Shown here: positions 1 through 64,000 of the stretch, in pieces
Layout: the number at the start of each line of letters is the position of its first letter
Position numbering within the stretch: position 1 is the stretch's first letter
From: Antedon bifida
Lineage: Eukaryota; Echinodermata; Crinoidea; Comatulida; Antedonidae
Reading direction: 5' to 3'
NCBI GenBank assembly: GCA_963402885.1
Contig: OY727100.1
Coordinates: forward strand, 8,667,501-8,731,500
Length of the DNA: 64,000 bases
Notes under the pieces: generated by a model
What the model was told of the DNA's origin: nothing
The model's input: only the letters and a program-made list of their open reading frames with translations
Databases searched by the model: none
Position numbers and translations under genes: made by a program

Positions 1-1
1 T

Positions 2-166
2 CACATGGCATCTGAAGAACTTCAGAGAACCACTCCAGTTGATTCCATAATCATTGCTGCAACAGAACCTGAAAACGATCAAATAGCATCTGAAGAACTT
101 CAGGGAACCATTCCGTCTTTACCTGGGTTCATTGACGATGATTTGATGACTGAGGATGCTGTTTAG
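2..166 (+). CDS. 3'-terminal coding exon of an upstream gene (partial)
   Basis: One open frame runs from the window edge to a TAG at 164-166. The 54 residues are acidic and contain a short duplication: the block ASEELQ followed by a threonine occurs twice, about 25 residues apart. It ends in an acidic tail (DDDLMTEDAV). No catalytic motif is visible and I do not recognise the family. An AT-rich 3' flank follows. The acidic repeat and clean stop make a real terminal exon more likely than chance, but the rest of the gene is outside the window. Its strand is opposite to the large gene further right. Confidence 0.5.
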   Translation, partial: HMASEELQRTTPVDSIIIAATEPENDQIASEELQGTIPSLPGFIDDDLMTEDAV

Positions 167-1157
167 AAACATATACGCCAACGAGAGATGCCAGCTTACT
201 AGAAACCCAGCTACAGTAATAGTGGAGATGTTATCATGTCTAGTCTCATTTATAATAGTTTATTTGATTTGATTTGATTTGATTTGATCACTTTATTTCA
301 GAATAAATATTCCATATATACTATATATACAACAAATAATACAAAACCGGAAAATCAAACTAAAATAGGAGTTTTTCCCACTTAGTGTAGAGATTTGAAT
401 ATCGGAACAAATAGTTTGTGGTAAATTAAAACAAATTATGATGTATGTGGTGACATTGAAGTTTTATATTGGAATTTTTATGTTTAACAGTACTGCATTA
501 TGTGCAATTAATATCCGCTGTGCGGCAATTGTATTAGTGTATGTATAAATTCTGATTATGTCTTAAATGATGGCAGAAGTTAAGTAAGCTATCTGACTTA
601 CAAGTCAACATTAACATAGATGGAGAATCAATCTCTTGTAAATAGTGATATGGTGTGATATTAGATAATACTCTTTTTCGATAATGTAAAATCTAAGCCT
701 ACTGTAAAGAACAAAAATATAATCATAAACTATTATAGTAGTGTACTGTGAGTAGATAGTAGTTAAAAATATATATTACAAAAATATAAAAAAGTATCAT
801 AATTTAAATTTATTTAATTCAAATCACTGAAAGCAAATAATAATAAAAAAAAAAAAAAAAAAATAATAATACCAGCAAGGTGGGTTATATCCAATACGGT
901 TCCACTAAGTAAGATATTTTTATGCATTATTAGTGTATTAAAAAATATATAAACTATAACTGAAATGATATTTGATTGAAATTTAGAAAAAATGTATCCA
1001 CGTATTTGAAGTAAAATACAACAAGAGTTCATACTTTGATATGTCATAATTGTGGAATTGAAATTGAAAAATAAAAAATAATGAATCTGGAAAAGATGAT
1101 GTGCTTATAAAATAATTTAAATAAAAATGATGTCTAAGACTACTGTATTGTATATTA
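167..1157. other. AT-rich non-coding stretch with simple repeats
   Basis: No supported gene. It holds a (TTGAT)n run at about 262-288 and a poly(A) run near 845-862. The short open frames here are AT-rich and lack any family signature. It probably contains the 3' flank of the gene ending at 166. Confidence 0.5.
261..345 (-). repeat. Possible LINE 3' tail with (ATCAA)n microsatellite
   Basis: On the minus strand the sequence reads through ...GAAATAAAGTGATCAAATCAAATC..., an A-rich 3' end followed by a pentamer run. This resembles the microsatellite tails of CR1/L2-like LINEs seen elsewhere in the window (28980, 58340). No coding part remains. Confidence 0.3.
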
Positions 1158-2540
1158 TCACGCTGCTGCTCTAGCCAGCTACGTCCCATGAGGACTACTC
1201 ATTCATAAGCTAAAGCAAGCAGCAGTTATAGTATCTAAGGCCGACAGTTTTGCGACTTTGTAAACTCGACTATAATTTATAGATCCCAGCTGCTGGACTC
1301 AAAAAACGTATGGGAAAAGAGAGTCTATGAAGGCTCACGGTTGAATAATTTTGGATTATCGCCCTTTGATTGGTTGACGCGAATCAACAGATTGGAACAA
1401 ATTGTATCCTATTATAAACAACAACTTTACTATGGACTGTAATGATCATAATTCAATGATTTAAATCTGACGGCCTATAACAATATTATATAGATTATTA
1501 TAATATCGGCCTAGATTGACAGTCAAATTGAATTCATAGTAAATACCGGCCTATAGGTTGACAGCCAAAATTAATGTTTGATTATTTGACAGTGAATTAT
1601 TGTATATAACATTAGAGTTGAGGGATGGGGAAGAGGATGGGAAGAACAATTTTTAAATATATTCTCTATCCACTCAGTAACGAAATATTGTTTTAAATGT
1701 TTTATAGGCCTATTATATCAATAATATACCACTAAACACAGTAAATTTACGATTTATAATACTTTTTTAAAACTGTCCTGTTATAGTCGATTGAAATAGT
1801 AAAGTACATGTAACGATACACCACTACAACGTTTATATTTTTTATAATTATTAATTAATACAAAAACGTTGAGAAGCAACTGTCAGTAATCTACCCACAG
1901 TCACAGTAATAAATGTTTTTTGTATATTTTGTTTATATATATCTAACAGTAACCACATTCACAGTAAGACCATTTTGATTCAAATGGCGACCAAAAATGG
2001 TTAATACGTACAGTATTTACAATATTGTCAAAGTATTGCAATACTTTATATAAGTTTTATTCTCCAAGGGCCCATAAATTTACCTACTTGTGTTAAACCA
2101 AGGGCTCATAAATTTACCTACAAACTGGGAGTCTGAGAGATTGAAATGTTCCATTCAAATCGGCCTGTCTTCAACATTATGATACTGTACTCGAGCTGTT
2201 CAACCGGTTTTCGGCTATTAAAACAATTATCGTAGGAGGAGATAGGAAAATGCGAAGTATCCTCGTATTATTGTGTGCAGGTATTTTTCATGAGGACATC
2301 CATTAGACAGAAAAACACCCCTATTTGGGGCAAATGCGTTTTAATTGTCAATAAATAATTATCTAACTAAATTTAATTAGTAAAAAGGGTTACATCAGGT
2401 GGTTACAATCAGTACCGAGATTCTAACCAACTTTATATACCATCGAGTAAACATTCTAGAAATAACGCGCGATTTACCGAAGTTTGCCCTTACGTAAATT
2501 TATATATAGATACCGGCCTGGTTAACAACAAGAACGAAGT
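1158..2540 (+). repeat. Dispersed repeat family R1, copy 1
   Basis: Two blocks recur in the window. 1160-1400 (CAGCTGCTGGAC..., GATTGGTTGACGCGAATCAAC) recurs at 47837-48005 and 51275-51510, and inverted at 54440-54600. 1610-2540 (GTTGAGGGATG..., CAACCGGTTTTC, ATTATCGTAGGAGG) recurs at 51220-52330 and inverted at 60230-60720 and 48540-48730. No protein is encoded. The family is probably a non-autonomous DNA transposon. Confidence 0.7.
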
Positions 2541-2942
2541 AATTATTTATTGAACAAGACTTTACAGATTACCGTCTCTAGCATCTCAATAGGCCTACTG
2601 TATTATCAGCAAATGTTTTCATAGACTCTCTTCTCGTGCTTAGTTAGTAAGTGTATCATTGTTTCATTACCTCCACCAAGGAGGTTATGTAGTCGATAGC
2701 TTGTGTCTTTCTGTTTGTTTGTTTGTTAACAGGATTACTCCTCAAAACGTTATGGCAAGATCTTTACAAAATTGAAAGGACCACTCGATTTAATTTTGGA
2801 GGCAATCCGGACCAGGATCCTAATTCTGGACCACTTTTTAAAATTATTTGCAGACCCTGTTAATTTTAAATGATAACAATTTTCAAAAGCCGGCGAGCAG
2901 TCTTAAAGTAACAAGTAAACTGAAATTGCACTTCGTTTTCAT
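2541..2942. other. Non-coding, no recognised feature
   Basis: AT-rich sequence between repeat R1 and the start of the 6141-bp tandem duplication. It contains a short (TTTG)n-like run near 2708-2730. I see no gene. Confidence 0.4.
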
Positions 2943-3159
2943 TGCAAGAGTTATAATTTGTGATTTGTAATATTGAAACATAATTTGATTTAATGTAGGC
3001 CTACAGGTTTTTTGATACGCGAGTAGATTTTAAAAACTGACACTATTGTTAGTTGAAAGGCTGGCTACATAACCATTGCACCAAACTCGCGGCGTACACA
3101 TGGTTGTAGTGAATTAGCCTAATCACACAAGGCATTAAGACAAATAAAGTATATACCAG

Positions 3160-4110
3160 CAGAAACCCGTGCTCCGCATGGTCTTTTTCTACCTTAAATA
3201 TGCGGTTATATACTATGCATGGGCAAGTATAATAACAGCGCACTCTGATACAAGTACTTTGACAAATTATTAAAATAAAAACAAATTGTATCACGAATAA
3301 CATTCGGAACTACTGTATTTACGGCCATTGATTTTTTATACACTATCCTTTCACTTTAAAATATATGTAGGCTAAAAAATAAAGCAATAGTACAGTGGAT
3401 GTGGAACTTTAGACTTTACTTTTGACTGTTCAGACTTTACGAAAATGAAAGACGATAAGGAAAAATTGTGCGGTGTGAATTAGATGATGCGTGCAAACAC
3501 ATAACGAAAGTATAAAATGCCAAAATATATTATTTTGGGTGTTTTTCGTGGTGTATTAATTATTTGATACATAGAGATGAAATAAAAAGTGGACAAAAAT
3601 CGAATAAAAAACACATTCATTTACATTTTATTTTTATTTCACTGATTTTGATATTTTGCAATTGTTTTTGTATGAAAGATTTTTTACCTACTTGCTACTT
3701 TGTAATTAAATTGTGGTCTACCAGTAACCCACACGGTGTTTCTGCCTTAATAATAATTAAGGAATTAAAAATTAATTAAGGAAGTAGTTCGGCTATCTTT
3801 CACATAAGGCATCCATTTGGATTCGTTTTATTTGTGTGTGTGTGGGTTTTTTTGTTGTTAATTTACATTTTTTTATTTCATGTTTTTTTTTATATTTTGC
3901 AATTTTTTTTGTGTGAGGTTTCGTATATCTTTTTTGCTAGTTTTGTAATTACACTGTGGTCTAATTTTGATTTTTAGCTTTAAGCGGTGATACACAACAA
4001 TTACACATGTCGCGGATTCGAACTCGAACGTACTAAGCATTGATATTAATGGCCACTGTGTTTTACCGTGATTTACATTTTACAAATTCACAAAGTCTCA
4101 CAGTTGTTGT
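3160..4110 (+). repeat. Dispersed repeat family R2, unit-1 copy, left block
   Basis: It begins near CCCGTGCTCCGCATGG and contains ACGGCCATTGATTTT, ACTTTAAAATAT and GGGTGTTTTTCGTGG. Related sequence is at 41750-42640 and 59110-59760. The second copy is at 9301-10251. Open frames in this block are not conserved between family members, so I regard it as non-coding. Confidence 0.65.
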
Positions 4111-4577
4111 AAAAAAAGCTCATTAAAATTGTTTTCATGGCTTTCATAACTACAGACGTGTATGTCTGTATTTGGAAAGAGTTTCTGTCAAAAGCGATCA
4201 AAAAAATTATGTCTATATTTAATACTTTTTACAGTAGGGCCTATGCATAATTAATTTTGGTATTATTTAATACTTCATAAAAATTAAAGTTGATACCACA
4301 ACTATAATTACACTATTAATATGATATCATGAATATGACAGTAGAAATCACAACAAATCTAAAAAAAGTACTGCAGTGTTGGACAATAAGAAACTTGGCT
4401 TCATTTGGTGAGAACAATTGTAATTAATAATAATTATTATTAACTTTAGCATTGTTGAAGTTGAATATTATGTGCTGTAAGTAAAGAGTGTACCTTGACG
4501 TTATCAGGAAGATGATGACCTGTTTCCATATTTTTTATATTATTATAGATAGAATAAGTATAGGTGTTAAAATAAAT

Positions 4578-4774
4578 AATAATACTAATAAAATTGCCTC
4601 ATGGTGTGACATAGCTAAATAGCACATGTCATTTTTGCAAATTTCATTAGATAGTAGTTCTCGGGTGGGACTACTCGAACCCACGACCTGAAGTTTACAA
4701 TCTAATGAAATTTGCAAAAATTACATGTGCTATTTAGCTATGTCACACCATGAGGCAATTTTATTAGTATTATT
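4578..4774. repeat. Inverted repeat with a SINE fragment in the loop
   Basis: Arms 4578-4652 and 4700-4774 are 75 bp each and differ at one base. The 47-bp loop contains, on the minus strand, GGTCGTGGGTTCGAG, which fits a tRNA B box. This arrangement suggests a SINE inserted into or flanked by a foldback sequence. The RNA would form a near-perfect hairpin. The second copy is at 10719-10915. Confidence 0.8.
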
Positions 4775-4792
4775 GTTTATTTTTATATTATT

Positions 4793-5117
4793 AAGTATTC
4801 TCAAATGTACTTAGTATAAAGTACAAATTACGTCAGAGTAGGGCAAAACATCTAATTACTCAACTCCCTGACGCAAAAACTACAATTACAATCCTGTTGG
4901 TGCAGTACCCGCTGCTTACTTGAGCTCGAATCTAACCACTAGCCATCAGCGCAAGCTCGGTGGTAAAGGTATGAACGCCAGGCTAGTGATCTGGAGGTCG
5001 TGGGTTCGAGTCCCACCCAAGTATTCTCAAATGTACTTAGTATAAAGTACAAATTACGTCAGAGTAGGGCAAAACATCTAATTACTCAACTCCCTGACGC
5101 AAAAACTACAATTACAA
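4793..5117 (+). repeat. tRNA-derived SINE with flanking 99-bp direct repeats
   Basis: The block starting AAGTATTCTCAAATG occurs at 4793-4891 and 5019-5117, offset 226. Between them, 4950-5020 is tRNA-like, with an A-box-like GCTCGGTGGTAAAGG at 4955-4969 and a B box GGGTTCGAGTCCC at 5002-5014. The direct repeats look like SINE bodies, so this is a dimer or nested pair. It is not a functional tRNA because no proper cloverleaf is apparent. The second copy is at 10934-11258. Confidence 0.7.
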
Positions 5118-5279
5118 ACTTCATAATAATTGATATTCAGTTGGGCCTATATTAATACTACTAGCCTAGGCCTACAATATCTGCTACGCTAGTCATATTA
5201 CTGTACATTGATATTCTTACCGTATTTATAAAAAAAAACCTTCAATTCAGGTATTGACTACTAAATCTTAATATGTTGT

Positions 5280-5700
5280 AATACAGTTATACATTGAAGT
5301 TCGTATTTGGCGCGTGTTGGAGCATGGAGCAGTCAATTAAATGCCGTCACGCATCATTGAGTTTGTTTACAAATTTTAATGGGGCCATCGTTGCTCAGAC
5401 CGAGGGCTTATACCGAGAGCCGAATGAGTCCGAAACAAGCCGATGGAGGAACTCTTGTACGGAGAAAAAAATCGCTGGCGGTACACGACAAAGGAGGTTG
5501 CGAAGTATATACAGTGTAACATGGTCGCTGAGACGTCAAGTGACTGCTAGTTTTTGCCTTTTTTGTGTGTTTATCCTTAAAATTCAGGAAAGTGACATAG
5601 CCTATCTTGAGTGGCCCACCAATAAACATCAGTGTGCCTGTTACGGGCCTCGCATGAGTCCGAGCGGAGATAGGAGAAACGTCCGAGCGGTTTAATATAT
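5280..5700 (+). repeat. Dispersed repeat family R2, right block, unit 1
   Basis: It resembles 42790-43000 and 60110-60220 (GGAGGTTGCG, TTTTTGCCTTTTTT, TGGCCCA, CATCAGTGTGCC). A 133-codon open frame lies here, but the related copies do not keep it open, so I treat it as repeat sequence. The second copy is at 11421-11841. Confidence 0.6.
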
Positions 5701-6087
5701 AAAGTTATCAGACAAAGATGAACATAAAAAATGCAGTAAAGTTAAAGTATATTTTGCTCTCTTGCTGACCTGTGTCTGTTCACCTTCATACCAAAACTAA
5801 AACTAAACTTAAAACATATTATCTTAACTATTTAAAAAACCCACCCTGATTCTGATTGGCCAACAATATTCCAAGTAGTTTGATAAGTTAGCCTTTTTCA
5901 AAAATTGAGACAAAATTACCGTTAACTTTGTCTGGGGCTTTTTTTCTAGGCCACATGGTACCATATGATATGTGTAACTGTAAGAGGAGTAACTAAAGGT
6001 TACTGGATAATAACCTCTATAGTATGAGTTATTATCACAGTGTCAAAAACGCGAACAATTTAGTAGCATTAATATATAGATACTGTA

Positions 6088-7740
6088 TTGTTATTCGCAG
6101 TGGCTAAAGATACGGTACCGTATCCTAAATTTGAGGCAATCGTTGTACATGGCGGAACTAATGATTGTTCATCTGATGATGCTCATCTACTACAGGCTAT
6201 AGACGAGTTCCATAAGTTAATAGAAGACGTCAAAGTGAAGGCTCCTGAAACAAAGCTCCTGAAACAAATCCACGTGCTGATGAAGAAATATTCCAGAAGA
6301 GAGTTGATCGATTGAATGTTAACATAAAAGAAATGGCAAAGGAAATGGATTGTGTGGTGTCTGACATTGACTTATCTTTTAAACTGTCAAACAATAAATG
6401 CGAAACATCTATTTTAAACATAAGTAAACTACATCTAAGTACTCAATAACATCAATGACGTTCACCAAATAATTAAAATCAGGAAAACTCATCAAGGTAA
6501 GAAGGAATTTCATCCCCGTTTACACCAATCACAAACAAAGAAAACAACAAGATGTTACTTTTGCGGAGAAACGAATCACGTAATGAAGAACTGTAAGCAT
6601 GGACAGCCAATCAGATGCAGATCCTGCAAGCAACAAGGCCACAAGGAGAATCATAACGTATGTAGACAACATTAGGAGTTTGGCAAAGAAGATGATGCCG
6701 TACCCACCATGGGAAGCCATCTGAGCGGTAAAGATACTAATACTAACTTAAGTGTAAATAATGATAATATGTACAAATATAAACTAACTAATTCTTATGT
6801 TATTAACCATTCTTTTAATTTTGATTTATTGTTTGATGAATGTACTGATTGTTTCTCTTGTACTGATAATGCAAATATGGTGCAACCCCATAATTATGTT
6901 ACCTCTGTAAATAATGAGAAACAATATTATGATGATAGTTATGTAAATAATGAACGCAATAGTTCACCCATAAAACGAAAAAGAGTTAGAAGAGGGGAAA
7001 AAAAATCTTCAAAATTGAATTCAAACATCAAAATTGCCTTTCATTATATTAGAGGATATAAAAGTAAGAAAAAGGAAATAAGTTATATAATCCAACAACA
7101 AAAATTTGATATCCTTGGAATGGTTGAAACTTTTCTAAATAATGATGAAGTCATATTACAAATTACAATTGGATTGGAAAAAACAGACAAAAAGGTGCCA
7201 AAAAATCACATGGGGGAATTGGATTGCTTATAAATAAAAATATTAAAATTTTGGAAAATGATCGTTTAAATTCACAATCAGATGACTTAGAAAGGTGTTG
7301 GACAAAGGTACAATTTGGAGGTAACACAGACTTTATATACCATGTTGCAGTTTGTTACTTCCCATGTGAAGGGTCTGCTTTCGGAACTTTTTATAATTAA
7401 AGATAATAATGAAGATGCCAAAATCATTATCCTTGGGGATTTTAATGGTAAAGTAGGTAACATGATTAAAGGGTTAATTGACCTTTGTAATAATGGTGAA
7501 TTAACTATGCTTAACGCCTCTGACAAATGTGCGCGCTGGTACTTTAACTTGGGTACAAAAGAACCAAGCCAGCATTTTAGTAGTTCAATTAACTATGACT
7601 TTAAAGATTGGGATCCTAGTCGTTTATTAAAAGTATGTAATCATTTTTATCGTATTAAAGTTTTAATTATTGTAATTTTAAGATTTATCCTTTTGCAGTA
7701 TGGTCGAAGCGTCCGCCAACCAAAGCGGCCGCCAGTTTAA
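6088..7740 (+). pseudogene. Decayed LINE fragment (ORF1 plus endonuclease), unit 1
   Basis: Three pieces lie in LINE order in broken frames. First is an SGNH-hydrolase-like segment with VVHGGTND (about 6097-6315). Next are two zinc knuckles at about 6540-6674: CYFCGETNHVMKNC is CCHC, and CRSCKQQGHKENHNVC is C-X2-C-X4-H-X6-C. Last are APE-type endonuclease pieces (about 7034-7560) with DILGMVETFL and IILGDFNGKVG. An esterase-like ORF1 followed by APE endonuclease is known from CR1/L2-type LINEs. No reverse transcriptase follows, so the 3' part is lost. The copy is inactive. Confidence 0.65.
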
Positions 7741-7747
7741 TATCGTC
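7699..7747 (+). repeat. 49-bp dispersed repeat containing GCGGCCGC (copy in unit 1)
   Basis: It starts TATGGTCGAAGCG and contains CCAACCAAAGCGGCCGCC. An almost identical copy in inverse orientation is at 36412-36460, and the unit-2 copy is at 13840-13888. The two halves around CCAACCAAAG form a partial inverted repeat. Confidence 0.6.
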
Positions 7748-7959
7748 ATTTGTATGGAACGCCATGTGCGCTTTAAACTTTAATTGTCGTTGTCAACGTC
7801 ATGGCCTATGGCGAGTTGAGTTACAGCTGTATGTATGATCAAACCAATAAATATAAGCCAAATCATGTACTATCGAATCTTTATATTTCTATAATAATTA
7901 AGTTTGCCTGCCGATAAATCAATGTATATTTTATTTCATATTTTAATATTAAATATTAT

Positions 7960-8149
7960 ACAGATATTGCCTGCTTAGGCCTAGAGGTGAAATATAAGAT
8001 TTGACATCCCCGAGGGAATGATATTATGTTCGAGGGAATATATATATCCCGAAGCGGCAGCTGAGGGATATATAATTCCCCGAGAACATAATATCATCTC
8101 GAGGGGATGTTAAATCTTATATTTTACCGATATAAAAGGCGATATCTGT
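7960..8149. mobile_element. Foldback (MITE-like) element, unit 1
   Basis: Long imperfect palindrome. The inner arms are 7987-8050 and 8065-8128 (roughly 90 percent complementary) around a 14-base loop. The outer arms add ACAGATATTGCCT at about 7960 against AGGCGATATCTGT at 8137-8149. There is no coding capacity. A non-autonomous foldback transposon is the simplest reading. The second copy is at 14101-14290. Confidence 0.7.
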
Positions 8150-8611
8150 TATATTATATAGCCAAGAACAAGTCTGCTGGGTTGGGTGAAGCTAGGCTAG
8201 GCCTCCTATTCTATAGGCCTAGGCCTAGTATTTGTATTGTATGTAAACAAGCCTCCTGCCTAGACACCTTACCTTGCGAAGAATAATATACAGATAATTA
8301 CTAATTAATGATTCCTTGGCAAGAAAATATTCACTTAGGCCTAGGTCGTTTAAATTAACGAAGAATTTCCATCAATAAGCCTATTAATAATAATATTATA
8401 ATCAGGTAGGCCGAATAAACAATTCATCGTCTTCTCTTCGAGGAGCTAGCCGAATCACCGGATGTTCAGCGCGTACTAGTTACTAGGTTACTACCGTGAG
8501 TATTGACCAATCACAAACGGTGTTTCATCACATTTAGGGAGGACTAATAACAAATGAGGGCGCTATGTATGCATAGTTTAAATAGTTTAGATGAATAATT
8601 TCTTCAAGCAA

Positions 8612-8690
8612 GCTGCATGGCGCAACGGTGGAAATGTTGTCTTGCGATGGAGTGACAATTCCACCCGAGTTCAAATCCAGTAGATGACTT
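8612..8690 (+). repeat. tRNA-like SINE head, unit 1
   Basis: An A-box-like TGGCGCAACGG at 8618-8628 and a B-box-like GAGTTCAAATCC at 8667-8678 are spaced as in a tRNA promoter. The stems are weak, so a SINE head is more likely than a tRNA gene. The second copy is at 14753-14831. Confidence 0.5.
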
Positions 8691-8937
8691 TTGTTTATTT
8701 ATCGGCAAACGCGAGTGTTGCCACACGAAAATTACACAGTCAATATCATCGAACTCGAGAATGTATATGTTTAATGACAGGGGACACGATAATTACGCGA
8801 AAATTAATCGGTCAATATCATCGTTCTCGAGGATATATACGATTTACGATCCTCGCAGCGGTAGTCATGTGACGCAGTTTCAACCAATCACGTTCACGTA
8901 TTTACATAGGCTATGTAATATATAATACTATTACCTA

Positions 8938-9085
8938 AATCCAGCAGTATCGACACCAGCCAAAGAAACGCTTAAATTCAAAACCTCAAGAAACCCGCCT
9001 CCAGTACAAGAACTTAGAGAATTTGAAGATAAAATGCTTAATTTAGTACAGAACATCAAGTTTGAAGATAATAAATGCCCGAATG
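8938..9085 (+). pseudogene. Penelope-like ORF N-terminal fragment (unit 1)
   Basis: The frame reads NPAVSTPAKETLKF and PPPVQELREFEDKML, a segment that precedes the reverse transcriptase in this Penelope-like family. It is cut off by the start of the second tandem unit at 9084, so unit 1 carries only this stub. Confidence 0.6.
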
Positions 9086-9300
9086 CAAGAGTTATAATTT
9101 GTGATTTGTAATATTGAAACATAATTTGATTTAATGTAGGCCTACAGGTTTTTTGATACGCGAGTAGATTTTAAAAACTGACACTATTGTTAGTTGAAAG
9201 GCTGGCTACATAACCATTGCACCAAACTCGCGGCGTACACATGGTTGTAGTGAATTAGCCTAATCACACAAGGCATTAAGACAAATAAAGTATATACCAG

Positions 9301-10251
9301 CAGAAACCCGTGCTCCGCATGGTCTTTTTCTACCTTAAATATGCGGTTATATACTATGCATGGGCAAGTATAATAACAGCGCACTCTGATACAAGTACTT
9401 TGACAAATTATTAAAATAAAAACAAATTGTATCACGAATAACATTCGGAACTACTGTATTTACGGCCATTGATTTTTTATACACTATCCTTTCACTTTAA
9501 AATATATGTAGGCTAAAAAATAAAGCAATAGTACAGTGGATGTGGAACTTTAGACTTTACTTTTGACTGTTCAGACTTTACGAAAATGAAAGACGATAAG
9601 GAAAAATTGTGCGGTGTGAATTAGATGATGCGTGCAAACACATAACGAAAGTATAAAATGCCAAAATATATTATTTTGGGTGTTTTTCGTGGTGTATTAA
9701 TTATTTGATACATAGAGATGAAATAAAAAGTGGACAAAAATCGAATAAAAAACACATTCATTTACATTTTATTTTTATTTCACTGATTTTGATATTTTGC
9801 AATTGTTTTTGTATGAAAGATTTTTTACCTACTTGCTACTTTGTAATTAAATTGTGGTCTACCAGTAACCCACACGGTGTTTCTGCCTTAATAATAATTA
9901 AGGAATTAAAAATTAATTAAGGAAGTAGTTCGGCTATCTTTCACATAAGGCATCCATTTGGATTCGTTTTATTTGTGTGTGTGTGGGTTTTTTTGTTGTT
10001 AATTTACATTTTTTTATTTCATGTTTTTTTTTATATTTTGCAATTTTTTTTGTGTGAGGTTTCGTATATCTTTTTTGCTAGTTTTGTAATTACACTGTGG
10101 TCTAATTTTGATTTTTAGCTTTAAGCGGTGATACACAACAATTACACATGTCGCGGATTCGAACTCGAACGTACTAAGCATTGATATTAATGGCCACTGT
10201 GTTTTACCGTGATTTACATTTTACAAATTCACAAAGTCTCACAGTTGTTGT
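9301..10251 (+). repeat. Dispersed repeat family R2, unit-2 copy, left block
   Basis: Copy of 3160-4110 carried in the second tandem unit, with the same relatives at 41750 and 59110. Confidence 0.65.
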
Positions 10252-10718
10252 AAAAAAAGCTCATTAAAATTGTTTTCATGGCTTTCATAACTACAGACGT
10301 GTATGTCTGTATTTGGAAAGAGTTTCTGTCAAAAGCGATCAAAAAAATTATGTCTATATTTAATACTTTTTACAGTAGGGCCTATGCATAATTAATTTTG
10401 GTATTATTTAATACTTCATAAAAATTAAAGTTGATACCACAACTATAATTACACTATTAATATGATATCATGAATATGACAGTAGAAATCACAACAAATC
10501 TAAAAAAAGTACTGCAGTGTTGGACAATAAGAAACTTGGCTTCATTTGGTGAGAACAATTGTAATTAATAATAATTATTATTAACTTTAGCATTGTTGAA
10601 GTTGAATATTATGTGCTGTAAGTAAAGAGTGTACCTTGACGTTATCAGGAAGATGATGACCTGTTTCCATATTTTTTATATTATTATAGATAGAATAAGT
10701 ATAGGTGTTAAAATAAAT

Positions 10719-10915
10719 AATAATACTAATAAAATTGCCTCATGGTGTGACATAGCTAAATAGCACATGTCATTTTTGCAAATTTCATTAGATAGTAGTT
10801 CTCGGGTGGGACTACTCGAACCCACGACCTGAAGTTTACAATCTAATGAAATTTGCAAAAATTACATGTGCTATTTAGCTATGTCACACCATGAGGCAAT
10901 TTTATTAGTATTATT
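10719..10915. repeat. Inverted repeat with a SINE fragment in the loop (copy 2)
   Basis: Unit-2 copy of 4578-4774: arms 10719-10793 and 10841-10915. Confidence 0.8.
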
Positions 10916-10933
10916 GTTTATTTTTATATTATT

Positions 10934-11258
10934 AAGTATTCTCAAATGTACTTAGTATAAAGTACAAATTACGTCAGAGTAGGGCAAAACATCTAATTAC
11001 TCAACTCCCTGACGCAAAAACTACAATTACAATCCTGTTGGTGCAGTACCCGCTGCTTACTTGAGCTCGAATCTAACCACTAGCCATCAGCGCAAGCTCG
11101 GTGGTAAAGGTATGAACGCCAGGCTAGTGATCTGGAGGTCGTGGGTTCGAGTCCCACCCAAGTATTCTCAAATGTACTTAGTATAAAGTACAAATTACGT
11201 CAGAGTAGGGCAAAACATCTAATTACTCAACTCCCTGACGCAAAAACTACAATTACAA
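10934..11258 (+). repeat. tRNA-derived SINE with direct repeats (copy 2)
   Basis: Unit-2 copy of 4793-5117. The tRNA-like head is at 11091-11161. Confidence 0.7.
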
Positions 11259-11420
11259 ACTTCATAATAATTGATATTCAGTTGGGCCTATATTAATACT
11301 ACTAGCCTAGGCCTACAATATCTGCTACGCTAGTCATATTACTGTACATTGATATTCTTACCGTATTTATAAAAAAAAACCTTCAATTCAGGTATTGACT
11401 ACTAAATCTTAATATGTTGT

Positions 11421-11841
11421 AATACAGTTATACATTGAAGTTCGTATTTGGCGCGTGTTGGAGCATGGAGCAGTCAATTAAATGCCGTCACGCATCATTG
11501 AGTTTGTTTACAAATTTTAATGGGGCCATCGTTGCTCAGACCGAGGGCTTATACCGAGAGCCGAATGAGTCCGAAACAAGCCGATGGAGGAACTCTTGTA
11601 CGGAGAAAAAAATCGCTGGCGGTACACGACAAAGGAGGTTGCGAAGTATATACAGTGTAACATGGTCGCTGAGACGTCAAGTGACTGCTAGTTTTTGCCT
11701 TTTTTGTGTGTTTATCCTTAAAATTCAGGAAAGTGACATAGCCTATCTTGAGTGGCCCACCAATAAACATCAGTGTGCCTGTTACGGGCCTCGCATGAGT
11801 CCGAGCGGAGATAGGAGAAACGTCCGAGCGGTTTAATATAT
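11421..11841 (+). repeat. Dispersed repeat family R2, right block, unit 2
   Basis: Unit-2 copy of 5280-5700. Confidence 0.6.
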
Positions 11842-12228
11842 AAAGTTATCAGACAAAGATGAACATAAAAAATGCAGTAAAGTTAAAGTATATTTTGCTC
11901 TCTTGCTGACCTGTGTCTGTTCACCTTCATACCAAAACTAAAACTAAACTTAAAACATATTATCTTAACTATTTAAAAAACCCACCCTGATTCTGATTGG
12001 CCAACAATATTCCAAGTAGTTTGATAAGTTAGCCTTTTTCAAAAATTGAGACAAAATTACCGTTAACTTTGTCTGGGGCTTTTTTTCTAGGCCACATGGT
12101 ACCATATGATATGTGTAACTGTAAGAGGAGTAACTAAAGGTTACTGGATAATAACCTCTATAGTATGAGTTATTATCACAGTGTCAAAAACGCGAACAAT
12201 TTAGTAGCATTAATATATAGATACTGTA

Positions 12229-13881
12229 TTGTTATTCGCAGTGGCTAAAGATACGGTACCGTATCCTAAATTTGAGGCAATCGTTGTACATGGCGGAACT
12301 AATGATTGTTCATCTGATGATGCTCATCTACTACAGGCTATAGACGAGTTCCATAAGTTAATAGAAGACGTCAAAGTGAAGGCTCCTGAAACAAAGCTCC
12401 TGAAACAAATCCACGTGCTGATGAAGAAATATTCCAGAAGAGAGTTGATCGATTGAATGTTAACATAAAAGAAATGGCAAAGGAAATGGATTGTGTGGTG
12501 TCTGACATTGACTTATCTTTTAAACTGTCAAACAATAAATGCGAAACATCTATTTTAAACATAAGTAAACTACATCTAAGTACTCAATAACATCAATGAC
12601 GTTCACCAAATAATTAAAATCAGGAAAACTCATCAAGGTAAGAAGGAATTTCATCCCCGTTTACACCAATCACAAACAAAGAAAACAACAAGATGTTACT
12701 TTTGCGGAGAAACGAATCACGTAATGAAGAACTGTAAGCATGGACAGCCAATCAGATGCAGATCCTGCAAGCAACAAGGCCACAAGGAGAATCATAACGT
12801 ATGTAGACAACATTAGGAGTTTGGCAAAGAAGATGATGCCGTACCCACCATGGGAAGCCATCTGAGCGGTAAAGATACTAATACTAACTTAAGTGTAAAT
12901 AATGATAATATGTACAAATATAAACTAACTAATTCTTATGTTATTAACCATTCTTTTAATTTTGATTTATTGTTTGATGAATGTACTGATTGTTTCTCTT
13001 GTACTGATAATGCAAATATGGTGCAACCCCATAATTATGTTACCTCTGTAAATAATGAGAAACAATATTATGATGATAGTTATGTAAATAATGAACGCAA
13101 TAGTTCACCCATAAAACGAAAAAGAGTTAGAAGAGGGGAAAAAAAATCTTCAAAATTGAATTCAAACATCAAAATTGCCTTTCATTATATTAGAGGATAT
13201 AAAAGTAAGAAAAAGGAAATAAGTTATATAATCCAACAACAAAAATTTGATATCCTTGGAATGGTTGAAACTTTTCTAAATAATGATGAAGTCATATTAC
13301 AAATTACAATTGGATTGGAAAAAACAGACAAAAAGGTGCCAAAAAATCACATGGGGGAATTGGATTGCTTATAAATAAAAATATTAAAATTTTGGAAAAT
13401 GATCGTTTAAATTCACAATCAGATGACTTAGAAAGGTGTTGGACAAAGGTACAATTTGGAGGTAACACAGACTTTATATACCATGTTGCAGTTTGTTACT
13501 TCCCATGTGAAGGGTCTGCTTTCGGAACTTTTTATAATTAAAGATAATAATGAAGATGCCAAAATCATTATCCTTGGGGATTTTAATGGTAAAGTAGGTA
13601 ACATGATTAAAGGGTTAATTGACCTTTGTAATAATGGTGAATTAACTATGCTTAACGCCTCTGACAAATGTGCGCGCTGGTACTTTAACTTGGGTACAAA
13701 AGAACCAAGCCAGCATTTTAGTAGTTCAATTAACTATGACTTTAAAGATTGGGATCCTAGTCGTTTATTAAAAGTATGTAATCATTTTTATCGTATTAAA
13801 GTTTTAATTATTGTAATTTTAAGATTTATCCTTTTGCAGTATGGTCGAAGCGTCCGCCAACCAAAGCGGCCGCCAGTTTAA
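12229..13881 (+). pseudogene. Decayed LINE fragment (ORF1 plus endonuclease), unit 2
   Basis: Unit-2 copy of 6088-7740, with the same frame breaks and the same missing reverse transcriptase. Shared lesions show that decay preceded the tandem duplication. Confidence 0.65.
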
Positions 13882-14100
13882 TATCGTCATTTGTATGGAA
13901 CGCCATGTGCGCTTTAAACTTTAATTGTCGTTGTCAACGTCATGGCCTATGGCGAGTTGAGTTACAGCTGTATGTATGATCAAACCAATAAATATAAGCC
14001 AAATCATGTACTATCGAATCTTTATATTTCTATAATAATTAAGTTTGCCTGCCGATAAATCAATGTATATTTTATTTCATATTTTAATATTAAATATTAT

Positions 14101-14290
14101 ACAGATATTGCCTGCTTAGGCCTAGAGGTGAAATATAAGATTTGACATCCCCGAGGGAATGATATTATGTTCGAGGGAATATATATATCCCGAAGCGGCA
14201 GCTGAGGGATATATAATTCCCCGAGAACATAATATCATCTCGAGGGGATGTTAAATCTTATATTTTACCGATATAAAAGGCGATATCTGT
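14101..14290. mobile_element. Foldback (MITE-like) element, unit 2
   Basis: Unit-2 copy of 7960-8149. The inner arms are 14128-14191 and 14206-14269. Confidence 0.7.
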
Positions 14291-14752
14291 TATATTATAT
14301 AGCCAAGAACAAGTCTGCTGGGTTGGGTGAAGCTAGGCTAGGCCTCCTATTCTATAGGCCTAGGCCTAGTATTTGTATTGTATGTAAACAAGCCTCCTGC
14401 CTAGACACCTTACCTTGCGAAGAATAATATACAGATAATTACTAATTAATGATTCCTTGGCAAGAAAATATTCACTTAGGCCTAGGTCGTTTAAATTAAC
14501 GAAGAATTTCCATCAATAAGCCTATTAATAATAATATTATAATCAGGTAGGCCGAATAAACAATTCATCGTCTTCTCTTCGAGGAGCTAGCCGAATCACC
14601 GGATGTTCAGCGCGTACTAGTTACTAGGTTACTACCGTGAGTATTGACCAATCACAAACGGTGTTTCATCACATTTAGGGAGGACTAATAACAAATGAGG
14701 GCGCTATGTATGCATAGTTTAAATAGTTTAGATGAATAATTTCTTCAAGCAA

Positions 14753-14831
14753 GCTGCATGGCGCAACGGTGGAAATGTTGTCTTGCGATGGAGTGACAAT
14801 TCCACCCGAGTTCAAATCCAGTAGATGACTT
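14753..14831 (+). repeat. tRNA-like SINE head, unit 2
   Basis: Unit-2 copy of 8612-8690, with A box 14759-14769 and B box 14808-14819. Confidence 0.5.
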
Positions 14832-15074
14832 TTGTTTATTTATCGGCAAACGCGAGTGTTGCCACACGAAAATTACACAGTCAATATCATCGAACTCGAG
14901 AATGTATATGTTTAATGACAGGGGACACGATAATTACGCGAAAATTAATCGGTCAATATCATCGTTCTCGAGGATATATACGATTTACGATCCTCGCAGC
15001 GGTAGTCATGTGACGCAGTTTCAACCAATCACGTTCACGTATTTACATAGGCTATGTAATATATAATACTATTA

Positions 15075-17130
15075 CCTAAATCCAGCAGTATCGACACCAG
15101 CCAAAGAAACGCTTAAATTCAAAACCTCAAGAAACCCGCCTCCAGTACAAGAACTTAGAGAATTTGAAGATAAAATGCTTAATTTAGTACAGAACATCAA
15201 GTTTGAAGATAATAAATGCCCGAATGATACCGGCAGACAAATCAAACAACTTCTACCGCATGGACGCGAATGATTATAACGACTTATTGCAAAAAAATAT
15301 AACGAAAACATACAAAAAAGCACCGGCGGATTCTGTAAGTAGTATAACCAAAGACGAGATTAAGATAGCCAAAGAACTACAGCTAGATGATAGGATAGAA
15401 ACAACTGGGAGACGTAATGCCTTTATAACCCTGAACGACCATAAGGAAAATGTTGTAAACAAGCCGACTTGCAGACTAATTAACCCCTCAAAATCAGAGA
15501 TAGGAAAGATAAGTAAACACATCCTAGAAAGAGTTAACAAACATATCGCACGAAAGACCAAGCTTAACCAGTGGAGGAATACTAACGACATGATAGAATG
15601 GTTTAAAGGCATCCAGGATAAGGAAAATCATCTGTTCATATGCTTTGATGTAACAGAATTTTATCCTTCGATAACTTTGGACCTTCTCATTGAAGCCCTC
15701 AACTTTGCTCAAAAATTCACCGATATTACAGAGGAAGAAAGGAAAATAGTAATCAAAGCCAAGAATACACTACTATTCAACGACGAGACAGCCTGGTGCA
15801 AAAGGAACACCACATTCGATACTATGGGTAGCTACGACGGTGCTGAAACATGCGAGGTAATTGGTCTGTTTCTGTTAGCCAAACTAGAACCCAAGAACGG
15901 TAATAACATAGGATTGTACAGGGATGACGGACTCGCGGCATTTAATGAAGCACCTCATGTTATAGATAACGATCGAAGCGAATAAGAAAATTATAAACTA
16001 CCTAGATGTAACGCTTAATCTCAACGATGGAAGCTATAAGCCTTACTTGAAGACAAACAACAAACCACGCTACGTTCATTGCAAAAGTAATCATCCAGCA
16101 TCAATAATTAAGAACATCCCTGAAAGCATAAACAAAAGATTATCAAACATTCCTTCGAATGAAACTGTTTTCAATGAATCAAAGAAACCGTACCAAGAAG
16201 CCTTGTATGAAAGTGGGATACAACCACAATCTGAAGTACAACCCGACCAATACCAGCGCGCAAAATAACATGAAGAAGACAAGGAAAAGAAATATCATCC
16301 GCCTTACAGTGCCAAAAAACCAAAATAGGGCACGAGTTCTTAAAGACTGTAGATGAATGTTTTCCACATAACCATGAGCTAAGAAAAATATTTAATAGAA
16401 ACACCATTAAAATCAGCTATAGTTGTATGCCTAATATAGGGTCTGTAATATCGGCCCACAACAAAAATGTATTACGTAATGATATGCCCTGTGATAACAT
16501 CAAGCAATGTAACTGTCGAAATGAATGCCCATTAGATGGGAAATGCCTAACCAGTGGTGTTGTTTAATAGGCTACAGTAACAACAAATGATGATGATAAA
16601 GTTGAAACATATGTCGGACTAACCGAAAACACATTTAAATGCAGATATAACGCACACAATAGTTCATTCCGTAATGTTAAATACAAAAGCAGCACAACGC
16701 TTAGCCAGTACATCTGGAAGCTAAAAGATGATAACATAAAGTATAACATTAAATGGCGAATAATAAAGAAGTAGTGTAAACCATATTCCAATGTTAACAA
16801 ACGGTGTAATCTATGCTTACAAGAGAAGTATTATATCATATGCAAGCCTGAAACCAGCTCACTTAACCATAGGAACGAATTAGTCAGTGAAGTGTCTATT
16901 AAGGTATCAATAATTTAGATAATAGGAATAGACTGTCCAGGAAATAGAGATGTGTTGTACTTGCTAATTAGCATACTATTGTTCACATAAACAGTTTGCC
17001 TTACAACTTTATTATAGCTTTTTTGTATTCACTTGTGACAATCATTCAGAGCCAAGCACCTGAAGATTGAGTTTATACTCATGAAACAGCCTGTAGTGCA
17101 ATAAAATGTTCAGTTGGTAATTTACTAGCG
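15075..17130 (+). pseudogene. Decayed Penelope-like retroelement (RT + GIY-YIG)
   Basis: The order is an N-terminal piece (PPPVQELREFEDKML, to 15226), a reverse transcriptase (open frame 15203-15985), a linker with CNCRNECPLDGKC, then a GIY-YIG-type endonuclease (about 16576-16870). RT motifs include AFITLNDHKENV, CRLINPSKSEIGK, FDVTEFYPSI and YRDDG (the catalytic YxDD box). The endonuclease has [14 protein letters not shown], the family's variant of the motif, and later cysteine pairs. RT joined to a C-terminal GIY-YIG nuclease is diagnostic of Penelope-like elements. Frames change at 15226, near 15985, near 16225 and near 16350, and stops occur at 16566 and 16774, so it is inactive. About 20-30 residues seem missing at 15226. 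Confidence 0.8.
17058..17090 (+). ncRNA. Hammerhead-ribozyme-like core at the Penelope-like 3' end
   Basis: CTGAAGA at 17060 matches the CUGANGA core. A 4-bp stem (TGAG/CTCA) follows, then GAAAC. Penelope-like elements are known to carry hammerhead motifs in their terminal repeats. Stem III and the cleavage site were not established, so activity is unproven. Confidence 0.4.
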
Positions 17131-17249
17131 TCTTTATCATTTATTTATATTTGCCTCTACATTTTGTATCGAGCACTTTCGCTTTCATGATCTGCGTTAA
17201 ATTTACCACGAATTATATATAGATACTCATGTTCTTTGTTAACGTTTTT

Positions 17250-17293
17250 AGTCGCGTGGACGCGACTCTATAGTTTACTATGTCGGTCGGTTG

Positions 17294-17353
<60 letters not shown>

Positions 17354-18014
17354 GGTATCACTATGCGTTTTATCGCTTTCTGACCTTATCTTGATATCAG
17401 TTTAATCTAGCTAAGTCAATTTTTCACAGAATATTCCTTATGGCCAGGAATCGATGTGGTTATGTTTTCACGGTGCGCAATAAAAAATTACGCGGTCTAC
17501 TCACGATTTAACGAAATCACGTTTGTAATCATATCTTCACAAACATGAATCACAACTAAATAAAATTTGGTACTCATAAATTTCAGGGCATAAATCATCA
17601 TATGGCAATACAATTACGTGCGTAGCGCATGTAACGCATGCGTACGCGCGCTTAAAATTTTCGAAATTTATTTTCGATGAAATAAGAGTACGTTTCAGGC
17701 AATTTTAAGCGTTTACAAAATTGCCATGAGTGCGCATATTTTTGCGCGCGCTCTGCGCGTTAAATGTTATTGCGCACTCTTTTTGCCCGATTTCTGTTTT
17801 CTTGACTTACTTTTCAACTCGAAATTACGTTATACGAGCACGTCAAAAGTGACAGGCTACGCACGTGTAAATTAAAAAAATATAAATGTTTTTAAACATT
17901 TCAACATTTTTAAATATGTTCAGTAATTTCGGTCAGTATAGTTCACTATGTCGGTCGGTCGGTCTGTCGGCCTGTCGGTCGGTCCGGTATCACTATGCAT
18001 TGTAGCACGCGACT
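17250..18014. mobile_element. Non-autonomous DNA element A with palindromic end
   Basis: The left end AGTCGCGT and right end ACGCGACT are inverted copies. The left end is itself part of a palindrome (AGTCGCGTGGACGCGACT). A block with CACTATGTCGGTCGG is near both ends. The interior is rich in GCGCGC strings like those in 62170-62330. A 129-bp relative with the same ends is at 49105-49233. No transposase is visible. Confidence 0.65.
17294..17354 (+). repeat. (CTGT)n microsatellite
   Basis: About fifteen perfect TCTG/CTGT tetramers inside element A, an expansion of the GGTCTGTC motif that is short in its relatives at 17950 and 49160. Confidence 0.95.
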
Positions 18015-18349
18015 TACTGTTGGCCTTGTTCAAACTTAAATTATATTTTTATAATTGTTTATTAATTTTTGAATTTCGATTTTTATTCGTGTTGAGTACA
18101 ATCAGAACCGTCTGTTTCGTTGTTTGTTGGGAGGAAGGTGAGGGTTAAAAAATAAAATAAAATACCATTGTCGCAATGCATTTCTAAGGACATTTTTTTT
18201 AATCAATTAAAATTGTGTAACATGCTGTAAAGAAATGTATTACAGATAGTTTTAAAATGATAGATTTTAAAATATTGATTTGTAATGTATTAATAATATT
18301 TTAGAAAGGGATAGTGGGTATGGAATAAACCACTTTCTTTATAATATAA

Positions 18350-19100
18350 AGACTTAATAATAATTAAGATTTTGAATTCGAATTTTGTCTTCCTTTTCGC
18401 TTAGAATGCACTTTAATACGACTCAATTAATATAATATTATGTATTTACGTAACAATTAAAACTTTATGAATGCGAAAACCGTGTTAGATGATGTTTTGA
18501 TATCGATGCCACTTAGACTACCTAATTACAACAACAAAAAGAAAAACGAAAAGGGAGGCAACTAAACATAAGGCTTTATGATTCGTTTTAATGTTTTATC
18601 AGGTAAAGTAAATAAAGAAAAAAGTAGTTTTTCAAATCTAAATAAATTCTAGATCAAAGTTTAGATTTTGTTTGTAATGATATTAACATGATAAGCAGAA
18701 ACATTATGTCATGTATCATATCAATAAGTAATAGAATAAACAATGCAGTTCTAATTGACAAGTTCATCGTCAAAGTAGGATCAATAGGCCTATTAGTTTA
18801 ACCATGGCGAAGGCAATAAATTGATATTTCATATTGTTAGTGTATATACAACATTCTTTAGCAAAACAAACGTACTTCTTATGAATTTTATTTTTTAAAT
18901 GTACAATGTATCACGTCATGTATATAATATTTTATATTGTTAATATAGATAATCAATTTTTTTTTACCAAAACAAATGATTTTTGTTAACAACAATCCAA
19001 ATTTAGGTAGCTGAAAGTAAGTTGGTTGTTTTATTATGTATTATGTGTAAATCAGATGAATTGCTTTCCCATAATGTTTATGCAGTAGACTATGTAAACT
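18350..19100. repeat. Segmental paralogue of intron sequence 20696-21240
   Basis: Matching strings in the same order include ACTTAATAATAATTAAGATT, TTTCGCTTAGAATGC, GGAGGCAA, TCTTTAGCAAAACAAA and TTGGTTGT. The 3' flank of the large gene therefore shares ancestry with an intron just upstream, at an offset of about 2.3 kb. Confidence 0.6.
18887..18892 (-). terminator. Candidate polyadenylation signal AATAAA
   Basis: On the minus strand AATAAA lies about 340 bases past the stop codon of the large gene at 19229. It is a plausible but unproven poly(A) signal in AT-rich sequence. Confidence 0.25.
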
Positions 19101-19228
19101 TGAAATTCTATAAAATAAGAATAATTGTCTACGTTTGTTAGTAACAGTATGTTGTCATGCAATATTCCTATATATATTAAAAATAGTTAAAACTTAATCA
19201 TATTTAAAACACATATTTCCAGGTTTCT

Positions 19229-19497
19229 CTATGGTATGGCGCTCTGGTAGAATGTAGCATTTACGGTAGATTCCAAGCCTGCACAGTTAACGGCCGTTAG
19301 TGTAAGAAAGTAGTCCACATTTAGTTTAAAGTTCATTAACATCGCTATTTCTGATGTTTCTAGCCATTGGACAACATCAGAAGCACCATCCTGTGTTCCC
19401 ACAGACAACTCATAGACTAACGGTGACTTAGACTGAAATGTTTCGTCCCAGTCTAACTTGACAGTACCCTCGGTAAGCCAAGAAATTGTGACATCAT
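19229..19497 (-). CDS. Exon 51: last coding exon
   Basis: It encodes VKLDWDETFQSKSPLVYELS, YFLTLTAVNCAGLEST and ends ATFYQSAIP with a TAG stop at 19229-19231. 269 nt. No transmembrane segment is present. A GTAAAT inside could act as a donor, but I found no further exon to the left. Confidence 0.75.
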
Positions 19498-22400
19498 CTA
19501 AGAAAAATAAAATAAATATACACGATTATGTAATATAATAACGTTATCAACTTAATCAATGAGAAGTCAAACTTAATTTCTCAATAACGTTATGTTGGCC
19601 TTTGATTAGGCTACAAAAAGCGAAGAAGAACAATTAAACTATTGGTCTTATTTGGGTAAATGTTCTTGATTAGTTTTAGTTCTGTATATTAACTGGTAGC
19701 AGTCAAAGTAGCACTAAAAACACAAACTTTTCGTTTAGTATTTCAAACTTACTGACAGCCATTGGCGGATACGACTCTATAACAAATTCTGCCAAAACAG
19801 CTTCGCTAGTCATATTAACTTGATTCATAGCACGAACAAACACTGAATATTTGAAGTGGGGCATCAAAGAAAGGCCGTCAATTATTGTATGTGTATCGTC
19901 TGAATTTCCACAGAAGATCCATTGGCCAGTGCATATTGAGGTGTTGGATTCTATGCAACACTTTAAAAAAACAGAATGTATTATTGTGTCAACCCTGTTG
20001 TCATCTGAAGTGTTGGCATCACATGGCCATTTTGTCACCCACATTCAATTACCACATACTTTAATAAGTACAGAATATGCGATCGAACATCCTACAGTTT
20101 TAAGCAACGTATGTAATATAGTTGCAATGTTCTTAGGTCCTGTATTTATAATTCTATCAAATATCTATAAAAATATGTTTGAGAAGTATTGTTTATACCT
20201 AAGCTCTTCATTGAGTATTTTTAAATAGTGATAGAAATTTGTTTTGTTTGCTGTTGATGTTTGTTTTATATTTTTATACTAAAAATAATCAATGCAATGG
20301 ATAGATCACTGATAAATAATCGATTGTATCGATGTAGGAGCAATACTCATTTAAAGGTGGAAACAAAAAACAGTGAAGTGCAGTAATAACTCATTAAAAT
20401 AATTTATAATTTCGTTTCCGTGAGATACAGTAGTACAACAATGGCACTGTCGGTTTTTTAGATTTTCAATATATTAATCTAAAAAATGTATATTAATACT
20501 GAAACGCTATGATAACGATCCACATCCGGTATATTCAGCAAATGACATGGCAAAGATAGAACACAAGTTAAGTTTACCACTTCATTTTACAATTGTTGCC
20601 CTGCTCTTATATCAAAATCTCAGACGTGCCCCTGTAGCAAGAGGGAATGAATATGGAATTCTTTATTATTTTGCAACATTCAAAATAAATAAATAACTTA
20701 ATAATAATTAAGATTCTGAATTCGAGATTTGTCTTCCCTTTCGCTTAGAATGCGCTTCAATACAAATCTATGAATATATGTGTATTTACTTTATAAATTA
20801 TAATGCGAATGCGAACGCCGTTTTATATGATTTTTTTTATATCGATGGCACTTATAATTACAACGATTAAAATGGAGGCAAATAAACATAATCTTTATGA
20901 TTCTTTTTAGCCCGTTATCAGGTTAAGTAAATAAAAAAACATTTCGCAAAAAGTCGGTTTGAAAATCTAAATCTACACCTAATCTGATAATTAACTTAGA
21001 AACATTGTTATGTATCTTTTCAGTAAGCAAATGAATAAAAAAATGTAGTTCTAATTGACAAGTTCGTTATCAAAGGATAGTAGATTCACCATGTTAAAAA
21101 CAATTCTTTAGCAAAACAAATGTTCTTTATTTGAAGACGATTTTTGTTGACAATAAACCAACGGTAACTAAACGTATGTTGGTTGTATTGTTATGTGTAA
21201 AGCAAATAAATTGAGTTATGTGTTACCAAATATTATGTAAATCAAGTTTAAATAAATGTAAATGTTGAAGAATAACATGCGACCTGGGCTGCTGAATTAA
21301 TTGTGGACGACACATAAAACACATTTATCATTCGCCTGTCCACAACGACAGGGATTGAGATGCACCAGTACACTGGGATAAATACTCTTCCGAAAGATGT
21401 ACTGGGTTCTTTAAAGGGCACACGAGCCATGTGTACACTTTATCTCCAGTGTTTATTTTTATTTTATTTTATTTTATTTACATTTATTTACCCAGGGTAG
21501 CCCAAACAGTTAAAAACTGGTTTCCATTGGGGCCCTGCATTTTACGTTATTTTTTTTTTTATTACGGTATATGTACAAAAGCAATATCACACAGTTAATA
21601 ATGGTTGTAATTACAATAAAAATATGGGAAAAAAAATCAATAAATTCGTATACAATTTGAGGGCAACTGGCTGTCTTTTGTTTGATTCTGCAAATTTTTG
21701 GCAAACATTATTATTAAGTTGATATTTGCATGATTAAAATTAACATAGAAATTGTTGCTTGATTACTTAAAAACTCACTTCATAAAGAACAATATTGACA
21801 GGATCATAGAAACCATCCCACTCGAGTTCTACTTGAGAGGTATCTGACTGATAATAACCACGCTGCGTGTATGGAGATGGTGATGATATCAGTACACGAA
21901 CATTAGCGTATTCGGCAATTGGTGGACGTGTTACTATAACAACTCCATCAGAACTACGCATGGAACTCGTCCCGGCGTTATTGTGAAATATCATGGTAGA
22001 AAACAATCGAATATTTTCGTATTGCGTATCGTTTAATACAGTTAACCCGAAGCCGTCATTACAATTCACTTCTGTGTATTTCTGGATATTATCCGAAAAT
22101 GGATTATAACCTATTTGAAAAAAAAATTATAAATAAGAGAAAGATTTCATTAGCTCTTTAGCATTCCTTTATACCCTATAGGCCTACATACAAGTAAATT
22201 GAGTAAAAACAATATGTTTCCCAGTAAAAGGCATCGTTATATTAGAAGGAAAGTTGTTGTGATTACTTTGTTACCATAAGGGAAATATTAAATACCTTAC
22301 ATTTAGTTATATTATTGTAATATGACGATGATGATTTTTGTTACGGAAATCTGTACTTTTTCTTAAAATGATTAAGAGTTGGTTGTATTATTAGGAAATT

Positions 22401-25400
22401 AGAATTAGGAAAAGTACATATCCTCATAACAATTTTTACCAACCTATTCCCCATTCACACAAGTAAATTCCACTCTGCGCATCGAAAGCGGACCACGTGA
22501 CTATGATATCGTGATTAGTTTGATAGTCAATATCATTAGACTCTAAACCATCAAAGACAAAGTCAACAACAGGTTCAGTCATATCAATGGTTAGGGGCGC
22601 ACTTATAACTCGAGTTGAGAGGTCAGCTGCATTAGTAGCGATTACAGTGATGTATATTTTGACACCATTTTGTAGCGTAATGTCACTATTGATTCCTTCT
22701 TTTTTGGACCCAGTTGATTTAAATCCTTGCACCTGTGTTCCTCCTGGAATAGTACCTGAAAATCCAGTATGTATACAGTATGTATAAAAGTGTAGATTAT
22801 AGAAAAAAGTTCACAAATATTTAAAAAATATCGTCCTCATAGCATATCTTGAAAAATCAATACCAAATTCTCAACACTATGTTATAATTTTTTAGCAATA
22901 AATGCCAGACAAACAAACATTACTGATTTAAAATTACATTATACATGCAATGTTTTGTTTACCTATTGCCCAAGTGTAATCCACAATCGGACTCTCTGGA
23001 TCAATAAAGTGCCAAATCGCATGTACCGATGACCAATCACGAATTATTTGAGTTTTAAATTGAATGGCACCACTTACAATCACGTTTGGGAAGTTTTTGT
23101 TGTTGGAACTATACGAATATGTTGCAACCTATTGATTGGAAAAAAAGTATAAAGTAATGTTACTAAATGAATACAAATAAATAAACCAATTATAATATAA
23201 ATCATAGTATATCTTTAAAAGTATACATCGATATTCAAGTATATTTGTGTTGATTTGTAACACGAAGAAATATGACATCACTAACCGTTACATTGTCTAA
23301 CAGCATCAAACCATGTGAACTGACAGTAGATAAATAAATATCGCTGTCTATATCATCAGCTGTAAAGAAATACACATGTTTCTGCCAAATGTTTCCATTA
23401 TTGTTATCGTTGTCAGCGTTGTATAACTTAAAAACATGATGCATCCCGGGAGCTTTGACTGCAGCCTCTTGCATAACCAATGGTACTGATGATGACGTAA
23501 CAAAATGTGTGAAAAACGTCAGCATGTAATGATGACCTGGTTCAGTGTTGACAGATTGAGTCAATCCACCATGCACTAACACAAATAGTGTACCATCTTG
23601 AGCTTGTTGTTCAGATGAATACACGACTATACTAGAGTTTATTGAAAGACGCCATCCCGTTGGCAACAGTTCTTCAGATATCCAGTTTGGTGTATCTTTT
23701 ACGTGTCCAATCCAAGGTGTGGCATGCGGACTGTCTTCAAATGAAGGATTCGTCAAGATATTATCTCCGTAATAAACAAGTTCTATGGGAATTGGAGGTG
23801 TTGTATCGATAACAAATCCATCAGATATGGCGATTGGCGAAACATGACCGGCCGCATCGTAACTTCTAACTTTTGCAAAATACCTAAGACCTTTTTGTTG
23901 GAAAAAGTAATAATGAATAGTGAATATCAATAACTTTTTTTTGATGATTAAGAATATAATAATTGCATAATAATAATGATATATATACGTAATAATATAA
24001 GTATACGTGACTTAGTTTGCCTACGACAAGCATTCATTTAATGTTTCTTTCTGTAATAAGAAACAATTGATATTACCAACTTCGAAATTAATTTAAAGAA
24101 CACTCTGTTTTATTATGATTAAGTTAATGAAATATCATATTTATAGTATATTGCTACTTTTTAAATTAGTTGACGAGGCTTATGTTACTCTGAAAAATTG
24201 GTCTTACCTGTTGTAAGATTTCTGGAGAGATATGTTGTGACAAAGTTACCGATCTTCACCTTCTTCCACGTTTTAACGTTACACTCAGTTGGGTTTGTCG
24301 TTTCACCAATACAAGATTCAAAATGACTTATGAAAGATTCAAAATCAATAAATCCATGCCAAGACGTCTTGATAGCAATAGGTGATGACTGGTACTCAAC
24401 ATCATGCAGTTCTAGTATAAACAGATTAACTATTTAGCCATTGCTCTACTTTGTCACAATGCAATCCGCGCAACGTCAATATAGCGTTAACGACCATTTG
24501 GTACTTACTGGCTTAAGGTTAGGGTTAGAGTAACTGCTCTGAGTCGGACAAACATCGACCTAGCACGTTTACACGTATGTTTACGCGTCATAAGTTGTAA
24601 TAGATTTAGAAAATAATTTTTTTCTATTTTGTGAAGGCAATCAACATTCAGATAAGCTCAAAAACTTTTCAATTGCAAATACTTTATAACATATTTTTCA
24701 CGTAAATAATTTTCTCTGTGTTTGTAACTCGATAAAACAAAGATTGTACTGTTTGAAAAGCGTTTGAAAAGCATTTTATTGGGGAAGCAATATTCGGAAT
24801 ATATGTTGCATTGGCATTGGCATAATAATATCTAAGTATAAATAATAGTTTAGTTTTAATGTTGGTTATAATCTATAATTAACGCGGATTAATAATTAAT
24901 TAATAATTATAAATAATTCAGCAAAAATTCCAAACAAACCTTGACCATCAGTAACCGTTCCAGCAACCGGAATTTGTAAATCAACAATAAACCCGTCAGA
25001 TATAACTAGAGTATGGAGACCAGCATGGTTATAACCTCTAACGTTCGTATAGTAACGCTGTTCGTTCTTTAATGTTAATCCTTTGAAGGTATATTGCTCA
25101 ATGTTTCCCGGTATTTCTAGAAATAATCTTACATCTTCACCTAGAATAATAACAACGCATAAGAATAATAATTATAGAAAAATACATCATTGTATACAAA
25201 GGAATTTGGAAGACAAAGAGTGAGATGGCGAGATGAAATAGACAAGTATTGGGGTACAGTGCAGTGGCAGGGAGCAGCTAGAGATCGTGCACTGTGGCAG
25301 AAACATGCTGAGGCTTTCGTCCAGCAGTGGACTGACAACGGCTGATGATGATGATACAAAGGAAGAGACTTAAGTACAAATTAAGTAACTTCTTTATTTC

Positions 25401-28400
25401 GTCCGTTACAAAATGTAATATTAAATCAACAAATGAATATTGCTAAATAGATTTCAAGAATAAATAATATAATTTTGGGGCATTACTACTGTAAGCATGT
25501 ATATAACTTACCACCAGGAAATGTACTGAGTGACACTTCAAAGTGACTGATGCCTCCAGATTCATCACGAAATACATTACGCCAAGAAACACTCACGTGG
25601 TCAGTTTCAGTTAAAAAGTCAGTGTCGACTGTGAAGGTTTCATTTATGTGTTCTTTAACCTACAAGTTAAAAAGTTAAGTTTATACATTACAAGAAAGAT
25701 TGTGATGGAACCATTCTCTCTTTAGTTATGTTCTGAAGGTAGATTATCATAATTATAATAGTAGCCTTAAAGTTACGTTTGCTGTACACCATGTTTTTCT
25801 AAAAAGGAAGTAAAGTAAGCTTGAGAATATTCCGATATTTCGGATGTTGTGCTTCAGTGATCTTCTATTGTATAATAATACTACACTGTAGATCCAACAC
25901 TATAAAACCAGTCTGACTACTATTTGTCTGGAGTAAATATCTAGACTTCTTGTACATTTTATTTGTTTTCCAAGTTTAGTAGGCCTATAGGTAAATGATT
26001 TATTCGTCGGATGAAGTCTGTAGTCATATAGATGCTTACTGGTATGGGTAGTATTAGGGAAAAATAATTGAGAAAATATATATAATTATTATGAGAGTAA
26101 TAGTAATAGTCGTAAAATAGAAATAATAATAAAAATAAAAAAGATATATTTTGCTTTTACTCACACTAATTCCTTTTATTGTTGTCACATCTGGAGGACG
26201 AACGTCTACAGTAATTCCGTTCGACCGATAGATGGCATAAGAGTCATAAGAATACCACGCTCGAACGTAGAAATAATATAAAAACGTTGGTCTCAGTAGT
26301 TTATCTGAAATTATTCGTTTAAATAGTTTCATGGTCACATATACCAATGGACAGTTTTAATTATTCTTTTAGAATATAATAATTATAAGATCACCAAAAC
26401 ATTTCACTACTACCTTTGTCAAGCATAAGAACAGCAGACCCTTCTTGACCAACATCAAACCATACTTGGTCTATGGCAGCGTTGAAGATTCCTTTTGGTT
26501 GTTTTGGTGTTGATGAAAAATCACCCGCACTCCACTCATACCTTGATTTTGGAAATATAGTTGTATTTAAATATTATTGTTGAAACAATTTCAACAATCT
26601 TTTACTTTTAATTAATTGTTCTTACATTCTAATATAGGAAACTTAAGACTAAGTCAGCAAGAAGCCAGCTTCATATCCTGGTAATAATTTTGAAACATTA
26701 TAAAAATATTGCGTGATGCTAATTGGTTATAAGTAACTTTTCTTTTATACTCCAACTTCTATCGTTGGTCTCTCCCTTTATTCACCCTCCCCCACCCGAC
26801 AACACACAACAACAAATGCATTACAAACTGTTTACCTTTCCACTGTACGTGTAGAAGATCCATCAATTGACCAAGTTGCTGCCAACATGCATCGACTTAA
26901 AGTAAAGTTTGCATCTATGTTCTGATTGTCTGCTTTCAGGAGTTTTAAGTCAGTGATATCATTCACTTCGATGATCGGCGTACTAGGTTCTGTATATAAA
27001 TGATTTTAATGCAACTTTATTATAACTTATTTATACTAAGTAAATGTTTGGTCTCTTGAAATGAGGTTGCAACAGTTAAACTAATGTGTAATTCGATGTA
27101 CCTTCAGTTATATCTTGACAATTCGCATTTGCTGGAGGAAGGCACACTTGGTTTTGGGGTGCACAGATACAATGACCTTCACATGAGTAAGCTGAACATC
27201 TTCGTATTAACACTAATGTTCCTTCATTTACAACACCAGATGAGGCGACTTCAAAGGCAGAGTGTGCTTTTAAGGATGACAAACCAACCTGGTACCGATT
27301 GAACATTCATTTTATCATAAATATTCAACTAACATTAATAAATAATTTCAAAAATAGTATTACAATTTAAAAGCAATTTTATTTTCTTTTACTTTATTTA
27401 AGCCGGAAATATGCATCCATTTAAGACAAAATGTAAATTTACTAAAGTGAAATATGACCAACAAGTTATACTTACCCCATTTACAGCCCAAAGCGAAATG
27501 TAAAGAACTATATGTGATTGAATATCACCTTTTACCGGCACTGATGCTACAAACACTTCATCACCATCTACTACCATAGAACTATTATCAGGCATGACGT
27601 CAATAGGTCCATTCTACAGTATTTCAAATGTAAGAATAATTTATTTAGTTAAATGTATTGTTGTAATGTGTTGAGTAGAAGATATTATTTACATGGTTTG
27701 GGAGATTACTTGATTTGGTAATGAAAAAAAAAGAAAAAACGTTCATTAAAACATTTTATTTGTGTATTTACACTCACAGGAGCTAAGTCTGAAGCTGAGT
27801 AACTGCTGCCAATCGTAAATCTGTACTGATTCACTCCAGAATGAGCATCCACAAAGCCAAGCCAAGCAAGATTCAATACACCATTACCCGGTGAGATTTG
27901 CTGCCAAGTCATCCAACCTGACTGGTGTCTGTCTAGGTCAGCTGCATGATCGGTATCAACAGCAAAGGTACCAACCGTAGGAGGTGTTGCATCAACCTTT
28001 GAAGAAAAAAGTAATAAATATGTTGAAAAGTTACATAGTGTCCATTCGTTCTGTGTAAGGATCATATGTATTTATTTTTACAAATGATTGAATTATTTCA
28101 AATAATATTTTCAAAATGAAATAAAATTCAGTGTAGACTAAATTAAACTTTGGTTTCTTATTTTAATATTATTTACCAAAATTTCCGTAGACGACATTTC
28201 AGTGCAAAGTTTAGCACAATTACAGGTTACCACTTTGACTTGGTATCTACTTCCGTCATGAAGAGCTAGATCTGTAAAAGTATAATCAACTTCAGAGCCT
28301 GCGATCTGAAAAGTATTGAAATGAATGAAATTATTTTTATCTGTTAATGGCCAGTTTCTTAAGTCTTTAGCTTAACTGTGACAATATATAAATATCGTAT

Positions 28401-31400
28401 ATTATTGTTTCTCCACTGTTGGTTGTTTCAACACTAAACTTGGTTTTATCTATCATTACCTGAGTTAGTGGAACATCGACGTCACCATCATTATGTGTAA
28501 ATACTGACAAGTATTGTCGCCTAATACCACTTTCACTGTCACCAAACTCCCAGTTTACTCGTAACAGCGAATTGAAAACCTGATAAAATACAATTTTCTA
28601 CTTAATAAAATAAACTGTTTATTTTAGACCTAAAGTTCTTATTAGTCGAAGCTAAATAAATACAGTTCGTATTATACATCTGTCGACAACTTTGTGCAAA
28701 AAGAAAATTATCTAAAATATTTTGGCTTTCATGACCTACTGACTCACCTGAGTAGATGAGACAACAACTCCTGCTCTTGTTGATATTTCAATTGACTTGA
28801 TTATTGTTGGCACTGTGACATCGACTATGAAACCATCAGACGTTCTTTCCGCCGAAAGACCAACCTTATTATACGCTTTAACTGTCACAAAAATCTTCGT
28901 GTTTAATGGCAGATCAAAATTGAGAGTAGTAAATACAGTCTCCGATAAATGATGCGCCTGTACGTCCATGATGTCACTTCATTCAATTCAATTCAACTAA
29001 ACATTTATTTCTTCCTTCAATAAAATTAGGTAATCATAACAAATTCAAGTAAAATATAAAACATGTCAGTTGATGATAAAAAAAAAAAGTATACAGGTAT
29101 CAATAAAAGGAAGTAGGCAGTGCCCAAGAAGATACAAATCTTGTGGCGGGCCAGCCTATTTACAGACACAGGTAAGACGGTCGAAAATTCAAAAATACAG
29201 GACGTAAGGACAGGGACATAACAAGACAGCAAAAGGAGGAAAAAAAACAACGATCAGAATGACAGCAAATCATATCCTGACCAAGAACTGACAAATGAAA
29301 CTCGAAAAAATTGCCGGAATAAAAAAGAGAGATCAATACTTTGCAATAAGGTATTTCTTAAGTTTGGAAGAAAACGTTTTTATTGAAATAGAGTTGCCGA
29401 TGTCAGGAGGTAAATTATTCCATAAATTGGAGCCGGAAAATCTTATGTTATGTTGAAAATAATTAGTGCGATGTTTCGGTATATGGATCTTAAATTGGTT
29501 TCTTGTACAGTACGAGTGACGAACAGAATTTGGGATGAAAAAATTACACAGATGCTTAGGAAGAAGGAAATGTATTGATGAGTACACGAATATAAATTGT
29601 TGAAAAATATTAATGTCAAAAATATTAAGGAGATTCAAGTTAGAAAACAAATGAGACGAATGAGACCGGGGTGGAACGCCAGATATAATGCGAGTAGCCT
29701 TTTTTTGTATAATGTGAAGTTTGGTGAGATTGGATGGGTAAGTATTTGCCCATACAATGTTACAATAGCTCAGATAGGGAAGAATTAAAGAACAGTAAAT
29801 AATACGGAGGATATTTGGGGGAATGAACGAAGAAAGTCTAAACATGACACCGAGGCTCTTGGAAGTTTTGTTCTCAATTTCTTTAATGTGAGTTTTCCAA
29901 GTTAGACCACTATCGAGATAAACACCTAGAAACTTTGCGCTTTCAACACGTGGAATATCATAATTGTCAATCAGAATCTTATATGGCGTAGTATTGATAA
30001 ATCTGTCTTTTTGGGGACTCCGGAAAAGAATAAAGCTGCACTTTTTATAATTGATAGATAACTTATTACTAGAAAAATAGATGGACATGTGTTTTAAGTT
30101 GGTGTTAAGGTCATCAAAAAGAGATTGGATATTAGGGGAAGAATAGAACACGGTTGTGTCGTCAGCATAGAGAAAAAACGAGAGAAGATTAGAGCATCGG
30201 TATAAATCATTAATGTATAAAATAAATAAAAGTGGACCTAAAAGAGAACCTTGGGGGACACCGCATGTGACTGATGAAAAATGAGATAGGTGGTTTGAGT
30301 ATCTAGTACATTGAGAACGATTTGCTAAGTAACTTTTAAACAAATTTAATGCAGGCCCTCGAATACCATAATGGGATAACTTAAATAAAAGAATATCATG
30401 ATCGATAGTGTCAAAAGCTTTGGAAAGATCAATAAAGAGTCCAATAGCGAAATCATTGCGTTCAAAAGCGTCCACAATTTTGTTAGTAAGGTCAATAAGA
30501 GCCATGGATGTATTATATTTTTTACGAAAGCCGAATTGTTGAGAGTATAAAATATCGTATTTGGTAATAAAATTAAAAGTTCTGTCGTAAATAATTCTTT
30601 CTAGGGCTTTTGAGAAAACAGGTAAAATAGAAATAGGGCGATAGTTCGTTAAGTCAGATTTACTGCCAGATTTAAAGAGGGGTGTTACACGAGCTATCTT
30701 CAATCTGCTTGGGAAAATTCCCTTAGTTAAAGAAATGTTAAAAATATGGCATAAAGGGAGGGAGATAAGTTCAGTAACTTGCTTGATGACATTCGCATGT
30801 AGGTCGTCAATACCGGGGGACTTATTACTCTTGAATGAACGCAAAATTTTAATAACTTCGTCCTCATCGACCGGGGATAAAAAAATAGAATGAATATTTG
30901 GGTTAGGAAGAAATTCTTTATACGATGTGTTTGTCTTGGGTATTTGGTTAGCTAAGGTGGGACCAATTTCAGTAAAAAATGAATTAAAAGAGTTTGCAAT
31001 CTTGGTGGGATCATTTGACATTTCACCATTGCAGTTAAAAAAAGTATTACTTTGTTTGTTAGAGGATTGTTTTATAAGGGAATTAATAGTTTTCCAAGTG
31101 GCCCTGATGTCATTTTTATGTTTAATAAAAGTATTTTTAAAATAATTTGATTTCGCAGTTTTGATAAGACAATTGATTCGGTTGCGACATTGTTTATATT
31201 TTGTTTCATTTTTCGCAGAGGGACGATGAAGAAAGTTTGAGTATAATTTTTGCCTATATTTAATGGACTTAAGAAGAGAGTCGGTCATCCAGGTCTTGAG
31301 TTTAGGTTTAGTTTTTTTGATAGTTTTGTATGGAAATGTTTTATTGTAAAGTAACGAAAAGGTATGTTCAAATTTGTTGTATGCATCATCTGGGTTTTGG

Positions 31401-34400
31401 GTATTTAGAATGTCAATCCATTGTTCACTAGACAATTCTTGACGGAATTTATCAATAGTGATTTGGTTAATGCATCTAAATCTAAATGATTCATCCCTAT
31501 CTGAGCTACGTACATCACAGGAAAAATACGAAATATTAAAAACGGGAAGATGGTCCGAAATATCACTAAATAATAGTCCACTAATACTAGGGAAATCAAA
31601 TTTATTAGTTATAATATTGTCAATCAGTGAGAAAGAGGACTTGGTGATTCTGGATGGTCTATGAATAAGGGGGAGAAAATAATTACTAAACAGAGAGTTG
31701 ACAAATTGCCAAGCTTCATTATTAGATTCATTTTTTAATATATCAATATTGAAGTCACCAAGAATATAATTAATTTTGTTTTCATTGGATAATTTGGCTA
31801 AGATTGAATCAAGTTTATCAATAAACAGAAGCGGATCATTTGATGGGGCTCTATAGATACTTCCTGTAATAATATTTTTTGTATTAGGGCGGATGATTTC
31901 AACAAATATTGATTCGCAAACTAGGGGGTCAAAAGATAGATCATCTCTTATTGAAAATTGAAGGCCATCGCAAATATACAAGGCGACACCGCCGCCGCCT
32001 TTAAAAGACCTGTGATTCGATACAAAAGAAAAACCAGGGATTTTAACCAAGGGATTATCAAATTTTAACCATGTTTCACTAACAGCAATCACATCAAAAG
32101 AAAAATGAAGAGAAGACAAAAGACTCACGATTTGATCAATATTTTTTAGTAGACTTCTTGCATTAAAGTGGATGGATGAAAAACTATTGTCTGAATTTGT
32201 ATTAATTTTGCGGGTAAAATCACTAGGATGATAATAATTTGATATATTAGTGTTGCTATGAAAAAAATTCTGATCAGGATCAATGTTAGATGTGTGATCA
32301 TCATAAACGTTCTGAAACGGAGAGAATAGAGCCTTGGTCAGTCGGTCAGGACATGAGACGTTGTCAGGACAAACAAAAGTCATAAAAAACACGTAGACAA
32401 AAAAAACGGATAATCGATGAAAAGCAAAAAGAAAGGAAATATGGAAATTTGAAAATGTGGGGTAGTTATCAAATATAATATAAACAAATAAAAATCAATA
32501 TAAAAAGCAATTACAGTATTTAGATAATATACAACACATTTATGATTGAAACAATTCAATCAAGAATCAATAATTGCAGAAAAAAATGAGTAAAAAGTTA
32601 GGTATTCAAAAATAGATGATAAAGAGAAAATGAATTCGGAATAAATGATAGGCAATGATAAATTAAGTTAATCTTCATTAAATTGAAGGTAGAAAAGTTC
32701 AATAGTAAATGAAATGTGATAACAGAAATAAATACAGAGTAAAATCAAACAATGTATTTGGTTAAGCAATCAGTTAATGATCATTGAAAGCCATTACATA
32801 ATTATTAAGTTGCATGAAATATGAAAATGTCATAAAGTAATTATGCAGCAATATGGCAATTGCGGTATAGTTAGTTGTAAGAAATGGCAACAGCGAATAA
32901 TTAAAAAGTGTTCCAGCAAAAACGATGACAAGTTAAATAGTTAAGAATTGTTATTGAAAATAATGCTCAAATAAATGCTGACAAATCGTCTCAATGTTCA
33001 GCAACAATTGAGACTGGAAGCAGTAGTTAATTTGATGGAAAAAATTGATTAAGAACAGAGGAAAGTACAGTACTTATCTCTTAGTTGATACATTTCACAG
33101 AAGGCGGAGGAGATCAGATTCAGATTTGATGATGACTTTCTGTTTGTTTTTCTTCAATAGACAGTAAATGTTACCGTCTATGGACCAAGCAGATTCAATG
33201 TTGTCATGGAGGTTAGCCTTACGGAGAAGATCTAGGCGCTTGGATGTAAGGTTTTCGGTTACTAGGTATCCAGAGTGCTTTAATGATCTTTTTTTTCGGA
33301 AGACCTCCGAGCGCGTGCGATAGGATGTAAATTTGATGATTATTGGCCTGGGTTTGGATTTGGCTGCAGATTGGCCGTGTTGTATCCTTTTCCTCCCAAG
33401 TCTATGTGATCGATCAATATCGCATAATTCGATGTTATCCGTTATTTTTGACTTTATTATGTCAAGCGCCAGGTTGTCAGTTTCTTCGATTGATGATTCT
33501 TGGACACCGTGTAACAAGAGGCAATTCCTTCTACTGTATTGCTCAAGATCGTCTATTTTATTACTAAGTGAGTTGTTTACAGCAGTTAGTGTGTTATTAT
33601 GTTCTTTTAAGACTGCAATGTCGCCAGCTGTTGACTCGTAGTCAAGGGCAACGCTATTGTAAACAGATTCACTTACTTTTTCACAGATAGATTTGCTAAT
33701 AGCCGAAATTAGTGTTTTATTTTCACATACTGCATTTACAATCTTGTTGAAAAGTATTGGTGATGATAAAATATGGTTGCTTATGGATGAAGCCACTATC
33801 GAAATAAGCTGAGGGTCGTCGGCTAATAGGTTTTGGAGTTGGCCTAGCCCTTCCGGCGACGATGACATTGTAGGCTGGGACTCCTCCGAAGTAGCTGATT
33901 TAGTCGGCGTCAGCAGTTCCGGGTTAGTTTTATCTTCCGGGCCTGGGCCTACAGGTTTAAGCCCCGTCTTTTCGGCTGATTTGTCTGTACAACGTTTAAG
34001 TTTTGATGATCTCGTGGACATTATTGTATTTGAATAATAACTATATTGCTATTTAGATACCAGTGTTGATTCTAAGGTGCAATTTATGAGACTTGAGTGA
34101 AGAGTTCAATCAACACATTACGTTACGTTTCTCTAAATTGTTGCAAACTTCCGCCTGGTGTTGTCCCAGCCCGCCATTCAAAATGAGACAATCCAGAGTG
34201 TGGGTCATTAAATCCCCACCAATGTGCCTCTAAGACACGTCTATAACAAATGATAAAATAAGCATTGATTGAAGAGCTACATTATACAATGATTCATTTA
34301 TAGTAAATAATTTAACACGTTAAATGCATGAGCTAAAATGTTAAATAATCATTAGACTTAGTTATTCGAATAACACAATGAAGTAACTTTGATAATGCAC

Positions 34401-37400
34401 TTACCTAGAATTCTGGAAGTTGATGTCAGAACCAGAGCTGCCATCAAAAACAAATCCTGCAACTGGTGGGGAGTTGTCGATAACTATTCCGTCTGAGATA
34501 ACTTCAGTGCATAGGTCTGCCGCATCACATGCAGTGACGGTTGTATAATATACATGACCAGCAACAAGATTTAAATAATCGAATCTTCCATCTAACATAG
34601 AAAACAACAAATATAAAAAATTACAGATTTAAGTCATAAGAATCATACAACAAATGTAACAATATTGTTAATAATATTATATTGTCGTGTGTTCAATACA
34701 TAACTATTAACAGTGTTATTTTTTTGTACATACAGAAAACGTAATTGTTAGAAAAGTTAAACTTGTGGAGAGAGAGAGAGAAGAAATATATATGTTCATC
34801 GTTTTATAAATGCAAATGCATTCTGGTATATCGTATTACATTTTGTTTAGTAAAATGCATAATGATGTTTCTCTGAATTTTCAGATGTGTGTGCATTTAT
34901 ATTCAAGTTTTTTAAAACAACACTAAACCGATAAATCTTTTCAAGTCAGTGACATTGAAAGTTCACCAACTTACCTGTTGCTAAACCAACATTTTGTTCT
35001 TCCATGACATCATCGCATCCAGGACACAGACCAACTTTCCAACTATAACCAATTACTTGTGTTCCGCGATCTACAAATCCACCCCAATTAGCAAAAATAG
35101 TTGATGTGTCTTGTTGTGTATCTTTATCTTCTGGTGGATCTGTTAATGGTCCATCATACACAAAACCAGCGGATGGTGGTGATGTATCAACAGTTATTGC
35201 GCCACTACACGTCATTGTAGATAACCCAGCATCATTGTAAGCCTGTAACAAAGTTATTACAGACATAACTGTATTGATGAACCCAAAGAATCAACGTAAC
35301 GTCAATTATGGTTAATAGGTACTTTTATATTTAAGTGAACGTGATGGACGTCCACGTCGACATGGGTCTAGTCGACTGTTACTCGTCGACAGATATATTA
35401 AAGTTTAGATTTACGTTGACGTGCCAATGATCGTACGACGTAATGACCTTGTGATCATATGATCTTGTAATCTATAGTAGCGCTCGTCCGTGGAAGTAGG
35501 CCTACACGAGCTTAGTCCAGGATAAGTGTGTAGCTTAGGCCTAGCCTAGATCCTTAATTTAACGAATAATAACGAAGGCTGGTGTCTTATAGACATCTCA
35601 CAGATGTACATATTTGTGTTACCTTTACAGTGATGTAATAGTGATGCCCTTCTTGTAAATTTAGATGGTAATTTTCATTTGTAATAGCACTTTCAGATGA
35701 CGTCATAGTATTTGGGTACATGTCGGACCAAAATGGCTGTGAACCAATACTCCATTCGTAAGAAGATATTCCACTTTCATGGTCAATAAAAACACTATCC
35801 CAACTAGAACGGAGATAAAAACAACGAATAGCAATACATAATACTATTAATTATATTGAACTTATTAAGTACATCTCTTTATTTAGTTTACCTTGCTTCT
35901 ACGCGAGACGTAGAATAGAATACATCACCGTCGACAACAATACTACTACGTCCCAACACAGGTGGTGTACTATCATTCCTTGAGATGTTGCTGATGATGT
36001 TAACCCAACAAAGTTCATTGCTATAAATAAAAGTTAAGAAGTAATGTGTTGCTACTAAATTCAATTTAAATTTCTCACTCTGACTGCTTAAATTCTTCTG
36101 TCAGTCAACGTCATGAGAATTAGAAAATTACAACAATACTGAAGAGATATAACTTTCAACAACTGTATAACATACTATATTAAACATATTTGAAATACCT
36201 TTAATTGTTGCGTAATATGACTTTCCGTTAATAAGATTCATATTATGAACAATGATATGTTCGGTGATTCCAACGTTTACAAAATCAATGACGTCAATTC
36301 CTCCAGAATATGTCCCTAAAAAATGTTCACAAAGACTGTATTCAGAAACATACTTTCTCTAGTATTACATACACTGACTTGTTTAGTTCAATAACAATAA
36401 CGAGTCAATACGACGATATAAAACTGGCGGCCGCTTTGGTTGGCGGCCGCTTCGACCATACTCCGATAAAACTACATAATTTTTAATAATTTACAGATAT
36501 TTATTCTTAATATTATAATAATAGCTTACCAACAGAGTATTCGTAATACTTTATTCCAGAATGGTGAGGAGATGTTCCATGCTCTTCCACGTCAACAAAA
36601 GAGTTCCAACTAATACTTAAGTCAGACATTGAATGCTAATATTAGGAATAAAGGTTTACATAATAAGTATATATATATGTATATGTTGCCCGAAAGCTCT
36701 GCTAACTTTTCTGGCTGTTTACTTTATCGTTTTGATTTAGCTTTTCGCTTTTTTATTTGTATCTCCATTGAGATCCAGCCACAAAAAAAGCGAAAAGCTA
36801 AATCAAAACGATAAAGTAAAACAGCCAGAAAAGTTAACAGAGCGTTCGGGCAACACTAGCCCTTCATCAGTGCACGTGAAGGAATTTGGATAACGTCATT
36901 TAAATGATCTGATGTGATGTGTTCATCTACATCTAACAAATATTTTAGCTATGATCTCTTGTCCATTCTGGTCAAGGCAGTTAGTATTTTCTGTCTCATG
37001 ATCTCTCAACCATCTATCGACAACTAATACAACGTTCTGCACCTGATATCTATCACCCTGTTGCCAACCTAACCAAACATCTCCTTGCGTGGGAGGTGTA
37101 TGATCAATCACAACGCCATCACTACATGATGACAACTCTGGTAAAACTTCTGTCCATTTTTCATGGTATTTTGTTGTTTTCTCGGCATGTATACAGATGA
37201 AATATTTCGAACCATGCTTAAGGTTAAGTTTCTCAACATTAATATACTCATCATCTACAAACAAGACACATCAAAAATTAAATATATTTAAAAATAAAAT
37301 GAGTATTAACTAGCTGGACAAAACATGTTCCTTTTTGATTTCATAATATACAATTTGTATTCTAAAATAATATTTTGTTATTGATTGTTGTGTACTTTAT

Positions 37401-40400
37401 GAAAATAGCAATTTCTATTCTTAATCCACGTCATTACCTGTTTTGCCACATTTAAGTGTGTTGGGGTGAGCACATGGTTTAGCAATATCTTTGAGATCAA
37501 AGTCTGCCGTAAATTCTAACGGTGATATACCAATTACAGCCCATTCATAAGTAAAATAACGAATGTTTGGCCAAACAGCATGTAAAGATGTTTTCTGCAA
37601 ACTATAGTCAACATCTTCTTTCTCCCATAACCCATTCTCTTCAAGTTCAACGTGAGCTAAACGATATGTAAGCAAAATATGATATCAACTTGGAATTATA
37701 TTATATGTATATATATTATTATATAAATCCAAAGGCAAATAACTGAAAAATTACAATGCTGTGGGTATCAGTGGCTGGATCTCAATAGAGATACACAAAA
37801 AAAGCGAAAAGCTAAATCAAAACGATAATGTAAGACAGACAGAAAAATTAGCAGAGCTTTCGGGCAACACTAGCCCTTCATCAGTGCAAGTGTAATATTA
37901 TTATATATTTCATTACAGTTGTATTTTATTTTTAAATATTCCAAATACAACTCAATATGTCTTTATTAATGACAACTGAATAGGTACCGATAGCATCGAT
38001 GACTATATTAGGATCTGTTTCTGGTGTGCTTTGTCACAATCCCATAGTTCAGTTGAAGTTGTTGAAGAAAGTCCTGCTTTATTAAAGCCTCTGACAAGCA
38101 GTCGTATACACGTAAATTCTGATGTGTTAAACGTCAATTCTGCTTGGAATGTAATCTAAAAAGAGTAATGATCATAATTTTAATTATAACCGTTAAACTG
38201 ACTTTAACCAAGTGGCCAAGGGATCTGGTTAAAAACTATATTTGTCCGGGATCTGGTTAACCATGTTTTTCCAGGGAAAAGACAATTTAATTTTTGAGAA
38301 TTAAAAATAAGTAACTTTTTTTTTATATATCAGAAGGATTTTAAATATTTTGTAAAAATGTAAATATTAGTTCAATAATATTTAATATGTTACTACATGG
38401 AGAACAATAAAATAAACGACAATTCAGACATTACTTCTCGATTGACTACCATAGAAATGAATAAAGTCACGTAAATTTACCATGTACGGATATCTTTTAA
38501 ATGATTACAGCAATGTTAAGGCAGACGGTGTACAACCATTTAACAGGATTAAGTGATTTACCACTATTATACATAAACTAATGTAAACTGCTTATAAGAA
38601 AAAGAATTATAAAGACAAATATATTACCATGCTGTCGTCTCCATAATCATCAACTACATTTTGCCAAGGTAATATCATTCCATTTCCTTCTTCACCATTC
38701 GTTAATGACCATTCATAATGATCCATAGTATCAATGTTTATAGATTGCTGGAAGGCCTCCTGATAAAATGGCTCAAATGCGACTTCAATGTGTGTGTTAC
38801 TCTTGTAGACGAGCTCCACGTAAACACTGCTTGCAGTCGGTGGTACAGACAGTACCGACGATCCGTCAGTATAGAGTGGATTAAAACACATATCGGAGTT
38901 GCAAAATTCTAATTTTGATCTATAATGTCCACTGTATTCAAGGTTGAGACCGGATGTCAATATGTGACTAACGAATCCGAGATTTTTTGGACCATCGATA
39001 GTTGTCCATGTTTGGTTATTGACTATAAATAAAATGATTATTTTATTTTCATCTATACCCAATCAATTATTATAAATCTTTACTTCTCGTCAAGTATGCA
39101 TTACTTTCTCTAGATTTCAATTATGCTACAAATTCTTTTTTTTTTATTATTAAAATCGTTTTAAAACTATTTTGTGCCTTATAAGATTATTACCTAATAT
39201 TATAGACAAATAGTTTACTTTTAGGAACGTAATGTCTAATAGTAACATTTTAATTATGCTATGTTATATATGTCTTACCATCAACCTCTTTTTCCATAGT
39301 CCAAATTATGTGTGTAATAAATGACGTCATGTTGCTTGATATTTTCCAATGTGAACTGTAACTTGATTTACTACTTTGGAAATCTACATCTTCAACACAA
39401 GAACCTTTAAAGTAATTTCAACACGTATGAAAAAGCTATTAATGTATATGTTAATGACAACAATTTGAAATTGTAGTTGTATTTAAAAAAAGTAACTATT
39501 TACCAGGAGCTGAACATGGTGGTCCGTCAGCAACCTTTGTTCCGTAAATATATGCATCCTTAGGAAGAATACTCACACCATCTGAACTTACGTTGACACT
39601 TCCAGCAGAAGACGTTGCGATTACAGTCGTGTAATACATCTAATGATAGCAAAGAATTATGGTATCAAGATAAAAATCAAATATTTGACATTCATCATAC
39701 ATTTAACATGTAATTCTTCCTCCGGATTCATTTCCATTTATATTATTTTTTCATACTTGGTTTAAGTGAGTTTTTTTATTGTTACATTTACTATAAAAAA
39801 CGAAACTTACCTTAAAATTCAAAAGTTTTAAATTCAATATTTCAAAATAGTCCCAAACAAAGTTGATGCGGGCTTTCTAACTTGGATATCAAACACAACT
39901 CCAAGTGTTGGAAGAGCGTTATTGTGATAGTATGGATCAGAGACACCGATAGTGGAAAGGCCGGCGACGTTGGTTGCTTTGATCGACACAAAGTAAACAT
40001 GGTTAACATGAAGTTCCCAATGTAAGTCTGAGAGTGGTATAGCAGTACAAAACCTTGTAGCATCAAAAGTACATGGACTATTTGTATTGATTGGTTCAAA
40101 TGGAAGAAGCTCAGATGTTCCTTGTGAATGTCCTGTTATTATAAAGTAAAAATACAGTTCTGTCAAAGGCTTATGACGCAACCTAACTAAGAATAGCTTT
40201 TCAAATGCAATCACCATTTTGAATCATTCTTGTTTAGATGTGCTTAACGTGTTTATTCTTCTGTTCATTATCTATTTTCGTATGTGAATCTCTGACTTAA
40301 AACGGTTATATCGAGATATGATATGCCTTAGTAAAATGCTTACCAACAGCGACATAGTATGTAAGAGGTTCGTCATCTTCATCATCAATAAAACTATTCG

Positions 40401-43400
40401 AGTTCCATTCAGCTAAAAGATATTCTCCAACAAGACTGACGTATATTGTATCCGTAAAGGTGGGTGAGGTGACATCAACAATGATTGGACCAATCAACTG
40501 AAATAGTATACAAAATACAGCATCTATGATTTTTAAAATGATTCACAATGTAATAAAATCATAAATATCAATAACCATAATTGATGTTATTACAAAAATA
40601 TTTAGAATAGGTAAGATAATTAAATAATTAAGTAAATGAATACAAATTAATTAATTGTATCTAAATAAATTTCATTTAATTGGACGAAAGTGGGTCACAT
40701 GACGTACTATGACGTACTTTTTATCTTGATTTTTTCCGCGTACGAAAACCTAAATTTTAAGACAATTGCTGTGATTCTGAACATAAAATTTAACAGCACG
40801 GCCTATTTTTAACTCAATAACAAATTTTTGGAAAGATACGTACTAATTTAAGCCAAAAAACTATTTAAATTAGCTATAAGATGTTGTGGGGCTACTGCAC
40901 TTTCGCACCACAATCTCGAGCTTACCCAATTTAAAAACATTCACAGTAAATTGTTAATACATAACTATCAGTTCTTAGGTGAATAAATGACAAGTTTACC
41001 CTGTTAGTGGACATCTTTGCTCTGTTTATTGCTTTTATGACAATGTAAAATTCCACGCCTTGACCAAGATGAGGATGATACGTTTTGAACATTGGATAAG
41101 AACCAGTCGACTTGAACGGCATCAAGTCTGGGCCGACCTTTGAAGGAGTGCTTGAAAAACCGACCGAATAGTCGAATATCTCACTTTCATTGTCTTCTCC
41201 AATCCACGTAACAGATAACTGAAGAATAGTTAAGAAAACGTAGGTAGAAAGTACGCTTGACTTATTATTTATGAAGATAAAGTAATATTTTTGTATCAAA
41301 GAAATATTTATGATATTTTTTAATAAAATAATATTAGATCCTTAAATTACATCTAAATACTATTTTACAGGGACCATTCAACTGCAATAGAACCACTATT
41401 AAAAGTGTAAAACTACTAATACAACGGGCGGCAAAATAAAACAAACAACAATGTCCTGAAATTGGCTATGTGCAATATATGTGTATTGTGAATAATATGA
41501 AATAAAGTATTTATTTGTTTTTTTTACACAAAAGAATATTACTTACATATCTATCCTCCCTCAAGTACAAGTATGTAGATAATGGCTTGTTCTCCAAACA
41601 CTCTAAATTACTGATAATACTGATTGTACCATTTGAAAATAGAACTGGAATCATATATAATGTTGCTTCATTGATTTTGCGTGAAGAAGAACTATTGGAA
41701 AAAAACGTCTTTAGTTAACAGGATATTACTGAAAATTAGAGTTACCACTAGCAGTTAGCCGTGCTCCGCCTTAATATGTGGTTAAAAGCGCACTCTTCCC
41801 TGATATAAGTACTCTGACAAATTAATTATATAAAAAACCCCAAATTTTTTATTTTTTTAAATTTACGGCCATTTATTTTGTTAAACACGAAGTATTCCTT
41901 CACTTTAAAACATCTGTAAGCTAAAAAAATAAAAGATGCTAAAGAAAAATTGTGCTTGTGAATATTAATCTAAAGTGCGCATCGGAAAGTGACAACGTAC
42001 AGGTACATGTCGAATAAGAGGACAAGATGTAGATTAGAGAGACATGCACGCAACTCTATCAATCATTTAAATGATAAAATATGAATTGTTAATTTTTAGA
42101 ATTAAGATGTGAAATATTGGAATAATAAAAATACAGCTGGTTACGGAATTGAAATCAACACAAAAAAAAGTGAACATGGTGGTGGTGGTAGTCGAAATTA
42201 GATGACGCGCGCGGATATGAACGAAAGTATGCAATACCAAACTATATATTTAGGGTGTTTTTCGTGGTATTATTTCGTTTTATTTTGTTTGATTATGCTC
42301 AGAAAGAGTGCTGTGTATGCAAACATTTACCTATAGATACAATAAAAAAGTGGACATAAATCAAGGGAAAAATACATTGTTGCGAAAACACGACCTAAAC
42401 ATTAATTGCTTTCCGTAATTGTTGTGGCAAGTTGTTTTCATATTGAACAATATATCAAACCATTTCGATTCGTTTTGTTTGTGTTTATTTTCATTCAATG
42501 GTTTCGATATTTTGAAATTTTGTTTGTGGGAGCTTTGTTATTTATTTGTAATGTTGTAATTAGATTGTGGTCCATGTTGATTTGTTGCTTTAAGTGGAGG
42601 TACTTATTATTTAAACATTTCGCGAATTCGAACTCGACTGTACTGAGCATTGATATCAAAGGTCACGGCATTTAACTCACTGATCTAACCGTGATTTACG
42701 AAATACTTTATATTCCAGAGATACCTGCAATTAATTAAAACTCCAACGATGCGATCAATCAAGATCCGGCATAGTATTTGTAGATCCGGCCATTGCGGTA
42801 CGTCAACAGAAGAGGTTGCGTAGTTGATACGTGACGTAACAACTCGCGAAACATGGCCGCTCAGACGTAAAAGTACTGTTATTATTTGCCTTTTTTAGTG
42901 TTTATCGTTAACATTCAGGAAAATGATACAGACTATCGTGTGTGGCCCATCAAAAAACATTAGTGTGCCAAATGTGAGCACGTACCATTCAGCGGTTTCA
43001 GAGAAGATACATACAATTACTCGACCACTTTAGTAGCATTAATATTATATACTGTAGATATTCTAGATTAGCAAATTCTACTCCATGCGTCATAACGATG
43101 ATGTGTTATCAGGGAAGGGCTTTATTATACATGGGTGTAACAAAGTTACGAAACATTAAAAAGTTAGTAAACCTTACATGCATTTTTCTGATGGGCTATC
43201 GAAAAGTGATCTTTTCAGGTCCTGACCAATAAACCAAACTGTTGAGTTATCATCGTTAATAGTCACAAGTCCTGGTCTAACGTACATGTTTTCTACGATA
43301 AAGTCTTCTAGAGATGGCGGCGAACTGTCAATCGTTACACCATCTGAACATACTGGATTTGATGGGTCAACAGCATTGTTGAAAGCAACAACAGTACAGT

Positions 43401-46400
43401 AGTACTTTCCTGGCGATGGCGCTGTCCACATTCCAAAAGTTGAAGTTGTTGAAAAAATTGTCTTAAAACAACAATTTTATCAAGCAGAACACATTTAAAA
43501 TAATAGTGGTAAGAAGTAGTGGTAGGTAGAATTTACTATGTATATAAAAAAAAACCAGTATATTCAGTAATGTAAAAAGTGATTTATTCTTGTTTAATCT
43601 ATTACAAATACTGATGATGTCACTTACCATGTTAATATTATAAAAATCATCAATTGTCAAGCACTTGTCACTAATACCATATTTGTAATACTTGATTCCA
43701 CTTTCCTTGTCAAAAAATCCTGACCAATGTGCATTAATTTGCAATTCTTGCTGAAAGTCAATCTCGTTTTCTCCAGATATACCTTCACTCACTGTACCCT
43801 CATGCGGTGGAGATGTATCTATAGTTATCTAGTGTGTAAAACATTTTCAATATAATCTTAAAAGTACATTATTTTAACAGAGAAGCGCTCTGAAACCACA
43901 TAGCAAAAACGGAAAATGTTTGTATGTGTGTACGTTTAGAAAAACTCGTCTTCCTAATCTATAGACTTTGGCATACAATTATATCACTTTAGGTTTCTGA
44001 TATACTCTGCTATCATGCTACTATTTTTATTTATAGTATGTAATGTTATAAACCACCACGAGATAATTTGTGCTATTTATTTATTTGTTTGGTGAACGTC
44101 TACTGTTTATATACGTCTTGCCTTATTTTAAAACAAACGTTCCTGAATAATCGAGTAAAATGGAAGTTTAACTCTATAAATAATAGATTTCAAAACTGCC
44201 AATAATATTCCGATTAATAAAATACCTTCCTAGTTAGATTTGTCACAAGCATTGCGTGATTTGTCACCGTAATCGTCACATAAACTTCCTGATCATGTTT
44301 CACGTCACTGAAGTTCATTCTACTCAAGTCTGGCTTGAAGCTGTAGTTGATTCCGTAACAATCTCCTTTCGGAATACATATGCAATCCGGTGGATGACAT
44401 GTAAGTGAATCCTAAATATTTAGAGGGAAGGAATAAAGCAGAAAACCAAGAATAACAAGAAATATTTCTTACAAAAAACGTCACTCGATTTAAAAACAGC
44501 TTTAATTATTGTTCTTTTTTTATATCACTTATTTTTGTTTAACAATCAGAAATTTTGTGTAAATAGTCTGGCCTACTCTACATTATTTTTTACTTGTAAT
44601 TTTCGAAATGTAGGGTATAAAACAATTCAAAAAATAATCGTTTTTAGCCACGAATGAAGTAAACAAATTGCACCCTCTGTCGGCAGTTGTATGCCATTTT
44701 TCGATAAAACTAAACAATTACAATTTTTAGTAATATATTTTGTATATCAACGTTGTAAAATTCAATAAAATATGATATTACATGTTTATTAAATGATAAA
44801 GAGTGTTAATTTACCATCATTCAAAACAATTTCAATACATTATTTTCAGAGTTTACAAAATTCCAAAATTGTCAACCGTAGTAATATAACTTTCGCGATG
44901 ATACAGTTCCTATGATTCCGTTCTCTTGGCTATAACTGCCTAAAGGCAAAATGGAATATGCTGCATATGGAATAATTTAGTGTAAAAAGTAACTAAGTAG
45001 TAAAATATTTTACGCTTTAATTATTAACTTCAGTATAGATTATATTCTTATCTTATCCATATTTGTGTATAATGTTCTAACCAAATGTGTAATCATTTTG
45101 TGAATAATTAAATATTTGTTACAATTCCTTACACTGATATGGTTGGCACTGAGATGATCTGAACCAAGATATATTCTAGTACCTTCATGTAGATCGTAAA
45201 GTTCCCAATGGATTGTTTTAAGACCGCTATGTGCATCAAATGATTGGAATTCAAAGCTAAACAAAGTTGAAAAATGAAATCATATAATCAGTTAAAGAAA
45301 TTTAACAAGATAGATATGCCATTTTTGTTTTATCAAATAATTTACCAATGACTGAGTTGTGTCAGCTAAACAGCAATAGAGAGAAATTAATAAATAATCA
45401 TTTTTTTATTTATAACTTTATATTGTTGATTATAATCAATTATGTATTGTATTTGCCACTAACTTCATTTCAAGCAAATCTGCTGAATTGTGCACTGCAA
45501 TGCTCCTTTCACCGTCTTTTAGTAACCAAAGATCTTGAATGATTGCTTCACTGGAGTCAACGTGAACTTTTACAGAGTCAACCAATGTATTCCCCATTAT
45601 GTCAGTTCCTCTAACCCAAAATGTTATTGAATCACCATCGATTCTTGAAATATTGTAAGACTCTGAGGTAGATATGCCAACATCATTCCATGCACTTTGA
45701 TTGCAACTTGCACATCCACTGTGATCCGATGAGAACGTATCCTCAAATTTTACAACGCCTAATTTGTTTGGTATGGCATTTCTCCCTCTTGTGCCTGTCC
45801 ATTGGTCATATTCTGAAAAAAACAATGTTCCTGTATTCATAGTTGCAAATGCCCGGGGTACCTAAAGAGCCAACAATATCGTCATGAGTTCGTGGTTCTG
45901 GTGATGGGTCAAGTCTTAAGGTCGAATAAAGACAATAAACCAGGTCCAGTGTACACAGTATGGGCTTGTGCACTTTAAAAAATAACCCAGTTCATTATTC
46001 GAGACGAGTAGAGGGTTACACCCCGATTAACTGGTGCACAAAAAAATCTCCTGTGCCTGATCTGATAGGACAGTGATTACATTACTATTGGTAATCATTG
46101 GCAACATGTGCCTAAAGACATAAAATAAAAAAGTTACTAACATTCAGAGAAGAGTAACAATAAAAAAAAGCTCGTTATAATCTGTAGGCATTGAATAAAT
46201 CAGTAGTTAATAATAATGTTGATCAATAATATTAATTTTGAAAAGAAAAACAAAATTGAGAAACGAAACTTAATACTTACCTGGTAGTAATTCAGAGCTA
46301 AAGTAGTCTCCGATTTCATTCAGCAATTTATTTACTTGATGAAATTCATTTATGTAATGGTTAGTCCAATCTACAAGTACATTTGAATGTAAATCAGTCA

Positions 46401-49400
46401 ACCATTCAAATCCTGTATCCACAGAAGCTGACGTCACCTGTAACGCTGTGTCCGTTTTAAATGTTACGTTGTTGATGTCATCAAACAGAATAAACCGCCG
46501 AGCAAGTTGTACATTATCTGCCAAATCAAACACTTCTAGCACTACTGAAAACAGACCTTAAAAAGATAAAGGTTTATTTTACTATTAGGCTATGCACAAG
46601 CTACTGTTTCTCAATAGAAAGCTATGTACAATTTCAAATGTAGACCATTTAAGATCAAACACCCATTTTTGGTGCATTTAAGTTATCGTTTTAGTGACGG
46701 AGATTGAGTTAGAATGAAGATTTAAAGGTCCCTTGTTTCAATCCCACTTTCGGCAGTAGTAAATTACAACGTTTTTAATGCAGTTTTCAGTATCAGTTGT
46801 GTAATGATATGCGTACCAAGGGCCAAGACAATAACGATGACAAAAATGACTAAATATGCAATATATATCTACTTAAGAGTAATATGAATTTAAACAACTA
46901 GATGGTTCTCGAATACACTGTAATTTCAGCGTAAAAAATCTGGCGCTTTTGGGTACCGCAGGACTATACTGCCCTGATTTACAGGGCATTATCTAAAAAA
47001 AATGTAGTAAATGAGCAAACGCGCTTGAGTTTATTCTAAAAAACTTAAAGACAAAGTATTTGTTTTTTAGCTATAATATGTATAAGTGCATACATGGAAA
47101 TAATGCAACATAAATTTTATTTTATTAATTTATTTTTTAGGGGTCAAAATTGAGATAATTCCTTCTTGTAGATTAATCATCCCAACTAATAACGACAAAT
47201 GATTTAACAAACTTTTAATGTACATTACAAAACATATAATAACACAAAAAAATGTATTGTAAGAAGTGATAGAGCAATTGAGAATATTAATTTATTTACT
47301 TAGAAGTGTTGGGTGAGGGGTGTTGGAGGGGTGGGGTGGGGAAGGTTTAGCAGTCTTTTATGGAAATGTAATAATTGTGTACGAAAACACATCATTTGCT
47401 ATGCATTTGATTTGAAGTAAATATTATTTTCTATTATTATTATTGATATACTGTATAATAATAATAAAGTGGGCCTTCGAGTTGTTAATGAAGGCTTGTC
47501 TGACCATTCCAACATTATCTAGAACTTGTTTGAATAACGTGTTCGTATTTCTACCACGCTTCGAGCATTTGTCATCGTGTGCAGCATAATTTCGTTGCTA
47601 GGTTTTGATGAATGTAGATAAATCACATGTCTTACATATATTGTGAATGTCGATGTATGTTTGTATAATACAGTTTATAACATTCATCATCTAAAGTGTT
47701 TTTTCGCCGATAACCATTACGGATCATTCGTCGTAAAAACGTACACCAGGTCGAATCAAGTTTATTTGATTGTGCAGACGTTAATGAATATGTCCCAAGA
47801 GGACATATTCATTAGGAAACTTTTTCATCGCGGTAGCCATAGTATCTAAGGCCGACAGTTTTGCAAATTCGACTATAATTTTCAGGTCCCAGCTGCTGGA
47901 CCCAAAAAACGTCTGGGAAAAGAGAATCTATGAGGGCTCACGGTTGAACGATTTTGAATTCTCGCCCTTTGATTGGTTGACGCGAATCAACAGACTGGAA
48001 GAATTTTCTCAATTGTAATGGCGCCGTAGTTGGCTGCCGATGACACGACGGGACCCTTAGGGGAGAAGAATGTTGTTAAAGAGGTGTAACATCTTAGTCC
48101 ACAGCGCCTTTTATCACTTGTTGCTGGAATTGGCGCTTTACAAATTCGTATATATTATTATTATTATTATGCTTTTACATTTTTATTTTGTTACATGTTT
48201 CCGTGGTAACAAAAACATATTTTCTATAAATTATTAAAAATTGTATATTTATAGTATACAATTAACTAGTGAAAAAATGGGCATGTGATTCATAATTAAA
48301 GAACTATCTTTGATTTGTATGTATTTTTGCGATTAAAGGACATCTTTTTAATAATTAATCATAAATATATCTGAAGAAAGAACAATGATTAATTTTAAAA
48401 TGTCGAGCGGCGAAAACCATTAGGCCTACTAATTAAGTTGAGTTAGATAATTATTTATTAACGATTAGAGCGAATGTACGTTTTCTCCGAATAGAGGTGG
48501 TTTTCACAAATTGTTTTACATTATATAAACATATACAAATAAACTTTATTACTGACAGTTGCTTCTTAACGTTTGTATTAATTAATACTGTAATTACAAA
48601 AAATATAAAGGTTGTAGTGATGTATCGTTACATGTACTGTACTATTTCAATCGACTCTGACGGTGTCAGTTTCAATTAAGTATTACATCGCAATGTTTTA
48701 CTGTGTTTAGTGGTATATTATTTGTAAAACATGAAAACAATTAATAATGTTACATACAAAACACAAATTAAGTTTGTTTAAATTTAATTCAAACAATTGG
48801 TCTCAAGTTTCCCTTTCGGAAGTAATTCCCAGGGAGCTAATTTTAGTTGAGTACATAAATCACCGTGTCTATTTATTCGTTCCATGTATTATTGTCCTGC
48901 GGTATGTACATTTGAAATCGCCAGTTTTTTAACGTTGAAATTACTATGTATTCGAGAACTCTGAGGGCACGACGACGCGAGCGAAGCGAGCGTACCATCT
49001 AGTCAGGGAAATTGAGGGTGAATAAACCTGACTCATATGGTTCGTTGCCACTATGTTACAGCGGCTCCAATCACAATTACCAAGACCTACTGGCAATTAT
49101 TTTTAGTCGCGTGGACGCGACTCTATAGTTCACTATGTCGGTCCGTTGGTCGGTCGGTCTGTCTGTCGGTCTGTCTGTCGGTCTGTCTGTCTGTATGTCG
49201 GTCCGGTATCACTATGCATTGTAGAACGCGACTTAATGGATGTTGGCCTTGTTTTCAGTACATAATTGTTTAAAGTTACGTTACAGCTCAGTTTGGTTAG
49301 CGTTAGACTTAAATACTTAAAGTATATGTTTCAATCCTGAGTTTTGGCATCAATTAGTGAATCGTTTACTAATTAATTTTTCATAATTATTGTTGATGCC

Positions 49401-52400
49401 AACGCTTTTTTAAGAATATCACTTGGATGTCATTACATCTACCTATTTACACTAATATAGTTAAACATCGTATACTGTATTTTTCTAGCAAAACAGTTAA
49501 ATCTTCTATCAACTAAAGCCGAAGTATAGTCATTGTCCCAGGGACCATTCTATAGTCACCACCACCGGATAGCTATTCTTCATTAGAGCTTCAATGAATG
49601 GATGACTAGTTTGGAGTAGGAACGCTAATAGATCAAATCCAGTACCGTTCTGATTTGACGATCATTCGGAAAATTACCTCATGACAGGGTAAGTCCCCGA
49701 TTACAGACTGGTATCACAACACTGGTAAGTTATTGTGAAGGGAAGATTGCGTGATTGTAGTTGAGCAGTAACGTAGATAAACCTTTCAGGTATAATACTA
49801 GGCGACGGTTTGTTGAAGTGTAACTCATGACCCGTTTAATCCAAATGTATGTTTAGGTATAACATTGAGTAGTAATAATAATACTCTAATATAATAGCTG
49901 ATACATACCAGGATGAGGTAACATGATATGAGTGCCCCCATTGTTGTAACAAGTTGCAACCGGATTTCCTGTCAGAACTTCTTCTAGTTTATCGTTAGAC
50001 TGCACTGACATTTGTCTAATTTCATACTGATATCGCTTGACATCAGAATCAAGATCAGTCCACCCTGACCAACTTACAGAAATGTTCCCCTGAAAATTGA
50101 AATTGAAATACTTACTAAATAAAAAGAATGGTTGATTCACTACACTAACTGGTGTGTGTCAAGGTGACAGTAAAAGAATACCTGTTTTGTGATATCTTCT
50201 CCACAGTTAAATGTTTGCGAAGAACAAGATGACATGACTGCGCAATGAGCTGGGTCAATGAAGTCAAAAACATAATTCCCGGTTCGTCTGAGAATGCGTC
50301 CATTGTAATAACGATTGGACCGTCCGTTTGTGTCACGGTTCTCAACAGTTACATAACCACCATTTTCTACATCTATATCAATTGTGATTCTACAAAAAAA
50401 CATAAATATAAATTACCAAATCCGTCTCACACACAAGCAAGAAAATACATAGCTTACGTTAAAATAAATATGATATTTGGTAAAGGAAGGTTGTTTGTTG
50501 AATGAGTCATTTTAAGGTCACATAACACTTATTCAGTTTGACCAAAAATTGGATCGGAAAAAAAAATATTTATCTGATAAAACCGTAGTTTCAAAGAAAA
50601 CAGTAGCAACCAGAAGCACATTGTTCAGAAGTGTGTTTGAATGTTTAAAATTTGAAAAAAAAGGAGATTTTTTGCCGATATTCGTTAACAAGATAAATTG
50701 TGTCGTCTGCTGCAATATTTACCTATCACCTGTAGTTAGTGTCCATCCTGTTAAATCCAACGTATCCACACCGCCACAATGGTAGACGCTCTGTTGTGGG
50801 GCAGTTTTATCGGCTGGATCACTACATGGAATTCTGGCAACCTCTTTAGAATTGGTATTACCTAAGGTGTTTTTATAAACATGAATTAAAAAATAAAAGC
50901 AACACTGTTTCAGTTAAAATTCCAAATGTACCACAAATAGTGACCATGAATTACAGTATACTAGATGGTCGTGCCCACAGTTGGTTCTCGAATACACAGT
51001 AATTCCAGCGAGAAAAAAATGGAGATTTCAAATGTACGTACCGCAGGACTATAATACATTGTCGTTTACAGAAGCGAATAAATAGACACAATGATTTATG
51101 TAGTCAACCAAACTTAGAACCATGCGAATTACTTCCGAAAGAGAAACTTGTCACAAAATGAGTCACACATTTTGTATTTGGACTGATATAAACAAACCCA
51201 ATTTGTGTTTTGTATGTAACATTAGGGTTGAGGGATGAGGAAGAGGATAGGTACAACGAGGAACAATTTTTACGCTGCTGCTCTAGCCCGCTACGTCACA
51301 AGAGATGACTCATTTATAAGTTGAAAGCAAGCAGCAGTTATAGTACTAGAGACTGACGTTTTTGCTAAAATGCATACTCGAATATAATTTATAGGTCCCA
51401 GCTGCTGGACCAAAAAAACGTCTGGGAAAAGAGTCTATGAGGGCTCACGGTTGAACGATTTTGGATTATTGCCCTTTAATTGGTTGACGCGAATCAACAG
51501 ATTGTGAAAGAATTTCCACTTGTACCAACTTTTAATTATTAATTAATACAAACGTTGAGGAGCAAATATCAGTAATAAAGTTTATTTGTATATTATATGT
51601 TTATAATCTAACAGTAGGGCCTACCCACACTCACAGTAATAACATTAATTTGTATATTTTGTTTATATTATATCTAACAGTACCAACACTCACAGTAAGA
51701 AATTTGCGATTCAAATGGCGATCAAAAGTGGTTAATACCTATTTACAGTATTGTACAGCATTGAAATACTATTTATGTTTATTCTCCAAGGGCCCATAAA
51801 TTTACCTACTTGTGTTAAACCATGGAGGTAGGCCTATACCTCTATGGTTAAACCAAATAATTTGGAATGTTCCATTAATCGCAAATCAATACATTTGTAT
51901 AAACGTATATTAATTAAATCTATCAAAATAGTATTTGTTTAAGACAATCGGCCTGTCTTTAACATTATGATGCTGTATTCGAGCTGATCAACCGGTTTTC
52001 AACTATTTATAACAATTATCGTAGGAGGAGATGTGAAAATGCGAAGCATCCCCGTATTATTGTGTGCGGGTATTTTTCAAGATGGACATCTATTAGACAG
52101 TGTATACCACGATCGTAAAACACCTGTATTTGGGGCAAATCGTTGAACCTAAATTCGTTTTAATTGTCAATACTAATTATCTACCTCAATTTAATTAGTA
52201 AACAGGGTTACATCAGTACCAAAAGTATGAACTTTATATGCCATCGAGTAAAAATTCTAGAAGTAAGGCGCGATTTACCGAATTTTCCCCTTACGTAAAT
52301 TTATATATAGATAACATATCCTACATCTACATTGTCGCTTTAGTTTTTTTTTTCATGACTTAGATTGTGAAATCCACATAAGTAGGATAATATAAATCGT

Positions 52401-55400
52401 GTTTTGTTTAAATGTATATTAACAATATGGAGGTTATTATTATTTTACCTACCTTTATTATATATTGTCGCTACAGTGACACCTCTAATCATTCCAAGCG
52501 CAAAACCGGATATATACGGTGGACGTAATACGTTTGGTTGAATGTAAGAACTTCTCCAGTCATTCTCTATATTCGTTAAGGTTGACTGTCCAACGAAAGA
52601 TACATGTCCACTATCTACACATTGAAGTTCTATAGTTCCACCAGATGTATCATGAATCTTTAAAAGACAGTAGTCCATGGTGGGATCTGCAAACGATGTC
52701 ACTGTTGAAAAAATATGCATTAAAGTGAAGGTTATGGTTCAATTTATGTTTAAAAATTAAACAAGATGTTCAATCTTCCCAGATTGGTCTTGTGTCACAT
52801 GACAACCTTTAAAATTGAGTCTCGGGGCCTAATGTGAAATTATATTAAATGCATGACTTAGTGATTACAACAAATTGTTTTTGCCAGATAAACTGATGGT
52901 AAATCAACGTAGGACGTTTTTGCAAATACATTTCTTGAATAGTCTTACTTGTTCTACAGTCAGATCCGGAAAAGCCAGTTACACATGTACAACTCTTTTC
53001 TCCATCTGGACATGTGCCTGGATAGCAAAGTGTGCTGCTGCTTCTCCATGAACAATTTTCTATCAACATTATAGATTAATATAACATAAAATTAAAGTCT
53101 AGTGGTTCTAGCGGTTGTGGTTGTGACTTGTTATATTGGATTATTATTGGTTCAAAATTAAGGTAATAATAGAGGTTGAATTAATTTAGGGTTGTCATCT
53201 AGAATGTGTTTACCAATAGAGAAAACACATGAAACATAGTCGTAATATTATTAAAGTTATCGAATTTCGATGATGTCACACTCATAATTAGGATATAGCC
53301 TATTTAGACGATGTAGGCATATATTAATAACAAAATAAAACAGTACCTTCACAAACTGTATTCTTATTTAGGTATGCTTGTCCCATTGACATTCCGTAGT
53401 CACCATTACATTTCATACATACTTGATCATAATATGTTGTACAACTTCTTAGATCACAATTAGATATAACGGTACATTCTGTAAACATACAAACACAAAT
53501 CGAATATCATAATGATTAAACATGGAATGGATGGCAAACCAGCTTAACTAGAAACATCCTGTTCTGTTTTAAAATAGCTATTGCTAATAAGCCAAATTTT
53601 GACGTACAGTTTGCGTTGTCTGATTTTCGATTTGCATTAACGCACGATAACAGATTTTTCTGAGCTGAAATTGGGTACTTAATTACCTACCTTGACATGA
53701 TGTTGCGTATGATGACAAATAATATTCGCTGTCACATGACGAGCAACTGCAACTACGGGGTTTTAAGTTAAAGGATAGATGTTTACAGTTATCAATGGAA
53801 CAATCTGTTAACAAAAATATTAACAATAATAATCATAACAATTTGCAATAGTAACAAAGCACTCTCAGTTGAATCACAATGTATTAGAATATAAATGAAA
53901 CAATATACTAAACAAGAAATATTTCTTACAAAAAACGCTGCTCGCTTATTGACGTAACAGTTTTAAAGATATATTGTCCTTCTGAAAATTTTTTTTTATT
54001 TCAAATTTGTTTTGAATGTGTCATTTTATTGTCACATAATAGTTATTTTACCTGAAAAAAATGTAATTTAAAGCAAAAAATACTTAAATTGTCTGTCAGA
54101 CAATGGGTTTGGGTTATTTTTAAAGGTTTTTTTTTTCTCTTTTTATACGTGAATAAATATTATTTTTTTGTTACAGAAGTGAATAACTTTGATATGAAAC
54201 ACAGACCCAATTTCTGTCACTTTATTTTATTGCTAAGGTCAAGTCTGGGAGTCACTTCATCACGCCTAGATACTTCAAGTGTGGAAGTATCCTATTACAA
54301 ACAAAAACTTTAATGGACTGTTTTGATAATAATTCAATGATTATCTGACAGCGAATTACAGTATTATATATATATATCAGTCAAATGGGACTCATAAATA
54401 CCAGAAATGCTTTGGGATTTGTAATTTTAGCATGACGTGTCCTAATAGACTCTCTTTTTTGGGTCCAGCAGCTGGGACCTATAAATTATAGTCGAGTTTG
54501 CATTTTAGCAAAAACGTCAACCTCTAGTACTATAACTGCTGCTTGCTTTCAGCTTAAAAATGAGTCATCTCTTGTGACGTAGCGGGCTATCAACAGCGTG
54601 AAAAACAATAAACTATCTTGGTATAAAATAGAAAACACAAATAACAAAATAAGTGAATCGGTGTGTGTGTGTGTGTGATGCGTTTACGTATTTTTGTTTA
54701 ACATTTAATTAACTTGATGGATTTTATTATTAAACAAAATAATCACACTATCTATGCAATTGTTGACGTAAAAAGAATGCATATGTATTACTTTTAAAAC
54801 ATTAAACATGGTCATTCCTTGTCGTACACGTAAGTTCTATGATTCATTATCATAACATTAGAAAACAAATGTAGGCCTACTACCAGTTCGCGTCGTATGT
54901 TCATACCATGGAATGGAACATTTTACCACTAACCAAACAACAATCAACCACTAATCACTAACATAACAAAAATCATCCACTAATGTAACAATCCATTAAC
55001 CACCAACGTAATGTAATGGATCGGAAAGCTTCCGAAGTTTCTTATACCTACATTATTGGTGGCGCAATATATTGCATTGCATTGCTATTGTTCACTACTG
55101 GTATTCGCGGGCGTATTTGCATATCAGGTGAATGATTATATTGAATAGGCTGCGTGAGCGTTGGTTCTGCAGAAGTTGTTTTAGTTGTTGTCTGAGTAAG
55201 ACATGTTATATACTGTATTTCTTTAAAGTGTGGATTCTCGCCAATACTGTGAGTAGATATTTTCTATACAACCATAATGTTTTACAGTATTACTCCATGT
55301 GCATAACCGAGTTAAGTTGTTATCGTTCATTATTTGTAACGACAATGAATTCACTGTTTATAATTTCTCATTGATATACACCTTTGTCTTACTAGATACC

Positions 55401-58280
55401 ATGTTGAAGTTAATTGGATAACTTACCAGGTTGACGTGATTAGTAGTATGAAATTGGTGTATTGGATCCAGGTATAAGTTCGTTAAATGTTATATACAGT
55501 AATACTAATTGATAATTAGTGAAGTGCCCATATTATAGTAAGCTTGCTTGTGATTGTTTTTATTGTTGAATTATATTACACTGCTGATACATAATAATTA
55601 TGACGTTGTTTTATACAGGGTTTGTTCCTGTTTAGAAAAATAAACGATACAGAGTAAATACAGCCTCATCTTGTGTATTGTTTTGTTGCATGGGATACAT
55701 GGCTTCACAAACCAAACCTTAATGGTCTAAACCTAGCAAATCAATATTAAGGATTCCCGAACCACGACAGTAACAACAGTTTAACCACTAATGTAACAAT
55801 CCATTAACCACCAACGTAACAGTTTAACCACTAACGTAAATAACTTCATTAACCACTAACGTAACAAAATGTAACCACTAACGTAACAACAGTAGAAAAT
55901 GTTAAGAAATCTCAGACTTTACAAGCTGTTATATTATATGGTATTTTTGTTTGTCGCAAGTTGGAAATCTAAGACTCGAGTTCAGTCATGTTTGTCTGTT
56001 TATATACTTCAAATGTCAGCCTTTTTTCCTATTTTAAATCTTCTATCTGTCTGTCCGAGTGCCCGTTGTAAACATAAGACGTAGCACACTATTTTTAGTA
56101 TTGCAGCCTTATTGTGATGAAAACGTTCATTTCCATGCTTATCTGTCTGTCTAATAATACTCTAAATTTCAATGACGTGGCACGGTGTCATCATTGTTTG
56201 CAAACAAGTTTAGGCTTTGATGGAACTTTGGTTTTCTTTTAAACATTTTGTTAATAAAAATCGGGGAAGACCCGGTATTTTTGCTGAAAACTTTTCTTCA
56301 TGATCGACCGAAAGTGAGTGTAACACAGAAGCAAAAAAAACATATAAATCCACGCGCGATATGCTGGTATTTATAGCGGGACCTACTTACTTTTTGACTG
56401 TTAAAAGACAAAACAAATTATCACAACAGGACAAAATAGTATTTATCTTTAAATATAATGCAGTTTGTGACTCTAAATTAGATCGAACAAATGTAGGGAT
56501 AGTGTCTTTAACTAAAACATACAGGAAGCGCATATGCATAACCAAAGAATATATATCACAAGAATGAGTAATCCGCGATTTTTCCTGTAACAGTAATATT
56601 GTCCATGTGGTAGGGCGCCGCCATAAGTGAGGATGTATACAACTTGTTGTGACGGTTACACTAATCTAAGGCTGGACCACCGGTAGTATTTTCATGATAA
56701 AAAATGCAACATCATGTTAAATGCTGTTTGGATATTTTAATTGTTCGTTTCATGCAATTTATGTAGTAAAAACTGCCGAATAAACAGTTCGCTTCATCAA
56801 CCGGGCGCTACCGGGCGTGTTGGTGTTTACGCGTTTTCACGAAGGATAGTTTTATAATATTTCTATATTTAACTTGTTTCTGGTAAAACAAATAAATGTT
56901 AATGAAATTTAACATTGTATCCTATTAATAACATGTATTTTATACTAATTTATATCATAAAAACAATACTTAATTTACCGGGCGTAGATTAGTATGCGGC
57001 AATGGTAAAGAATGGGCCGTGCTGAGTAACACTTCGTTGATTTTTGGTGTTGCTGTTCGGCCTTTTTTGTGAACTAATTTAGCATGGTAGTAAATCATTT
57101 TCTGTAGAAGTGAATGTACACTAGTTTATTATTAATGTATTATAAAATGTTTTACAATTGCAAAATATATTATCATAATTCTATGTAATGTGACATGTAT
57201 AATATCTATTAAATCAAGTCTTATTTAGTCTGTATACATCCGCCCTTATGAGGGCGGGCATCACTCTCTGTTACAAATTTCTCATGCAAAAATCGCGGAA
57301 TACCCATTCTGGTGATATAATAATTCTTTGGCATAACCTGAAAAATTGCTTAGGCCTATGGCAAAACAAAATAAATTGTTAAAAAAATTAAAATCGCAAG
57401 TTATCACTGACGACGTGGCTACTTACATGGTGTCTTACATACATAGCCAATTTGAGTGTCGTCACATTCAATATCATTCCATCGGTAGTCAGATATTTGC
57501 ATCTTAACACAATCAGGATCGTGAAAAACACCGTTCTGATTAGGTTCACCTGTAGACCAATAACTACACAAAAAATGAATATGATATGATATATGCATAA
57601 CTGCTGTTCATTATGAAAAGTTTAAACACTATTTAAGTATCCTATAAAAAGAAAACAAAACAATAGGCCACCGTTATGTCTTAAACCAGGTCGATCAAGT
57701 TCTATATTTTGTAAAATGTCAATGAAGTGTGTCAACTGCGCTCTTCCTTATGAAATAAAGTACATCTGGAAAATTACCACCCGGACAATTACCACCCAGA
57801 CAATTACCACCCTCACCTTAGACGTTTTTATGTAGCGAAACCACACAAATGAAAATCAGACACTTACCTCTTAGAATAGGATGATCCATCTGCCCAATGA
57901 TAATCACCGTCATCATCTTCGTATAATCCAATCCATGCATCAGAATATATTAGCCCCCCAATAAAACTCTGAAAAACATAACACCACGAATAAGAAACCG
58001 AACCGAATATGGAATCCAAATAATCCTAAAGCCATTATTTATAGAAGCAAAGCTGATTTTTCAGTACAGATTGTTACCGGATATTAAGTATTGTTGTAGC
58101 AATGTTGTCGGTGTCCATTACTTACGTTTTCATTCGATGAATGTATAGATACAATGTTAACATTCGATCCCTGTTCTTGACAGCCGCTTCTAGCTGATCC
58201 CCAATACACACGTGACGAAATGTGTCTGTAGCAATATGAACCATAACCACTCCATCCAGACGGGCAAACAGATTTGCAAT
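19229..58280 (-). CDS. Large mosaic extracellular protein gene: CTLD, EGF-like and ~18 Fn3-like modules (51 coding segments, 5' end not found)
   Basis: Splice sites and phases chain 51 coding segments from 58280 down to a stop at 19229, giving about 10 kb of coding sequence. In protein order there is a C-type lectin domain (exons 1-3), cysteine-rich and EGF-like modules (4-6), three less clear segments (7-9), then Fn3-like modules (10-51). Each Fn3-like module has a WxxFxDxxSGxxxY strand, a GTxPGG-like turn, a YYxTVxAxNxAGL strand and a linker SDGxxIDxxPP. This linker is known to me from large uncharacterised deuterostome proteins. An extracellular, glycan-binding or adhesive role is inferred. 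No transmembrane segment is seen at the C-terminus. Exons 24 and 29 are frame-broken and a LINE sits between 33 and 34, so this copy may be damaged. The first exon and signal peptide are missing from the model. Confidence 0.8.
19753..19960 (-). CDS. Exon 50: module segment
   Basis: It encodes CCIESNTSICTGQWIFCGN and FKYSVFVRAMNQVNMTS. The acceptor after a T-rich tract at 19961 keeps phase 0 with exon 49. 208 nt. Confidence 0.8.
20696..21240. repeat. Segmental paralogue of 3'-flank sequence 18350-19100
   Basis: Intron between exons 50 and 49, similar to the sequence downstream of exon 51. See the entry at 18350. Confidence 0.6.
21455..21720 (-). repeat. LINE 3' end with (TAAAA)n tail
   Basis: On the minus strand GGGCTACCCTGGGTAAATAAA is followed by a TAAAA run, a typical LINE 3' terminus. 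No RT sequence remains. It lies in the intron between exons 50 and 49. Confidence 0.6.
21779..22110 (-). CDS. Exon 49: full inter-module exon
   Basis: It encodes MIFHNNAGTSSMRSSDGVVI, VTRPPIAEYANV and VELEWDGFYDPVNIVLYE. 332 nt, donor GTGAGT, phase 0 into exon 50. Confidence 0.85.
22444..22755 (-). CDS. Exon 48: full inter-module exon
   Basis: It encodes GTIPGGTQVQGFKSTG, KIYITVIATNAADLS, the variant linker APLTIDMTEPVVDFVFDG and VTWSAFDAQSGIYLCEW. 312 nt, in phase. Confidence 0.85.
22963..23128 (-). CDS. Exon 47: Fn3-like module core
   Basis: It encodes VHAIWHFIDPESPIVDYTWA. 166 nt, in phase. Confidence 0.85.
23286..23890 (-). CDS. Exon 46: linker plus carbohydrate-binding-like insert
   Basis: The longest exon, 605 nt. 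It encodes YFAKVRSYDAAGHVS, the linker SDGFVIDTTPP, then an extra domain with ILTNPSFEDSPHATPWIG, LLPTGWRL, GGLTQSVNTEPGHHYMLTFF and MLLDNVTV. The NxSFE...W...Q...YxLxF order recalls the jelly-roll fold of DUF642 or family 4/9-type carbohydrate-binding modules. The assignment is by pattern only. Confidence 0.85.
24208..24411 (-). CDS. Exon 45: Fn3-like module core
   Basis: It encodes TSWHGFIDFESFISHFESC and TECNVKTWKKVKIGN. 204 nt, in phase. Confidence 0.85.
24940..25140 (-). CDS. Exon 44: strand and linker
   Basis: It encodes QRYYTNVRGYNHAGLHT and the linker SDGFIVDLQIPVAGTVTDG. 201 nt, donor GTTTGT, in phase. Confidence 0.85.
25205..25353 (+). mobile_element. 5'-truncated LINE 3' end with target-site duplication
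   Basis: The frame encodes FGRQRVRWRDEIDKYWG, ALWQKHAEAFVQQWTDNG and a stop at 25343-25345. This is the conserved C-terminal tail of many LINE reverse-transcriptase proteins, and it ends in a GATGATGAT tract. The 11-bp sequence ATACAAAGGAA flanks it at 25194-25204 and 25354-25364. It lies in the intron between exons 44 and 43. Confidence 0.85.
25512..25659 (-). CDS. Exon 43: Fn3-like module core
   Basis: It encodes VSVSWRNVFRDESGGISHFE and STFPGG. 148 nt, in phase. Confidence 0.85.
26165..26304 (-). CDS. Exon 42: strand and linker
   Basis: It encodes LYYFYVRAWYSYDSYA and the linker SNGITVDVRPPDVTT. 140 nt, donor GTGAGT, in phase. Confidence 0.85.
26414..26541 (-). CDS. Exon 41: module segment
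   Basis: It encodes RYEWSAGDFSSTPKQPKG and QVWFDVGQEGSAVLML. 128 nt, in phase. Confidence 0.8.
26836..26989 (-). CDS. Exon 40: module segment
   Basis: It encodes PIIEVNDITDLKLLKAD and LAATWSIDGSSTRTVE. 154 nt, in phase. Confidence 0.75.
27102..27288 (-). CDS. Exon 39: cysteine-containing module insert
   Basis: It encodes RRCSAYSCEGHCICAP and QVCLPPANANCQD. The cysteine-rich insert resembles that of exon 14. 187 nt, in phase. Confidence 0.8.
27476..27613 (-). CDS. Exon 38: module segment
   Basis: It encodes IDVMPDNSSMVVDGDEVFV and HIVLYISLWAVNG. 138 nt, phase 0 at both ends. Confidence 0.8.
27778..27996 (-). CDS. Exon 37: linker and module
   Basis: The linker is VDATPPTVGTFAVD, followed by LNLAWLGFVDAHSGVNQYRF and TIGSSYS. 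219 nt, phase 0 at both ends. Confidence 0.85.
28177..28305 (-). CDS. Exon 36: module strand
   Basis: It encodes HDGSRYQVKVVTCNCAKLC. 129 nt, phase 0 at both ends. Confidence 0.85.
28460..28579 (-). CDS. Exon 35: Fn3-like module core
   Basis: It encodes LLRVNWEFGDSESGIRRQYL. 120 nt, phase 0 at both ends. Confidence 0.85.
28748..28976 (-). CDS. Exon 34: module end and linker, 3' of the LINE
   Basis: It encodes DIMDVQAHHLSETVF, KIFVTVKAYNKVGLS and the linker SDGFIVDVTVP. An AG at 28977-28978, in the LINE tail, is phase-compatible with the exon 33 donor. The donor at the left is GTGAGT. Together with exon 33 it makes one module. Confidence 0.75.
29333..32392 (-). CDS. LINE ORF2 polyprotein: APE endonuclease and reverse transcriptase
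   Basis: 1019 residues. The APE endonuclease covers about 65-290: HFNARSLL, VSETWL, GGGGVALYI, YILGDFNID, SLIDNIITN and SDHLPVF hold the catalytic N, E, D, N, S and H residues. The reverse transcriptase covers about 500-790: LTNYRPISILPVFSKALERI, QFGFRKKYNTS, FIDLSKAFDTIDHDI, GVPQGSLLGPLLF and LYADDTTVF (the YADD catalytic box), then FLGVYLD. No RNase H or C-terminal zinc finger is evident; it ends with a conserved LWNNLPPDI region. It nicks target DNA and copies element RNA from the nick. All visible catalytic residues are kept. The true start could be slightly downstream. Confidence 0.95.
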   Translation of the reverse strand: MFFMTFVCPDNVSCPDRLTKALFSPFQNVYDDHTSNIDPDQNFFHSNTNISNYYHPSDFTRKINTNSDNSFSSIHFNARSLLKNIDQIVSLLSSLHFSFDVIAVSETWLKFDNPLVKIPGFSFVSNHRSFKGGGGVALYICDGLQFSIRDDLSFDPLVCESIFVEIIRPNTKNIITGSIYRAPSNDPLLFIDKLDSILAKLSNENKINYILGDFNIDILKNESNNEAWQFVNSLFSNYFLPLIHRPSRITKSSFSLIDNIITNKFDFPSISGLLFSDISDHLPVFNISYFSCDVRSSDRDESFRFRCINQITIDKFRQELSSEQWIDILNTQNPDDAYNKFEHTFSLLYNKTFPYKTIKKTKPKLKTWMTDSLLKSIKYRQKLYSNFLHRPSAKNETKYKQCRNRINCLIKTAKSNYFKNTFIKHKNDIRATWKTINSLIKQSSNKQSNTFFNCNGEMSNDPTKIANSFNSFFTEIGPTLANQIPKTNTSYKEFLPNPNIHSIFLSPVDEDEVIKILRSFKSNKSPGIDDLHANVIKQVTELISLPLCHIFNISLTKGIFPSRLKIARVTPLFKSGSKSDLTNYRPISILPVFSKALERIIYDRTFNFITKYDILYSQQFGFRKKYNTSMALIDLTNKIVDAFERNDFAIGLFIDLSKAFDTIDHDILLFKLSHYGIRGPALNLFKSYLANRSQCTRYSNHLSHFSSVTCGVPQGSLLGPLLFILYINDLYRCSNLLSFFLYADDTTVFYSSPNIQSLFDDLNTNLKHMSIYFSSNKLSINYKKCSFILFRSPQKDRFINTTPYKILIDNYDIPRVESAKFLGVYLDSGLTWKTHIKEIENKTSKSLGVMFRLSSFIPPNILRIIYCSLILPYLSYCNIVWANTYPSNLTKLHIIQKKATRIISGVPPRSHSSHLFSNLNLLNIFDINIFQQFIFVYSSIHFLLPKHLCNFFIPNSVRHSYCTRNQFKIHIPKHRTNYFQHNIRFSGSNLWNNLPPDIGNSISIKTFSSKLKKYLIAKY
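32393..33094 (-). other. LINE inter-ORF spacer
   Basis: 702 bp between the two ORFs, AT-rich and without an open frame. It is long compared with the short or overlapping spacers common in LINEs, so ORF2 translation must use some other route. It may hold an internal start signal, but none is visible. Confidence 0.7.
33095..34021 (-). CDS. LINE ORF1 protein (RNA-binding, L1-ORF1p-like)
   Basis: 308 residues. The N-terminus is rich in S, T and P (about 1-60). A coiled-coil-like stretch covers about 125-165. LEQYSRRNCLLLHGV (about 163-177) begins the RRM-like fold found in many LINE ORF1 proteins, with DIDRSHRLGR and RPIIIKFTSYRTRSEVF after it, and then a basic C-terminal domain. There are no zinc knuckles, unlike the ORF1 relic at 6540. 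The expected role is to coat the element's RNA and chaperone target-primed reverse transcription. The start at 34021 is the first in-frame ATG and gives an intact domain order. Confidence 0.85.
   Translation of the reverse strand: MSTRSSKLKRCTDKSAEKTGLKPVGPGPEDKTNPELLTPTKSATSEESQPTMSSSPEGLGQLQNLLADDPQLISIVASSISNHILSSPILFNKIVNAVCENKTLISAISKSICEKVSESVYNSVALDYESTAGDIAVLKEHNNTLTAVNNSLSNKIDDLEQYSRRNCLLLHGVQESSIEETDNLALDIIKSKITDNIELCDIDRSHRLGRKRIQHGQSAAKSKPRPIIIKFTSYRTRSEVFRKKRSLKHSGYLVTENLTSKRLDLLRKANLHDNIESAWSIDGNIYCLLKKNKQKVIIKSESDLLRLL
34127..34240 (-). CDS. Exon 33: module core, 5' of the LINE
   Basis: It encodes HWWGFNDPHSGLSHFEWRAG and TTPGG. The acceptor at 34241 is in phase with exon 32. 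A GTAACG donor at 34121-34126 would give 114 nt and phase 2. The coding frame otherwise stops at once, at the edge of the LINE. Confidence 0.7.
34405..34591 (-). CDS. Exon 32: strand and linker
   Basis: It encodes GHVYYTTVTACDAADL and the linker SDGIVIDNSPPVAGFVFDG. 187 nt, in phase. Confidence 0.85.
34975..35242 (-). CDS. Exon 31: strand, linker and next module
   Basis: It encodes AYNDAGLSTMTCSGAITVD, TSPPSAGFVYDG and ANWGGFVDRGTQVIGYSW, then CPGCDD. 268 nt, in phase. Confidence 0.85.
35623..35803 (-). CDS. Exon 30: Fn3-like module
   Basis: It encodes WDSVFIDHESGISSYEWSIG and GHHYYITVK. 181 nt, joins the second frame of exon 29. Confidence 0.85.
35892..36020 (-). CDS. Exon 29: frame-broken linker exon
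   Basis: It opens in phase with MNFVGLTSSATS and then loses the frame. The expected linker NDSTPPVLGR and YSTSRVEAS are in the next frame and join exon 30 in phase. It is 129 nt where 130 would fit, so one base appears missing near 35980. Splice sites are intact. Confidence 0.75.
36199..36315 (-). CDS. Exon 28: module strand
   Basis: It encodes GTYSGGIDVIDFVNVG and GKSYYATIK. 117 nt, in phase with exons 27 and 29. Confidence 0.85.
36412..36460 (-). repeat. 49-bp GCGGCCGC repeat, intronic copy
   Basis: Inverse copy of 7699-7747, with one or two differences, in the intron between exons 27 and 28. Confidence 0.6.
36530..36635 (-). CDS. Exon 27: Fn3-like module core
   Basis: It encodes LSISWNSFVDVEEHG and HHSGIKYYEYSVG. 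106 nt, phase 0 to 1. Confidence 0.85.
36685..36854. repeat. Inverted repeat of a Penelope-type 3' tail
   Basis: Arms 36685-36753 and 36783-36854 are near-perfect inverses (TTGCCCGAAAGC..., CTTTTCGCTTTTTT). A single copy of the same sequence is at 37760-37895. It lies in the intron between exons 26 and 27. Confidence 0.75.
36938..37254 (-). CDS. Exon 26: module end, linker and module start
   Basis: It encodes KYFICIHAEKTTKYH, the linker SDGVVIDHTPPTQGDVWLG and QNVVLVVDRWLRD. The donor GTTAGA was chosen because exon 27 needs phase 0. 317 nt. Confidence 0.8.
37438..37656 (-). CDS. Exon 25: module segment
   Basis: It encodes HVELEENGLWEKEDVDY and NIRYFTYEWAVIGISPL. 219 nt, joins the second frame of exon 24. 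Confidence 0.8.
37760..37895 (-). repeat. Penelope-type 3' tail with hammerhead-like core
   Basis: On the minus strand it reads GCACTGATGAAGGGC, a TAGTGTT loop, GCCCGAAAGCTC, then ATCGTTTTGATTTAGC. It matches the arms of the inverted repeat at 36685-36854. CUGAUGA, a GGGC/GCCC stem and GAAA resemble a hammerhead core. It lies in the intron between exons 24 and 25. Confidence 0.5.
37988..38155 (-). CDS. Exon 24: frame-broken module exon
   Basis: It opens in phase with CIRLLVRGFNKAGLSSTTS and reaches WDCDKA, after which the frame hits a stop. The expected linker TPETDPNIVIDAI is present in the next frame and joins exon 25 in phase. The exon is 168 nt where 169 would fit, so one base appears missing near 38025. 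Acceptor and donor are intact. Confidence 0.75.
38628..39022 (-). CDS. Exon 23: module with variant linker
   Basis: It encodes EFCNSDMCFNPLYTDGSS, SVPPTASSVYVELVY and MDHYEWSLTNGEE. It spans the end of one module and the start of the next. 395 nt, in phase. Confidence 0.8.
39279..39404 (-). CDS. Exon 22: module segment
   Basis: It encodes GSCVEDVDFQSS and SFITHIIWTMEKEVDG. 126 nt, in phase with its neighbours. Confidence 0.75.
39504..39639 (-). CDS. Exon 21: module strand and linker
   Basis: It encodes MYYTTVIATSSAGS followed by SDGVSILPKDAYIYG. 136 nt, in phase. Confidence 0.8.
39882..40132 (-). CDS. Exon 20: module end, apparently shortened linker region
   Basis: It encodes HVYFVSIKATNVAGLS and a degenerate linker SDPYYHNNALPTLGVVFD. 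The donor GTTAGA at 39876-39881 keeps phase with exon 21 but leaves out the usual WxxFxDxxSG strand. Using the stronger GTAAGT at 39805-39810 would add a stop in frame, although another frame there encodes FVWDYFEI. The boundary is uncertain. Confidence 0.65.
40344..40497 (-). CDS. Exon 19: linker and module start
   Basis: The linker is IIVDVTSPTFTDT, followed by LLAEWNSNSFIDDEDDEP and YYVAVG. 154 nt, in phase. Confidence 0.8.
41000..41218 (-). CDS. Exon 18: Fn3-like module
   Basis: It encodes LSVTWIGEDNESEIFDYSVG, PFKSTGSYP and EFYIVIKAINRAKMS. 219 nt, phase 0 at both ends. Confidence 0.8.
41547..41691 (-). CDS. Exon 17: module strand segment
   Basis: It encodes KINEATLYMIPVLFSNGTI and STYLYLREDRY. 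145 nt, in phase with exons 16 and 18; donor GTAAGTAAT. Confidence 0.7.
41750..43060 (+). repeat. Dispersed repeat R2, intronic copy
   Basis: Similar to 3160-4110 and 5280-5700, with CGTGCTCCGC, TTTACGGCCATT, GGTGTTTTTCGTGG and TTGCCTTTTTT. It occupies most of the intron between exons 16 and 17. Confidence 0.7.
43178..43461 (-). CDS. Exon 16: Fn3-like module end plus linker
   Basis: It encodes YYCTVVAFNNAVDPSNPVCS, followed by the linker SDGVTIDSSPP. 284 nt, in phase. Confidence 0.85.
43628..43828 (-). CDS. Exon 15: Fn3-like module with linker
   Basis: It starts with the linker ITIDTSPPHEGTV and continues NAHWSGFFDKESGIKYYKYG. 201 nt, phase 0 at both ends. Confidence 0.85.
44226..44411 (-). 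CDS. Exon 14: module with cysteine insert
   Basis: It encodes CHPPDCICIPKGDCYG and then DQEVYVTITVTNHAML, the YxTVxxxN strand. 186 nt, phase 0 at both ends. Confidence 0.8.
44453..44490 (+). repeat. Short dispersed repeat R3, copy 1
   Basis: ACAAGAAATATTTCTTACAA followed by AAAACG recurs at 53911-53945. It lies in the intron between exons 14 and 13. Confidence 0.55.
45133..45256 (-). CDS. Exon 13: Fn3-like module core
   Basis: It encodes FEFQSFDAHSGLKTIHWELY, the FxDxxSGLxxxxW pattern. 124 nt, donor GTAAGG, in phase. Confidence 0.8.
45464..45812 (-). CDS. Exon 12: extracellular module
   Basis: It encodes EYDQWTGTRGRN, CASCNQSAW and DSVKVHVDSSEAII, a degenerate form of the module linker. 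The acceptor follows a T-rich tract. The donor GTTAGT was chosen because it alone keeps phase with exon 13. 349 nt. Confidence 0.75.
46281..46544 (-). CDS. Exon 11: extracellular segment
   Basis: It encodes VLEVFDLADNVQLARRF and NVLVDWTNHYINEFH. It may be the strand-rich second half of a module. 264 nt, in phase with exons 10 and 12. Confidence 0.75.
46898..49005. mobile_element. R1-family element with terminal inverted repeats
   Basis: The left end has ACTAGATGGT and TTCTCGAATACA. The right end carries the inverse (TGTATTCGAGAA ... ACCATCTAGT). Inside are an R1 block at 47837-48005 and inverse R1 blocks at 48540-48800. No transposase was recognised. It lies in the intron between exons 10 and 11. 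Confidence 0.55.
49105..49233. mobile_element. 129-bp miniature version of element A
   Basis: The ends AGTCGCGT and ACGCGACT and the flanking motifs match element A (17250-18014), with the interior deleted down to a GGTCTGTC run. It lies in the intron between exons 10 and 11. Confidence 0.75.
49909..50089 (-). CDS. Exon 10: first Fn3-like module, N-terminal half
   Basis: It encodes GNISVSWSGWTDLDSDVKRY, the WxxWxDxxS pattern that opens each module of this protein. 181 nt, in phase. Confidence 0.75.
50182..50389 (-). CDS. Exon 9: unrecognised extracellular segment
   Basis: It encodes ITIDIDVENGGYVTVE and CAVMSSCSSQTFNCGED. Strand-rich with a cysteine cluster. 208 nt, in phase. Confidence 0.7.
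50723..50861 (-). CDS. Exon 8: unrecognised extracellular segment
   Basis: It encodes VARIPCSDPADKTAPQQS and a VYHCGGVDTLDLTGW segment. 139 nt, in phase. The two cysteines suggest a disulphide. Confidence 0.7.
50961..52330 (+). repeat. Dispersed repeat R1, intronic copy
   Basis: It begins CTAGATGGTCGTGCCC and GGTTCTCGAATACACAG and continues through the blocks shared with 1160-2540. It lies in the intron between exons 7 and 8. Confidence 0.7.
52453..52701 (-). CDS. Exon 7: unrecognised extracellular segment
   Basis: 83 residues including DYCLLKIHDTSGG and SGFALGMIRGVTV. It looks like a beta-rich module but I cannot name it. Phase agrees with both neighbours. Confidence 0.7.
52949..53059 (-). 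CDS. Exon 6: EGF-like domain
   Basis: It encodes CYPGTCPDGEKSCTC followed by GFSGSDC, the C-X-C...G-X-X-G-X-X-C pattern of EGF domains. 111 nt, acceptor and donor in phase. Confidence 0.85.
53347..53478 (-). CDS. Exon 5: cysteine-rich module
   Basis: It encodes ECTVISNCDLRSC and QVCMKCNGDYGMS. The cysteine spacing and CxxCxxGY-like ending resemble furin/EGF-like repeats. 132 nt, in phase. Confidence 0.75.
53691..53804 (-). CDS. Exon 4: cysteine-rich module
   Basis: It encodes CSIDNCKHLSFN and RSCSCSSCDSEYYL. The six or more cysteines suggest a small disulphide-bonded EGF-related module. 114 nt, in phase with exons 3 and 5. Confidence 0.75.
53911..53945 (+). repeat. Short dispersed repeat R3, copy 2
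   Basis: Matches 44453-44490. It lies just upstream of exon 4, in the intron between exons 3 and 4. Confidence 0.55.
54440..54600 (-). repeat. Dispersed repeat R1 fragment
   Basis: Inverse copy of the CAGCTGCTGGAC block at 1160-1400 and 51275-51510, in the intron between exons 3 and 4. Confidence 0.75.
54926..55016 (+). repeat. Minisatellite cluster 1 (AACCACTAACGTAACA-like)
   Basis: Degenerate repeats of AACCACTAA(C/T)GTAACA and ATCCATTAACCACCAACG. The same unit recurs at 55775-55890. Confidence 0.75.
55775..55890 (+). repeat. Minisatellite cluster 2 (AACCACTAACGTAACA)
   Basis: At least five clearer copies of the unit also found at 54926-55016, separated from it by about 760 bp of unrelated sequence. 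Confidence 0.8.
56542..57330. mobile_element. DNA element with ~100-bp terminal inverted repeats
   Basis: The left arm 56542-56640 and right arm 57232-57330 are inverted copies with gaps. Shared strings are CCAAAGAAT, AATCCGCGATTTTT/TTCCGCGATTTTT, TGTAACAG and GGATGTATAC. There is no transposase. It lies in the intron between exons 3 and 4. Confidence 0.65.
57427..57563 (-). CDS. Exon 3: C-type lectin domain, Ca2+/sugar site
   Basis: It encodes YWSTGEPNQNG and YRWNDIECDD, ending IGYVCKTP. EPN with WND is the known calcium site pair of mannose-type lectins, so calcium-dependent binding of mannose-like sugars is a reasonable inference. 137 nt. Confidence 0.85.
57774..57819 (+). repeat. Short minisatellite, ~14-bp unit
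   Basis: Three near-copies of ACAATTACCACCC in the intron between exons 2 and 3. Confidence 0.8.
57868..57968 (-). CDS. Exon 2: C-type lectin domain, WIGL core
   Basis: It encodes SDAWIGLYEDDDGDYHWADG, with the conserved WIGL strand and the following tryptophan. 101 nt, in phase with exons 1 and 3; acceptor TTTTCAG, donor GTAAG. Confidence 0.85.
58126..58280 (-). CDS. Exon 1 in window: C-type lectin domain, N-terminal third
   Basis: It encodes CPSGWSGYGSYCY, a classic C-type lectin start, then the helix cysteine in SGCQEQG. The upstream CKSVC pair fits a long-form domain. Acceptor ATTAG at the right, donor GTAAG at the left, 155 nt. It needs one base from an upstream exon I could not find. 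Confidence 0.85.
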
Positions 58281-58337
58281 CTAATGTTTAAAACATCTTC
58301 ACTATTTATAAGTGTAATTTTCAAAGAACATATACGT

Positions 58338-58470
58338 TTCATTCATTCATTTATTTGGTCTCAAACAATTAAATAACATTAACAGAACAAGATTACAGTA
58401 ATATATTAGAAATAGGAGTTAAAAAGGTATAAACCTTAAATTAAAAGCAAAAAAACATGAAATGAAGATT
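58338..58470 (-). repeat. LINE-like 3' tail with (TGAA)n
   Basis: On the minus strand AATTGTTTGAGACCAAATAA is followed by ATGAATGAATG, resembling the TGAA-type tail of L2/CR1-like LINEs. There is no coding remnant. Confidence 0.4.
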
Positions 58471-59109
58471 AAATACAAGGTTTTAACTTTACAGCCGATT
58501 CTGTCAAGAGGTATCTATCAGTGTACGGTGTTAAAAGTACAGTATTTCTGCAGACAGCAACGTATATAACTTGCTATAGTTTTATAGATAAATACCTTTT
58601 GGCAGTAGCAGAATCGGGTCAACTTTAATATTTTAAACCAAAAAACAATTAAAAGAGTTCTATTTCCATTGAGGTGCAAAACAATTGCTTTTTAGAATAA
58701 ATTATTTTTTTATGAAATAATTCGATGTGTAGATGATATATAGTGTTTACCAATTTCCTTAATAATAATAAGGAAGTAAACACCATTTAAAACATATAAT
58801 ATGAATCTTTTCAGTGTTTCTACCGTTCTCTTATGGTAGTTGCGTAGAAGTTATCGTGTTGATCTTTTAGGGGGAATGAAATGTACACAACTTTGTCTAG
58901 TGTTACAATTTTGTTAATCACAAACTTTCTTAAAGTTAACATTTAGACCTAAGTACTGTGTAGCAGGTAAAGTTAGGTACAATCGTATGAACAGTATTCA
59001 ATTTAATTTTAATAACTCTATCTTCAATTTTAATAGTTGTTTATGTGTATTGTCCTACATTATATTTGGCCCTTCATTAAGTATACACAAGACCATATTA
59101 ACAATACTA
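58471..59109. other. Non-coding, no recognised feature
   Basis: AT-rich. I searched the minus strand for a signal-peptide exon of the large gene and found none I could support. Confidence 0.4.
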
Positions 59110-60220
59110 GTAGTAACCCGTGCTCCGCGCAGTCTTTTCTGCCTTAATAAGTGGTTATATACTTTTCATGTATAATAAAAGCGCACTCCGATAAAAGTAA
59201 ATTATTTAAAAAAAAATTGTATCAAGAACAAAATTCGGAACTATTTTATGGCCATTGATTTTGTTATACACTATCTCTTCACTTTAAAATATTTGTAAGC
59301 TAAAAAATGAAAGCAATACTGGATATGGAATTTTAGACTTTACTTTTTGACTGTTCAGACTTTACGAAAGTAAAAGACGCTAAACAAAAATTGTGATGTG
59401 AAATAGTTAGATGATACGCGCAAACACTAACGAAAGTATGAAATACCAAACTATATTATTGTGGGTGTTTTTCGTGGTTTATTCATTATTTGATACATAT
59501 AGATAAAATAAAAAAGTGGACATAAATCGAATAAAAAACACATTGCTGCGGAAAAACGAAGTAAGATGTTCAACAATGTATAAAACCATTTGGAATCGTT
59601 TTGTTTCTGTTTGTTTTTTTTTTCATTTACATTTTTTTTATTTCAATGGTTTTAATATTTTGCAATGTTTTTTGTATGGAAGATTGTTACCTATTTGCTA
59701 CTTTTGTAATTAAAGTGTGGTCTAGCAATAACCTGTGCTCGGCACGGTCTTGTCTGCCTTAAACATAATTTGCATGGGATGATTAAGTATTATAAAAGCG
59801 CAATACTGTACTGGTTATTGGACTTTGTGCTGTGTGAATATTAATCTAGGGTGCGCATCAGAAAGTGACGTCTGTTAATCAGTCGTTGGATTAAAACATT
59901 TTAATATAAATATGAATTAAGTTAATTAAGATGTGAGTATTGGAATAATAAAATGAACTTTCAAATCAACACAAAAAGTGCACTTACTACTCGAAAATAG
60001 ATGATGCGCTCGGACACAAACTTTTATATCTTATATCGCGATCAGTCGATACGGTTGGGCTGCTGTCGAGACTAAACACCGTTTTAATTTGGCGGCTCGG
60101 CATGGTGTTTGTAGATCAGGCCATTGCGGTACACAACGTAGAAGGTTGTGTAGTTGATACTTGACGTAACAACTCGCAAAACATCGTCAAATTACTGCTA
60201 TTTTTTGCCTTTTTTTGTGT
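59110..60220 (+). repeat. Dispersed repeat R2, copy right of the large gene
   Basis: Contains ACCCGTGCTCCGCGC, GGCCATTGATTTTG, GGGTGTTTTTCGTGG and, at 60110-60220, the GCGGTAC...TTTGCCTTTTTT block, as in 3160-5700 and 41750-43060. Confidence 0.7.
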
Positions 60221-60229
60221 TTATCTATA

Positions 60230-60720
60230 TATAAATTTACGTAAGGGCAAAATTCGGTAAATCGCGCGTTATTTCTAGAATGTTTACGCGATGGTATATA
60301 CAGTTGGTTAGAATCTCGGTACTGATTTAAACCACCAGATGTAACCATGTTTACTAATAAAATTGAGTTAGACAATTAGTTATTGACGATTAAAACGAAT
60401 TTAGGTTGAACTATTTGCCCCAAATAGGGTGTTTTCCGACCGTAGTATACACTGTCTAATGGATGTCCTCTTAAAAAATACCTGCACACAATAATACGAG
60501 GATGCTTCGCATTTTCCTATATCCTTCTACGATAATTGTTTTTAATAGCTGGAAACCGGTTGAAGATCACAATGTTGAAGACAGGCCGATTTTCTTAAAA
60601 AAATACTATTTTGATAGATTTAATATACGTTTATACAAATGTATTGATTTGCGATGAATGGAACATTCCAATCTCTCAGACTCTCAGTTTGTAGGTAAAT
60701 TTATGCAGTCGAGACGCAGA
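60230..60720 (-). repeat. Dispersed repeat R1, inverse copy
   Basis: Inverse of the 2100-2540 and 51800-52330 segments (AACCGGTT, GACAGGCCGAT, GGATGTCCTC). It abuts the R2 copy. Confidence 0.7.
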
Positions 60721-61176
60721 GTTGCGTGACCTCGAAATTATCACAATCTCGAAATTTGAATCGCCGCCATTGCTATCGGCGGTCGAGAGAAAAAAGTTCT
60801 GAATTTCCGTGTAAAATTATGAGATTTTAATTACGATTTACAGGGTATTTTGTATTTATAAATAATATTTAAGGGATTTTACCTGTTTAGAATTCAAAAA
60901 TTCGATCATATTTTGCCTAGCCAAGTGAAAGTTTGTGGCGACCTTAGCGTAGGCTAGCGGCGACTGGCGTAGTGCTGAGTAACTTTAGTCGAAAAAAATT
61001 AAATAACTCACTGAAAATCGTATGAACAGTCACAGATTTTAGGTATATGACGTAAATATATATTCCAAATATTTCTACCAAAGGAAATTGTTAAACTCTC
61101 TTGAAGAAAAAAATGGCTGGATTCGTTTGAGAAAAGCGAATGAATTCTAAAATAGCAGCCATTTTCCGACGAGAGA

Positions 61177-61300
61177 AATGACGTAATGGCAATAGCCTTA
61201 CAGCACCAGACGGCTCAAAATGACGTCATGGCAATAGCCTTACAGCACCAGACGGCTTAAAATGACGTCATGGCAATAGTCGTAGGGGAACCAGACTGCT
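61177..61300 (+). repeat. 42-bp tandem repeat containing CRE palindromes
   Basis: Units start at 61177, 61219 and 61261, the third partial. Each holds AATGACGTCATGGCAATAG; the first has one change (TGACGTAA). TGACGTCA is the consensus CREB/ATF site. No adjacent gene start was found, so any regulatory role is speculative. Confidence 0.75.
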
Positions 61301-61826
61301 TTTAATAAAACTTTCAAGGTCCGACTGCATTACAGTATTTATGTGGTTTAATTTCAAATTCCATTTATTATTGTTATTAATTAATCAATATTAATTTACA
61401 ATGCACAATCTATCACTGCAATCATCACACCACAAATTTTTCAAAAACTACATAATAAATCACAAAGAATTTTTAAAATTGAAACTTTATTTTATTTCAA
61501 CTCATAACTGTTGTTAAAATACAAATTATCAATAACAAACTATCCTAAAATATACAAAAATTATTTTGGTAGAGTTATAAAACATTAAAAGTGTAAGTGT
61601 AATTTTAACTAATATCTTTGGTATTTTTGAAGAACTGAGAAACATGTAACCGAATACAATTATGCAGCACGAATTTAAACATAAATACGATAACATTTAA
61701 AAAGACTAGATAGATGCTGATAAAATAAATAAATATATATATAATATGCACTATACAATATTTACACTACCATGATGAAAACTATACGGCAATATAACTG
61801 AACAAATACTGGTTTATAAACTTATT
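61301..61826. other. Non-coding, no recognised feature
   Basis: Very AT-rich sequence without a supported gene or repeat match inside the window. Confidence 0.4.
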
Positions 61827-63412
61827 AGTTATCCGCTTGGTATACCAAGCGGATAACTCCTTGTTATTGTATGAGATCAATATTTTTTTTCTGTATTATT
61901 CTTCTTTCCTTCCTTCCTTTTTGTGAGTCGTGTTTCTCTAAAATGTGTAAACATAACATTTCATAACTTTGACAACATATGGGCATTTACGTGAAGTTGT
62001 GCACCTCCTATTTTTGAATGACGTCATAGTTGCGCAACGTGACTTACGCGCAATTTTATGAATTTCAATGATTGATCATAGATTAAAAACCAAAAGTCAT
62101 TTAGTATTGACACTTTGACAAAATTTAAGTCATATCAGGGGCAAACTTTCTACGGATTAAAAATGGCATGTTTCACAAGAAGTTACGCGCGCACGCGCAT
62201 TTAAAATTTCAAAATGCGCAAAATTAATTTCTAATCAGCTTTTTACGCGTTTCTTGTCATTTTGAGCATGTCAAAAATTCCCACAGGCGCGCAATTTTTT
62301 ACGCGCGCGGTGCGTACGTAGCGTTAAAAACATATTTTTTTCTCCTGAATTATATTTTTCAAGCCTTTCCTAGTAATTTTGAAAACAATTTAGACCTTTT
62401 TCAGTTTAAATAACGCCATACGAACACGTTGAATTAGACAATTTGTGCGCGTTTTTTATGAAAAAGCTTAAAAAATCGTCAAAATTATGTCTTTTTTTAA
62501 ACAGTCATAGTTTCTAAAGTAAACCGTTAACCGTTTATTTTTATTACAAAATCTAGAAGTTGATGAGTTGTAGATATCGGATCATGCATCAATAAGGCTA
62601 AAAAAACATTGTGACGTCATCGTATGGCCACACGAATGTAAAATATAGGATTTTTGTCTCTTTCGTTATTGCTCATCACATTCAATGGAGCGCATCACGC
62701 TTATCTGTATTCCTTTTTCTCCTACATTTATATATTGTGTAGGTCAATCAACTTTCTTTAGCATGAGATAAAAATATTTTAATTTTTATGACGTCATCAT
62801 GCCTAAAAATTTTAATTACGTGGGTCATTAATTTCATCTTTACAGTAAATTTTAATCTGTAATAGCTCGTAAGAATAAAATGTGATAATCACGATTAAAA
62901 CGTTTTCTGGAAGCTATTGGATTGTAGATACGAATTCATGTAAACATTTTGCCAATCGGATGTTGTGACGTCATCATATGGCCAGTTGAATAAAAAAAGT
63001 TGTATTTTCATATTTTGCGTAATAGTTCATCATATTTAAAAGGGTGCGCATCTATATTTTACGTATTCAAATTTCTTCTACACGTTAATATGTTGTTCCT
63101 GAGATAATTTCCTTCTGAAATTGCTATCTAAGTGTTTCATTTTGATACCGTCGCCATGTTAAAAATTGGAATAAATGGCGGGTCCCGTAATTTCACCTAT
63201 TCTACACTGTATGTAATATGTATACAGCTTATACTGTTTGCATGTATATACTATATGACACAAAATTGACAGAATTCAGCACTAACAGCATATCATATTC
63301 TTCAGTTCTTGTCATAATGCCATAAACTTTATCTGTGTGCAATATTCCAACGTATGACGTGCACGTGGCGTTTGTCGTGGTGCGGATAACTAACTCGTCA
63401 AAGTGACGAGTT
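61827..63412. mobile_element. DNA element B with palindromic ends
   Basis: The left end is a perfect 32-bp palindrome, AGTTATCCGCTTGGTA and its inverse, at 61827-61858. Near the right end GCGGATAACT recurs, followed by the palindrome AACTCGTCA-AAG-TGACGAGTT at 63392-63412. The interior has GCGCGC-rich strings like element A and repeated GTGACGTCATC motifs. No transposase was recognised. The edges are a best guess. Confidence 0.45.
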
Positions 63413-64000
63413 TCATGTCTAGTTTAAATTAGTTTGGATTAAGTAATTTCCAAGTAAACTATTCTAAGGCAAACAAATCTAATTATTATAATAATTATTA
63501 ATAACTTTCAAGGTTTTCAAATATATCGTAAGTCTATAACTTATTTAAATAGCACACTTATTAAACTTATATAAATTGGTGTAGTAAATGCACATGAAAG
63601 TTGGTTAATACAGTATGCAGACATTTTGGCTTGGTACGGTATGCTGGCTAATTGAGGTAACTTGGTTAAAATCCTGAGATGATCAAACGCTGGCATCCAA
63701 ACACCTGCAAAATAAAAACAAAAATATTACAGTATCATTGTATACTTCCTTTATAGGTTTATTTCAGTACATTTGGTGAGCTTGGTACCATCATCTTCTG
63801 GCCGGGTGTTGAACACGTCTCCTAGCCTGGCCTAGCATCAGCATAATAGCCTGGGCGGGAGCTGGCTGACTGGCTCTTCTCTGACTAGCTAGGCCTAGGC
63901 TAATAGTATGCTCTACAGCTAGAGAGGGGCATTGGGCTAGGCCTAGATGCATCTAATAAAAAAATTACAAATTTAGTTCCAATAGCATAGGGTAATTACT
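63413..64000. other. Non-coding flank, no supported gene
   Basis: It contains several TAGGCCTA palindromes near 63890-63945. A 54-codon minus frame at 63541-63704 with an AG acceptor is possible but unsupported. Confidence 0.35.

What the first reader, a model, noticed from the sequence alone, without database searches (positions are those of the whole stretch)
28977..34126. Intact LINE fills exactly the gap between two halves of one module
Coding segments 33 and 34 read as one Fn3-like module, and the space between them is almost entirely a full-length LINE. A GTAACG donor (34121-34126) and an AG in the LINE tail (28977-28978) would splice the element out in frame. Either the LINE broke an exon, it landed in a tiny intron, or it has been turned into an intron. 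The acceptor has a poor pyrimidine tract.
Basis: partly seen in the sequence, partly recalled or inferred. Interest (0 to 1): 0.75.

Follow-up and report, generated by a model that had tools for sequence, protein, structure and literature searches.

The report
Recent LINE insertion inside coding exon
A full-length jumping element (LINE) with both of its genes still open has landed in the middle of one coding exon of a large, probably animal, gene and most likely breaks that copy of the gene; this is an ordinary kind of mutation, here resolved to the base.

Summary
The LINE occupies 34146-28981 (minus strand, same sense as the gene), flanked by a 5-nt direct repeat, GAAGT (34151-34147, 28980-28976). 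Taking out the element plus one repeat restores a single 322-nt exon reading ...GTTPGGS|DIMDVQ..., which completes one module. So the element broke an exon. A pre-existing tiny intron does not fit: the empty site leaves no spare bases. The spliced-out 'new intron' is possible in frame but poorly supported: its acceptor scores below all 21 gene acceptors compared, and it would add seven residues. Unspliced, the mRNA meets TAA after seven LINE codons, a TGA before the 3' junction, and an AATAAA. Skipping the exon alone shifts the frame. 1,361 open LINE codons put the insertion below about 1.7% substitutions per site, so it may be polymorphic. Most likely: a recent target-primed insertion making a truncation allele. 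No other copy of the LINE, orthologue or RNA was seen; the own-genome search did not complete (17 tries).

The parts
34147..34240 (-). Upstream half of the broken host exon (starts after a tatag acceptor; ends ...GTTPGGS)
34147..34151 (-). Left copy of the target-site duplication GAAGT
28981..34146 (-). LINE, 5,166 nt, same sense as the host gene
   Evidence: the 5' end is inferred from module and repeat, not from a second copy
33095..34021 (-). LINE ORF1, 308 aa from its first ATG, with stop; long helices predicted at low confidence, weak L1 RBD-like match (12.9 bits, below cut-off)
29333..32383 (-). LINE ORF2, 1,016 aa from its first ATG, with stop (frame open from 32494); reverse transcriptase
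34123..34125 (-). TAA in the host reading frame, after LQQFRET
34125..34126 (-).
   Evidence: 2.95 bits
29004..29009 (-). AATAAA, possible poly(A) signal of the LINE
28981..28996 (-). Short-repeat tail TTGAATTGAATTGAAT
28979..28981 (-). TGA in the host reading frame just before AGT GAC
28977..28978 (-).
   Evidence: -2.03 bits
28976..28980 (-). Right copy of the target-site duplication GAAGT
28748..28975 (-). Downstream half of the broken host exon (DIMDVQ...SSTQ, then a gtgagt donor)

Best explanation
A full-length two-ORF LINE was inserted by target-primed reverse transcription directly into a continuous 322-nt coding exon, duplicating GAAGT. The insertion is recent. Its most likely effect is loss of function of this allele: translation continues for seven LINE-coded residues (LQQFRET) and stops at TAA; the LINE brings an AATAAA in sense, so the transcript probably ends in or just after the element, or is degraded. 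Shown from sequence: the module-restoring cut, the duplicated flank, the stops, the open LINE frames. Inferred: the insertion mechanism, truncation or decay of the RNA, and that the insertion may be segregating or hemizygous.
For: Removing 34146-28981 plus one GAAGT gives an in-frame exon reading GTTPGGS|DIMDVQ. The same scan on four inferred ordinary introns of the gene, tested module left out, puts their joins at rank 2 of 1109, 2 of 1524, 14 of 1649 and 3 of 1346. 30 of 10,000 cut pairs have a flanking repeat of 5 nt or more, and the best join is one of them. A toy gene model run without the LINE returns one 322-nt exon 34240-28748; six exons from 35242 to 27778 read open for 415 codons. 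Recent: 1,361 LINE codons without a stop, under about 1.7% substitutions per site at 95%, indels not counted. Loss of function: TAA at 34125, TGA at 28981, AATAAA at 29009; skipping the exon shifts the frame and stops after about 8 codons.
Against: No second copy of the LINE was available to fix its 5' end (genome search did not complete). The duplication is short, and its GAA also occurs in the tail unit. A sister module (m255) has an intron whose aligned position falls on the left edge of GAAGT, so this region of the module can carry an intron. With the LINE left in, the toy model did use the GTAACG donor. An in-frame splice and an in-frame skip of three exons exist on paper. No RNA, orthologue or second individual was seen.
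Confidence: 0.8

Rival explanations
1. The LINE is spliced out as a new intron: donor GT at 34126 carried by the element's 5' end, acceptor AG at 28978 supplied by the target-site duplication; the protein gains LQQFRET and stays in frame.
For: The pair is in frame, stop-free and keeps the whole upstream part. The donor scores 2.95 bits, in the top 14% of 3,640 GTs on this strand, and a toy model with the LINE present used that donor. Donor in the element, acceptor in the duplication, and added codons are all described for introners (PMC9860276, passages).
Against: Acceptor -2.03 bits: below all 21 gene acceptors compared (minimum 1.3), though those came from a model that admitted none under -1; 84% of 2,863 AGs on this strand score as well or better. 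Pyrimidines 41% upstream, against 47-82% in the 21. The product ranks 93 of 698 by module fit. The AATAAA lies upstream of the acceptor.
Confidence: 0.1
2. The transcript skips the broken exon together with the two exons before it (268 + 187 + 322 = 777 nt), giving a shorter in-frame protein.
For: The resulting junction 35623-28579 is in frame and open in the stretch tested. Insertions in mouse exons sometimes give frame-preserving skips (PMC6466679, passages).
Against: Needs three exons skipped at once; skipping the broken exon alone shifts the frame. No RNA seen.
Confidence: 0.04
3. The LINE landed in a tiny pre-existing intron between two exons.
For: Introns occur within other modules, and that of m255 aligns with the left edge of GAAGT.
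Against: The empty site has no spare bases; there is no GT at that edge (it reads GAAGTTTG); the only in-frame pair using a host-flank GT (34189) deletes 15 residues.
Confidence: 0.03
4. The junctions are an assembly artefact, for example a collapsed LINE placed in the wrong site.
For: The window does hold a 6,143-nt perfect tandem duplication that could be an assembly error.
Against: A misassembly would not be expected to give an exact module-restoring cut with a matching flanking repeat.
Confidence: 0.03

Closest known systems
Exonic LINE insertion mutations, e.g. mouse L1 in Frem1 exon 17 and Reln exon 59 (PMC6466679, passages read)
   Same: A LINE in a coding exon; for Frem1 the table gives transcript and protein truncation (for Reln only the place was in the passage seen).
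   Different: Different LINE lineage and host; here the consequence is inferred from sequence, not from a phenotype.
Jockey-superfamily LINEs (CR1/L2 lineages) with type II ORF1 (PMC4120745, passages read)
   Same: Two ORFs, reverse transcriptase in ORF2, ORF1 with a long predicted helix and a weak L1-type RBD match, short-repeat tail instead of poly(A).
   Different: Clade not assigned: no reference reverse transcriptases were at hand; the ORF1 model is of low confidence (mean pLDDT 43.6).
Introners and transposon-made introns (PMC9860276, PMC3443670, passages read)
   Same: Insertion into an exon with a short target duplication; a candidate splice pair with donor in the element and acceptor in the duplication.
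   Different: Weak acceptor; the duplication is GAAGT, not the AGGT that would allow exact removal; element is a 5.2-kb LINE; no evidence of splicing or of a family of such introns.
LINEs inside Drosophila coding exons (PMC2911107, passages read)
   Same: LINE within an internal coding exon.
   Different: The three cases there were stop-free, with length divisible by three, and added protein sequence; this one has in-frame stops at both ends.

Membership tests
LINE (non-LTR retrotransposon) | Reverse transcriptase | tested here: met
   RVT_1 E=6.4e-34; human L1 ORF2p chains by phmmer, best E=2.7e-18, and R2 chains
LINE (non-LTR retrotransposon) | APE-type endonuclease | tested here: inconclusive
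   SETWL, GDFNID and SDHLPV seen by eye in ORF2 (that these are endonuclease motifs is recalled), but no Pfam endonuclease hit at E<=1
LINE (non-LTR retrotransposon) | Target-site duplication | tested here: met
   GAAGT on both sides, at the best-scoring join
Jockey superfamily, CR1/L2 lineage | Position in a reverse transcriptase tree | not testable with these tools
   No LINE relatives in the collections searched: none confirmed in viral contigs, five bacterial loci at 31-33% identity
Jockey superfamily, CR1/L2 lineage | 3' end in short tandem repeats rather than poly(A) (recalled for these lineages; octamer microsatellite for CR1 in PMC4316615) | tested here: met
   TTGAATTGAATTGAAT at 28996-28981
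Introner / transposon-made intron | Usable splice sites at or near the ends | tested here: inconclusive
   In-frame GT-AG exists; acceptor below the 21 gene acceptors compared
Introner / transposon-made intron | Spliced in vivo; several copies acting as introns | not testable with these tools
   No RNA; own-genome search unanswered (17 calls)
SOS-splicing target (DNA transposon) | Terminal inverted repeats (requirement recalled; PMC12779559 not held) | tested here: not met
   First 100 nt against reverse complement of last 100 nt: local score 10, reached by 636 of 1000 shuffles

The most novel reading that the evidence does not exclude
An intact, potentially active 5.2-kb LINE is tolerated inside a coding exon because the host splices it out whole, with a donor carried at the element's 5' end and an acceptor made by the target-site duplication: a LINE behaving as an introner, adding seven residues to the protein.
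Probability: 0.06. Interest if true: 0.8.

Novelty: new member of a known kind. Interest (0 to 1): 0.3.

Why it matters
It is a base-resolved case of a complete LINE in the middle of a coding exon, with a predicted empty site that one PCR can test. If it segregates, it marks recent LINE activity in this species and a null allele of a large multi-module gene. If it is spliced out, it would show an intron being born from a LINE.

Tried and rejected
Reading the 20 nt before the donor as host coding (GGSLQQFRET resembles GGTQVQGFKST of a sister module): not preferred, because leaving them out gives the best-fitting module. Tiny intron: no spare bases in the empty site. SOS splicing: no inverted ends. 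Exact removal by the GT and AG inside the two GAAGT copies (34148 with 28978): out of frame, since that pair is not among the in-frame pairs.

Led nowhere: other copies of the LINE in the window; viral contigs (3 and 12 stretches matched a pattern, none confirmed); prokaryote genome contigs (5 loci in bacterial records at 31-33% identity, not pursued); Rfam (two tRNA matches only); ORF1 structure (low confidence); Fn3 identity by Pfam or PDB sequence. The organism was not identified; 'animal' is an inference from the introns and the LINE type.

Weak points of the controls. The toy gene model uses recalled splice frequencies, was trained on hand-picked exons, and reports spurious tiny exons. 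With the LINE left in it used the GTAACG donor, read LINE ORF1 as coding and re-entered the host at 28957; its total was then higher (1377 against 1338), which is not a comparison of the two hypotheses. The 22 donors and 21 acceptors were hand-picked from that output, its tiny exons dropped, so the acceptor set has the same floor. In one search I used a wrong end for one downstream exon and the chain showed stops; I chose another donor by hand (28177) and it read open. The ten sister modules were picked and spliced by hand.

Papers: PMC13247085, PMC4120745, PMC3747384, PMC4316615, PMC2911107, PMC9860276, PMC3443670, PMC10294476 and PMC6466679 were seen as passages only; the other papers as listings; PMC12779559 is not held and what it requires is recalled.

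Full report
Observation. On the minus strand, coding segments at 34240-34127 and 28976-28748 flank a LINE in the same sense. The LINE has ORF1 (308 aa from its first ATG at 34021) and ORF2 (first ATG at 32383; frame open over 1,053 codons), both without stops. ORF2 matches RVT_1 at E=6.4e-34 and human L1 ORF2p and R2 chains in the PDB. The 3' end is a short-repeat tail, TTGAATTGAATTGAAT, with an AATAAA 7 nt before it.

Boundaries. The bases GAAGT end the codons GGC GGA AGT on the left (34151-34147) and reappear right after the tail (28980-28976). Dropping 34146-28981 and one GAAGT gives RVLEAHWWGFNDPHSGLSHFEWRAGTTPGGS|DIMDVQAHHLSETVFTTLNFDLPLNTKIFVTVKAYNKVGLS... in frame. The element would then be 5,166 nt with a 5-nt duplication, and the 20 nt before the donor belong to it. 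A caution: GAA also occurs in the tail unit, so the duplication alone is modest evidence.

Test of the boundary. I built an HMM from ten other modules of the same gene, hand-picked and some of them partial, and scored all stop-free in-frame joins from 100 x 100 cut positions. Of the 10,000 cut pairs, 30 are flanked by an identical repeat of 5 nt or more. As a control, the same scan with the tested module left out put the joins of four ordinary introns at ranks 2 of 1109, 2 of 1524, 14 of 1649 and 3 of 1346; the LINE exon came 1 of 784 there. The control introns are themselves inferred from sequence.

Host exon. A small home-made gene model, run with the LINE removed, returned one exon 34240-28748 of 322 nt. 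Six exons from 35242 to 27778 then read as 415 codons without a stop, after I corrected one exon end by hand. Introns in sister modules lie at varied places; that of m255, aligned by hand, falls 5 nt before the corresponding cut, that is on the left edge of GAAGT. This is the best point for a former intron, but there is no GT at that edge and the empty site has no spare bases.

Consequences. Reading into the LINE adds LQQFRET and stops at TAA, 34125-34123. On the other side the codon before AGT GAC is TGA, 28981-28979, so an acceptor upstream of the duplication would run into a stop. Of 48 nearby GT-AG pairs, two are in frame and stop-free; 34126/28978 keeps the whole left part, 34189/28978 loses 15 residues. 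The 34126 donor scores 2.95 bits (1 of 22 gene donors lower) and the 28978 acceptor -2.03 (0 of 21 gene acceptors lower; 84% of 2,863 AGs on this strand score as well or better). Skipping the exon alone shifts the frame and stops after about 8 codons; skipping it with the two exons upstream keeps the frame. The AATAAA in sense orientation makes early polyadenylation likely (inference). In mouse, exonic LINE and SINE insertions are listed with truncation, early termination and skipping, in some cases with the frame preserved (PMC6466679, passages).

Age. About 4.3% of single substitutions in the two ORFs would make a stop; none in 1,361 codons (ORF1 from its first ATG, ORF2 over its whole open frame) gives an upper limit near 1.7% per site at 95%, indels not counted and no selection after insertion assumed. 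The insertion is therefore recent and may be polymorphic or hemizygous; that was not tested.

Kinds. It works like, and by the features tested is, an exonic LINE insertion. The LINE resembles Jockey-superfamily elements with a type II ORF1 (PMC4120745, passages), but its clade could not be tested, the endonuclease rests on motifs seen by eye, and the ORF1 model was of low confidence. The intron reading matches an architecture described for introners, donor in the element and acceptor in the duplication (PMC9860276, passages), but nothing shows that it is spliced, and GAAGT is not the AGGT target that allows exact removal (PMC3443670, passages). SOS splicing is unlikely, as the ends are not inverted repeats.

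Limits. The own-genome search did not complete in 17 attempts, so there is no second copy of the LINE, no alternative haplotype and no species name. No orthologue or RNA was available. The module was not matched to Fn3 by Pfam.

Noticed in passing
2943-9085 and 9084-15226 (+): A 6,143-nt stretch is repeated head to tail without a single difference, each copy with a tRNA-Thr(AGT) call; either a very recent duplication or an assembly error.
   Followed up: partly
15188-16567 (+): Reverse-transcriptase-like reading frames (by eye Penelope-like, recalled; the one frame scanned, 15188-15982, had only two weak unrelated Pfam hits) start at the end of the second copy of that duplication.
   Followed up: no
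17237-17387, 17950-18019 and 49100-49238: GTCT/GTCG microsatellites share the flank GGTATCACTATGC, as if carried by one mobile element.
   Followed up: no
23238-24011 (-): An exon of the same gene shows a weak DUF642 match (E=0.00066, below the curated cut-off).
   Followed up: no
2158-2512, 51946-52314 and 60221-60563: Related dispersed repeats on both strands, 88-95% alike, probably one more mobile family.
   Followed up: no
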